DNA of 64,000 nt from the NCBI RefSeq assembly GCF_033568475.1, contig NW_027331831.1:6076001-6140000 (forward strand), in the 5' to 3' direction. The position numbers were made by a program, and so were the translations under genes. This document shows, piece after piece, positions 1 to 64,000 of this stretch. The stretch is from Henckelia pumila (lineage: Eukaryota; Streptophyta; Magnoliopsida; Lamiales; Gesneriaceae). Below the pieces are notes generated by a model. The model ran no database searches. It was not told where the DNA came from and saw only the letters and a list, made by a program, of their open reading frames with translations. The first letter of the stretch is position 1. The number at the start of each line of letters is the position of its first letter.

Positions 1-1532
1 ATCTGAATTCATAGCACTTGATAAAGCCGTAGAAGAAGCAGAATGACTTAGGAATTTTCTGGAGGATATTCCTTGTTGGTCAAAGCCAGTGCCTGCAATT
101 ATGATACATTGTGACAGTCAATCGGCAATTGCAAGGGCACATAATACTATGTATAATGGTAAGTCTCGACATATTTGTCGAAGATACAATACCATACGAT
201 AATTGATCTCAAATGGAGTTATCACAACTGATTACGTCAAATCAAAAGATAACTTAGCGGATCCGCTTACAAAAGCATTGAATAGAGATCAAGTGTACAA
301 CTTGTCAAGAGAAATGGGCTTAAAGTCTACAACATAAAGCTCTCATAGTGGTAACCCAACCTTGTTGATTGGAGATCCCAAAATCTTGGTTCAATGGGAC
401 AACTAAATTATGAGAATTTGAGTAAAAACTTTGGATTTTTTCCAACTCATTCCTAGGACGTAGAGTGTTGTTGCCTACGCATGTAGTGAGGTTAAGTTTG
501 AACTTTTAATGGTTTCTTGCATGGAAAAAGCGGAGTACTGTAGGATACTTTTCAAAGGAGACCACCTATGTAAGTGTGAGGACGAGCCGCCTCAATGAAA
601 CATTTATGAAGTCAAGATGTGTTCCATGGCCAAAACGGATACAATCGGAAAACCAATAGAAATGAAGAATAGTCATTGTGTAGGTACTATTGTCTGGGTT
701 TACATAAACCACTAAGAAGTTCAAGACATCATGTTCACTTCGTGGCCTAGTAAATCCGATAGTATTCTACTAAAAAAGGTTCAAAGCCACAAGCTACCTC
801 TCCTGATGCACTGAATTTTCGTGTGAACTCTCTTTGACATCATGTGCATTCATGCATTAATTTCATTCATGTGGGGGATTGTTGGAAATTTTGATTGTGC
901 ATAATGAATTGAAATTAAGCAATGCGAAATTCGGAAAGGAAAAAGGATTGAGAAGCTCGGAAAAAAAAATTATTGAACTGCAGGGGAGCTGAAAATTGCG
1001 CCCCTGCACTGGTCATGCTGCCTGGGCGTTTGCCCATGCAAGAAAGGGTGGCGCATGGGAGCAATATATTGCGCCCCTGCACCGGTGCTTCTGGCCACAC
1101 GAAAAGTTGCATCATTTTTTCGAATTTTCTGATATTTTTGACTTCTTTTGGTGATTTTAGTCAGTTATTTTTACCAAAAGACATACCACATGAGTGAAAA
1201 TTTTGTCTTTACATATAAACAATATAAATATGAGAATCAAACATCATTTTGAAATATAAACAGATTCTCAGATTTTCAAATACATTTTTCACATATTTTG
1301 TTTCTTCTTCTATTTACAAAAGAGAGTTCATATCATTTTTTGTTGTAAGAACTTGTGATATATAATGCTATATTCACAAGTAGAAGTTGTTGTATCTTGG
1401 GAGAAGATTGCCAAACACCGTAAGCACCAAGAGCGGGGCAAAATCTTCTTAAGGAAATCGTGTTCAACACGAGCCTCAACTGTTGAATTTTTTTCCTGTT
1501 TTCTTCTGCCCTATTCAAGTTTTTTTCCAACA
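1..1532 (+). mobile_element. 3' end of a Ty1/Copia LTR retrotransposon (fossil)
   Basis: The first ~340 bases translate as the C-terminal RNase H part of a Copia polyprotein, including the motifs HCDSQSAI and NLADPLTKAL. A ~540-bp untranslated stretch and a purine-rich tract (GTGGGGGA, about 872-879) come next, just before the 3' LTR. The 5' part lies outside the window. The coding remnant is broken (at least a couple of breaks), so this is an old copy. The family call is firm from the RNase H motifs; the lineage within Copia was not determined. Confidence 0.85.
880..1532 (+). repeat. 3' LTR of the Copia element
   Basis: The LTR begins TGTTGGAAA directly after the polypurine tract and ends TTTCCAACA, so its ends form a perfect 9-bp inverted repeat with the expected TG...CA borders. 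It is 653 bp long. The partner LTR lies outside the window, so age cannot be read from LTR divergence. Confidence 0.75.
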
Positions 1533-2138
1533 AATATACTAACAAAACCGTCTCACATTCGTTTTTGTAAATAATTTGTAGGTTATAGCATACACGTATT
1601 GCTTACCTTCTATAAAATTTGATTAGCTCGACGAAACAATATTTTTACGTCTAATATTTTATAAGCATAGTGTTTTAAAAGATCATTAATTTCATAAAGA
1701 GGATATGTATTTTTTTTAAAAAAAAAAAAAGATTTTCACTAAAAGAATACATGTTATTTACTTGTAAAACCATTAATATTAAAGTCGTGAGAAAATCAAG
1801 ACCTTGACTAAGATAATTTTTGAGCTTTTGGTCTGCATACACAAATGCCATTGAAAATTAATCCATATCATTCTAAAATAACAAAATCCACAGAAAAAAA
1901 ATAATTGTTTGTATATATTTCAAGATTTATCAAATCTTGCCACCAAATATTTTAAAAATATGTCACAATAGATAATATGGCGGCAGTTGGTTATAGCCGG
2001 TGTCATGATATTAAGAATTTTTTTTTTCTATTCTAAAAAAAAAAAAAAAGAATAAAAATAAAAGTGTGTTTTTGTTTTTAGTTTTTACCTTATTTTCCCC
2101 CTCCCACGTTACATGTTCATTCAATTATTACGAACGAT
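1533..2138. other. AT-rich intergenic stretch
   Basis: No gene-like frame or RNA gene was seen. The stretch contains short poly-A runs near 1717 and 2035 and ends in the left target duplication of the adjacent hAT element. Confidence 0.6.
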
Positions 2139-2676
2139 TAGAGCTCTCAAACGGACCAATTCATGGCGGGGCGGGGAGGTCCACCAAAAATCCACCTTTT
2201 GGTGGGTCGATGGCGGGCCGACCCACCATTCTGGCGGACTAGAAATCATCAACCCAACCCAACCCAAGGTGGGTTGCAGGTTAGGGGGGCCGGCCCGCGG
2301 GTTAGCTCACAAAAAATAAAAATAAATAAATAAATATTATAATTAATTATAAATATCATTTAATAAATAAATATTAATAGAAACATATTAATAAAAATTT
2401 TAATTATTGATTTCATGTGTGTAAATTTTATATAAAGTAATTAATACAAAAAAAATTCACAACTTTTATTAAAAAATACATATATCACAATAAAAATAAA
2501 AAAAATTATTAATTCTCCAGGCCCGCGGCGGGCCAACCCGCGTGGATCACGGGCCTTGGCGGGTTGGCCCATCTAGGCCCACCTTTTGTTGGGTTGAAAA
2601 AATTTCAACCCAACCCACTTAAATTATGTGGCGGGCCAGGCCAACCCGACGGGCCTAACCCAAATTGACGGCTCTA
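2139..2676. mobile_element. Non-autonomous hAT-type DNA transposon with 8-bp target duplication
   Basis: The element is 538 bp long and is flanked by perfect 8-bp direct repeats CGAACGAT at 2131-2138 and 2677-2684. Its ends are imperfect inverted repeats: TAGAGCTCTCAA on the left, and TAGAGCCGTCAA when the right end is read on the other strand. About 150 bp at each end is GC-rich, built from GGCGGGCC/AACCC-type words, while the core is almost pure AT. There is no coding capacity. An 8-bp duplication with TAGAG-type ends fits the hAT superfamily. The perfect duplication suggests a fairly recent insertion. Confidence 0.85.
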
Positions 2677-2949
2677 CGAACGATCACCTAATATTTGCTA
2701 AAAGAGGAGTCGAGGACTCCAAGTCGAGACATACAGTTTCACTGTTCACATCTCATCTCGTTAGCGTCTTTTATACGCGATGCGTGCATATGAATAAAAT
2801 ATTTTTTAGTAAATAATATTTTTAGATGTTAATTATTTTATATTCAAAATTTTAGATCACGATAAAAAAATTCAATATTTTAAAAAATTAGATAAAATTA
2901 GTCAATAGAAGATATAATAATATATATAGAAAACATCATGATTTAAAGG

Positions 2950-3039
<90 letters not shown>
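2950..3039. repeat. Mirror microsatellite (ATA)n then (TTA)n
   Basis: About 19 ATA units run directly into about 11 TTA units. The tract is therefore self-complementary and could extrude as a hairpin. The surroundings (2685-3400) are AT-rich with no gene apart from the MBS1 promoter region. Confidence 0.9.
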
Positions 3040-3367
3040 TAAAAATAATATTGTGTAGTTATATATATATTTATTACTATTAATAAAGCAAAAACAAATT
3101 ATATTAACTACTTTTGGTATTTTTAAGTGTTCTGTCAAAATTGCACTTTTTTCAAAATTATAATTATATGCATTGCTAACTAAAAAAAAATAAAAACATG
3201 TAATACATATAATTAAATTAGTCCTAAAATTTCATATATCCACTCATTAATTCACGCACACGTGCATATAGTTTAGAGTATTTGCTCTTTAAAATAAAAT
3301 ACATAATTATCTAAAAAATTTCACCATAATTTTAAAAATAAGATATATTTTAATTTTAAAAAATATA

Positions 3368-3379
3368 ATTTTATATACA
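3368..3379 (+). promoter_or_regulatory. Putative TATA box of MBS1
   Basis: A TTTTATATACAC sequence lies about 110 bp upstream of the MBS1 start codon. Between them is a purine-rich leader with AAAGA repeats (about 3435-3465). The spacing suits a short 5' leader. The call rests on motif and position only. Confidence 0.4.
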
Positions 3380-3481
3380 CGCTTGGTGATATATTGAAGC
3401 AAGCAATTGATATATATAGTGGTGCAGAAAAGAAACCCTCGCAAAGAAAAGAAAAGAAAAGAAAATCCGCAGGCAGCAATC

Positions 3482-3814
3482 ATGACTGGCAAGGCCAAGC
3501 CCAAGAAGCACACGGCCAAGGAGATCGCTTCCAAGATCGACGCCGCCACAACCAACCGCGGCGGAGGGAAGGCGGGCCTCGCCGATCGTTCCGGACACGA
3601 GAAAGGCGGCCACGCTAAACTCGAGTGTCCCCTCTGTAAGATCACTGCCCCCGACATGAAGTCTATGCAGATTCACCACGAAGCGCGCCACCCCAAGATT
3701 CCCTTTGACGAGGCCTCGCTCAACAATCTTCACGCCGGTGCCGGTGCCGGATCAGGTGCCGGAGCCGAGACATCCAAGCCGAAGCCCGGGGTGCGAGGCA
3801 GTCTCAAGAAGTGA
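3482..3814 (+). CDS. MBS1: METHYLENE BLUE SENSITIVITY-like C2H2 zinc-finger protein
   Basis: This intronless gene encodes 110 residues. The N-terminus MTGKAKPKKHTAKEI, the central NRGGGKAG segment and the C-terminal GVRGSLKK match the plant MBS family as I know it. One C2H2 finger is visible: C49-x2-C52-x12-H65-x4-H70. MBS proteins are small nuclear/cytosolic factors needed for gene responses to chloroplast singlet oxygen and high light; that role is family knowledge. The ATG at 3482 is the first in its frame after an upstream open stretch that lacks ATG, and it matches the family start. A Gly/Ala run (residues 85-95) before the conserved tail looks like a lineage-specific expansion. Length fits the family (about 100-110 residues). 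No neighbouring gene is functionally linked. Confidence 0.9.
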   Translation: MTGKAKPKKHTAKEIASKIDAATTNRGGGKAGLADRSGHEKGGHAKLECPLCKITAPDMKSMQIHHEARHPKIPFDEASLNNLHAGAGAGSGAGAETSKPKPGVRGSLKK

Positions 3815-6092
3815 AGCTCGATCCCCGCTCTTTTATTGGTTGCCGCTCCCTGTTTTTCCTATTTCGTCGCTAATTCAAAACCGGAAAAAAGTTCCGTATC
3901 TCTGTTTGCGCTTGTCGGATTATGTAGATACTTACATCAGCAATAATCTTATCAGACTCGGGAAACTTGTGTGTTGCTGTGATGTTATGCCGCTTTGCTT
4001 TATCATGTTGTATGTATTAAAACTGCTTATGTGTGGATGAAGTTGCTCTCTTGTGTGGTTGCGCTAACAGGTGTGTTAATTATTGTTTAATTTTCAGGAT
4101 GTGGACTTGTGAATCTATTTAGGAAGAACAACAAGGGTGATCTAGCTTGTGGTGTTTTTAATGCTTTTTGTGATTTTAGCATTGTCCCACGGGTTAAATT
4201 ACGCATGAACGAGTTATTCTTTTTCCCATATGATTGTTATTCCAATTGGAAGGCTTTTTTTAAATATTATCAATGTCAATTCATTGAGATATGCTGAGCA
4301 TCACACCGCTGACTTGTCTATCTTCTGATTTCAAAACAAGAAGAAGAAATCTGAGTGACTTGAGAAACTTTTTTTTTTATCTTGAGTTTGTAAATTTAGT
4401 AAGTTTTGGCCGTATCACCGTGCACTTGGGTATTACTGAAGTGAAATCAAGAATTATCTTGAGTTTGTAAATTTAATAAGTTTTGGCTGTGTCACCATGC
4501 ACTTGGGTATTACTGAAGTGAAATCATGAGGATTCTTTCTTTCATATAATTGATTCTCTTACTGTTTTAATAAGAATTTGGAATGGCACGTGTTGCCAAG
4601 ATGACTTCTCTGCCCTATTTTATAGTAGCAGTCTTTATCATGGTTTGTGAAACTGGATTTTAAAGGACTTGCTGATATCCTGTATTGAGTTTACGCCTGA
4701 TCTCTGATGTGCGTGCATCTTCAAAATTGTTGAGACTATGAATTTTATCTGGTAGGCCAGGCTTATTGGTTAAACCTTTGTTAAATTATTACAATTTCCC
4801 GGAGTTTTTCATCTATGTTGGCAACATATCTGAGCAAGTTTGTCACGAAACATTATAATCAGCAGTTCCATATTAATATTTTCTGGTTACTAAAACAAAG
4901 CAAATATATCTAGTTCAACATATGCCAATCAGACTTATGCGTGTTGAATTTACTACAATTATTTAAGTCGGGGATTGAAAAATCAATCCATTTTGCCAGT
5001 GTCCTTAATAATTGATTTTTATTGGGAATTTTGGTCCAGTAAATACATCACGCTATCTGTTCAAATGCTGGGTGGGGACTGCATGTTTTGGCAAACTGTG
5101 AACTTTTCGTTGTTTAGTTCCAGATCATGGTTTTGCTCATCGGCCATCGCCACATTATGTTATTGCTCTAGTGATTGGTTGTGTATTTAGATTTCCTCCT
5201 ATGTTGTGTATCTTCTTGCACTTTATCAATTTCGTATGTATTTTTGTTGGTGGTGGTTGGTGATGCTGCCAAGTGCTCTGTTCGAGGTATCGCTGTACCA
5301 TTTGTTTATATGTTTTACATGCTTCAACACATTCTCATTATCTGTTTTATGGCGTTGAGCTAACATATTATTATGCTTGATGTCGTGATTCAACCCCCCA
5401 GCCCCCAGCCCCCTAAATTAATGGGATAATGATTTGATTTTGACTCCATTAGAAAGGTGTTTCCACATGTGGTACTTGTTATGTTTGACAGGAATGGGAT
5501 ATTTTGTGCGAGTGAGCATGTATGTAACTTCTTTCTTGTTTCCTCTTCAACTTGATTCTAATGGGCTGAATGGATCATAATTAGTTTCTGGTGCCTAGAA
5601 CTTAATTCTGGGTTCTGAAGGTAATTCTTGTGCAATTTTTGATACGTGGAAACCGAGTCCGTTTTCAGACGCCAAGACATAGTGATGGAATTGAAACTGT
5701 GGGGATTAATTATTCTGTCTGCTTGCTTTGTTCTTCACCCTTTAAAATTTTTTCTCCTTGTTGCGCCTTGCCTGCGCCAACGAATTATATAGCAAAAAAG
5801 TGTGATTTGCATTGAACTAATCGAGCAAGCAGAATTGACCAAAGTCAATATCTTTTTCCGACTTGCTCAGATGAAACCAACTGATTTGAATCCATAACAG
5901 GGTAGATACTACGCTACAACGGGCGCAATAGTTTTTGGATCCATATGAGGCTCATGTTGATTCGAGGGCTATGCTGCACTTGGTATCAGCACCATAACAG
6001 GTCGATGATCTGGAGGTGACAGGCTAATCTCGTTCTAGTTTTCCATGCGACTGCTGCACGCATGGGTGCTGTGTTGCAGCTGATTGTTTTTA
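3815..6092. other. MBS1 3' untranslated region and gene-free spacer
   Basis: The first few hundred bases are probably the 3' UTR, because base composition stays mixed rather than AT-rich to about 5800. No conserved protein frame was found on either strand. The region could hold UTR introns or a non-coding transcript, but the sequence does not prove either. It contains one tandem duplication at 4378-4527. Confidence 0.45.
4378..4527. repeat. Two-copy tandem duplication, 77-bp unit
   Basis: Copy 1 (4378-4454) and copy 2 (4455-4527) share the same order of words, from TATCTTGAGTTTG to TATTACTGAAGTGAAATCA, with a handful of substitutions. They sit head to tail in the spacer after MBS1. Confidence 0.85.
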
Positions 6093-6247
6093 GAGAAATG
6101 CTAGTTGTACATTTTGGTTTATACCTAGCCTTACACTTTACACAATTATACACTTAAAACCATGCATTTAAGGGTATTTTGTAATTGAAGTGCAAGATAC
6201 AAGGGCTAAGGTTAGGCGTAAACCGAAGCGTACACCTGATATTTCTC
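6093..6247. mobile_element. Mutator-type MITE with perfect 9-bp target duplication
   Basis: This 155-bp element is flanked by TTGTTTTTA at 6084-6092 and 6248-6256. Its ends are ~44-bp imperfect inverted repeats: GAGAAATGCTAGTTGTACAT on the left, and GAGAAATATCAGGTGTACG when the right end is read on the other strand. It has no coding capacity. A 9-bp duplication is typical of Mutator-like elements. Its termini resemble those of the element at 11350-11532. Confidence 0.85.
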
Positions 6248-8380
6248 TTGTTTTTACAGCCCAATGTGTGCCTGAGAGACTGTCATCTACAGTGTGCTAT
6301 AAGGAATACAATAATCGAGTCTTTTGATTCCTCGTTTTGGTTCATTGAGATTGCATTCAAGAATTGAGTTCAGCTGCGCAAATTTTGATTTCCATACAGG
6401 TGTAGTTTATAAAATTAACTCAAATAAACAGAAGGAGAGAGACCAAGCACATTAGGAACTGTGTTCATATCTCTGTTCTTTGGAAATGTAATGGAGAAAA
6501 TCGATGTTTGTTCCTTGACCAGATTCCAGAAGAGGAGAGGCCTTTAAAAGGAAAGGGAAAATACCTTTTTTTTTTAGTATAGTAATTTGTCTCTTTTTTG
6601 TTTTGGCCAACTAACATTTGCATTTTTGGTTTTAATACAATAACTTCAAAATTTTGGCTATTTTGATCCATCCACGACCGATACGTTCAATTTTCACCGA
6701 ATGGCTAATTAAGTGAGTTAAAAACACATTTTTGTAACAATCATTGAATGATTCTAACTGATATGCAAAAAAAATTCGTTTGATTTGTTCGAATTTTTTT
6801 TAAAAAATTGTTAATTTGTTTTCAAATAAATCGATTTACTCCAAATCCAAAATCAAGAAACCTGCAATTTTTTCGCAAGCCACCATCTAATTACAGTTAT
6901 ACGACAAAAAAAACATTTCAGCGTTAAATGGACTAAAATGACCAAAATTTTAATATTTGGTACTAAAAAGTCAGTGCATCAAAACAAATTATTGTCCCCT
7001 GGTGAAAGTTAGGCAAAAGTGTTTTTTTTTTTTTTTTTTTCTTTTTAACATATCCAAAAGTTGATTCAAGATTGATTACATTTTCTTTTTTACGTTGAAA
7101 TAAATGCAATTAAGTCTCAAACTGAAGATCTCGTCCTATTACATTCGTCCTTTTGTTTTGATTTGCATAATAACAAATGAAGAAATTAAGGTGAATCTTA
7201 ACTACTTACACATGTTAGATAGAAGTAGGTGAAATAACAAAAATTGCCATAAATTTAGATCGAGTAGTTATTTATATGCGCGCACACACACAAATACATG
7301 TGTGTAATATAGTACTGTCTTAGTGCATCTAAACTTCCGTTCCAGTTTCTCGCTTTACCACAACTATTCCAAATCTCCCGCCAACTAATTATATTTTACA
7401 AGCGCAACAAAATTATGATATATCACACTTAATTGTTATGTCAATATTTTGTACATATTAAAATAAAATATTTCTATATATTAATCAAATATCGTGTGTT
7501 TTTTTTTTAATTTTTTCATTGTTAAGATTATCTTACCAGAGTATCTTTCATTTCTCTAAAGTAGTTACACAAACTCATCTTAAATTTATTCTTACACACA
7601 CACACACTTTATATAATAGTTGAATGTTAAAACGTGGAAAAATTGTAAATTTTATTTGTGGCACAGTATAATTATCTATTTATGATTTTAGTTCTTTACG
7701 TTATCAAATTTTAATTTTATTCCGTTATTTGTTTTTTCATTTTTCTGGTATTTTACTCATTTATTCAAAGTGGCGTCGATGTGTAACTAATTTGTTAGTG
7801 TCACGTCAACGCTTTCGATGAAAAATAACTAAAAGAACAACAATAAAAAATGCACTTAATTTTAGTTTAAAACATGATAAAATGCGGAGTTAAATATTTT
7901 TTTAAAAAAAAAGCTACGTGGAATTAACAAAATGCCAATAACTTTGCATGAAAATGGATCTCATCAAGTGATTCATTCATGTGTCTCATTATTAACCCAT
8001 ATCACGCATTCCTTCTATCTCTCCCTCAATATCATACACATATATATACTGCCTGCAGCTTTAATCTTCCATTTTTGTTATTTTCATACATACATAATTT
8101 CTCCTGTAAATACATATCCTTCAATGTGATCAAACACAGTATCAATCAAAATCTTGAAAACCCTAATCTAATCATGAGGGTTTTCCATTGATTGATACTG
8201 TGGGCAACATATTCCAGAATAATATTGATTATATTTTATGAATCATCAAGAAAACTGTGTATATATATATATGTAAAAAAAAAAAATAATGTGTGACTAA
8301 CAACTTATTACAAATCCAGATTGTTTTTTTTTTTTTCACCCTTATGTTTTCCATGCTTGATTTCGAAGATTGATAGGGCG
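6248..8380. other. AT-rich spacer and WRKY promoter region
   Basis: No gene was seen. Homopolymer T tracts occur near 6565 and 7021, and (CA)n stubs near 7262 and 7589. The last ~300 bases are the promoter and leader of the WRKY gene, with a TATATATA stretch at about 8260-8272 and the hairpin at 8135-8202. Confidence 0.5.
8135..8202. other. Stem-loop upstream of the WRKY gene
   Basis: Arm CACAGTATCAATCAA (8135-8149) pairs perfectly with 8188-8202. A second inner stem, GAAAACCCT (8156-8164), pairs with 8177-8185, leaving a 12-base loop and an asymmetric internal loop. The structure is 68 nt long and ends about 180 bp before the WRKY start codon. It may be a small MITE remnant, a transcribed leader hairpin or a small-RNA precursor; the sequence alone cannot decide. 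Confidence 0.6.
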
Positions 8381-11002
8381 ATGGAGTCGAATCAGACCGG
8401 AGACAGCTCTAGATCATCACCATCAGCTCCTTTGATCAACAGAAATCAAGAAATATATCATAGGCCGTCGTCTTCGTCGTCCTCGTCGTTGCTTCACGTA
8501 GATCAGCATGTGAATATTATGATAAACAGGGGCGGGGACGTGGACGGGGACGGGGACGGGGACGGGGACGGGGGCGGAGGCGGAGGCGGGCGGAGTAACA
8601 TGATTAGCATTGCGGAGAGGAGGGCAGCGAAATGTGGTTTCAATGTTCGGAACATGAACGTGCAGCCACGATTCTTGATCAGGACCACACACACGCCGCC
8701 GCCTCTGCCGTCGCCGACGGTGCTATGCTCGCCGTATTTCACGGTGCCACCTGGAATTAGTCCCTCCGCCTTGCTAGACTCCCCTGAGATGCTACCAAAT
8801 GCTCAGGTACCATTATGTGTATATTATATTATACCTCTTTTTACATGCATGCACATTACTCCAAACGTTTTAGTTTTAATAAAATTATTATGAGTAAATG
8901 GTATATGCAATTAACAAGATAAAAATTTGTTGAGAGCATAAATCAATCTAGAGCGTTTGGAAAATCTTTTCAAAATTCAGAGTTAAAACGCAAGAAAAAT
9001 CTTTAAAACAGGGCTAATACTTTGGATGAATTTTGTTTATATATAAAAATATATGTAGGGGGCACAACTATCTCCAACAACTGGAACCTTTCAATTTCCA
9101 TCACCAAAGCTCAAATGGACAGTGGCCAACAACAATTACATGAGGCCTCACAACAAAGTAAGTGTATTGTATATGCAACTACTGATTCGTAGCGAATTAA
9201 GGATGCATTTCTGTTGTAATGAAATGGATTGATGGTCATGATATGGCCGATTCTTGGCGAATGCAGGGAGTGGAGGAATACTATGAACAACAACCTGCAG
9301 TGGATTTGCAAGAAAATAAGAAGAAAGAGTGCATGGAAATGAAGCAACGGAAGGGGGCATATTTTCCTAAAGAAGTGACAAGGTCTTCAGAAGATGGGTA
9401 CTACTGGAGGAAATATGGCCAGAAACATGTGAAAGGGAGTGAATATCCAAGGAGTTACTACAAATGCACCCACACAAGCTGCCCGGTCAAGAAGAAGGTG
9501 GAGCGATCCCACGACGGTCATATTACAGAAATCGTGTACAAGGGCTCTCACAATCACCCCAAACCTCTGCCCTTGAAGCGGTTTGGTCATGTGGATGTAC
9601 TTGAGATCAATAATGAAAACATGGGGCTGCTGGATTCATCGGCTGCTCCGAACGGGGTGCACTACTCTTCTAATCCATCCTTTCAGACTAGTTATAGTTT
9701 CAAATCTGATCCCTCCTCCGCTTCCATGAAAGATTTCGAAGCTCAAGAGTTTAATGTGGCCGTGGAGGATCAAGATGTGGAAAGCGCTGAAACCATTTCC
9801 TTCCATGATGAAGACGACGAACACAACGATGAATCTGATTCCAAGAAAAGGTATATATATAGATATAGATAAACCCGAAAACATATGGACTAGCTCGTTT
9901 ATTATACCTTTTAATTTATCGAAAACATGGATCAAACCAAATGCATTTCATTATTGGTATAGGAAGAGGGAGAGCTTTTCGATTGAGACGAACATATCGC
10001 GGTCCACACGGGAGCCACGAGTCGTCGTCCAGATAGAGAGTGAGATCGATATTCTTGATGATGGATACCGGTGGAGGAAATACGGACAGAAGGTTGTTAA
10101 AGGAAATCCTAACCCAAGGTTTGTAAAATTAATATTTCACACATTGCTAGTATATAATATAGTTAGTTTTATCCACAATATGCATGTAATAACTTTATTC
10201 CATTTTCTTGCATTCATACAGGAGCTACTACAAGTGCACTAGCCCCGGCTGCCCCGTGCGGAAGCACGTCGAAAGGGCCGCAAATGACTTGAAATCTGTC
10301 ATTACAACATACGAGGGGAAACATAACCATGAAGTGCCCGTGGCAGCGGCGGCGGCCACGAGAAACGCGGGGGGCACAGGCCTTGTCCTACAAGCTGGAG
10401 ATCATCAGATGCCACGAGCAGCTCCTAACAGCGTTTCGGATTTTGCCACGACGTCTAAGCCGAAACAGGGCGGCAAGCAATTAGTCCAGCAGCATCTCCC
10501 CCCGCCACCAATGTACAACTTCAACAAAACAAAGTCATTCATCTTCAATTACAATGATCATCACCTGATCATGAGGTCTAATTACTCCAACATGGCTTCA
10601 ACTACTAGTACTACACCTGGGAATAATCTCCACAACTTCGGATCTTCGTCGGCTAACTATCCCGTGTCCTTTCCTCCATTTCACTATGGCTCTCTTCTGA
10701 TGAATGGGAACTTCATCAAGAACTATCCCGCCGCCAATTCTACTGGCTTTTACCCCATGACTGGTGGAAATTTGCCGGAATACATGTCGACCATGAATCA
10801 TGTTCAAGCCGCCGGATCAGCCGGCCATGGCGGCAACTTTCACGTCGGAAATTACGGTCATGTAGCAGCTTGTAATCAAGGGCAGGAAATCAGAGAATGC
10901 CATGGAAAAGTTATGAAACCAAAGGAGGAGAAAAGGGATGAAGGTGATCACATATATGATGCTTGTCTTTCCATTCCTAATCATGGTAATGGAATAATGT
11001 AG
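8381..11002 (+). CDS. Group I WRKY transcription factor (two WRKY domains)
   Basis: Five exons (8381-8806, 9059-9157, 9267-9850, 9963-10118, 10222-11002) join with GT-AG borders and unbroken frame to give 681 residues. The N-terminal WRKY domain has WRKYGQK at 222-228 and a zinc site C242-x4-C247-x22-H270-N-H272. The C-terminal domain has WRKYGQK at 407-413 and C427-x4-C432-x23-H456-N-H458. The intron after the PNPR codon of the second domain is the position conserved in WRKY genes. A basic nuclear signal, KKRKR, spans 368-372. Ser-Pro sites at 127, 134 and 147 within the DSPEML...SPTTGTF segment match the MAP-kinase target cluster of group I proteins. The factor should bind W-box DNA (TTGAC core) in the nucleus, often in defence or stress responses. 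Exon 1 carries an odd Gly/Asp tract from a GACGGG repeat. I cannot assign the exact orthologue. Confidence 0.93.
8537..8597. repeat. GACGGG/GGCGGA coding minisatellite in WRKY exon 1
   Basis: Repeated hexamers encode an alternating Asp-Gly run followed by poly-Gly, near residues 53-72. A serine run from TCGTCGTCT-type triplets lies just before it. Low complexity of this sort is prone to length polymorphism. Confidence 0.85.
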
Positions 11003-13311
11003 ACACTATATATCTTCTTCTTCCTTTTTTTTTGGCTATATTTTGTCATTCAATAATATCTTGGTTTTCATTTTCCCACCAAAATTTATGCTAGGAATGA
11101 GTTCCTTTCTCTCTTTTCTTTCTTCTTTCTTCCTTATTCTGTTTGGAGAAATATCAAACTTCAGAATATATGGGCTTCATGTGGGTGAAGGCTACGTGAA
11201 AATTGGTCGAAGAACCAAGAGTTTGATTCTTTCGTTTTTATTATCGATTTTGAAATAGTAACACTACACATTTTAAAGTTGAATTCAAATTAATAATGTT
11301 TAAACGAACTTAAAAATGTTTAGAACGTTATTAATTCAAATTCCAAGAAGGGAAATGCTACATGTACACACTGAGTTACACATTGGATTACATACTACAC
11401 ATAAAATTATAAAATTATCCCTCCACATGATTTGAAAAAAAATCTTTCCAAAATACATTAAGAATATTTATATAATTTCAAGTGCAACGTGTAACCCAAT
11501 GTGTAATCCTCCGTGTACATGTAGCATCACCCTTCTAAGAATTGGAACTTAAAAATCCTGATTCAAGACTCAAGAGTGTGTTTATTGCAAACTTGGATTT
11601 AAGAGCAATTGCATAAAAAATTTCGAATTAACTCTCAAATTTAATTAAAACGTCGAGCATAAACTACGAAAATCCAAACTCAAAGTTTATGTCCCGCAAG
11701 TTTTGGATTTTAAACTCGACGGCTTAAAAATTCACATGTAGGATTAAAGTTGAAGGAAATAAAAAAAGAAGAGAAAAAATTAGTATGAAAAATAGAAATT
11801 AAGGGATTCCACTTATGACAATTTTAATATGTTGCAAAGTGACCGCGCACATCTATGTGAGTTAACTATGATTTTGTGAATGTTATACTAATTATAAGTG
11901 TTGTGATTGAACTAATTTGAAGTAACAGATAAATTCAAGTTCCGATTCTCATAATCAACGTTTCATCTTAAATACCCCAATTATTAACTTATTTATTAGA
12001 TATCACTGATTCACTATCCAAGTTATAAATAAAGGATTTATTGTTTAGAGAAAAAGTACAAGATTACAAATAATCAATTACAACAATGTAATGAAACTGC
12101 CCACACAACCGACGAAACTTGAGCATTGACCCGAGACTTGTTTATCTCGAACGAAGAAACTATTTAAATCTACCTAAATAAATTAAGAAAACTACACACA
12201 ATCAGCATAAATCAAACTTGAGACTAATTGATCTCAGGACCTCACCCTTAGTCATTGGCCCAATGGCTAAGGGCTCATTGACCTATTGTGCAAACTAATT
12301 GGCATTGAATTAGAAAGGGTTAATGGATAATTCCAAAGAAAAAGAATGACCAATTCCGGACAAAATCGAAAACATAACATGAAATAAGTGATTAAGATTA
12401 ATTATCCCAGTTCTAATTATATCAAGAACATATTTATTATTATTATTATAGAAAAATAGAGACAGTTGTCAATCAATGTCAATCTGAGGGGTTACAATAT
12501 GGGAGAATATCTGTCAAAACCAACAATTAAATAAAATAGGCTTGGCGGCCACTTTTTACGCACTTCCAACTTCCAAACTGTTCGTTTTCTTCTTCTTTTT
12601 TCCAAAAAAAAAAAAAATGATAACAATTAATATTTTATGCTAATTGGCCCAACTAGTACTGTCATATTTAATTAATTAAAAAAATAATTATTATTTAAAT
12701 ATTAAATTATGTTGTAACAACCGACTTTCGTCATCATTGCTGACAAAAAAATCCTAAAAAGTAAAGTAAGAAACTGTAGTTAGATCACATAAAAGGACAA
12801 GGCTTCTGTAAAAAAGAAAAAGAAAAAGAAAAAGAAAAAAAGACAAGGCTAAAGTTGACGGCGACAGAAACATTACATTGCTCAAACTGGAAATTATTAT
12901 TATTATACACGAAATGCATAAAAAGATCACTTTCACGCAGCAAAAAATGAAAAATAACATGACCACTTGAATTATTATGGACACCATAATATAAAAATAA
13001 AATATATATGTTGACAAGTGGATGTACACACAAATTTGAATGAGTTTAATTTTTATTTTTTAAAAAAAAGAAAGAAAAAAGCAAAGAATAGAGAGGAAGA
13101 GTTGGATACTACAAAATTTGCCAATGCTAACCACACAAAACAGATCCCCAGACGCTCTAATACTAGTCGGGTCCAACTCTCAATCCCCCCAAAACCCAAA
13201 ATCACACACAAAATATATCATACCATCAATATAAAATGGTCCTATAATCATTTTTAGGGGGGAAAAAATACATATTCATAAAGTAGTAATAGCCAACAAA
13301 AAATGCCATCT
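11003..13311. other. Spacer between the convergent WRKY and PP2C genes
   Basis: The spacer holds the WRKY 3' UTR, the MITE at 11350-11532, short (TTA)n runs near 12430 and 12890, and a (GAAAAA)n tract at about 12811-12843. A region around 12225-12320 faintly resembles a tRNA-derived SINE but is too diverged to call. No gene was seen. Confidence 0.5.
11350..11532. mobile_element. Mutator-type MITE with 9-bp target duplication
   Basis: This 183-bp element is bordered by TTCCAAGAA (11341-11349) and TTCTAAGAA (11533-11541), one mismatch in nine. Its ~48-bp inverted ends share ATGCTACATGTACAC and TTACACATTGG. The centre is AT-rich and non-coding. The ends resemble the element at 6093-6247 (AATGCTA followed by TGTACA), so the two are probably related families. 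Confidence 0.85.
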
Positions 13312-16300
13312 TTACTTCTTAGCTTTTGTTTCTTTTTTGTCTTCTTTGCCGGGCATATACCTGGGCAGGGTCAGCAGAGTGTTTACGCGGGAGACGCCTT
13401 CGAGAGCCAACCACTCTTTCCCCGTTTCGGTGTTCGGCGTTTGGTCGTCTTCTGCTGCTTCCGGACCTTCCCCGTCTCCTCCTGATTCAAGTGCCTCATC
13501 CCCACCGGTTCTGACTGTACCAGAACGGTTCAGCCCAGTTGGACCGTTCTCGGGTGATGGGATATTTTCCTTGGATTTGGATGTCGCGCGTATAGTCTCG
13601 TTTGAGTCGAGGAAAAGGCAAACAGCAGCACAGTCGTCCACCTTGGAAGTTGGATACTTGCAACGCCAACACCTCACCGCCGACTCCACAAGAGTTCGAG
13701 CCGCGTATGCACGTGTGGGGCAGGAGGCGACGATGCCCACCACTTGTTCGTTCGAAAGAACATCCCATATCTACAATACACGTACAAATCAGAATCAACT
13801 TTTACTTAATAGAGAATACAACCTTATGATACAATAATAAAATCAATCATAATCAATTCAATCGTTAAAATCCAAGGGATATAGCACAAAAGCAGCTCTA
13901 TGAAAATAATCTAATATAAGTTCAATCAATGGTAAAACAACTCCAAGTAGAGCACTAGTAGACAGCAAAAATGGGGACACCTAAGCAAACTAGGCAGAAA
14001 AACACAACCTTACATGTCACAAGAAACACAAACAAGACACACCCGAAAAAGCAAACAAAGAGATAATAGGATGACACTAGAAGTAGATATAAAATTGAAT
14101 ACTGCAGTTTAGGGGAATGAAAGAAACACTAGTCCTTACCCCATCGGTTGCTAATACTATGAATTCATCCTTATCGGTGATGCGCCTGTAAAAAATTTCG
14201 GGCACCGAGATAAGACCAAAGTCCTTGAGACAAAAATCACCAAATGCACGTGCCATAGCAAGGCCAGGAGAGTCATTGTTTGGCAGCCACACTCTTGAAA
14301 CCTCAGGTTCATCCTGAAGGGAGAAAACACGTCCTTTACATTTGCGTATCCTCTCTTCTTCAGCTGTAACAGAGGTGGTGAATAGAATCAAGAATATGGA
14401 CTGATATCAAAGCTTATCTTAAATGCTTTGATTTACTCAGAGTTTTGCATTGAAGGAGGAGGACAGATATTCGAATAAGATCAAAATATTATATTATCTC
14501 TTGAGCTTTAGATTGCCCAAATTCCATGATAACTTACTTCCCCAGCACCTCATAGACTTCTCTCTATTAAGGCAACAAAAAAAAAATTTCTCCACAGCCG
14601 CCAGGATGGCTACCACTCCAATCATGTTATATGGAATTTGATATTAATAAAAATTTAAGTGCTAAAACGCCAGAAGGCGAAAACTGAAAAGAAGGCAAAC
14701 AAGCATATACAGAAAAGAGAGACAGAATGAAAAGGGAATGAAAAGCCAGCAACAATAAATGGTTTCTCACCGGAGATTAAAGATCTGGTATTCTTTTGGT
14801 TTTTCATAAACTCACGACTTAGTATCAGCCAATATATAACATTTGATTATCAGACAACAATAAATCTATTATTTGAGAAGTTTAATTTTGTGGTACAACC
14901 AAAATCATGGGTAAGAGAAAGAGCCTTACCTGGAAGATTAGGTTTTAGATCAACAGTCAATTGGACTGCAACAAGTGCATTACTTTCATCTCTCGTACCC
15001 AACACAGCCCTTGAGTCCCCAACATTTCCAATAACAAGATCCCGGCCCTACAAAAGAGCAGATGAATTGCAGAATACATTGAAAACAACATAGATAGGTA
15101 CTTCTAAAATTATCAAGTTGTACCTGTTTCACCAGAGTCACAGCCGTTGTTCCACTGCAGAAGCAATCAATATTTGCATACATTCTCAACTCCCTATCCA
15201 TTACCTTAAAAGCCTTCAGAAAAGAATCTTTCAATGTCTGAAAGACCTCTGAATTCTTTCCAGTTTCGTCGACATCAATGGAAGCTCTAGCCTCCTCATC
15301 GGCAGAAACAGAGGAATTATCTCCAGTGCCTAAACTACCAGTAGTATTTAAACTGACCTCTCTAAGAACATCATCACTTTTTATATTGACTTCCCAGTGC
15401 GCACTTAGCTTAAGAGGAAGAGAATCTCGAACTTGCTTTGCGACCAAATGACCATACGGACCATGCCCATCAAAAACCCCGCAGAAAACCGTGTCTGTCC
15501 TCGAGCCGAAGTTCTGGATATCAAATCTCAGAAAAAATCAGAGAAAGGAAAACTTACGCCAGTGACTTCATACAAATTGGAGCATTAAAAGAATCGAAAG
15601 GCCATAAAGATGATGCCAGTTTAACTAAGATAAATAAAAAAACATGATGAGAAAAAATCTAATCTGCGCAAAAAGATTCAACATTAGTTATAGTGAACAT
15701 TATTATCGGTTTTTCAATTGGATGTGATGGTACAAAACCATCCAGACTATAAAAAAAAACAAAACAAAAACAAAACCATCCAGACTTGTAGCAAACTATG
15801 AGATCTACAATTTCACTTCTCTGAAGCCAATAATCACATGCTTATAAAATAAGCATATATGCTTCCTTTGCCACCTCACAAAAGCCTGACTAGTAATTTA
15901 ACAAGCCCCCGAGGTTGGCATCTCGACCCTCAGGTCTCTCATTTTAACTATTGATAAACTGCAAACACTCTGTAATATAATTGGTATCAAAGCCCGAATT
16001 CTATACTCAAATTCCCACGAGTCACAAGTAGGTGCAACTATAAAGAAAGAGATTATTGGGGTAACAGTTGTTCTTGCTTGTAGAGCAATCAAAACATGGT
16101 GTTTCGGCTTTTGTATGATATAAAATATTTTAGTTGCACCGTCAAAACAAGCTAAACTTTCGATAAAGTGCCAATGATTCCATCTGTTTGTTAAAGCACA
16201 AAACTACTGAGCTAGGACACCTCTCATGAGCTTGTACTCGGTACTACTGGAAAAATGGCTTTAATAAAATGTCAGAACCATGGGTCACGACAAATTCAAA

Positions 16301-17324
16301 ACTTTTGGTGCAGATCAGACAACAGTACATATTTCACCAAGTTGGTCTTGGATAGCCTTTATTGAATAATATACAATAAACATTAACATAATTCCACGCA
16401 CATAATCCCTGATCTTTGGATTCCAAGTCGGGGGGATGAGAAATCTACTATAAGCTTGAGCTTTTGAGAAAATGGCTTCAGTGCCATTCGAAGATAATAG
16501 GAAGGAATTGGGTATGTGCATTAAACAAAAATGTAGCCCATTGTTAACTGTCGCATATTTGTGAAGAAATTAACACCACCACACAAGCCTTTAACCCAAT
16601 AAGTGAAGTCAGCTTGGTAATGCTGTAATGTATAGTGTAAAAAAACAAATTAAGAAACCACTACTGTGAATCTCTTATGCACAAGAACCTTGGAACTCTC
16701 AATGGTGTGGGGCTGGCAAAGATTTAAAGACCCGCGGTTATAAAGGAGAGCATGTTTTAAGTTAAACAAAGTGACCACTATATCGCACAATAAAGAATTT
16801 ATTTAAGAAATCATACAAACAAAACCAGAAAGCATTAGCAGTTTTCAGCCGAGTATAACATCATCAAAAGGCAACAAAGACGAATAAAAAATACGGTTCA
16901 GTACTGTGATTTTATTTTCACAGAAAACAAATATGGTTGAACAGCACATAAACGTTATTGCTGACCTCTCAAGTTAAAGACAAAATTACCAGTGATCCTA
17001 CAATACTTGAAACCACTATAGACTTGATCTTTCTCGTTTATCCTTAATCACAAATATCAAGGAGAAAAATGAGCTAACCTCCCAGACAATCATGGCATCT
17101 TGATTGGTTCCTTTCTTGCCCTGCTGGGTAAACAGTGAAGCAATCTCACTCGAACCATTCAAGAACAGCCGCCCAGGCGTCCGATGAAGTTGTTCTTCCG
17201 CCCTAAAGTCGAAGGATGAATTTCGAGACCCGAGCCTCCTTTTCGGTCCCTTCCTCTTTCTAACTCCAATAGGAGAACCAGGAAGAGGGCTGCCCCTGCT
17301 TTCACCAGACAGGCAGGACCCCAT
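13312..17324 (-). CDS. Protein phosphatase 2C, clade-E-like, N-myristoylated type
   Basis: Five exons (17324-17079, 15513-15124, 15047-14930, 14363-14140, 13770-13312) splice in frame to 478 residues. PP2C motifs appear in order: VFDGHG (DGHG 97-100), GTTAV (203-207), GNVGDSRA (219-226), ARAFGDF (289-295), LATDGIWD ending at 329, and the metal-binding VDD (370-372). The enzyme should be a Mn/Mg-dependent Ser/Thr phosphatase. MGSCLS at the N-terminus fits myristoylation at Gly2 with palmitoylation at Cys4, suggesting plasma-membrane attachment. The DDCAAVCLFL and GLAMARAFGDFCLKD forms match plant clade E as I remember it. An acidic, Ser-rich insert lies between DGHG and the next motif, and the C-terminal tail is Glu/Lys-rich. 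The substrate cannot be inferred. Intron 1 is about 1.6 kb. The start is firm: it is the first ATG and gives the conserved lipidation site. Confidence 0.92.
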
Positions 17325-19902
17325 CCTTAGGGCCCTGATTATATTCAGGATGCACTCCAGACCAGCCAGGCAGTCACACTCCCTATTCTCCGTGGCTGGA
17401 TCCGTCTCAAAAATCCAAGACCAAAATCCACAAAAAGTTCTTAAGTTTCCCCAAATCCTACCCTTTCATAAAAAAAACTTAAATTTCAGCAAGAAAAAAA
17501 AGCTGATGACTGTATGATCCAGTTTATCCAAGCAAAAAACACTCATCGGTTGGGAGAAATTCAGCCTATGTATGTAATACAGGGGCAGAAGAATAAGATT
17601 CCAACCTATAAAAAAACACAAACTTCCAATTAGCCATTGTCTATTAATAACTTTTACATAAAGACAGACGCATAAAAGAACAACAATCACAGAACAACAA
17701 ACTAAATACACCCTTATCTTTTGCATGTAAAAAGGCAAAAAGATTGAACACAGAGTGCCGAAAACAACCAAAACAAGAAAAAAGAAAGAGGGAACACAGA
17801 TCTGGGATAAAAATTGAGAACCTTTAAAGCTTTTGTATTGATGAATTGCACTTCAATCTCTTAAAGGGGCCCCATATCCAAAAATAGACTGAACTGGAGA
17901 TCAACAATTAACAACCCACTTAACATAAACCTTCCAAAACCGGAATCTTCAATAAATTTGCAGAAATGGACCAACAAAAATTCGATCTTGGAGGCAAACA
18001 GAGGAAACCCAAGAAGCTTGACAGTTGCTCAAATATCAATAGATGAATCCCAGCCGGAAATTAGCACTTCAGCCCGAACTCTTCTATTTTATTATCCATT
18101 TATTTTCCCAAAAACTGGTCTGGATTTTAAGAGAGAGAGAGAGGGAAAGGGTGCCTCGAATGTAAAAAAACGAAACGAGGGATTGAATAAAATGGCAAGA
18201 AACGAAGGACGCCACAGAGAAAAAAAGAAAAGATAAAAAACAAAGAGTGGAGTCAGAGAATTGGGATCGCAAGAAAGCCGCCGATAAGACCTTTCTTGTT
18301 AAAGAAAGAAAAGCAAAAGAAGACTTGGTCAGTGTGTGTTTCTGTGTGAAAACTGTGAAACTACTCAGCCACTCATTATCAATTTTTTCATCATATCATA
18401 TATACACACATATATGTGATCCAGCTTATACATATGTTTAACAGATGTTCAAAATTTTATGGAACTAATGATAAATAGATTAGTGAGGGAAATACTTCTT
18501 GTTAAATCTAAAAATTTTAAAATAGAACAACATTTGATGTAATCTTTAAGGACGTTATTTGGTCTAGAGGATAACAAATCGGTACATTACTTATACTTAT
18601 TTTGTTCTCTCAAGTTCTTTAAAGGATTAGGATCATGCATTATTATCTTATCCAAGTATATTGATTTATCATCCGTAGATTATCCATCTATTATCATCAT
18701 CTAATCCATCAATCAAGCAGATTATTAATATTAGCAGATAATGACACACACGATATGTGTGTTGTGTAGAAAAATAAGAGAATGAAGTAGTTTTTTTATT
18801 TTAAAATCAAATTTATTAAATTTTGAAATTAAAATGATAGGAAAAAAAAATTAAATGTGAAGAACAAATGTTGTATATGTAATTAGATGGTTACATGATG
18901 TATTCGATCCGAACTATGAACAAATATTTTTTATATCAAAAATTTTATTTTCTATTGTAACTAGAGATCTAATCAATTTATCTCACAGATATAGATTAGT
19001 GAGACCGTATCTCTAGAGCGCTGTTCATTTCAAAGTTACTCATTTATGTTTTTTCAATTGGAATTTTGGTAGCTTTTGTGGTTCTACCTAATTTATTTTT
19101 CTTCAGGTATTCTTTACTTTTCTTTATGCTTGCTTATATTGAAAAAACATTCCCCTGAATTTAAAAGGTCCATTATTTTCATAACTATACAGATCTTATT
19201 AATTATTATTATTTAATTACCTACACTTTATATGAACTGTTTTCCAATTTGAAACTTAAATGAGAATTTCAATATATCAGCATCTCTACCATATTAATAA
19301 TTTTAAAAAGTATAAAGTAAATATCTTATTTATTTATTATTATTATTTTTGAGAAAGTAAATATCTTATTTATAATTCAACTATAATTATGATATCTTGT
19401 TTGATACTCAAAATTTTTATTCAAAATTTTTCAATATTTAATTTATCGTTTATCCCTAAAAAAAACTTGAATTAATTAACAAACAAATTTATAAGTTTAA
19501 AAAAATTATATACATGCATCGTGTTTAAATAACACTAGTATCTCTGCTATTTTATAAAATTTGAGATGTCTTCAAAAACCGTTTCTTTTCATTTAATATG
19601 CAGACACCAAGTTTTCTGTCCATATTACCCTTCATTTTACTCAGTCCGTGAGAACTTGTGCCCAATTTAAAAAACAAATTTGTTAAAAAGCATCAACCGC
19701 TTCATCTCATTTTCCCCAAAAAAACGAAAGTCATCGAACCACTAACATGTTTGAAAACCTCAATCGCAGATGGACAGCTCTTATATCATTGTGTTCATAA
19801 TTTCACACCTAATGCATGTACCTATCTCGTTAATTGTTTTGTTTTGTTTTTTTGTTCCATCCCGTTAGTAGTTAATAAATAAAACTTCCGCAGCCCGAGT
19901 CA
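17325..19902. other. PP2C leader/promoter and AT-rich spacer
   Basis: Up to about 18350 the sequence is the likely 5' UTR and promoter of the minus-strand PP2C gene, with a (GA)n tract at 18132-18148 that reads as CT-rich on the gene strand. Beyond 18440 it is AT-rich with no gene. Positions 18905-19015 resemble the dispersed repeat described near 63744. Confidence 0.45.
18905..19015. repeat. Diverged copy of a dispersed GAGACCGT-type repeat
   Basis: The segment shares the word order TTTTTTATATCAAAA, ATTGTAAC and TGTCTCAC/ATCTCAC with 63786-63870, ending in GTGAGACCGTATCTC. Related wording occurs at 30705-30760. No clear termini were found. Confidence 0.4.
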
Positions 19903-19919
19903 AGATATGTGCAATATAC

Positions 19920-20164
19920 GCCCACGGGTATAGATGAGTTGGTAAGACCTGAGGTGACGTGGGAAAAAATTCTTCAACGTTGCGGATTCGATCCTCGTGT
20001 GGAGCATATCCCTGTTGAAATATTATGGGGGTATGATCTGGGGGTTGGCCATGTTGCTTCCTCCCTCATGTCTCTACCGCTCGTGCACATCCCTCGATTT
20101 AACTCTCGCATGAGCCAATGGACCTTTGATTCATGTGGGATGAGGTCCATCAACCCTTTTCATA
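19920..20164 (+). mobile_element. tRNA-derived SINE with ~17-bp target duplication
   Basis: A polymerase III promoter is recognisable: a box A-like TAGATGAGTTGG near 19931 and a box B-like GGATTCGATCC near 19984. The body is flanked by AGATATGTGCAATATAC (19903-19919) and AGATTTGTGCAATATAC (20165-20181), which match at 16 of 17 positions. The 245-bp length fits plant SINEs. The internal frame is accidental. Confidence is good for the class; the family is not identified. Confidence 0.75.
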
Positions 20165-20181
20165 AGATTTGTGCAATATAC

Positions 20182-21279
20182 ATTAGGCAATCATTTATTT
20201 TTCTTAAAAATTAACCAATCGTAAATAGTAGGGCCCATTTACATTCCACACATAATACGTCTAATTTTGACTTAACCAATTTCTCCACTCATTAATTAAT
20301 TAATGAATTGAGTGGACATATAATATTGACCATTAGTAATCATGTTCACACTTATTAATTATTAGTTAAATAATTATTAATTAATGAACTTCCTTTTTTT
20401 TTTTTTGAAAAATTAATGAACTGATATATCATTTCATGTGTTTACATGTAGCATGAAAAAAATGTTTTTTATTTTTGAGTAGGAAAGGAGTTGTTACAAT
20501 TGAGTGTTGAACTCGAGACCTCATCCCATATTTGAGACCATGATGCCAAATGAACTACACGTTATGTGACAAAAAGTTAAATGCAAAGAATTGCGACTTC
20601 TTGTTGTTCTTCTCTGTTACGAAATCGATGCAGAACTTAATCGAAAAATGGAATTACTTTACAAATACAATAAAGTTATAAAAAAAGTTTAAATCAATAT
20701 TAATTAAAATGAAACCCTTATACAGTTATACTGACGACTTTTGCTACACTAGTGAAGCTTTTTCAAAATTCCCAAATATCATTTAACTATCTCTTAAAAT
20801 TTCAATTTAAAAATTGATAACTTAGATTTCGAAAATAAAAAATAAAAAATAAAAAAAAAACAATTTTCTTCTCAACTGTTTTTATGGTTCACATCCACGC
20901 ATGGACGGATCCAGAAATTAAAGTTGGGGTGAGTTTGAATTTAATGTGATAAATTATATATTATTACAAGAAAATGTAATGTATATATATATAACAAAAA
21001 AATTACATTATACTATTAAAAAGTAGAAAATTTATTTTTGAGTCCATATATTTTTCTTTTTGCGATTTTGATCATCTATGTTGTCATATTTCAATTTTAG
21101 TCTGTCAGCTTTGTTTTTTGTAATTTAGTCTTTTTTCGACTTTACAATGACATAAAAACAATGCAGTGTTGATGTGTATAGTGTCACACTATGCGCTTCC
21201 TATAAAAAGAGACTAGAATTGCCAAAAATAAAAAACAATTGGAGAAAAAAGTGAAATTTGATAACATTAGGTTGTGTGC
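20182..21279. other. AT-rich spacer
   Basis: No gene was seen. Positions 20450-20575, read on the minus strand, contain a box A-like TAGTTCATTTGG and a box B-like GAGTTCAACAC, which suggests a second, diverged tRNA-derived SINE. No target duplication was found for it. Confidence 0.4.
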
Positions 21280-21672
21280 TAGCCCCGTTTGGTTTCAAAA
21301 GTCAGGAAAAAAAATACTTTTTAAGTGCTTTTCAGTTAACAAGGTGTTTAGTTGACCAAAAAAATGCTTAAATAAGCACTTTTTTAAGTCAAAATTAGAG
21401 CTTTTTCAAAAGCAAAAAATTGTAGCTTAAAAAAGTATTTTTTTAAAAAAATGTCTACCAAATCCAAACGGGACCAAAATTAGAGTTTTTTCAAAAGCCA
21501 AAAATTATAGCTTAAAAAAGTGTTTTTTTTAAAAAATGTCTACCAAATCCAAACGGTTTGACTCAAAAAAGTGCTTATTTAAGCACTTTTTTGGTCAACC
21601 AAACACTTTATTAAATAAAAAACACTTAAAAAAGTGTTTTTTTGGCCTAGCTTTTGAAACCAAACGGGAATA
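21280..21672. mobile_element. Foldback MITE with TAGCCCCGTTTGG-type ends, internally duplicated
   Basis: The ends are inverted repeats: CCCGTTTGGTTTCAAAAG on the left and its complement on the right. They flank 393 bp rich in AAAAAAGTGCTT words. An internal segment of about 77 bp (21399-21475) is directly repeated at 21478-21556, and both copies end in CCAAATCCAAACGG. Flanks GTTGTGTGC and GGTTGTGC are probably an altered 8-bp duplication, which would make it a hAT-type element. Confidence 0.65.
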
Positions 21673-21994
21673 GGTTGTGCTTCGGGTGTGAAAAATGAGA
21701 GTTTTAGTGGACTAAGTAAAAAACGATACATAAATAATAACAAAAATTTGAGGTAGAATACGGCCTAAAACTAACCTAAACTAGATCAGTCCTTGTATTA
21801 ACGTGTACCACAAGTCGCTAATATTGTTTCACGAGCCAAAGTTTCTTCAACATGTGCTGATGTGCAACATCTGTAACAAATTGATAGAAATAAAAGATAA
21901 GTTAATTCTCATAATTAATAACAACTATTGTAGTGAACATTAGCAATGCGTGTGTTATATTATACTAGCCAATGAAGCAAACACGTTATGTGTG

Positions 21995-22097
21995 GGGTTT
22001 TTTTTATTTTTACCATAAATTAAATAATAAATTTCAAAAATAATGTAAAATTAAAATTTTTTTACAAATACCGTAAAACTTCAAATCTGACAGCGGA
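21995..22097 (+). repeat. Left terminal inverted repeat of the MULE
   Basis: This 103-bp repeat pairs with 28792-28894 in opposite orientation. It is AT-rich and ends internally at CTGACAGCGGA. The outermost bases GGG/CCC abut the 10-bp duplication. Confidence 0.93.
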
Positions 22098-23200
22098 TAC
22101 TCAGTACACGTGGGCAGAGTCCGCTAACATTTGGAGCGGATGCTGCTGGCGTGGCACACCCCCACGCCACGACGCAGCATCCGCTCCATTATTGATAATG
22201 GACTGCCCCCACCCACATTATCAGTTTTTTTTTTTTCTGAAATCCTCCATTGTCTACAGCACTTCTTCTCTCCTTATCAATTTTTGTTTCTTTAACATTA
22301 GATTTCTCCATCATCGTTCCTCCAATTACAAATTCGAGAGTAGTTTCGGAATCCTTACAACGAGAGGTTTTTTTTTACACCAATTTTTTGAGTTTTCTTC
22401 GCCGTATCGAAAACATCGTCCGACCACAGGTGGAGCATTTTCACATCTTCCATCACCGCCGATCGTTGTTCAAACTAGCAAGAAGATATTTTGGTTGGTT
22501 GGAGCTCTATTTCAAAATTAAGGTAAATTCGAGATTAGGGTTTTTTAATTTGGGTGTTTTGGTTTAATTGAGTTACTATAATTGAAATATGTTTAATTGT
22601 TGGTTGCAGGTACTAAAAAAAGCCATTTGAAGGTATGGATTGTTTTTCAGAATTTTTTTAAGCATTATTTTGATTTTTTGAGTTTATTTTAATAATATGT
22701 TTTAGTATATATTTCAAATTTCTTCTTTTTTATAATTAACTATATTATATTAATATAATAAAAATTAAATGTATTAATAATAAAAATAGTTATGTTACGT
22801 TAAGTGTTGTTATTATTATTATTTTAATCTTATAATATATATAAATATAGAATTATATATATATATATATATATATATTAAAATACTAAAAATATATATA
22901 TATAAACTTTATTATTGTTATTGTTATTATATTAGATATATACGCATGTGATATTACCTTATTATTGATATACTATATAATATAGATTATTAGATTGAAA
23001 TATATATATATATATAAAAAAAAAATTTATTGTTATCGTTATTATATTAAAAATGTGCAATATATAGACATATATTGTTATATGCATAGATTAAAATTTA
23101 TTTTATTTTATTTTATTTTATTTTTATGTTTTGTTATTTTGTAATTTTATAATATGTGTTTATTGGTTTGCATTATATAATTGTTAGTATATTTGTCAGG

Positions 23201-25336
23201 ATGACAACAAATCGAGGGCCAATAGATTCCAGTGTGCTATATTTACAAGCCACACATATGTCGTCAGAAGTTTCCACAATAACAATTGATGACATAGTTC
23301 GAGTCAAACGATCCGATAATTTGATTTGGCAGTTATTTAATGAGCATGGTCTGCACAGTCGTGTGATTGCATATTTAAATAATATGGGGTTTTATGGTGT
23401 TTTGTTGTGTGGATCTCGGCAATATGATAATCATTTAATTACTGCTTTGGTTGAACGATGGCGACGTGAAACACATACCTTTCATTTTAGATGTGGTGAA
23501 GCAACCATCACTTTACAGGATATTTCCATTATTTGGGGTCTACCTATTGATGGTGAGCCTGTAATTGGTATAGATGTTTCACGCAAAGTTGAAGAGTGAC
23601 AGCATATATGTTTGGATTTATTGGGATTTACGCCACTGACGTCGCATTTCAAAGGTGGTCACTTATCGATGACCGCTTTATATGAGCATTGCATGGCTGC
23701 ACATATCGATGATAATAGTCCAGAAATAGATGTCGTAAAATATACCCGTTGTGTAGCATTAATGATTATTGGAGGAATCATGGTTCCAGATTATCAAGGA
23801 GGATCTGTTAAATTGATTTTTTTGCAACTACTTCGGGATATTGAACGCATCAGATCTTATAGTTGGGGAAGTGCAGTTCTAGCATTCCTATATCGTGAGT
23901 TATGCAATGCAACACGGATAAGAAAAGCTATAATATCCGGGCCTCTATTTATCCTACAGGTATAAATTTTTAAGTTCACCTAATATCACATTATAATAAT
24001 TTATAATTTAATTTATTACTGATGGCAGGTATGGGCATGGAGCAGGATTACATTTGTTAATCCTGATATAAATGGATTATCTCTGACTGTGCCTCAAAAT
24101 AAATTCGAGAAAGATATTTCATATGCTCCTTATGGTGCACGGTAATATTTGAAAAATATTAGCTTTTTATAAATTACAAATTCATTTTGTAATAATTTTA
24201 ATAATCTTTTTTTATTGTAGGTGGTCAAATGTGTTTAGTTACACTCATTCACCAACGCACGCTGTTAGAATTATAAGGGATTGCTTCGATCGTATGACTA
24301 ATGCCGAGGTGTGTTATTGGATTATTGAAATTTAACAGCAATTATATTAATTTATATTTATTAATTAAAAATGATTTTATTATTATTATTATGCAGTTTA
24401 ATTGGATAGTTTACAACAAGAGATGTTAAAGCGATTATTAGTACATACGATAATAGAATCTGGAGATGTGTTTGTCCTCTGATTTGTTTTGATATTGTGG
24501 AGATGCATCGTCCTGATCGGGTCTTGAGGCAGTTCAAAATGCGACAATCTATTCCTAGGCCTGCACTTGACAACGATAACCTACACAATGTTAATAGAAC
24601 AGGTCATCGCAACACAGATTGGAGAGAGTATCATAAAGATGCAATTATTCTTTGGAATGAAAAATTGAGTAATGTTGCCCGAGGAGAACGCTACAGAAGA
24701 TCTAGGGAAGTCGATGATGATTACTTTCCATGGTATGATCGCATTACTGTACGATTTATATCGCCTGCAGTAACTGGGCTTGGTGTTAGGCCATATCAAC
24801 CGAATTTAGATATTGGTAGACACAGTAATATTCCACAAAATTTTAGTGTGTCATACTCTGATTCGCATCAGTCATCATCAGGGTTTGTTCCTCCTCGTCC
24901 ATCTGGTGAGTTCTACAACGCGGGTCCATCTGGTGGGTTCTACAACGCGGGTCCATCTGGTGGGTTCTACAACGCGGGTCCATCAGGTGAGTTCGACAAC
25001 GCAGGGCCATCTAGTGGGTTGTACAATACCGGACCATTCGGTGGATTTTACGGTGCAGGACCATCTGGTTCATATGTTGATGCCGGTTATCATACTCCAT
25101 TTTGTGAAAATATCCAAAGTTTTACAGATCTGCTTAATACTGGTCAACGCAATATTCTGGCTCCTGAAAGAAACGTTCCGTCACCTGTAATATTCCCTAG
25201 TTATTCAGATGAGCAACAAGAGAGGAGTGAAGAAATTGTTGATGCTCCTGTTGTGCGTAGAGGACAACGTAGACGTAGACCACCTGCTTGTGGTACCGGT
25301 GGTTATTTGTATAACTGCAATTGTCATGAACAATAA
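23201..25336 (+). pseudogene. Plant mobile domain (MAIN-like) protein gene inside the MULE
   Basis: The PMD signature is clear: LYLQATHMSSEV near the start, WRRETHTFHFRCGEATITLQD, then IWGLPIDGEPV, and later VEMHRPDRVLRQF. Proposed exons are 23201-23959, 24029-24141, 24221-24308 and 24397-25336, all with GT-AG borders and matching phases. Two lesions are visible: an in-frame TGA at 23597-23599 where the family has Trp, and exon 4, whose length is one base out of frame near its 5' end (about 24405-24440). The C-terminal part contains a nine-residue PSGGFYNAG repeat and ends in a basic segment followed by CGTGGYLYNCNCHEQ. Family members act in transposon silencing and gene regulation in Arabidopsis (MAIN, MAIL1), but copies inside MULEs have no proven role. 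This copy is probably non-functional. Confidence 0.88.
24896..25076. repeat. 27-bp coding minisatellite of the PMD gene
   Basis: Roughly six or seven units of the type GGTCCATCTGGTGGGTTCTA encode PSGGFYNAG. The first units are nearly identical and later ones diverge, which is usual for an array growing by slippage or unequal exchange. Confidence 0.85.
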
Positions 25337-25716
25337 TGATATTTTTTTTTTGTGTTATAGTAATTGATAATTAGTTATGCATGTGATTTTTTTTTTCTTT
25401 CCGTATGAGTTTTTTTTTTATTACACCACAATTATTTTAAATACTTTATTAAGTTGATTCAAACAAATATGAAGAAAAATGCTAGTAGTGTAATAGATCA
25501 ATGCATTTAACCAATATCAAATACATATCTTATTCAATGCATACATTATATGACACAATTATAAAAACGCATATGCTACCAACAAACATTTATTTGTTAT
25601 ACATTTTTCGTCAAGCAATCAATTGTCCACGTTCATCTGATGCTCCTGAAAAAAAAAATAGACATATACAAATTAAAATATATTACAAGACATATTTTTA
25701 GGAACAAATTAAATTT

Positions 25717-28320
25717 TCAAAGTTTATACCTGTTAGTTCTTCGTTGTTGTCTCTCTCTCGCTACCGGCATGTCTATCTCGTTTCTTAGTCGAGTCGTTGT
25801 ATCCCTACCTGCTCTTCTTCTTTCACGTCTAACTGGGTTGTGTTGCAACTCAAAGGTAGGACGATCCCAATATCTTTCATCTGCAAGAGGTTCAAATCTT
25901 CCTTCATACGTTGCGAGGTACTCTGATATATTGTATCATGGCTGCACAAGTGTCGTGGGATCTAACGAGTGCCATTTAGCGGTGCAAATAGCATGAGAAC
26001 ACGGGATGCCGAAAATTGTCCATTTACCACATGAACAATCTGTTGTTGATATTCTCACCACTTGTATGTGTTGGCCGCGACTTGGCCTTCCTCCGGTCGC
26101 AACCTGAGCAGTTTGTGATCGTACATCATATTTAACAACACGATGTTCACTAGATTTCTTTGCCCATTCCTCATACTTTCGCCGTGCATAATCCGACCAC
26201 AATTGATTTTCTTGAACCATACGTTGACCTTTTGTCACACGTTCAATGAAGTATTGGACACATCTCAGAAGGGTCAAGTGTACTATTGCAGATATAGGCA
26301 GTCTACGAGCTCCCTTTAACACACTGTTTAAGCACTCGGACATGTTGGTCGTCATCACTCCATGACGCCAACCTCCGTCATGGGCCATACTCCATTTTTC
26401 CTTTGATATTCCATCCAAATATCTGTGTGCCAAAATATTTTTGTTCTTAATTGCCTCCATTGTTGCATCAAATTTACAAATTTGATGTTGACTACCTGCT
26501 TCCCAGCACAAATCTTTCAAATGCACATCTTTGAACCTGAAATTAAAATTTGAGTACACGTGCCGCAAACAAAAACGATGCACACCTTGTGGAGGTTTGA
26601 AATAAGGTAGATCTTAAACGGCTCGCACGATTTCCTTGTGCCTATCAGATATTAGACACACACCATTTTCGCCACATACAACATGCCGTCCAACATTTTC
26701 CAAAAACCACTTCCAGGAATCAGACGTTTCTTCATCGACAATTGCAAAAGCCAATGGTAGAACTTGATTGTTAGCATCGAGAGTGACAGCGATCAACATT
26801 TTGTGTTTGTACTTTGTGTACAAATGTGTACAGTCGACACTAATGATTTTTCGACAGTGTCGAAATCCATTAGTACACGGCTTGAACGCCCAAAAACAAT
26901 AGTTCAATGTTTTTATTTTTTCATTGTTTCTGAGATGCTTCCAGTCGACAATTGTTCCAATATTGTATTTGCAAAGAGCACGCATATATTTTGGCAGTAA
27001 TTGAACAGAGCTCTCCCAAGTTCCATAAACAATTTCCACTGCACGTTTCAGACTCCGCCACGCCTTCGTATACGAGATTTGATATCCATATTTATCTTTC
27101 ACACTCTCTATTATATATTTAATCTAGTACGAAGGATCACATCGTACAATGCCCAATAGTGTATGTGCAACCATATCACTATTCAAGTTATGATGATCTA
27201 TGCCGACGTTGGTTGATATACATGTATGAGGCCCACCATATCTGGTTATTTTCCAATAACCTGTTTTCTCCTTGAAAGATGCGCGAAGACCCCAACGACA
27301 TCTGACGGTGGAAGAATCATTTTTGCATTGAATTTTCCACAAAATGCGTGTGCTCTCAACAACAAGATATTCACGCCTAGAAACTCTGACCGAATAATCC
27401 TTCACAGATGCAATCAGATCTTTTTTATCCTTGAAAACCATGTTTACACATAGTTCTCCTCTCTCCTCATTATAGTATCTTGTCCGCATGTCATGAGGTA
27501 CGCCAATAGAATCAGCAATCTCTTCTCCAAAATATGTATTAAAGAAAGATGGTATATCAGAAGTGGTAGAAAAGAAAGGAACATCTTGCCTCTGTAATTT
27601 CTGACGAGGTGGTGAACGAGATGATGTTCCCTCATCAGTATTTGCATGGATATTCACATGTACATCATCATTCACATCTTCAACATCGTCATCATCTTCT
27701 TCCTCAGACTCCCCGTATGACATCTCTGGCTCTGTATCGCTTATCTGGACATCTTCGTTTTCACTCCTAGGATCATCAACACGTGGCACAAAGTTTTGAA
27801 TTTCTGAATTCCAATTTGCTTCACCATAATTTTGTTCCCAAATACGTGTACTTTGCGGCCAACTTGCAGGATCAGGTTCTGATGTGCCGGCGATATATTG
27901 ATCCCACGATCCACTTTCAGGATAAAGATACATGTTGTCCATTCCTTCGGTGACGTGTAAAATATCCGATTCTTGGTCGACATGACCAACGTGATGGTCA
28001 ATTTGGTTTGCTTTCACGTACAAATGCAATATACGTATATTGGGAGATTGCATCATAAACTCTAAAGCGTTGTCATCGACAAGATTGACTTGAATTTCAT
28101 GCCAAGATGAATTTTCCATGAAAGAATATTTCGTTGACAATTTGAGAGTAAAAGTAGTTGGATCAATCCTCAATATTTGATGCACAGCTTCAACCAAATC
28201 GGACAAAGTAATGGTACGTAGAACTCGCATCGGTCTAGTATAAGGAATACTATACACAATCGATCCACTATCCACAATAATATGACCACTAAAATATAAA
28301 AATATTTCAATGTTTTCCAT
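25717..28320 (-). pseudogene. MuDR-class (MULE) transposase
   Basis: One continuous minus-strand frame of about 867 codons starts at the ATG of 28320. It carries three in-frame stops (TAG 27126-27124, TAA 26616-26614, TGA 25938-25936) and no frameshift. An acidic linker (about residues 190-230) follows the N-terminal region. A MuDR-type domain then has the CRWGLRASFKEKTGYW and GPHTC motifs. The MULE catalytic core has SVDCTHL with D496 and LISDRH with D559; I did not assign the third acidic residue. A SWIM zinc finger, CSCGKWTIFGIPCSH, lies at about 762-776. The enzyme would cut at the element's own terminal repeats. Because of the stops, this copy should not make a full protein. The C-terminal end may instead continue through a small intron near 25730. 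Confidence 0.9.
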
Positions 28321-28439
28321 TCTCGATATATTTTTTTGAAAAAAAAATGAAAAACGGATAAAAGAAAAGAGAAAATTTTAAAGAGTTTAATATTTGTATG
28401 AGTGATATCCGAATAACATTTGTGAACATATATATATAT

Positions 28440-28585
28440 ATAGTAATACAATTACGCGTAGAATTAATTGTTTACGCGTTAAATTAATTCTTTACGCATT
28501 ATATAATATATTTAAAAATTTATTACGCGTTCAATACGCGTTATATAATATATTTAAAAATTTATTACGCGTTCAATACGCGTTT
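28440..28585. repeat. ACGCGT-containing tandem repeats in the MULE right flank
   Basis: Two near-identical copies of about 46 bp (TATATAATATATTTAAAAAT then TTATTACGCGTTCAATACGC) lie at about 28500-28582. Further TTTACGCGT words occur upstream at 28452-28497. They lie in the promoter side of the transposase gene. Confidence 0.7.
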
Positions 28586-28634
28586 TTTTTAATTAAGTCA
28601 GTGTTAGATGATTTAAAATAAATTTAATTCTCCA

Positions 28635-28785
28635 CCTAGGCATAGCGTCCGCGCTCCGTGGCGGAGGACGCTGCCTATTGCGCCCCGTGACGGAGGACGC
28701 TGCCTATTTGGCAGCGTCGTGGCGCGGACACTGCCTATTTGGCAGCATCCGCGCCTCGTGGCGGAGGACGATGCCTACGTGTAAA
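28635..28785. repeat. GC-rich subterminal repeats of the MULE
   Basis: Four imperfect units of the form GTGGCGGAGGACGCTGCCTA sit just inside the right terminal repeat. Related words (GGAGCGGATGC, GCAGCATCCGC) form a smaller palindromic cluster inside the left end at 22105-22190. Subterminal arrays of this sort are often transposase or methylation targets in MULEs; that role is inferred. Confidence 0.7.
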
Positions 28786-28791
28786 TGAAAG

Positions 28792-28894
28792 TCCGCTGTC
28801 AGATTTGGAGTTTTACAGTATTTGTAAAATTTTTTTAATTTTACATTATTTTTGAAATTTATTATTTAATTTACGGTAAAAATAAAAAAAACCC
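28792..28894 (-). repeat. Right terminal inverted repeat of the MULE
   Basis: This is the inverted partner of 21995-22097, differing by a few substitutions. GTTATGTGTG follows immediately at 28895-28904. Confidence 0.93.
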
Positions 28895-28904
28895 GTTATG
28901 TGTG

Positions 28905-29236
28905 TAACATAATATATGAAATTTATAAATATTTTGTATTGTTACGGTATTCTAATTTTAATATTATGATTTAAATGATATGTAATAGTTAAAATTTATT
29001 ATAGAGGAACACTAAATTAAGAGGATATTTATGCAATAATATGTAACAAAATGATGGATGAGAGTTGAGAAACGTGGGAGGAAATGGAGAGAGTTCGGTA
29101 GTTTTCATGTGAAATTATCATTTTGCTCTTTTTGATAAAAAAAAATTAATAATAAAAAAGCAACCAAGGATATATTAGTCCATCCACATTAATGACCAAA
29201 ATCAATTTTTCTATGGGATTGATCTACTATTAAATA

Positions 29237-29276
<40 letters not shown>

Positions 29277-30914
29277 GTAATAATTTTTTACTTTATAAAA
29301 TTTGAAATTTCTATTTGGTTAAAATATGGTTTTGATCAAAATAACATATTAGAATTGCTCAAAAAAAAAATCAAGAATTCAGATTACTTGTTCAAATATC
29401 TGATGGTTTGCTAGCGTATAAATAATAATGGATAAATAATGAAATATTGTTGGAAATAAATTTGAATGGATGCTAAAAGATGGGGATTTGATTTAATGGT
29501 ATATGTTTTGATTGCAAATTAATTTAATAAATAAAGTAGTTTTTTTAATTAAATAGTAAGATAAAACGATTATATAAATTTTTTTTAGAATAACGATTAT
29601 ATAATTCAAATTCATATTTGAGTCAAAATTAATTGTATAATAGTACAACAGATATATTGATTTTAAAAATCCATTTTTTCGAAAAGAATGCAACTCATCG
29701 AGTCTTATCTGAAAAACTTGAGATAAAATCTTGAATTCGAGTATTTAACTAGTTAATTAACTATAACAAATTTAAGATAAAATATACGTGTACAAACGAG
29801 AACACTACTAAACACCACGGGTCTGTCGATGTTCCCATGCACAAGGATGATTAAATATTAATCAATGATTAAGTTTCGAATTGGGCCCAATTGCCCAAAC
29901 GCCAAATAAATAAATAAAAAAGGAATTAATAATCTGTTGATTTTAAATATATAATAATGTAATTTTAAAAGAATTCACAGTTATCAATATATTTGATATT
30001 TATGTCCTCGATACTTTAATTTTTGCATGAAATGTGAAGAGTCGAATACAAAATTCTTTGAATCCTCAAATTTTTTAAAATATATCTATTTTCCTAATAA
30101 AATATCTTTGGATACGAAGAACTCGTGGAACGTTCTTGTTCATTAAATATATTTGTCATCATCATATTTGGTAGACCCAATTGACATATTATTATTTGTA
30201 AAAAAAAAAAAGGAAATTAAGAAATGCCATGTTCGTGTGTGATAGGACCATATCCTAAATTTCTTGAAAATACACAATCCTAAAAAAATAAGCTACTTTG
30301 TATTATATTATATACTAGGTAGCTGTGAGTTTGGCAACTTCTATTCATACAATTGTAACATTGACTTCAAAATATAATATTTAAATTAAATATCATTACT
30401 CAATTTAATAATTCCGATGATTAATGAGGAGACATATCTCTTCACAAATTGGTTGTCTCTTAAAGAGTCATAGACAGCTGTGACTGGTTCAATTTTTATT
30501 TATTCCCCGAAAAATTAAATTAATATGTTATATAATTGTATATAATACTATAAATATCTACACAACTTGAGCAACGTACACGTTTCTCACCTGGATGATG
30601 CAAAAAGAATGAAATTCTAACAAGTATCCATCTCCTATTTGAATGGGCCTAAATTTTTGCAACACGACATGACTTCATCTATAAAATTATTTTCCGAGTG
30701 CGTCGCTTACAAGATGGTCTCGCGGATCTATATCCGTGAAACAGATCCATCCGACCTTGTATGATCGTACAAAATTTCCTATTCTCGAAACAAAAATGGC
30801 TACTATATCAGTTCCATCCAACAATGTAATGATTTATTTCCCCAGCAATTCTTTTATGCATGGATAGAGGCACCTCAGTGAAATCACAAGATATCTGAGA
30901 AAGAATCACATCTT
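28905..30914. other. AT-rich spacer
   Basis: No gene was seen. An (AT)n run lies at 29239-29273. Positions 30705-30760 carry a GGTCTCGCGGATC...CCGTGAAACAGATC word pair typical of the dispersed repeat noted elsewhere. The last few hundred bases are the 3' region of PYRR. Confidence 0.5.
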
Positions 30915-33900
30915 TCATGGCAATTTTTGAACCTCATTTTCCTCTAGACCACAAGTCGCCTCGTTTGCTTCGGATGAAGAATCAGCAAGAAATTCTGATC
31001 TCAACTGCATCAACAGCCTTCCGAGATAGTTTAGCCCTTCGCCATCTCGACCTCCACCCCAAAACAGATCATGTGGTGAGGCTTCAACAAGGACTGATCC
31101 AGCAGTTGAGAGTAACATCGCGGTTAAATCAGGATATGTTGAAAACTTGCACTTCAGGGCCCTGTACATTACATTGATCTTGATAGATTCCCAATCAGAT
31201 CTCACCTGCATGGCACATGAGAAGTTGGATCAGGCAGGTCACTCCTCGAGCCTACACAAGCGTCAAGCGAGAATAATCGTCTCTGCTAGAAACTAATTCG
31301 AACCCATTCCCACTTTACAAGTATGATTAACCAAATTGTTAAAAAATTATTGTAAAATCTCAATCTCAATCTCAATCTCAATCTCAATCTCAATAATGGA
31401 TGCAAGACTGTATATCAGAAGGAATTCATCTAAACACAAGCAGATGTGCTTAATCATCGACATTCAAGAGCACCTTTGTACGACTAGCATAAAATCATGA
31501 TGGATTTGGTCAGGAACCTATGAAAATGCTTCTCTCCATATATCAAAAGGAAAAAAATGCTTCTCTCCAGAGTTTTTGTATTCTACCCAAATGGCCAAAT
31601 CATTCATACTAATCAAAAAGTCTCACAAACCAACAAATGAAACTGGAAAAAAGAATCTATGACCCATGTTAAACAAAAGTAACTGAAACTTGATACACCA
31701 TGATATAACAAGGTCATATCCATAAAGAGAATTGTAGAAAAATTTCAAATGGGAATAATAGATGTAAGGTTTTTCACACATGATTAGGTTTGTATCACTA
31801 AAAAACCAATCATTGTAGATTTCACCATTTTCGGTTCTGAAATCCAATAATGATAATAAAAAAATCTCATGGCAGAAATCTCCGCGTCATCAGTTAAAAT
31901 AAGAAAAAGTGTATTCATGCTAGCACCAAATGTCCAAGGTAACCAGGGTCTTTAAGTGATACCAGATCAGGACATTGCCTCTGCATTTTTCTTCCTAGTC
32001 GTGCTGCTTCCTCGGGACTTTTAGCATTTTTTATGTCTTCGATGCAGTTAATTCCAACTGGATCATCTACTCTGACAAACTTATGTGCCTACAACTCAGA
32101 GAGACTTAGCAACAAATCTACAGAAAATGTGTGGGAAAATTACTGTAGCTATAAACCAAGAAAGAGACCTGGTAATAGTGTTCCACGCTTTGCCATGTAG
32201 AAAAATCACCATTTTCACCAGCCATTTGAATTGGATGCAAAGAGAAGTTTGAAAAGGCACCGTAAGGATCCCAAGTTTTGTAAAAGAATATGATGCTTGC
32301 TTCATAAGGAGAAACAGTAGGATCGATCACAGAAGTTTCATCTATAGATGGAATCACAGGTGCTAAGTCAGGAACTGGGTGAAGAAATCCACTTACAAGC
32401 ATGTCAGGACCAATCTGCAGTTCATGCATCAAACACAAGGGGCTATTGTAAAAGGGAAAAAAAATATAATCCTCAATGGAAAAATGTACTTGAAGGGGTA
32501 GTCCATGTCTGCTTTCTTCACACATCCATATTTCAGAAGAGGGTTTATAAAGTCATTGTCATAAACCAGCTAAAATCAAGACATAATCAGAGAAGGAAGC
32601 TCACATAATGTTGATAAAGTCATGGTTGCAAAATTTTCTCTCCTTTTCAGTAAAGCGGAAAGGAAAAACTAACATTCAATTGTATCAGAAATATCACGGA
32701 CCTGCTCATAATGAACATCATTTAATTCCAGTGCCTGAGACATCTCTACCATCCCAAGTTCTCCAACGGGTGATGGTGCATTTTTCCCACCAATAATTTT
32801 AGGGGCAACAAAGGCATGCACCTGCATCAGCATAAAGCATGTAAAAGCTGATAATAAATAGAAAGACACTTGTGATTTATTGATGGGACTATGTTCATGT
32901 TAGTAAAACCTAATGCATTCACATTCTATAATATTCGAGAAACCGGAAGAGCAAAGAGAAGGAGTCTGGTACGGGCCTGGAAAATCAGGACCATTCTTTT
33001 AATGGGTAACTTGAGTAAGGGGAAAGAGGAACAGATATATAAGGGAGAGTTGGTTATGGGAAAGACATTCTAGCAGATTGTTTGGCTAGGGCAAGGAGGG
33101 AGAATGTCTTCCTTCTTGTAAAAGGATTTAATCCTGGTTGGGTGTTTCATTCAGATTAATTTTCTTAGTGAATCGATCTATTTTCAGCTTAATATGCTGT
33201 TCGTTATTTTTGGTTTTCGAATGTTCGGAAATTTTGGTCGTATCAGATACCAAACAGAAAATAAAAAAGGAACCTGCACTCATGTGAAGATGGAAAAAGG
33301 GCAAAATCCAGAACTGGGCAAAATTACGAGTTTTAAAAATTATATACAAGGATACAGGATTTGCACAACTAACATTCACAGTAAAAATAACAGGGATTGG
33401 TCTATAACTGATGTCTATAAATCTCAAAATCGGGAGGTAAAATTCTGCACCAATGCCTTCTGACAACAGAGATTAAATTGAAACGTTATAGAGCTGGATT
33501 AACTGGACATACCTTGTGTATAACACCATGAGAAATGGCAGATGCAGCCAGCGTACCTCCGCATTCCCATAAAATCGAAAGACAACCACGATCGTATAAA
33601 TAATCCATTACGACTTTGGGATTTAAAATTTCAAACTCAACTACTTCAACACCCTTTGATGCAAGAAATTTTTGGAAACTCCTCCTTGCACCTCTCTGTG
33701 TTGCAACCATGGTGGGAACTTCACTAACATCCCACAAGTATGCAGTCTCAGGAAGATCAAGAGACGTAGACATTACAATCCGTTGGGGAAAATGTCCACC
33801 TCCATGTCTAGCCGTCAAACGTGGATCTAAATTTCAAAGTTGAATTAGAACAGGAGTTTGATATTTCAGCATCACAATCCATCAAAAGCTAACAGCCATG

Positions 33901-34905
33901 ACAGAGTCATACTATCTTGGCGTACAGTATTTCCTCCAACGATTACAGCATCACTCCTGCCACGCAATTCGAAAACTCGGGTTCTTGACTTCTTGCTGCT
34001 AATCCATGATGCATGTCCACTACTTGCAGCAATTTTGCCTGTTCTCACAATTGCAGGATAATAAACAACAGCAATTATCTAACTTACTCTGAGGCCATTG
34101 GCCTGAAGAGAAAGGCAATCAGATTTTTTTCATATGAAATTAATAGAAGCAATAAAAATTAAACCAGCACTGACCATCTAGAGTCATGGCATACTTCAGA
34201 ACAGAGAATGGGACTCCACAAGCAGTTCTATACAACAAAGGGGCATTCACTAGAAGACAGGATTCCAGAGCTTCCTACAGAGTACAGACAATGGGAATAA
34301 GGTGAATACGTTGCAATGTTCTGTGCCAGTAATATAGCAAGCTCAAGTAGGAAAGGTCCTTAGTGCAATTATCTCAAGAACAAAAAATTTCAAATTCAAA
34401 AACCTATGTCTATGTGAATTAATGTGAATCATGTAGCAAATTGTACATGGAGAACCAGAGTCGTCAATTTAGGGTTGACCCGACCACCATGAAAGGGCGG
34501 GTCGTTGGGTTATGATTTTATAATCCCGTTTGAAGGCAGGTCAAAATGGGCTGGCCCGTTTGGGTTACGGGTCAAGGGAGGTTGGCCCGCCACCATCTTT
34601 ATTTTAGAAAGAGTTAACTTTTTTTAATAATTATCAAATAAATTTCATCCTCAATCCTCAATTTTATTAATTATTACAAAATTAATGTTATTACAAATTA
34701 TCGAGTTATGTTATTTACTTGGTTGACATATTGGATTATTGAAATTTTAATTTTTAATTATTTTTTAATTCTTGTATTTCACATGTAGATTATGAAGATA
34801 CTGTAGATATTAAGAGAACTTTATCTGATGAAAGTTTAGAAATTTTGAAAATCATTGATGAAGAAAAAGAAAGAACGAAATTTTAATGATTAATCAGTTT
34901 ACATG

Positions 34906-34940
<35 letters not shown>

Positions 34941-36749
34941 ACACCTACCGTGCTCAATCTTTGTGTACACCATGAGGTGTCACTCATCTATTGGATGTGA
35001 TGAATTATACATCCAATGATTGAGTGCCATATAAATGGTGTGCAGCATAAAAAAACTATATATATATGAGTCACTATATCAATGAAAGGCACATAGTTTG
35101 AACAACATGTCAGTTGAATGTAAGACAAAAACCAATCACGGAACATACTAATCAAGTGCCCGTAATTTAATTTATCACAACATATGCAAACATACAAATA
35201 TACCATATCAAACAATTTTATGCAACTGTAAAAATCATTTGGGTTTTGGAAATGTTACCTCAATTGTTTGACATTGCAGATCTTCGCCAAGAACGTCAAC
35301 CAAGAGTCCTCCACTTCTTAGAGCACGGATAGCCTTGCCCCGAAGATGATGCAAAGGATGCCTAATTCCAATCACAACCCTAGAAATACCTGCCTAAATA
35401 TGCATAAACAGAAGTGAGTTTGGATTATTAAAATTAACAGTAAAAACACCGTCAAGTCTAGCAAGTCAATTAAAAAATACAATGACAAATCTAAGGTTAG
35501 CGAGAATAAGGGAAAACAGCGAGCATATTTCACACTTCAAGGGATTATAAAACAATGCAACATTAAATGGAATAAGGGAACGCAAGCTAGCATATCTCGC
35601 ACTTCATGCTACAACTTATAGAGACCCATTATAGAAATAAGGACTGGAGAAGGTTCCAGGATCATCTGGGTATGAAAGAAATCAATTTTTCCATGACAGC
35701 CAAACTTACCATCTGCTGCCATGCAAGCAAACTTGCACTGCTAAAAATAATTGGCAACAAACATAATTTTCATGTAATTGCATTTCAAAACATTGATTAG
35801 CATTCAAAGCTTTCTCAATAATATAAAATCATACCAAGGTAGCCACAACATGTGGCAGTTACTAGGAGCCAGGAGGCACCATGCACCCAAACTAAGTACT
35901 TTTGTTTTGTGGCCAACCAATAGTTTCATAAACGAAAAAGTCCACTAGCGGTAGTTAGTTTTAGTCTAATAGTAGATGTCACTGGACAAGGCATTTGTTG
36001 TCTTAATTCCAATGGAGTTTAAAGCTGCAGGATGATAAGTCCAGTATAGAGCAAGAACCTAAATCCGAAACTATGCAAGCAAAGGTCGCACCTTGGTTAT
36101 AGGCGTGATGATCCCCACAAACGATTAAAATTGATTTAAGTATATAGTGGCAATTCTAATGGAGTGTCTCAATCTCCGAAAAAAAATGATTTTTTAACAA
36201 ATTCATATTCAAAGATTGCAAACACTACCTAAAAAATCTTAAGCGAGAAACACCCGAGCAAGAGAATTATTGGAAATTAACACAAGTCGAGGTCAGAGCA
36301 CAAGATTCACGAGCACAATATACAACATAGAAATTGCTGGATGGCTAGCTATTCACCTGGATTAGAGCAGAGACCGCAGTTTGGTCCCCAAGGCAGTGAC
36401 TTGGCTCCAAGTTGAGATAAGCGGTGGCGCCATGGCAGCGATCGCCAGAAGCCTGCAACGCCTGCACTTCTGGTGGGGTGGTTCCCTGCGCATATAAATA
36501 TCCCTCGCCCACAACTCTATCTTCTTCAGCACCGACAGTGGCTATAACGCAGCCGAAGTTGGGATGCGGGGCCGTAAAGCCTGCGGATTTGTCAGCCAAA
36601 TGGGCCGCACGCTTGATGCAGGTGGCATCGAAGGCAAGCGAAGAAGAAGAAGAAGAAGAAGAAGAAGAAGAAGAAGCCCGGCAGATAAGGGAAGAAGGGA
36701 GATTAGATGGTCCTAGTGCCACTGCCACTGCCACCGCTGCGTAAACCAT
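30915..36749 (-). CDS. PYRR: Riboflavin biosynthesis reductase PYRR, plastid form with NADAR domain
   Basis: Nine exons (36749-36357, 35393-35259, 34274-34175, 34038-33913, 33826-33513, 32821-32702, 32414-32169, 32088-31963, 31205-30915) splice in frame to 616 residues. A Ser-rich N-terminus (poly-Ser 26-37) fits a plastid transit peptide. A deaminase-like domain (about 43-160) lacks the zinc ligands: PPE at 92-94 replaces the usual HAE, and EPS at 115-117 replaces EPC. The reductase domain follows (about 195-400; KYAMTLDGKIA, VGGNTVRQDNPRLT). A C-terminal NADAR/COG3236 domain has YGAFSNFS at 447-454 and WQSVEHYYQ ending at 478. In plants PYRR reduces the deaminated pyrimidine intermediate using NADPH, while a separate PYRD deaminates. 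The NADAR part is known to hydrolyse early pathway intermediates. Order, length and degenerate deaminase all match the family. Introns hold several transposon remnants. Confidence 0.94.
31356..31394. repeat. (AATCTC)n microsatellite in a PYRR intron
   Basis: About 6.5 perfect hexamer units lie in the last intron. Confidence 0.9.
34457..34900. mobile_element. Partial hAT-type element in PYRR intron 2
   Basis: The left terminus AGAGTCGTCAATTTAGGG resembles the end of the 2139-2676 element. It is followed by similar GC-rich GGGTCGTTGGGTT / GGCCCGTTTGGG words (34470-34600) and then AT-rich DNA. A short open frame (about 34790-34886, YEDTVDIKRTLSDESLEIL) could be a transposase relic, but I do not recognise it. 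No right terminus or target duplication was found, so the end is approximate. Confidence 0.5.
34907..34936. repeat. (AT)n microsatellite
   Basis: About 15 AT units lie in PYRR intron 2, between the hAT relic and a foldback element. Confidence 0.9.
34963..35046. repeat. Small foldback (MITE-like) in PYRR intron 2
   Basis: Left-arm words TGTACACCAT, GTGTCACTCATC and ATTGGATGT recur inverted on the right as ACATCCAAT, GATTGAGTGCC and ATGGTGTGCAGCA. The spacer is about 7 bp. There is no clear target duplication. The structure could transcribe as a hairpin within the intron. Confidence 0.6.
36641..36676. repeat. (GAA)n microsatellite coding poly-Ser in PYRR exon 1
   Basis: About 11-12 triplets encode the Ser run of the transit peptide (residues 26-37) on the minus strand. 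The run length may vary between individuals without harming the mature enzyme. Confidence 0.85.
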
Positions 36750-37547
36750 TTCAAGATTTGCCCAGCAGCAACTATGATTTTTGATAGATTTTCATTCATT
36801 ATTGTATCTGATTCCTCATTTCCGACCAGAAGATTTTACACACGAAAAAGATCAAATCATCGGAGCACTTCAATTCAATCAACTGATTTGAGAGGAAAAA
36901 GGATTCAAGATTTTTGAGCGGACAGGATTTGCTTTGTGTAAGATAGAGACTCAAGGCTAATTAGCCCATGCAAACATTAGTGAAGCCCATTAATATTTGA
37001 GCCCATAAAACAACATAAGCCCAGCACATCAGATAGAATAAAAGATCCGATTATAAGAAATTCAGAAAGATTATTGCTATTGAAGTCCGACAGCTACTTG
37101 ACAGTTTTTATGGTTCAACAATTTTTCATGTTAGCGGATCGACGAATGAGATTACATATTCTGAAGTTTAAAACTTTCTTAGTATTCGATTCAATTTGAT
37201 TCATTTATATTGAATTTTTTTATTAATTTAATATATTAAATATATATTCATGAATAAAGATCCGCGAAATGTAAGATCATCTTAGAAAATATCTACTCTA
37301 AAATTATGTTTTTAAACTTCCAATACTTATTTTGTATCAAAAATTCATTTCTTCAAAATATAATATAAAAGCCAAATTATCAAAAAAAAAATTATTTTTT
37401 TAACTTCAAATATGTGATTTTAAAAAAACATTCACTGCTGTCGTGTAGAAAAAGTTGAAAAAAATAATCATTTCAAATATAGACAGTTAACCTATCCACT
37501 TTTATGATAAGAATTAAAACAAACTGGTATTAACACAATGAATCAAT
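36750..37547. other. PYRR promoter region and AT-rich spacer
   Basis: No gene was seen. The first ~150 bases are the PYRR leader. AT-rich DNA then continues to the Copia insertion. Confidence 0.5.
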
Positions 37548-37552
37548 GATTG

Positions 37553-37834
37553 TGTTGTGAAAAAGTAAAAATTTACGGTAAAAAGTAAAAACTCAAAAAC
37601 TCAAAATTTATCAAATTCTACACTTTATAAAATTTTTCTCTCTTCACAATTGTGTTTTTCTACACAAATGGAGAGACCTATTTATAGATCTCAATTGGAG
37701 ATTAGTCAACAATTAATACATCATTAATTACATCATCACACACTAATTTTCAATATTTTACAACTCAATTTTCAACTTTCAACCTTCAACATTCAACAAT
37801 AAATAATAATATATATTTATATATATTTTCAACA
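37553..37834 (-). repeat. 3' LTR of the Copia element
   Basis: In element orientation the 282-bp LTR runs from TGTTGAAAATAT to TTTTCACAACA. It matches 43773-44054 almost perfectly. Confidence 0.95.
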
Positions 37835-40800
37835 CTCTCCCTTGTGATGATGATCATGATAGAATGACTATCTCCATTACGTGTTGTATACTGCCTCGTT
37901 AAAAACCTTACTAGGAAAAACCCATTGGGACAAAAACCATAGTAAGGAAAAAAGAGTGCAGCCACGTAAACTCCACCTGATGTCAACATGAATGATTCTT
38001 CACATATTTCGTAGATTGCGCATCCCAATATTATAAATGTGTTTTCTGAATATCGCCGTGGAAAGTGCCTTTGTGAAGAGATCGGATGAGTTCTCACTTG
38101 ATTGAATGTAACAGATATCAATATCTTTATTCTTCTCCAACTCTTGAGTGTATGCAAAGAATTTAGGAGGAATATGTTTAGTTCTGTCACTTTTGATGTA
38201 TCCTTCTTTCATTTGGGCAACACATGCGGCATTATCTTCATACAGTGTGATTGGATTCTTGTCCACTGATAATCCGCAAGAAGTTTGGATATGCCGAGTC
38301 ATTGATTTAAGCCAGACACATTCACGGCTTGCTTCATGTAGTGCAATAATCTCGGCATGATTTGATGAAGTTGTAACAAGTGTTTGTTTCTGTGATCGCC
38401 AAGAGATTGCAGTGCCTCCACGAGTAAATACATATCCGGTTTGGGAACGTGCCTTATGTGGATCAGATAAGTATCCAGCATCAGCATAACCAATTATTCT
38501 CTGATTTGTATCTTTTGGATACAAAAGTCCCAAATCCGTCGTTCCTCGTAAATAACGGAATATATGTTTAATTCCGTTCCAGTGCCTCTTCGTTGGACAT
38601 GAACTGAATCTTGCCAATAAATTTACTGCAAAAGATATGTCTGGTCTAGTGCAATTTGCAAGATACATAAGGGCACCAATGACACTTAGATATGGTACTT
38701 CAGGACCAAGAACAACTTCATCATCTTCACATGGACGAAATGGATCCTTTTCTATATTCAATGATCTGACAACCATTGGAGTACTTAAAGGATTTGATTG
38801 ATCCATATTGAAACGTTTAAGGACCTTCTCTGTATAATTAGACTGGTGAACAAAAATTCCACATTCTTTTTGTTCAATTTGTAAACCAAGACAATACTTG
38901 GTTTTTCCAAGGTCTTTCATTTCAAATTCTTCCTTCAAGTATAACATCACTTCTTGAATTTCTTTATTCGTTCCAATGATGTTTAAATCATCAACATATA
39001 CAGCAATAATCACGCATCCCGATGTTGTTTTCTTGATGAAAACACAAGGGAATATTGGATCATTTACATATCCCTTTTTCATCAAGTGTTCACTTAGCCG
39101 ATTATACCACATTCGGTCGGATTGCTTTAACCCATACAATGATCTTTGTAATTTCACAGAATAAAATTCTCTGGGTTCTGAACTTTGTGCTTCTAGCATC
39201 TTAAATCCTTCAGGGATTTTCATGTATATATCACTATCAAGTGATCCGTATAAATAAGCTGTAACAACATCCATTAGACGCATGTCCAAGTTTTCAGACA
39301 CTGCTAAACTGATCAAATACCGAAACGTAATTGCATCCATAACAGGAGAATATGTTTCTTCATAATCAATTCCAGGTCTTTGAGAAAAACCTTGTGCAAC
39401 AAGTCGAGCTTTATATCTCACTATTTCATTTTTCTCATTTTTCTTTCGAATAAAAACCCATTTGTACCCAACAGGTTTAACACCTTTAGGTGTAAGGACT
39501 ATAGGTCCAAAAATACTACGTTTATTTAGCGAATTTAATTCAACCTGGATGGCATCTTTCCATTTTGACCAATCCTTTCGAGTTTTGCATTCACCAAAAG
39601 ATTTTGGTTCATTATCTTCATTTACGATGTCACATGCCACATTGTACGAAAATATCTCATCAATATCTTGTACATTCTTTCGGTTCCATATTTTTCCAGT
39701 ATTAATATAATTGATAGAGATTTCATGATTCTCGTCAGTTTGTGGTTCTGACAAAATATTTTCATCATCGTGTGTTTCTTCTGGAACACCATTTTCTATT
39801 TTCTGATCATCATTTTTCTCTATGTATTTTCTTTTCCGAGGATTTTTATCCTTTGAACCGATTGGCCTTCCACGCTTCAGGCGTTTTATGACATCATGAA
39901 TGTCTTCATTTTGTTTCTTTGGAATTTCAACTCGAGCAGGGGCATTTACAGCAGGTATATATGATTTTGTTACCCCTTTTGTGTCTGCAAATGCATCTGG
40001 CATTTGATTTGCTATTCTTTGCAAATGCACAATTTGCTGTACATCTTTATCACATTGTTTAGTTCTAGGATCCAAATGTAATAATGATGGTACATACCAT
40101 GTGATTTCTTTTTCGATGTGTTTCTTTTCTCCCCCTAACATTGGGAAGTTATTTTCATCAAAATGACAATCAGCAAACCGTGCTGTAAACACATCGCCTG
40201 TCTGAGCCTCAAGATATCTAATGATTGATGGACTATCATAGCCGATATAAATACCATTCTTTCTTTGAGGTCCCATTTTTGTTCTTTGAGGTGGTGCAAT
40301 AGGCACATACACCATACATCCAAAAATTCTCAAATGAGAAATATCTGGTTCTTTGCCAAATACAAGCTGCAATGGGGAGTGTTTATGATATGCACTTGGC
40401 CTGATGCGAATCAATGCAGCAGCATGTAAAATTGCATGTCCCCATATAGAAATAGGGAGTTTCGTTCTCATAATCATTGGTCTAGCAATCAACTGCAGAC
40501 GTTTAATCAATGATTCAGCTAATCCATTTTGTGTATGAACATGAGCTACAGGATGTTCAACAGTAATTCCCATCGACATACAATAGTCGTTAAAAGTCTA
40601 GGAAGTAAATTCTCCAGCATTATCAAGTCTTATTTTCTTGATCGTATATTCGGGAAATTGATTCCGCAATTTTATTATTTGAGCCATCAATTTTGCAAAT
40701 GCCACATTCCGAGTGGACAATAAACATACATGTGACCATCTGCTAGAGGCATCGATCAATACCATAAAGTATCGAAATGGTCCACATGGTGGATGAATTG

Positions 40801-43089
40801 GCCCACAAATATCACCTTGAATACGTTCAAGAAATATGGGTGATTCCTTTTGGATTTTAGCTGGTGATGGTCTTATAATAAGTTTCCCCAGAGAACATGC
40901 TTTACACTGAAACTTATTATTCTGAAAGATCTTCTGGTCTTTCAGTGGATGACCACTTGTATTTTCTATAATCCTTCGCATCATTATTGAACCAGGATGT
41001 CCCAATCGATCATGCCAATTTGTTAGTATTGAAGAATTTCCAATAACCATATTTGATTCGATTGGACTTATATGTGTATAATGCAATCCAGTAGGGAGCA
41101 TTGATAATTTCTCAACTACATATTTCTTTCCTGATTTATATGTAGTAAGACACATATATTTCTCATTTCCTTCGGTTATTGTTTCCGTATCATAACCATG
41201 AGAATATATATCATTAAAACTCAACAAATTTCTTTGTGATCGTGGTGAATATAAAGCACTATTTATAAAAAATTTTGTACCATTAGGTAACAAAAATTGT
41301 GCTTTGCCACATCCTTCAATCAAGTCTACAGGACCTGATATTGTATTCACCATTGTTTTTGTTGGTTTTAATTCCAAGAAATATTTTTCATTTCTGAGGA
41401 TAGTGTGCGTTGTACCACTATCTGGTATGCAAACTTCCAGTGCATTATTTCCATCTTTGATCATAGCATTTTCCATAATGATCTTCAAAAACAATATGCA
41501 ATAAAATCAATTAAGAAAGATACATGCAAATTATAATATGTTATAATTTAATTGCAGAATAAAACAATACATGCAAAATATAATATGTTTTACAATATAA
41601 AAATTACATTGTTACATTCTTTTCCCACCAGTACATTTAATCAATATCTTCGAAATCATTCAAAAAGTAGGCAGCATCTAAATTCATTGAACCACTTGCA
41701 TGGTCAATATTTTCAGTAAAATTGGTCTCTTTTTCTTTCCCCTTTATTGAATCTTTATAGAGCTTACACAGATGCTCAGGGGCTCGACAAGTTCTTGACC
41801 AATGTCCTGGAGTGCCACATCTATAACAAACACTCTCAGTTCTTTTTGGATGATTTTTATTTTCACCCGTATTATCATGCTGCCTCTTTTGTGGGTGGTT
41901 CGTGACGTTCCTTTGAGATGAGTTATTGAAATAACTATCTCTTTTATTTTCAAATCCACGGCCTCGACCACGACCGCGATCATTTCTACGCCCACGTCCA
42001 CGCCCACGTCCTCGTCCACGACCTCGACCAAAATCTTGTCTATATCTTTGATTTTGGTTTTCATTTTTACTTACGACATTTGCTTCAGGAAATGCCGTTG
42101 AACCAGTAGGTCTGGACTGATGATTTCTCATGAGCAATTCATTATTCTTTTCCGCCACGAGTAAACATGCGATGAGTTCTGAGTATCTTGAAAATCCACG
42201 CACTCTATATTGCTGTTGTAGAGTTATATTTGATGCGTGGAATGTGGAAAATGTCTTTTCAAGCATTTCCATCTCAGTAATATTATGCCCACAAAATTTC
42301 AGCTGTGAGACAATTCGATACATCGCAGAATTATAATCACTCACCTTTTTAAAATCTTGGAATCTTAAAGTATTCCATTCATCTCGTGCGGTCGGAAGTA
42401 TAACTTCCCGTATATGCTCAAAACGTTCTTTTAACCCTTTCCACAAAATCATTGGGTCTTTTTCGGTCAAATATTCACATTTCAACCCCTCATCAAGATA
42501 TGTAAAAATATCATCGCTTTTGCTTTATCTTGTGAGGATGATATGTTATTTTCTTTGATAGTTTCGTTAAGACCCAATGACTCGAGATGCATTTCTACAT
42601 CGAGGGTCCATGGCATATAATTCTTTCCGGTTATATCAAGTGCAATGAATTCGAGTTTCGCCAAGTTCGACATGGTGGTACTAGAAAATAACAATGCATT
42701 TTATTAGTTAATTTCCATAAATATGACAATACAAAATAATGGAAGAACGTAAATTACAAGTGCGTATACAAATAGAGAAAAAATATGTGTTGGAAAATCG
42801 CTGGTGAGTAAAAGACTCGTGAGCATGATGATCATAGTCGTTATGAAAAATATCCTTATAAATGTCATCATCTCCATCTTCGAAAAAACCGAGGATAAAA
42901 TATTTTGAGAGAAAGAATGAATTTGGTGTGATTGAAAATGAGTTTGAGTGAACATATTTATAGGGCAAAAACTAGCCGTTTTGTTACCGTTTGTGACCGT
43001 TGGGGGTAAAGAAAAAATTGAGTATGTGTTGAATAAAAATTCGTGATAATCATGTAATGCATATAATGATAATCATAATTAAATAATTA

Positions 43090-43510
43090 TGTATATCATA
43101 TCACATTATTATAAGGTCAGTGTCGTAGACAGCCTCTTATATAATGTTGTGAAATTATACCAATATAGTTAGTATAAAGTCAGGTATAGTATATCATATC
43201 ACATTATTATAAGATCGGTGTCGTAGACAACCTTTTATATAATAACATGAGATTATACAAATATGGTTAGTATATAAATACACAATAATATATATCATAT
43301 CACGTTATTATAAGGTCAGTGTCATAGACAACCTTTTATATAATAACATGAGATTATACAAATATGGTTAGTATATAAATACACAATAATATATATCATA
43401 TCACGTTATTATAAGGTCAGTGTCATAGACAACCTTTTATATAATAACATGAAATTATATATTAATATAGTTAATATATATATACATAATAAATATATAT
43501 CACGTTATTG
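43090..43510 (-). repeat. ~100-bp tandem repeats in the Copia leader
   Basis: Four near-identical units and a partial fifth begin at about 43092, 43190, 43291, 43392 and 43493. Each carries TATATCATATCAC, TTATTATAAGGTCAGTGTC and TAGACAACCTTTTATATAAT. They lie between the 5' LTR and gag. Confidence 0.85.
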
Positions 43511-43772
43511 TTTAAAAACCTTAGAGGCTTTTATACTTGTCGTATCCCTTACCGGGAGTGTGGGATGTCGTCTTAACATCCTCCCAGGATTTATAACAAG
43601 TTTTGAAAAAAACTTATTTTTTCATAACATGATATTATATATTAATATATACACAATAAAAATATATAAACAGTAAAATAAAAATTCTTACTTGTTGAAT
43701 ATTTTTGACTTCTTCTTGTATTTTGGAGCATCGGAAAATATAGAGAACCTTCGAGCGATCGTGCTGATAACG

Positions 43773-44054
43773 TGTTGTGAAAAAGTAAAAATTTACGGTA
43801 AAAAGTAAAAACTCAAAAACTCAAAATTTATCAAATTCTACACTTTATAAAATTTTTCTCTCTTCACAATTGTGTTTTTCTACACAAATGGAGAGACCTA
43901 TTTATAGATCTCAATTGGAGATTAGTCAAAAATTAATACATCATTAATTACATCATCACACACTAATTTTCAATATTTTACAACTCAATTTTCAACTTTC
44001 AACCTTCAACATTCAACAATAAATAATAATATATATTTATATATATTTTCAACA
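43773..44054 (-). repeat. 5' LTR of the Copia element
   Basis: This is the upstream partner LTR in element orientation, nearly identical to 37553-37834. It contains the promoter side of the element. Confidence 0.95.
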
Positions 44055-44194
44055 GATTGAAATTATTCTTTCAACTCCAAACATTTTAATTTATAACATT
44101 TAAACATTGCATGTGCAAAAACACATGCAGAAAAAGTTTTGAAAAAAACATTTCATATATACACATTTGCAAAACACGGAACATGTATGTATAG

Positions 44195-44580
44195 GTACCG
44201 TTTAGTAGGTATGATGAGATAAATAATACATAGATAAGTAATATAATGTAATAAATAATAAATAAAAAATGATAATTAATATAGTATTTGATTTGATTGA
44301 TAGATTATAGTTTATTTAATTTGATTGATTAAATTTTATATAAACATGATAAATTACCATTTTGTCTTTTTAACGATAAATTAAATATGAATAATATTAT
44401 TTATAAGAGATAATATAGTAATTTAAATTCAATGATTTGATTGATGTAAGATAAATAATTAATGATTTGATTGATATAAAATAAATAATTAGTAGATGAA
44501 TAAATAATATGACAAAAAAACGCAAGATTAAATAAGATAAGTTATACATAGATTAATAATATAGGCTACCAAACGATAGC
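44195..44580. mobile_element. MITE-like inverted-repeat element
   Basis: The left end, GTACCGTTTAGTAGGTATGA, and the right end (read on the other strand), GCTATCGTTTGGTAGCCTAT, are imperfect inverted repeats. They enclose AT-rich DNA full of TTTGATTGAT words. No target duplication was recognised, so the exact borders and superfamily are open. Confidence 0.5.
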
Positions 44581-44659
44581 AAAATATTGCACTTGGCATG
44601 CTATAATTTTAACTTCAAATATTTGAATTTATGTCATATCTAATTGGCATTTAAATATG

Positions 44660-44930
44660 TGCATCTCGCATGTGCGAAACGTGCAACATCTGTGCATTAC
44701 ACGTACGAAACATCTCGTATGCTTTGAACATTATAATTTTAACAGCAATTTTCTTTTTAATATATCATATCCAATTAATTCTACGTGTATTACATGCGCA
44801 ATTTAAGTGCATTACATGCGCAGTGTCAGTGTGCATTACATGTGCAAAATATGTGCATTACAATTTACAGGTGCAATGTTTGTACGTTGGCTGTGCGAAA
44901 CATCCCGCATGCTTTGCTTTTAATAATTTT
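44660..44930. repeat. Degenerate repeat cluster with TGCATTACA and TGTGCGAAAC words
   Basis: TGCATTACA or a one-base variant occurs five times in about 200 bp. A longer unit, TGTGCGAAAC...CATCTCGCATGCTTTG-like, appears near both ends. There is no coding signal. Confidence 0.55.
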
Positions 44931-45272
44931 AAGTTTTAACATCGAATATTTTCATCTATGTATAATCTAATTAGCAATTTCTTTACCTTTAATGCCCAAT
45001 AGGTACCATAATATAAATTAAACAAAGCACATGTGCTAGTTTCATATCTTAAATCTACAATCATGAGTATTGATTACCAGCTTGCTAAAATTTGCCTCTA
45101 AATCTATTTAAAAGGGAAGGGAATGGGAGCAAGGATTATATATGTTGCATTTTAAAGACTCATAGGAGTTCCATAATTCCACTTTTCTTATTTCCAAGAT
45201 TCAACATCAAGTTTTTCAGCTCAAACATCTATTTACATCTCTAACACATGCTGATCGAGCTGTTCCTACACT

Positions 45273-48200
45273 TCATCCTATCAGACTGAAGTGAGCGACT
45301 ATCAACAAAAGGAATGATACTACACTCACAGCAGACGTACAGAAAGCAGACGATGTAGAATGGGCGCCCACAGAATAAGCATTTCCACTCACTTCATCTC
45401 TTACTTGGATGCTTGAAGAGCCTGCAGCGACCGGCGAAAGAGGTTTAGTGTATGCTGTGTTTTCATGGAAACTTAATCAAGCAAAGAGGTCAATACAACA
45501 AAACAATCTCAAACTTCCTGACTCACAGACTTGGTTATAACATTATACATACTGACATATTTATCTCCATAATTGAATACAAAAAGAATTGAATGATTGA
45601 CAAGCGTATCTCCTATTTTTGCATAATTCGGTGAAGTTTCAGGATACTCATGACATACTAATGATTCCAACCACAGAAATTTTGATGAAACATCAGAAGT
45701 CACCCAAAAGAAATTTAAGTGAACTTATAAAAGTTTAAACAAGGATCCAAAAGAAATTATTATTCATTTCATACAGAAATAGCTGACGAAGATAACAGAA
45801 ACCCAAATTCTGAGACCAGAGAAGATTCACAGCTTTTAAGTTGAAACGAACCTCATCAGGCAAAGTCCGCAACACTAACTAAAATAGTCTGATATCACTC
45901 ATGGACAAATGCTTAACTCACCTTCAGTAAAAGCAAAAACCCAACAAACAGAAGTTGATAGATGCTAGAGAAACTCAACAAAAATGTAATGTTTTTCGGT
46001 TCTTGAAGGAAAGAAAGATATTAATTGATTTGAGAAGTTGTATGAAAGTAAAGCACTCACCAAAACAATCAGGCAAAATTATAAGCACAATATATGCACA
46101 GTATATGCACAGGTAACAAAAAAAGCTCCAAGTAAATCTCATATCTCAAGATCGAATGTTATCTAACATCGATTCCCCACCAAAAATATTTCTAAATATT
46201 TAATAGGAAAGATATGGTCAATCTAAAAGATAAGTGCAGAGTAAATCCAATATTCAATTATACTCACAGTCATACTCAGTCCATCCCATGTTCTGATTTT
46301 CAAGGTCATACAAAATGAGCTTGTCTGACAATACAATATCTGCAAACAGAAGAGCAGAAAAATAAATTCATATGCACCTATTGAGCAAGTCATCAATTGA
46401 TTCATGGCCATCTTTGACGTAAGTCATCAATTAATATGTATTTCCTTTCAGGAGACGAGTCATTTGTCAATTCATATTTTGAGTTAAAGTAAAGATATGC
46501 TATACAAGAAAAACATGAAACTAAAAAAGGTTTGCTCATAGCATAGAACCCATAAATATAGGAAGATCAACAAAGAGAACAAATTAATTCAGCACATTTA
46601 TGAACTAATTGTTGGAAAATTATGATATCATTCTCAATTTCATGGCACTAAATTAATCAGAGATCATCTTCATCCTGTCTTCAATTGTAAACTCGAACTT
46701 ATGGATGACAAATCTCGTAGATAAGTTTCCTTAATCATGGATATCTCTTTCTATATTAAAAAAAAAAGCGCTACAAAACTGGTGCAATTTCATTCATAAA
46801 TATAATTGATGACTGTTCATAAGTTTGATATTTTACCATATGGTATCAATTCAGTAAGGTTCTGGATTGGGTTTGGGTCAAGTTTGCTAGAACCTGATAC
46901 CCAAACTATTGAGATTATGAAGGACCCATACCCAACTGACCCAGAGTCAAATTAACTAGCCAATAACTCGTCTCATGAAGATAATTTTTATAGAATTATT
47001 ATTCCTTATCAATTATGGTGGTACAAGTTCATAAATCACTCACGCTTCAAAAATTACATACTAATAAAGGGAAAGAACTATACAAAATTTTAAATGAAAT
47101 AACTTAATATATTGTGAATTATGATAAAAGTAATAGCTTGTGTAGTCTCTTTACCTACATTTAATATATTTATCAAATGATGTAACTGAATATATATGAC
47201 AAAAGGGCTGGGTCCTATAAAACCTGTTATCCAACCCAAACTCATTAGGTTGAAAATCAATACTTGTTGTCTGCCCCAATACCTATTTAACTAACTCAAA
47301 CCCCACCCAAGTAGGTCAGGTCAAGCACTCAAGTTCAGGTCTTACCCAAACCTATTGCCATCCTATGTCTAGGATGCAGAACGCTAAATGACTTGTGCAT
47401 TTTTTTGATGAAACACTTGAATTAAGACCAAAATAATAAATTGAGTTTTTTTGCGTAAAATTGAAACAAATGATGCTTCAACTCGACAGGGAGTGTCGGA
47501 AAATTATGACCCCATTATCGATTTCATTTCACAAAATTATGACCCCATTATTGTATATACCTTTTCCTACGTGCAAGGATAAGAAAGCATGTATGTCATA
47601 CAAAATTTTCATTCATAATTATCAAAGAAAATGATTATTTTGTTCAATGTTTACACACGTATCAAAATGGTAAACATCATGCATAGAATAATAGTTTTAT
47701 TTAGAAACTTAGATTTTTTGGAATTTTTTTTTATTTATTATTTTCTTCAGTCCGATTATGCAAAAGGTAATCCTAAACATGGTTACAAGAAATCATGCAT
47801 GCATTATTATTCATAAGAAAAATGTGTTAGAGTAACCAACTTGTCAATATTTACTAAAATTAATGTCAACAACAGATGTTTTCACCCTGACCTCAATATA
47901 TTATGAAAATGGAATCTTTCAAATGCTAAAAAATACAGTCACTTGAACTTTGTTTCCACTTTATTCAATGTTCCACTGACATTAAATTTAAATCACAAGT
48001 GAGATGTTTCCAACCGGTTCTTGGATCATTTTGGTAGGATCACAATTAAGCCTTTTGGACACTAATTACTTTATATGCATTCTCATGAAATGGTGATCAT
48101 CCTCGGTCAATACCAATATGGCTCATCCATCACCTGGTTCCTTCTTCATTCAGTGGCTTCTGTGACTTTCCAGATATTAATGAATGCAAATAAAGAATCA

Positions 48201-51200
48201 CATCAATTTGTAGGGTTGCTCTCGTGTTCAGATGACAACTTCAAAAGTGGCACCATCAATTTTATCATTGTTCAAGCTTTGCCTACCGGATGATGGGATT
48301 GTCCTACGATTCTAGTTTTGCGGGGAAAAAAACCATTTGGTAGATATATTAAGATGAATATGAATTATATGTGCCCGGGATCCGCAATAATTAATGGCCG
48401 GAAAAAACTTTTTAGTAGATAGATTAAGATGAATATGAACGATGTGCTCTATGGAAACCCGGGCCGTAATAATTAATGGTCTCATTTGATATCATAGCGG
48501 TCGTTTGAGTGATGCTTTTACTACGTATCTTTGATGAATTTCTTGCAAAGCTTTTCATTCTTCAAAGAGGAGGTATTGCCACAAGTTTAGAGGCATCCTA
48601 TTTCAAATCTCAACGATACAAATCTTTGTTATACAAGGTTATCCATACTTCTCAACTTCAGCTAACTTGATAGTGTATTATCACTTTTTATTGTTTTGGC
48701 ACTGTTAAAGATTATGGACTTCACAAGCTAGCTCAAGAGGAGAGGGTTGTCCAAGTCCATATATAGAACTCTCAGAAACTCAATTCAGCCGAAGTGGAAC
48801 AACTAACACGACCCCTTCATGTCCAAGAATGAACATTTGGAATGTGAAGTTACAAGAACGTGTGACCCAACTATGAGCAGTCTAACACATAACGGTGGGT
48901 CTGAGCTCTGATACCATATAGAATTTATAGAACACGATAAAATGGGAGAAAAAATTATCATCTCTTTTTTTGTATATCTTTAAACTTAACAATTGATACA
49001 CTCTAAATAGACAAAGACCACCAAAATAATATCCCATCAAATCTGTAAGATTATATCCCACCAAATCTGTGAGATATTTTATTCATGTGAATTGGTGGGA
49101 TATTATTCTGGTGGTCTTCGTCTATTTAAAGTCTATCAATTGTTAAGTTTAAAGATATACAAAAAAGGAGATGATAATTTTCTCTCCCATTTTATCGTGT
49201 TCTGTAAATTCTATAGGCACTAGAGTAAATGTGTGCATGTGTTATCCTTGCTGTAGACAATATGACGAATAGAATCTAAATACGGTGGAGTCATATGAGC
49301 CAAAGAGCTTGAAAAATTCATAAACTGTCCCTTTCTATTTTAAAGCAACCAATTCTATGACAAGCTGGCTTGATTCATGCAGAGGCAGAGATTCATGCAT
49401 GCACCCATTAATTAGAGCCAAAGGATTGGAACAAAATAGAAGAGGACTACTTGTTTTGCACCACGAAACTGGTACCTTGTTGTCCAGTGTGGACACTTCG
49501 GCAAGGTATAATGGTGTTGGCTGTCAGGAAAATCAGCTGGAAGGGTCTTAATTGTTTTGTTTTTCTCCTATTATTTTGTAGTTGGAATACCTTCCTGTTC
49601 GCACAGAGATCCATGCTGATCGGTTAATCTAAAGACTGAATCTCTTTGTCAAAAGGAAAAATAGATTCTCCCATATTTTTATAACCTAGATAGCATAGAT
49701 GAACACAATTTAACTAATGCAAAGGATTCATTGGTGCATACATTCAAAATCATGAGTTATTTGACTAATTACATACCAAAGATAGCCGCAAAACAAGAGC
49801 GCAATATAATTTATGCCACACTGATTAAGTTTTGCCGAAAATAACAGAGCAAAACATATTTGCATGAATCCATAAACGTTGTATAGAAAAAAGTACTAGA
49901 ATATACCTCCTAATAGAGTTATTTCCATTCCACTCTTTGTATGTGTTTTACTGTTTTGCCAGCCTACACAATATTCTTTATCCTGGAAATTCAAATTTCC
50001 CATGATAATAATTCGAATAATTTCCATGCTGCAAGTATTACAAGGCAATTGAGGTTTGTTAAAAGAAGATCAGCCACTATTATAGCACAGGAGAATATTT
50101 TCCATATGAATCAAGTGAATTTTAGATCATTATTAATTTTTCATTACAACAGTCAGCTTAGTCTCTGTCCTCCATCTCATTAGTTTGTGCAAAACAGCAA
50201 AGCTACATTTGCTAACGGGTTCCAACTCTATGCACAGATGCAAATCTGTAAATAATCCTTGATAAATTTGAGTTTTTGTGCAATGAATAGAAGGTTAAAT
50301 TACGTCCCATCTCCTTTGTCATATACATTGCAGTAATCATACACTAATACACAAAATAAATAGCATCATGCTTCCACAAGATCAATATCAAGAAATCATC
50401 AATGTTTGCCGCATTACATTGCAAGAAATTTTGGAAATGCAACTTAGCCAACCACTAAAATATTACCAAATTAATACAGACTACTTAGTACTTACATGAA
50501 CTTGTAACAAATAATTGCGGGGATACACTGGTAAAGACATCGAGTCCTCAAAATGAAAACCAATGATAGGAAATCCATCATCAATACTGCAAAAACAAGA
50601 AAAAAAACATTAAATTTAAAAGTTCAAAAAAAAAAATAAGCAACGTAATGACAACCAGAAAAAGCATCTCTCAGATCTACAGCACTCGTCTTGTGTCTGC
50701 TGGTGTCACACTAACGTATATTTCATTCAAACACATACAAAGAGAGATTGCATGGAAGAACTCTGGCATAGTAGACTTACTTTCCACTGTACCGAAAGCA
50801 TGTGAAGCGTTGTTGAACTACATAAGTTTTCAGATCTGGCCGATGAGCTATAACCTAAAGATGAAGAGATGGACAAAGAGAGGAGAGCAAGAGAGAAGTT
50901 AATAGAAACAGATGCAAAGGATCAATCCTATATAGATAGATTGATCAAGAAAATAACACTCTTTAGAGTTAAATTTAGATGTACCTTGTCTAGAAGCCAT
51001 TGATATATCTCAGACGGAAGATAGGCCAAAGTTGTGCCACTGTCAATTATAGCTCTTCTACCAAGTCCCAGAGCAAGTAAATCAGAGTGAAGATTAAGCA
51101 ATTGACCACCCACCTCAACACCCTTCAGAACAACATTATAATGCATCCTATGGTAGCAATAAAAATGTAATCAGATAAGTGTGGATTTAATATTAACGAA

Positions 51201-54200
51201 ATGCTAATGTGCAAAATTCAACAGGGCATACAAACCATTCGTGTCCCGATTTAGTCATTGAAAAAGGAAACATACAAATAAGTAATAATGTCACGTACTG
51301 ATTTGGCACAAGTTTTGTTCTATTCACTTTTGGTTGCACCACTTCTCCAATGGCAAATATGCCACCTCCCTTGTGGCTCAAGCAATGTGAAAATATCCTT
51401 TTCACCTTCCCAGAAGAAGCAAGCTGTGAAAGGATGGATGTGTTTGCTTGTCCAAACCCAATTATTCCATCAAGTGCCACAGAAGACGAAGCAAATCCTC
51501 CAGATTGTTTACCTGAGCAACTGTAGAAAATCATGAACAAGTGAGATGCATAGAATGCACAGCAGATGGGTTTGTGCGAACTGGCATGGTAAAATTATAA
51601 GAAGACACTTAGGTTGGCTTTGAGTTGTAGGATTTAAGTGGATTTGATTTCAAATCCACATTCGTATCCATTTGGCTTTAAATTAGGATGAAGGATTTGA
51701 AATTTCTTGTGTTGTTTAAGTACATTTTTGCTTTAATTTCAAACCCACTATCTAACTTAGTTATTTGAAATCCATGGATTCAAATCTTTTTTGATTTGAA
51801 ATCCTCCCACAAATTCAAACCATTCCATCCAAACACAACCTTACGGGAAAACGTCCTACAAATCCAAATCCTTCCCTCTATGCACAATCTCAGGAAAGAT
51901 TCATTTTGAAAATAAGCACATATCACAAACAATAAAGATTAACAACAAACAGGTTAAATTACCGAATAATCTCAGCCACTCAATTCATATCTCAGATAAT
52001 CCTAAGAAGTTGGCAAAATAAATCCACTTTAGCAACATTGCATAAAAGGTAAACATAAATGAAAGGCAACGATGAAACATTAAATATGCGCAAAAGCCTG
52101 TTCATACCAAAAGAAGAATGTCGGCTTCTATCCAAATTAAATTACAAGTAATTTAACATAGAATTCCAGTCTTTCATGTGGAAAAGATAGGAATTCTATT
52201 AGCATCGGTCGTGAGCAGTGTTCTAAATAACGGTCGAGGCAGCCGCCTAGGCGGGAGGCGGCCATCGACCGCACCGCCTTTTCCCAAGGCGGTTATGTAG
52301 GCGGTCGAAGTTGAGATGGGGCGGGCGAGGTAGGTTTAGGTGGTCAAAAAATCAATAAAATTTAAAAATCCTACTTTAGTATTACATTATGCACCATCTC
52401 TCTTCAGAACATAATAGCCAACCCAATCATTCACAAGTGCCACAAGCCCTACATTCTTCTGCCTCAAACCCGTCGGCCAACCCACTAGATTAGAACTATT
52501 ATCACATTAGTATGTTACATTTTTAGTATTAATATGGTGATGAATCTTTATTTGTACCTTGACTAAATTGTATGAAGATTATCTATGCATAAACATAATT
52601 TAATTTATGCATATATTGCATTATTATATATAATTAGATATAAAAACAGTATAAAAAATTCAACCGCCAAGGCGGCCAAGGTGGTAGGTGGTCACTGACC
52701 GCCCCGCCACCGTCTACCGCCATTTACAACGACGGTCGTGAGAATATACGTGGAACAATCATAATATATGATCTCGATGCCTTAAAAGAGCATGGATTTA
52801 TGAGCATGAGCATTGCTCTCGTGTTCATACTGGTGGTTTAACTATGTTAAGTATATGTCTCATGCAACTTTTTTTCAAGTGTGAGCACGAGTGTGCATGT
52901 GATATTGCATAAGAATGGTCACATACAAAGCCTAATCTTAACAAATTTGTTCCCTTCTTGCACATAAATAAAAATAAACCATGGATCCTATGATATTGCA
53001 ATGAATGTCCAGAAAAATGAATATCGATAACAATTTAACAAGTCATGAAAGCTCATGCATAACTTCAAATAATGCAGTGTTGGCATCAATTGAAACACTC
53101 AGTAAATCTATCACGCAATCATATATAATATGTCACCGAAGGGAATACTTAACATAAGGTTTGCTTAAACAAACACAACCCCACCCATCTACCTAACTGG
53201 TGGGGGAGCACCCAACGGGGGTGACGGAGGTGTCTGGAATTGAATTACTTTATAATGTTTCCAATTGTCTATTGTTTTTGTGACTCGTCTAGTTTAAGCA
53301 TGTGAGCACAAGGTAATCGCATGCACGTGACTCGTCTACCTATGACATTTTTTGTGCTCCATTAGGTCTTTCTTTTTTCAACTCTCTGTGTTAATAGATG
53401 AACGACAAAAGGGATGGAGCAATGGAAGTAATGATTTAAATAATATCAACGGGCGAAGTATTTTACATTTTGCTTCAAACATAATCCACTTGAGATACTT
53501 GGTCATCATCATGTTTGTGGTTTACTGATTTTTCATGTTCACATCTTCAGTAAAATAACAAGAAAAAATAAGATGTTTTATAGCATCAGATAAACTATTC
53601 GATGTTAATACTATTGCCTACAGCACTAATACCAATGGCCCCAAATAAAGACGATACATATTATTTGAGACTTCATGTTCACGTCTTCAATAGCACTATT
53701 TGATGCTAATACTATTGTCTACAACATTAATATCAATGGCACCAAATAAAGGAGATAGCCAATCATTGGAAACAGAATCTAAAACAACGACCATAACCCA
53801 TATGTTATATGAATTTCTAAGGTTCAAACTTCAAAGCTTTGTAAGCAATAATTTTAAACTATCTCATACAAAACTTGTACCCACCATTACCTTGTTACAC
53901 CAAATTATTAACTCAAAAGCTACACAAATACAATATCGTCCAAAACAATCAATTATATGTGGATTGAATAGACATTTGTATGCTTAATACAAATTAAGGA
54001 TTGATTCCATAAATGTTAACTTGTCATCTCAGCTTGCATGTCGCCAATGAAGTGCTAGGTGCTACACCAGTAATCAGTTGTGTGAATGACTTGCACATAA
54101 ATGATATCTTGAGAAGGTTCAAGTCACTGGTTAATGTATTAATAATATCTCAAATTCAAGTACTGGAACCAATTCACCGAGAAACCTGACAACAGACTAT

Positions 54201-56235
54201 AAACGAGAGAATACAGAACCCACCCGAAAGCAATGTACCCATCCATTAATGATGATTGAAGGTTCCCAGTCACTTGAGCAAGTTTAAAAAAATCTCTAAC
54301 GAAATATCCCTCAGTTCTGCTACCATCTCCATATGCGACTATATATTCACAGTTCAATCCATGATCGCAATTGAACTTCGGACGATCAAACTCGGCAGTA
54401 CAGAAATCTTGGTCACAAAAAACTCTCTCTCCAGTGGAGGAGGCCCTCAAGTCATACTGCTTCAAGGGTATCTGGTGGATTAAATTAAACAATAAGTTAT
54501 TCATTTGACCTACAATATTTATATGAAAAATGATGGTTAACATAGATGGTGCTAGCAGCAAGCAGAAATCTTCAGATGCCACATTCAACTGCTGGAACAT
54601 AATTTTTAGTAAGATTAAAGGAGTCGAAATAGAACATAGAAAAGGAGGAAGAGATATACATTAAAGTCACTTTTTGTGGGACATCCCTCACAGTTTTGGC
54701 AATTCACCCACAAAATATCACTTCCAGTATCTACCTGAACATGATAATCAACTGGGGGAGTCCCAATTGTGATTTTGGTGTAATAAAGCCTGCAAGAATT
54801 TGTTAAATGACACTTGAGATACACAAAATAGTCGTTATACTGAAGAAAAAAAACAGTTTGGACACCAAGAAATTCTGAAAACTGACAAGGATGCACATAA
54901 AAATGGTGTTCTTTCATCAAATAGTGATTGCAGCCCAGGAACAAAATAATGTCCTCATGCAATGCCATTTGGAGCCAAATAATTATTCCTTCAAAATTAT
55001 ATATTTGTCATCCATCCAATTGCCAAAATTGTTATTGCATGTTTATGTTTACTTTCTGAAGAAGTGGTTTATAAGTTTGCTTTTGGTCCAAGGTATAAAA
55101 CTCCACCCGCAAAATGTTCTGTTCTTCCCTGTACATGGATTACTTTGCCAGAACCTCATATAGCTTTCCATCCTGAGCCCCAGGTCATTGGTTTACAGAA
55201 TATTTAGAAAGAATGAAAACGAACCATACTTCACTATTGCTGAATAAAGCTTCTAATCTTTAACCGATTTCCAGAGGAACCAGAGATAAATTATTGCATA
55301 CTTGCAGACTGCAGTAACAAAAAGCCTAGAAATAGTAAACAAAACTTGCTGGTTAAGAATATAACCGTTGCAATAATGACATATACACTTTATTACATAT
55401 CCTTCATAGCACAATCCACCCAAAAACAGAAAGACATCCAAGGAATACAATATCATGTTCAAATTTTTTATGTCGGAAAATGAAACACGTTGTTCAAATG
55501 ACCAAACCCTTGGCAAGGGATGAGAGAAGTTTCCTATCCAACACACGCTAAAACCATTTGTGTTTAATCATATTGGTTCTTACTAGTATTTCTATTTTCT
55601 AACTCCATGTCACCTAATGCTTAACACTATCATTATGACACTATCTGTATTTCATCGTATTAGTTCTTACTTTTGTTTCTGATTCCTATATCAGTGTCAA
55701 CTAATGGTAAACTTCCACAAACATCATCCACTGAAAATAGTAATATAAAAAAAACGCTTCTTAATGCTTATGCATGATCAATACATACAGAAAAAAAATA
55801 GCCAACACTAGATTGAAGTGTTAAGCCAACTAATACAAACATTAACAAATCAGATAACCACAAACACTTTAAACCCTACATGGTACATTAGTTAAACCTG
55901 CATCGAACATCAGTTACATTACCAATTATCATCTTAGAATTCATATTTTAAAAAAGTAATACACAATTCAACTCAATCACATGCAATAGAGATACATACG
56001 CCGCGTTATGAAATGATCCAGCACCGCATAGTTGGAATTCAATGGAAGCTAGCATTCTGCCATGGCGCTGGGAGTCATGCTCCCAAAGAGCGCTCAATGG
56101 TGCCTTCTCCCGGCCACGGCCACGGTACTTGTGATGGACCTCGAAAACCACATTGCCCTTCACCATAAACATTACATTAACCAACAACAAAATCACAGGC
56201 AAAACTGAAATCATAACCTTCCTCCCGCAATCCAT
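45273..56235 (-). CDS. Pepsin-like aspartic protease, GPI-anchored A36/A39 type
   Basis: Ten exons (56235-56000, 54789-54660, 54471-54224, 51520-51299, 51147-50985, 50854-50781, 50586-50496, 49982-49907, 46339-46268, 45421-45273) splice in frame to 486 residues. A signal peptide covers about residues 1-27. LYYTKITIGTPP leads to the first catalytic DTGS (Asp99), followed by a Cys-rich loop. The second catalytic motif is DSGT (Asp314). After VGWQN the tail is Ser/Thr-rich and ends in a hydrophobic segment (about 467-486), as expected for GPI attachment. The enzyme should work at the plasma membrane or wall; Arabidopsis relatives act in pollen and ovules. The gene spans 11 kb because introns 1, 3 and 8 carry repeats. 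The ATG at 56235 is chosen as the first ATG before the signal peptide. The GPI call is from the tail only. Confidence 0.92.
46845..47367. mobile_element. Possible hAT-like relic in aspartic protease intron 8
   Basis: The right end, read on the minus strand, is TAGGATGGCAATAGGTTTGG, a form common at hAT ends. GGGTTTGGGTCAAG and complementary ACCCAAACC words occur at both sides of an AT-rich core. The left terminus is degraded and no target duplication was found. Confidence 0.35.
48324..48482. repeat. Two-copy ~80-bp tandem duplication
   Basis: Both copies contain TAGATTAAGATGAATATGAA (or a close variant), a CCCGGG site and AATAATTAATGG. They differ by indels and substitutions. They lie in intron 8 of the protease gene. 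Confidence 0.75.
48917..49215. repeat. Long inverted repeat, ~125-bp arms
   Basis: The left arm (about 48917-49042) starts TATAGAATTTATAGAACACG. The right arm (about 49091-49215) is its near-perfect complement, with only a few mismatches. The ~50-bp centre repeats ATCCCACCAAATCTGTGAGA-like words. Just outside the left arm, GAGCTCTGATACCAT (48903-48917) is the complement of the methionine-tRNA primer site used by many LTR elements, with typical element-like sequence to its left (48715-48900). It may be an LTR-element relic with foldback ends or an independent foldback element. Confidence 0.8.
51609..51843. mobile_element. MITE-like element rich in GGATTTGAAAT words, protease intron 3
   Basis: The ends TTAGGTTGGCTTTGAG and (other strand) TAAGGTTGTGTTTGGATGG are imperfect inverted repeats. 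About seven copies of GATTTGAAAT or its complement lie between them. No target duplication was resolved. Confidence 0.5.
52216..52734. mobile_element. Non-autonomous hAT-type element with perfect 8-bp duplication
   Basis: This 519-bp element is flanked by GTCGTGAG at 52208-52215 and 52735-52742. The ends read CAGTGTTCTAAATAACGG and, on the other strand, CGTCGTTGTAAATGGCGG, matching the CAGTGTT-type hAT end. Subterminal GGCGG/CCGCC-rich blocks surround an AT-rich core without coding capacity. It lies in intron 3 of the protease gene and is presumably removed by splicing. Confidence 0.87.
53535..53760. repeat. Imperfect direct duplication in protease intron 3
   Basis: A block with CATGTTCAC..TCTTCA and TAATACTATTG.CTACA.CA, ending in CACCAAATAAAG-like wording, occurs twice, about 100-135 bp apart. 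Confidence 0.65.
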
Positions 56236-57325
56236 CTCCACCGCCAAAAATTGTGAAATAAGAAAATTGTAATAAAAACTGAAAAAAAACCCAACTTAAG
56301 TGAATGAATACAACTCTTATTCGAAGAAGACAAATTTTGTTGGGATGGAAACATGAAAAATTCGTCAGCATTGTCTTGTTCTGGACTCGGTGCATTAATG
56401 TTGGCAGGAGACGTGAACTGAAAACGTGAGAAAGGGCTAAAAAGGGATTAAACCAGGAAAAGGGGTCAAAGAAGTTGGCTTAAATTGCTTAAAAATTGCA
56501 ATGTTAGAAGTGATTTCAAGATTCTTTAGGTCCAAACTAAAATTCCAGGAAACACAATAACAATTCCACCCCCACATTATGAAATAAGCCCTTTTACCTT
56601 TCTCCCTCAGAAAAGAAGGAAGCTGTTGCGTCAGCCATGAATGTTACCGCTGTATGTATCTGCCATGCATTCTGTCGCGTTCTTTAAGCTCGCTCTGACT
56701 CTGCACTGGGATTCCCATCGTTTTCGTATTCACCCGCAAGATTTTCCCAGAAACGTAAATAATATCACAAAATAATTACATTTCCTAATTCTTAAAAGAA
56801 AGGAACCGTGGACTGGAACTCCCATCGTTTACATTTCAACAGCAATTTTTTTTTCCAGAAATCTGTTTCCTGTAATACACCAAAAAAGGGTTTATGATCA
56901 TAATATTTTTTAATTAAGTTAATATTTAAAAATAATTATTATATTTACTAATTCTGAAAAGTAAAAGGAACCGAGATTAGTAAACCCGGCGCCTTGCATA
57001 TATTTCTTTTTTTTTTTTACAGTATTATATTTCTTTTTAGAAAAGAAAAAAAAAAAGTTGAAATATCGTCATCTTCGGCTCCATCCATTGAACAGGAACT
57101 GCCGCAGTTGCCGATATTTGCTGTGCATGTACAAGCGACTCTTCATTTAGCTTTGGCTTCAAGGTTCTCATTCTCTGTTCAGAGATTGATTGTACTGGTG
57201 AGTGGAATTCCATAATGTTTTTCAAGTCGTGGATACGAAGAGTACATTCATCGAACACGTAGTTTGCATTGTGGGAGCGTTTGGTCAAGGACTTGCACCT
57301 CCAATATCGTCACATTGCACCAGGA
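56236..57325. promoter_or_regulatory. Shared upstream region of divergent protease and PRORP1 genes
   Basis: The two start codons are 1,090 bp apart and face away from each other, so both promoters must lie here. No clear TATA element is seen near the PRORP1 start. An upstream stretch (57035-57325) is open and may be leader. Confidence 0.6.
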
Positions 57326-59051
57326 ATGCTCCTTCGCATGACTTCTTTATCAGCTAAAGCCTCTCCTCTTCTTTCCCTTTTCTCCAAAAACTCTGTTTCA
57401 CTCTGTTCCCGCCCCGGAAGCTTCAATTATCTGTTCCACTACTGGCCCCTGATGCCTATTTCGTTCAATGCCAAAACCCAACAAAAATATCCCTTTTTGA
57501 TGGCGAGAAAAAGATCCCATTTTTCCACCACATCAGCTGAAGCCCTTGTCCAAGAGCAGACAGATTCGGGCACTCGAAGATCCAGGAAAAAGGCTATTCG
57601 GGAGTCCCCAGATATGATTCTGCGTGTGAAACTGGATCAGTGTTCCAAGAGCGGTGACTTAGCAGAAGCCCTTCGTCTCTACGATGAGGCGATAATCAAC
57701 AATGTTCAGCTGAATGTGCATCAGTACAATGTCTTGCTTTATTTATGTTCGACAAAAAGTGATGGTGTTGGGGAGGATGGAAGGGATGTTTTAAGGTTGG
57801 AAAGAGGGTTTGAGATTTTTGAACGGATGGGCACTGATAATGTGTTGCCGAATGAGGCAACATTTACGAATGCTTCAAGATTGGCAGCTGCCAAAAATGA
57901 TCCTGAGCGGGCTTTCACTTTAGTTAAGAAAATGAAGGCAAATGGTATTGTTCCGAAGTTGAGGTCTTATGGGCCAGCTTTGTTTGGGTTTTGTAAGAAG
58001 GGGATGGCTGATAAGGCCTATGAGGTAGATTCTCATATGATAGATAACATGGTTTTGGCTGAAGAGTCTGAGCTTTCAGCACTGTTGAAAGTTAGTTCTG
58101 AGGCTGAGAGGGAAGAGAAAGTGTATCAAATGCTGCATAGGTTGAGAGCGGCAGTGAGACAAGTATCAGAGGAGACTGCTGTGGTGGTGGAGGATTGGTT
58201 TGGGTCCAAGAGGGCAGCAGAAATTGGGTTGGAGAAGTGGGATTCAGAGAGGGTGAAGAAAGGGATTGTAGAGGGAGGTGGTGGATGGCATGGTCAAGGG
58301 TGGTTGGGGACAGGAAATTGGAGATTGTTGAGGACCTCGATGACCAATACCGGGGTTTGTCAGTCATGTGGGCAGAAGCTAGATTGTATTGATATCGATC
58401 CTAGGGAGACAGATAATTTTGCAAAGTGTTTGGCTGATTTGGCTTGCCAAAAGGAAGCTAGAAAAAACTTTGTGCAATTTCAGGTATTGACTTAGTATTT
58501 GGTTTCCATGGTTAAGACCTTCTGAAATCTGTGTTGTGGGTGTGGAATATATAGCATTTCTTCATCTGAAAATTGTAGGATTTGATATGACTGCTGACTT
58601 TGCTTGATGACATTTTGAAACAGTACTGAGTTTGAAAAGAAACGAGATAATCTCTCGGTGTTTGGATGGTAAATTCTATAGGTTATGGTGTCTGTCTTAT
58701 AATCATGGCAGGCCATTTTTTGTTTATAATAAGAAACTGAAATAAGATGACTCAGGCATCACCTGCTGTTATTAATGATGTAATCTGACAACTTCATTGT
58801 TATACTGGAAAAGGTGCAATATTCAACTTAGGCTAAGCATTTAACAACAAAGATTTCGAGCGTAATCTTGTGTACTGGTACAGGAGTGGCTTCAACAGCA
58901 TGGTCCTTTTGATGCTGTAATTGATGGTGCAAATTTGGGACTTGCTAATCAACATGTTTTTAGTTTCTCTCAGGTAAGTATGAAAATTGACTCCCATCAT
59001 CGCTTGTCCTTTCTAATAGACACAATTAGGTGTGAAGTTATGAGACTTGTG

Positions 59052-59082
<31 letters not shown>

Positions 59083-61031
59083 TTCATGTGTGGATAAACG
59101 ACTCACAGTGACCTTTATCGTAGATCAATAGAGTTGTGAAAGAAATACGGCAAATCAACCCTTCAAAGAAATTGCCTCTTGTTATTTTACACCAGAGTAG
59201 AGTGACTGGCGGTCCTGCTCAGCACCCTAACAACAAAAAGTTATTGGAAAGTTGGAAAAGGGCTGGAGCACTCTATGCAACACCTCTTGGTTCAAATGAT
59301 GATTGGTATTATATATAATCAGTTCCTCTTAATGCTGAATCACAATTTTTTGTCTTCTTTTCTTCTTACAGTTGCTGTATGCTAGTTGCCAGCGATCTGA
59401 ATAATCCAGCCATCAACTAGGTTGAAAATAACGCTCACTTATGCTTAGTAGAGAGACCCATATAGCCGATATAGCTCATTTGGGTCTAATGCCTGCATGT
59501 TATTGATATTGATGAACCGCAATGTCTTGCAAGATTCTGTTGTTGCTCTCTATGCATGATATTTATGAATAATTTTACGAGGGAAGTTGGTTATTTGAAC
59601 TCCATTGTAGTGGTGGAAGTTGTTAGATACACATCTTGCTCATATTGTTGTTAATTGAAGTTTAAATTTGAGAGTTCCATGACCACACAATATCGATTGA
59701 TTTCTAGTAGATGTTTACCCAAATTCAGTTTTGTTTCTTTTTTCGTACGTGATTCAGTGAAACCAATAAAGAAATATCTGCTGACATTAGAATGCACTGT
59801 ACAAGGCCTGCTATCGCGTATGACATCACAGGCTAATAAGTATTAGGTCAATGAAAGCATATTCACTCGGTGGAGATAATTAATGAGAAGAAAGTTTCTT
59901 GTTTCAGTCTTCAATAAAAAATGATCCTCACACTAGATCATGTGTTTGGCGACACATTCAGTGCAGTCAAAAGAAATAAGCTAGAAAACTGAAAGGATTC
60001 AGGTAGAAGTATAAACGGAATAACAAGGGAGAGTCCTTTTGTCATTATATTAGTGGCCATGTATCTACAACACATGCTACACAAAATTTTATTTATTTTT
60101 AGTCATTGAGAAGCATACCTAATGTAACAAATCTCAATTTCTCTCTCATTTTCCAATGCTTACCTGTCTCGTTTATTTGTTCTTACTTTTCTTGTCTTAT
60201 GCCACTCTACTTTGAGATTACCTGCAATGCCAGATATTTAGCTATTACTGAGGTCTCTGCAGTACAGGTTCATTATCTGTTTTTTTCCTTCTTTCCCTAG
60301 GTACTGGTTGTATGCTGCTGTAAGTTCAAAGTGTTTGCTGGTTACAAATGATGAGATGAGAGACCACTTGTTTGAACTTTTAGGCAATAACTTCTTCCCT
60401 AGATGGAAAGAAAAACATCAGGTGTTTGTTACTTTTCTTTCAATATTCGATTCATTCAAACTTCTTCAATGATCTAGGTTGCCAGGGGTTGTTAATTACT
60501 TGTGTATAATGATGCATTCTAAATGGTTGTCCTGTCTTCCCAATGTCAATCAGAACACAGCAGCCAGGAATATGACATTCTAGGCTCCTTGTCTCTTCTA
60601 TATGCATATGTATTTTCAACGGTTCTGTTTTAACATCAATTATAGAAAAAACTAGCTTTAATTTCTAATCACCTCTTACTTTTGTTTACGAAGCAGTGAC
60701 ATTCTTGATCAATGCTTACGTACGTGTTACCATTAACACATGAGATTGAAAATGGTTGTATTGTGCGGATGAATGGCAGGTCCGTTTAAAACCTTCTGTC
60801 AATGGGCTGAGCCTGCATATGCCACCACCGTATTCAATTGTCATCCAGGTTAGTTAACTAGTAAAGGATCTCTACGCCTGTTAGTTTCATGTCTGAAGCA
60901 CTAATGAATCGTGCGCAAATTAATTGCAGGAATCAGAACAGGGCAGTTGGCATGTTCCAACTGTTACAGGAGACGATCTTGAGAGCCCACGACAATGGCT
61001 TTGTGTATCAAGGATTAAGGAAAGAAATTAG
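57326..61031 (+). CDS. PRORP1: Proteinaceous RNase P 1, organellar
   Basis: Six exons (57326-58483, 58884-58973, 59124-59305, 60301-60421, 60780-60848, 60930-61031) splice in frame to 573 residues. The protein is an RNA-free tRNA 5'-end endonuclease. A basic, Ser-rich N-terminus suits mitochondrial and plastid import. PPR-type helical repeats fill about residues 95-300. The metallonuclease (NYN) domain shows the acidic residues D400 (VIDGANLGL), D475/D476 (SNDDW) and D494 (TNDEM). The zinc site that joins the central domain is C345/C348 (CQSCG) with H548 and C565 (WHVP...WLC). These match the positions I recall for Arabidopsis PRORP1 within one or two residues, as does the length. All PPR repeats lie in exon 1. 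The ATG at 57326 is the first in frame. The 3' end lies 528 bp from the stop of the convergent thioredoxin gene. Confidence 0.95.
59056..59082. repeat. (GT)n microsatellite in PRORP1 intron 2
   Basis: About 13 GT units lie between exons 2 and 3. Confidence 0.9.
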
Positions 61032-61558
61032 AGGAATTCTTATTGATTTTATTTTAATGGATAAAGCCTCGTGTATTTTGTACACATATTTAAAGGTAAA
61101 TGGCATTCAATATCAAATAATCTTTTACACACCATGCTAGCATCCACACGTTAACCCTAAAAACACTTGCACAAGCCTCCAATGAAGTATTCAAGTTGGT
61201 AAACTAGGTGAGCGTTTGGTCAGAGTTTGATTCCACTGCCAACTTCTTGAACTAGCCTGTCATAAAAAACTTGTCTAGTCAATTTATCTGACTAATGTAG
61301 TTTGCTGACTATTGCGTTAGTTCGAAGGTTTACCCAATGCACACCGAAAGATAGCTGGTGCAGTTCTCACGAGTCACGACATAATTTAAAAAAAAAAAGA
61401 CACACACACACAATTGCACAAACACAATTATTTTTGCACCATTCACCATCTTTTAGAGCTATAATTGCTATATGCAGGAATATTTCGAATCGTTTTTAAT
61501 GAATTCAACAGTTCATCTACTTAGCAAAGTTACAAACAATATTAAAATTAAGAGAGTT

Positions 61559-63293
61559 CTAGCTGCTTCTTGCATTCTCAATGGCGATGACTAAATCATC
61601 GAATTTGGCTCCGGTTACTTCTTTTACAATCTTGCTATCCTTCAATATCTTGAATGTAGGAACCACTTTAATCCCTAATTCCTTTGCCAGAGGCTGTTTA
61701 CAGATCATCATAAAATATCAAACTTGAGTTTAATTACTACATAGATTTAGAGCAAGAGTCATGATAGTACTGCACGCACCTTGTTATCTTGGTTGCAGTC
61801 GAGCTTTAAGAAGATAACATCGTCATATTTTTCAGATAATTGTTGAAACTTTGGCGCCATCACCTTACATGGACCGCACCTGTATGTTGGAAACCAAATA
61901 CAAAGAATACCCAAATTTTAGTACCACTCTGAAGCAGTTAAAGCCTTAAATATCAGATTAAATATTTTTCAGACAATGTTGGCACCTTAAATATTGTAAT
62001 TGGTTTTTGAAAAACAAACCCACAACCAAGAATATCTTGTGTTCAATTCTTGAGATGTATCACTGGTTTTCACAACTATCAGATTCCTCCAAATTCATAG
62101 TATACACTGCTAATCTCCTAAAGTTCGGTGGAAAATCCAAGACTTACAAATGAAACTGTGAACGTTTATATCCTAAGACTGCAAAAAATAACGATTTAAT
62201 GAATGCCAAACGCTTAATGATCCTGATGAGTTCAACAATCCATCAGACGGACATAGACAAAACCAAGAAAAAATCTACGCTAACATATATTCAATGACAG
62301 AACAGCACAGAACTTCACCCTGATGGCTGAACTGAAATGAAAAGGTTCCTTGGTCTTCCTTTCGTAACCATGGAATCGTAACGAATCAGCACACGTGAAT
62401 TCAATGGCATATACCCCATGGTCCATGAAGTTGTGAACAATCACAGTGAAAATGCACATCTAATCATGACATAAATACTCTAGTTCAGTGCATCACTAAT
62501 GGATCACATCCATAAGAAGCTGTGGATCTTGAAACCTCACCAAATGAAGTAAAAATGAAACTATTGAATTCGTTCCCTGGATTGGGGCCATTTTTTACTA
62601 CTCAAAACTGCAAGATTATAAAAACGTCCAGACAAAAAACACAGGCGTGTATACTTGTCGATCCTTATAAAAAATGGTTGCAACTAATTATTTAGATTCC
62701 TTGTTTTGTAAATTAAAAACAAACAAAGCAAAACACATTCTTTTTGTGTGTACTACTGAGTTTATAGACTTTAAATTTCATCTTCGGGCCCGGAAAAACG
62801 CATACATAGGGGTTCCCTCAATTTTCGTATCACAATGCTGCTTCATTGAACCTAACTTGATCCATTCACAACCACCCTAGCGATTCCAACATGAAATCAA
62901 CAAATGCTAACAGGTTTTCACAAGAATCATCGAGATAGAAACAACAAACAAATCAACAACAAAAACGCAGAAAAAAAAGGGATAATCGCGATGAACTCAC
63001 CACTGAGTATACATATCGACGACCACAACCTTAGTACCAGCTGCTTCCACGATGGGCCAGAAGGTATGCAAACCAACCTCAGTCACTCTGCCCACCTCCG
63101 CCACCGCGGCGGCCGCGGCGTCCAAGCTAGCCTTTACCCGTGACCCCGCTCTCAGCCGCCTCTCCGTCCTCGTCACCGTCCGGCGGTAATCACCTGCGAC
63201 GCAGACCACGGGTTGGCCCGAAATAATCTTGTGGGACACCGGATTTTGCACCAGTGAACTCAACGCAGCCGCACCGTAGAACTGCAAAGCCAT
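61559..63293 (-). CDS. TRXF: Thioredoxin f, chloroplast precursor
   Basis: Three exons (63293-63001, 61879-61780, 61693-61559) splice in frame to 175 residues. A plastid transit peptide rich in Ala, Ser, Arg and Val precedes the thioredoxin fold. The active site WCGPC is at 98-102, preceded by VVVVDMYTQ, and the cis-Pro segment VVPTF follows. The extra cysteine Cys126 (KLDCNQ) is the third Cys that marks f-type thioredoxins and is a known glutathionylation site. Family role: reduced by ferredoxin-thioredoxin reductase, it activates Calvin-cycle enzymes such as fructose-bisphosphatase in light. The intron splitting the active-site Trp codon is intact. The start is chosen as the first ATG giving a typical transit peptide; an upstream frame extends further but has no ATG nearer. 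Confidence 0.94.
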
Positions 63294-63390
63294 TTGCACA
63301 CTTGGAAATGTAAATGTGAATGGGTGTGAATATTGACTGTAAACGGAGAGAATGGATCGGAGGCCAAGAGAAATTGGAGAGAGTATACTG

Positions 63391-63400
63391 TATATATACA
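63391..63400 (-). promoter_or_regulatory. Putative TATA box of thioredoxin f
   Basis: Read on the gene strand the site is TGTATATATA, about 100 bp before the start codon. A CT-rich leader follows, containing ACTCTCTCC. Confidence 0.5.
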
Positions 63401-64000
63401 TGGAGATCGTTCACCATCAGTGATGGCGGTGTGAAATTACTATTTTAGCCTTGAGTATCCTTGGGTATTTGGGAATATCTTGGGTGAATTTCGGGATTTC
63501 GACCTAATATTTGTGGCACAGGCATAATTGTCCATCTTAATAAGATAGTAATAAAAAAAACAAAATGTAATAGGAAAGAAAATGAGAGGAGGAGTTGTTT
63601 CCGCCACAAAGTTGATGTTGGAGGATCACAAAAATTAGAGGAAATGATACAAGTCTATATATTTATCATTAATTTATTATTATCTTGGGAATTTTATAGA
63701 ATATATGATCAACGAACCAATAAAATTGAAACAAAATAATTCGACGGTCTCACGAGTTAATTTTATAAAATGTATTTCTTATTTGATTCGATCAATAAAA
63801 AAAATTTATTTTTTATATCAAAATTAATATTTTTCATTACAATGTCAACCTGTCTCACTGAAAAAATATTCATGACGAGACCCACTCTAAAATTGGAGTC
63901 CTAGATAACATTTTTAAGAAAATTATTCAAAAAGTCTCATGCTATAACGAGTATCGTCACGTATAGAGTGGAGGATGAGGAGCGATGAAACGATATTTGA
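63401..64000. other. Upstream spacer at the window end
   Basis: This is the promoter region of the thioredoxin f gene followed by AT-rich DNA. No gene was seen. It includes the dispersed repeat at 63744-63895. Confidence 0.5.
63744..63895. repeat. Dispersed repeat with GGTCTCAC and GAGACCC ends
   Basis: The segment opens with GACGGTCTCACGAG and closes with GACGAGACCCACTC, partly inverted, around an AT-rich core. It resembles 18905-19015 in word order. The borders are approximate and the class is unknown. Confidence 0.45.

What the first reader, a model, noticed from the sequence alone, without database searches (positions are those of the whole stretch)
21995..28894. Mutator-like transposon with its own transposase and a PMD gene arranged tail to tail
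The sequence directly shows 103-bp terminal repeats, a perfect 10-bp duplication, a MuDR-class transposase on one strand and a plant mobile domain gene with introns on the other. PMD proteins of the host (MAIN, MAIL1) act in transposon silencing, so a transposon that carries one may interfere with, or mimic, that silencing. PMD-MULE association is known, so the class is not new; this copy, its layout and its lineage may be. This is my best candidate for an unusual system in the window.
Basis: partly seen in the sequence, partly recalled or inferred. Interest (0 to 1): 0.7.

Follow-up and report, generated by a model that had tools for sequence, protein, structure and literature searches.

The report
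Dead copy of two-gene plant transposon
This is a recently dead copy of a young plant "jumping gene" family that carries two genes, its own transposase and a relative of plant gene-silencing proteins; the layout is already described in flowering plants, but why the second gene is kept is still open.

Summary
A 6,900-bp Mutator-like element (MULE) lies at 21995-28894 with 103-bp terminal inverted repeats (94%), a perfect 10-bp target duplication, a SWIM-type MULE transposase on the minus strand and a four-exon plant mobile domain (PMD) gene on the plus strand, tail to tail. Correction: both genes of this copy are broken (transposase: three in-frame stops; PMD: one stop plus an 8-bp deletion). 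The same 885-Mb genome holds a young family (mean DNA identity about 98.6-98.8%). PMD sequence lies behind at least 26 of the 31 best-scoring left ends; both genes are fully open in 3 of 24 copies read. Small deletion derivatives lack PMD. The layout is not new: Dupeyron et al. 2019 list antisense PMD for most members of plant MULE group "MUDR", and Ikeda et al. 2017 already suggested anti-silencing. Possibly new, and only suggestive: a tandem ACGCGT array upstream of the transposase in 13 of 13 copies examined, variable repeats in the PMD tail, and a weak DUF1985 match. All three recall the VANC anti-silencing system. Verdict: new member of a known kind.

The parts
21985..21994 (.). left target-site duplication GTTATGTGTG
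   Evidence: identical to 28895-28904
21995..22097 (+). left terminal inverted repeat, 103 bp
   Evidence: 94% complementary to the right one; scored at 40 places in the genome
22105..22186 (.). left subterminal GC-rich region; 22105-22146 is 74% complementary to 28742-28783
   Evidence: by eye longer in the sister copy L027
23201..25336 (+). PMD gene, 4 exons (23201-23959, 24029-24141, 24221-24308, 24397-25336); pseudogene in this copy (stop at 23597-23599, 8-bp deletion in exon 4)
   Evidence: Pfam PF10536; splice borders in copies and open frames of 626/635 aa in sister copies
23597..23599 (+). in-frame stop, PMD codon 133; present in 7 of 21 copies
24897..25026 (+). 27-bp (9-aa) tandem repeats in the PMD C-terminal tail; exon-4 length varies between copies by multiples of 27 bp
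   Evidence: exon-4 lengths
25717..28320 (-). MULE transposase frame, 866-867 aa in open sister copies; three in-frame stops here (27124-27126, 26614-26616, 25936-25938)
26548..26847 (-). MULE transposase domain PF10551, placed by collinearity with L027 residues 492-591
   Evidence: and for the window copy itself
25987..26055 (-). SWIM zinc finger PF04434, placed by collinearity with L027 residues 756-778
28454..28583 (.). cluster of six ACGCGT motifs, partly in 42-bp tandem repeats, in the non-coding DNA upstream of the transposase
28651..28708 (.). right subterminal GC-rich 29-bp tandem repeat
28792..28894 (-). right terminal inverted repeat, 103 bp
28895..28904 (.). right target-site duplication GTTATGTGTG

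Best explanation
This is a full-length but dead copy of a young two-gene MULE family. SHOWN: long TIRs, 9-10 bp target duplications, a SWIM-type MULE transposase and a convergent four-exon PMD gene; a star-like family with mean DNA identity 98.6% (transposase) and 98.8% (PMD gene); copies in which both genes are open; deletion derivatives with both ends. INFERRED from MULE biology: open copies make a transposase that acts in trans on the TIRs, so broken copies such as this one and short derivatives could move with them; later mutation then broke both genes here. INFERRED and uncertain: the PMD protein is a retained helper that lowers host silencing of the family, either by competing with host MAIN/MAIL1-type PMD proteins or by acting on the element's own transposase-side control region. 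My probabilities: dead copy of a two-gene MULE family 0.95; PMD is a useful helper rather than idle cargo 0.65; the help is relief of silencing 0.45.
For: TIR and TSD. Domains. Family copies with both genes in the same convergent order. PMD fully open, with ATG, stop and GT-AG borders, in 5 of 21 copies that have PMD sequence; transposase open from ATG to stop over 866-867 codons in 7 of 21 copies aligned; both open in 3 (L009, L027, L031) of 24 copies read. Star-like tree with mean terminal branch 0.0059 per site over 16 copies. Derivatives L013, L014 and L033, which lost most of PMD but keeps an open transposase. For a helper role: PMD behind at least 26 of 31 left ends; strong domain match, L027 exon 1 E 1.3e-43; the repeated antisense association across plant MULE groups in print (PMC6446971); the role of host MAIN/MAIL1 in transposon silencing and the authors' own suggestion (PMC5418596).
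Against: No selection on PMD could be shown. Singleton changes are N 91, S 15, stop 7 in PMD (16 copies) and N 122, S 45, stop 12 in the transposase (17 copies), against neutral expectations of about 0.72/0.22/0.06 and 0.69/0.23/0.08; PMD singletons have, if anything, fewer silent changes than expected. Shared PMD changes (N 12, S 7, stop 1) lean silent compared with singletons (Fisher p 0.024, one of two such tests, n = 20), which is too little to rest on; the transposase shows no such lean (p 0.70). Seven of 21 copies share a PMD stop, and L013, L014 and L033 show that a copy can lack all or most of PMD and keep both ends. The 31 left ends are the best-scoring part of 199 candidates, so the 26 of 31 may be biased towards young full copies. 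No expression, small-RNA or methylation data were available.
Confidence: 0.55

Rival explanations
1. PMD is passive cargo: a captured host gene that hitch-hikes because recent amplification came from a few PMD-bearing source copies, with no benefit to the element.
For: Neutral pattern of singletons, a shared PMD stop in 7 of 21 copies, and derivatives that lost PMD.
Against: A 626/635-aa, four-exon frame with strong domain matches is still open in 5 of 21 copies. The antisense PMD recurs in several plant MULE groups (PMC6446971). Inference: a cargo gene would be expected to decay before the transposase.
Confidence: 0.25
2. PMD has a VANC-like role: a sequence-specific protein that binds the tandem ACGCGT array upstream of the transposase and removes silencing there.
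For: ACGCGT sits 3-7 times in the right non-coding stretch of 13 of 13 copies examined (of 24 read), never between the gene starts, and 0 times on the left in 12 of 13 (2 in L031). All six sites of the 64-kb window lie in 28454-28583. None of 2000 shuffles of that stretch reaches six; the largest is 3. Part of the array is a 42-bp tandem repeat. PMD has a variable repeat tail and a weak DUF1985 match (E 0.008 and 0.014). VANC proteins carry DUF1985 and tandem repeats, and their motifs are tandem arrays in non-coding DNA, also upstream of the transposase VANA (PMC5735166).
Against: DUF1985 is far below its cut-off (16.6 and 15.8 bits against 35.1). The motif was chosen after it had been seen. 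The copies share recent ancestry, so 13 of 13 is not 13 independent observations. The whole-window count (6 against 2.67 expected, reached by 4 of 100 shuffles) is not striking; only the clustering is. The motif could be a transposase or host-factor site. No binding data.
Confidence: 0.12
3. PMD works in transposition itself, for example as a DNA-binding or integration cofactor, like mudrB of maize MuDR (said to be apparently required for integration).
For: Two-gene MULEs with such a second gene exist (mudrB, as told in PMC6446971); PMD is a separate gene facing the transposase.
Against: No sequence link between PMD and mudrB was tested; L033 lost most of PMD but keeps both ends and a target duplication, though PMD could have come in trans or the loss could be later than the insertion.
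Confidence: 0.13

Closest known systems
MULE group 50 'MUDR' (also groups 47-49) of Dupeyron et al. 2019, PMC6446971, Table 1
   Same: Flowering-plant MULE, SWIM finger, TSD 9-10 bp, TIR 30-320 bp, 'PMD in antisense for most of them'
PMD-C MULEs of grasses and Amborella, Ikeda et al. 2017, PMC5418596
   Same: PMD with a MULE transposase in one element; authors suggest anti-silencing
   Different: They describe fusion proteins; here PMD is a separate convergent gene. The PMD clade was not determined
VANDAL21 (Hiun) with VANC, Hosaka et al. 2017, PMC5735166
   Same: MULE with an extra gene; tandem repeats in the protein; motif arrays in non-coding DNA
   Different: The extra protein is PMD, not DUF1985/DUF287; only a sub-threshold DUF1985 match; no function shown
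Maize MuDR (mudrA and mudrB)
   Same: Two genes, transposase plus a second protein (PMC6446971; convergent order recalled, not from a call)
   Different: mudrB is not a PMD protein (recalled)
Host MAIN/MAIL1 proteins
   Same: PMD domain (PMC5418596)
   Different: Host genes that silence transposons; no direct sequence comparison was made here

Membership tests
Mutator-like elements (MULE) | long terminal inverted repeats | tested here: met
   103 bp, 94%
Mutator-like elements (MULE) | target duplication of 8-11 bp | tested here: met
   10 bp here; identical repeat of 9 bp or more in 17 of 18 copies with both ends, 0 of 306 control pairings
Mutator-like elements (MULE) | MULE transposase domain, here with SWIM finger | tested here: met
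   PF10551 and PF04434 over cut-off in the window copy and in L027
Autonomous element | open transposase in this copy | tested here: not met
   three in-frame stops; 7 of 21 copies aligned are open
PMD family PF10536 | match above the Pfam cut-off | tested here: met
MULE group 50 MUDR (Dupeyron 2019) | position in the transposase tree | not testable with these tools
   no reference transposases at hand
MULE group 50 MUDR (Dupeyron 2019) | TSD 9-10 bp, TIR 30-320 bp, SWIM, antisense PMD | tested here: met
   against the table; these features also fit groups 48 and 49
PMD-C clade (MAIN/MAIL-like) | position in the PMD tree | not tested
   PMD places were listed but the request for short regions did not complete (and repeats)
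VANDAL/VANC | DUF1985 above cut-off in the extra protein | tested here: not met
   16.6 and 15.8 bits against 35.1
Pack-MULE | carries captured gene pieces and no transposase (definition as told in PMC6446971) | tested here: not met
   a transposase gene is present, though broken

The most novel reading that the evidence does not exclude
The MULE-borne PMD protein is a second version of the VANC system. It is a distant relative of the DUF1985 part of VANC, it reads the tandem ACGCGT array beside the transposase promoter, and array and protein tail change together by repeat gain and loss, so that each family frees only its own copies from silencing.
Probability: 0.1. Interest if true: 0.75.

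Novelty: new member of a known kind. Interest (0 to 1): 0.27.

Why it matters
Antisense PMD genes are reported in several plant MULE groups (PMC6446971), while the papers read call the PMD a domain whose function remains to be determined (PMC5418596, PMC8616336). This family has young copies with both genes open, copies that lost PMD, and a motif array beside the transposase. That makes the published guess of anti-silencing directly testable: compare methylation and movement of PMD-plus and PMD-minus copies, and test PMD binding to the array.

Tried and rejected
Rejected: 'autonomous copy' (both genes broken here). Rejected: stop codons as signs of a wrong gene model (sister copies are open with the same splice borders). 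Rejected: Pack-MULE. Rejected as proof of selection: the singleton/shared comparison, since counts are small, the tree is star-like and many shared sites are homoplasious. A PDB sequence search gave no useful relative for PMD exon 1 (two weak light-harvesting hits, E 0.12 and 0.19) and none up to E 1 for the transposase. No structure was predicted.

Unexplained: the PMD stop at codon 133 is in 7 of 21 copies and needs 6 steps on the 16-copy tree, the most of 366 variable sites; the next most homoplasious site lies 60 bp away. Hot spot, gene conversion or repeated loss are all possible. Three transposase stops are each shared by 2 of 17 copies.

Not done: dN/dS between diverged PMD families, a PMD tree with host MAIN/MAIL genes, and co-location of transposase hits with PMD hits (the genome machine did not answer); a DUF1985 search for a profile-profile comparison (planned, never sent).

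Mistakes: the PMD exon-1 query was out of frame by one base, so only the DNA matches are used for PMD. The notebook entry places one transposase stop three bases off; the coordinates in 'parts' are the right ones.
Full report
OBSERVATION. The window (64 kb, 35% GC) holds a 6,900-bp element at 21995-28894. Its ends are 103-bp inverted repeats, 94% complementary, flanked by a perfect 10-bp duplication. The minus strand holds a MULE transposase frame (PF10551, SWIM) and the plus strand a PMD gene (PF10536); they face each other tail to tail.

STATE OF THIS COPY. The transposase frame 28320-25717 runs through three in-frame stops at codons 399, 569 and 795 before its normal end. The PMD gene has four exons; splice borders are GT-AG in 15 of 17 copies examined (one further copy has two altered borders, one lacks the region) and in L029, L031 and L032. 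Here it has a stop at codon 133 and an 8-bp deletion in exon 4 that 15 of 15 other copies aligned there lack. This copy can make neither full protein.

FAMILY. The genome (885 Mb, 133 contigs) gave 40 scored places for the left end out of 199 candidates, so what follows describes the best-scoring part. I count 31 of the 40 as first ends of separate copies and 9 as second ends. I read 24 of the 31 (plus the window). PMD sequence is present in 21 of 24 (not in L013, L014, L030), counting partial copies (L033, the third tandem copy) and one split by an insert (L019_20). Transposase sequence is present in 23 of 24 (not in L030), counting mere fragments in L014 and L017_18. Of the 7 not read, 5 have a PMD match within about 2 kb in the PF10536 list, which itself is cut short. 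So PMD lies behind at least 26 of 31 left ends. Among 18 copies with both ends, 17 have an identical flanking repeat of 9 bp or more when small offsets are allowed (only L032 does not; it has one mismatch), against 0 of 306 pairings of the left flank of one copy with the right flank of another. Three copies stand in a tandem array with about 8.45-kb spacing.

OPEN COPIES AND AGE. PMD is fully open, with ATG, terminal stop and GT-AG borders, in 5 of 21 copies with PMD sequence (L009, L023, L026, L027, L031). The transposase is open from ATG to stop over 866-867 codons in 7 of 21 aligned (L009, L010, L025, L027, L028, L031, L033). Both are open in L009, L027 and L031. Mean pairwise DNA identity is 98.6% for the transposase and 98.8% for the PMD gene over 17 copies each. 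The tree is star-like with mean terminal branch 0.0059 per site over 16 copies. With recalled plant rates of about 6.5e-9 to 1.3e-8 per site and year this is roughly half to one million years.

SELECTION. Singleton changes look like neutral decay in both genes: PMD N 91, S 15, stop 7 (16 copies); transposase N 122, S 45, stop 12 (17 copies); neutral expectation under the same mutation spectrum about 0.72/0.22/0.06 and 0.69/0.23/0.08. PMD singletons are poorer in silent changes than expected (0.13 against 0.22). Shared changes are few: PMD N 12, S 7, stop 1; transposase N 28, S 12, stop 3. Singletons against shared: Fisher p 0.024 for PMD and 0.70 for the transposase, uncorrected. I rest nothing on this; the family is too young. 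The row L015_16_12c was dropped from the PMD count because of its internal deletion. The five later loci (L029-L033) were not in this count.

A STOP SHARED ACROSS BRANCHES. The PMD stop at codon 133 occurs in 7 of 21 copies and needs 6 steps on the tree. This is unexplained; it says at least that copies unable to make full PMD are common.

NON-CODING FEATURES. Between the transposase start and the right TIR lie six ACGCGT sites within 130 bp (28454-28583), the only ones in the 64-kb window (the whole-window count of 6 against 2.67 expected is not striking, the clustering is). In 2000 dinucleotide shuffles of that 471-bp stretch the largest count was 3; the motif had been picked after it was seen. 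The 13 copies examined, of 24 read, have 3-7 sites there, none between the gene starts, and none on the left except two in L031. The array is partly a 42-bp tandem repeat. The PMD tail has 9-aa repeats of variable number. PMD exon 1 shows a weak DUF1985 match (E 0.008 and 0.014, below cut-off). VANC proteins carry DUF1985 and tandem repeats, and their target motifs form tandem arrays in non-coding regions, also upstream of the transposase (PMC5735166, passages). The likeness is a lead, not a test: the copies share one recent ancestor.

WHAT IS KNOWN. PMC6446971 (passages and the first of two parts of section 6) lists PMD in MULE groups 42 and 45-50 of flowering plants: antisense in 42, in most of group 50 MUDR, often in 49, sometimes in 47 and 48; for group 45 VANDAL 'PMD and/or DUF in half the members'; none for the MUDRAVI sub-group of 50. 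Group 50 has TSD 9-10 bp, TIR 30-320 bp and SWIM. PMC5418596 (passages) reports PMD-C fused to MULE transposases in grasses and Amborella and suggests anti-silencing; PMC8616336 (passages) repeats the idea. PMC7156037 (passages) says eudicots contain mainly genic PMD-C. PMC10673657 (passages) reports 175 phased small-RNA loci at PMD genes in tea. PMC13317346, a 2026 review of gene capture (passages), has no mention of PMD by the terms searched. PMC9899485 and PMC4583175 were seen in one passage each. For the PMD-DUF1985 likeness I made one search (four papers with DUF1985 and transposon, titles and starts of abstracts seen, one of them also read in passages); I did not see it stated.

THE WIDER GENOME. 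PF10536 gave 152 matches with 117 of 588 candidates scored, so PMD genes are abundant; most of these were not assigned to an element. Two full single-exon matches in tandem on C1 (101379429 and 101385076) are candidates for host or Gypsy PMD genes. The plant was not identified.

VERDICT. A real, well-read element; a new member of a known kind; dead in this copy, with open sisters. Its worth lies in making the published anti-silencing idea testable.

Noticed in passing
38003-42524 (-): Copia-type retrotransposon remains: RVT_2, integrase (below cut-off) and gag_pre-integrs matches in separate frames (the frame 41640-42524 was not scanned).
   Followed up: no
9201-10999 (+): WRKY gene with two WRKY domain matches.
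   Followed up: no
57263-58492 (+): Protein-only RNase P-like gene (PPR_long strong; PRORP below cut-off).
   Followed up: no
33489-33833 (-) and 54142-54660 (-): RibD_C match and a TAXi_N (aspartyl-protease-like) match; the MULE sits among host genes.
   Followed up: no
23597-23599: PMD stop shared by 7 of 21 copies across several branches, the most homoplasious of 366 variable sites; the next one lies 60 bp away.
   Followed up: partly
L015, L016, L012 (C2:151823150-151846400): Three family copies in tandem with about 8.45-kb spacing, apparently a segmental duplication.
   Followed up: partly
L033: Copy with an open transposase, both ends and most of PMD deleted: a natural PMD-minus version.
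   Followed up: partly
G000:C1:101379429-101380505 and 101385076-101386155: Two tandem full-length single-exon PMD matches, the best in the list, perhaps host MAIN/MAIL-like or Gypsy.
   Followed up: no
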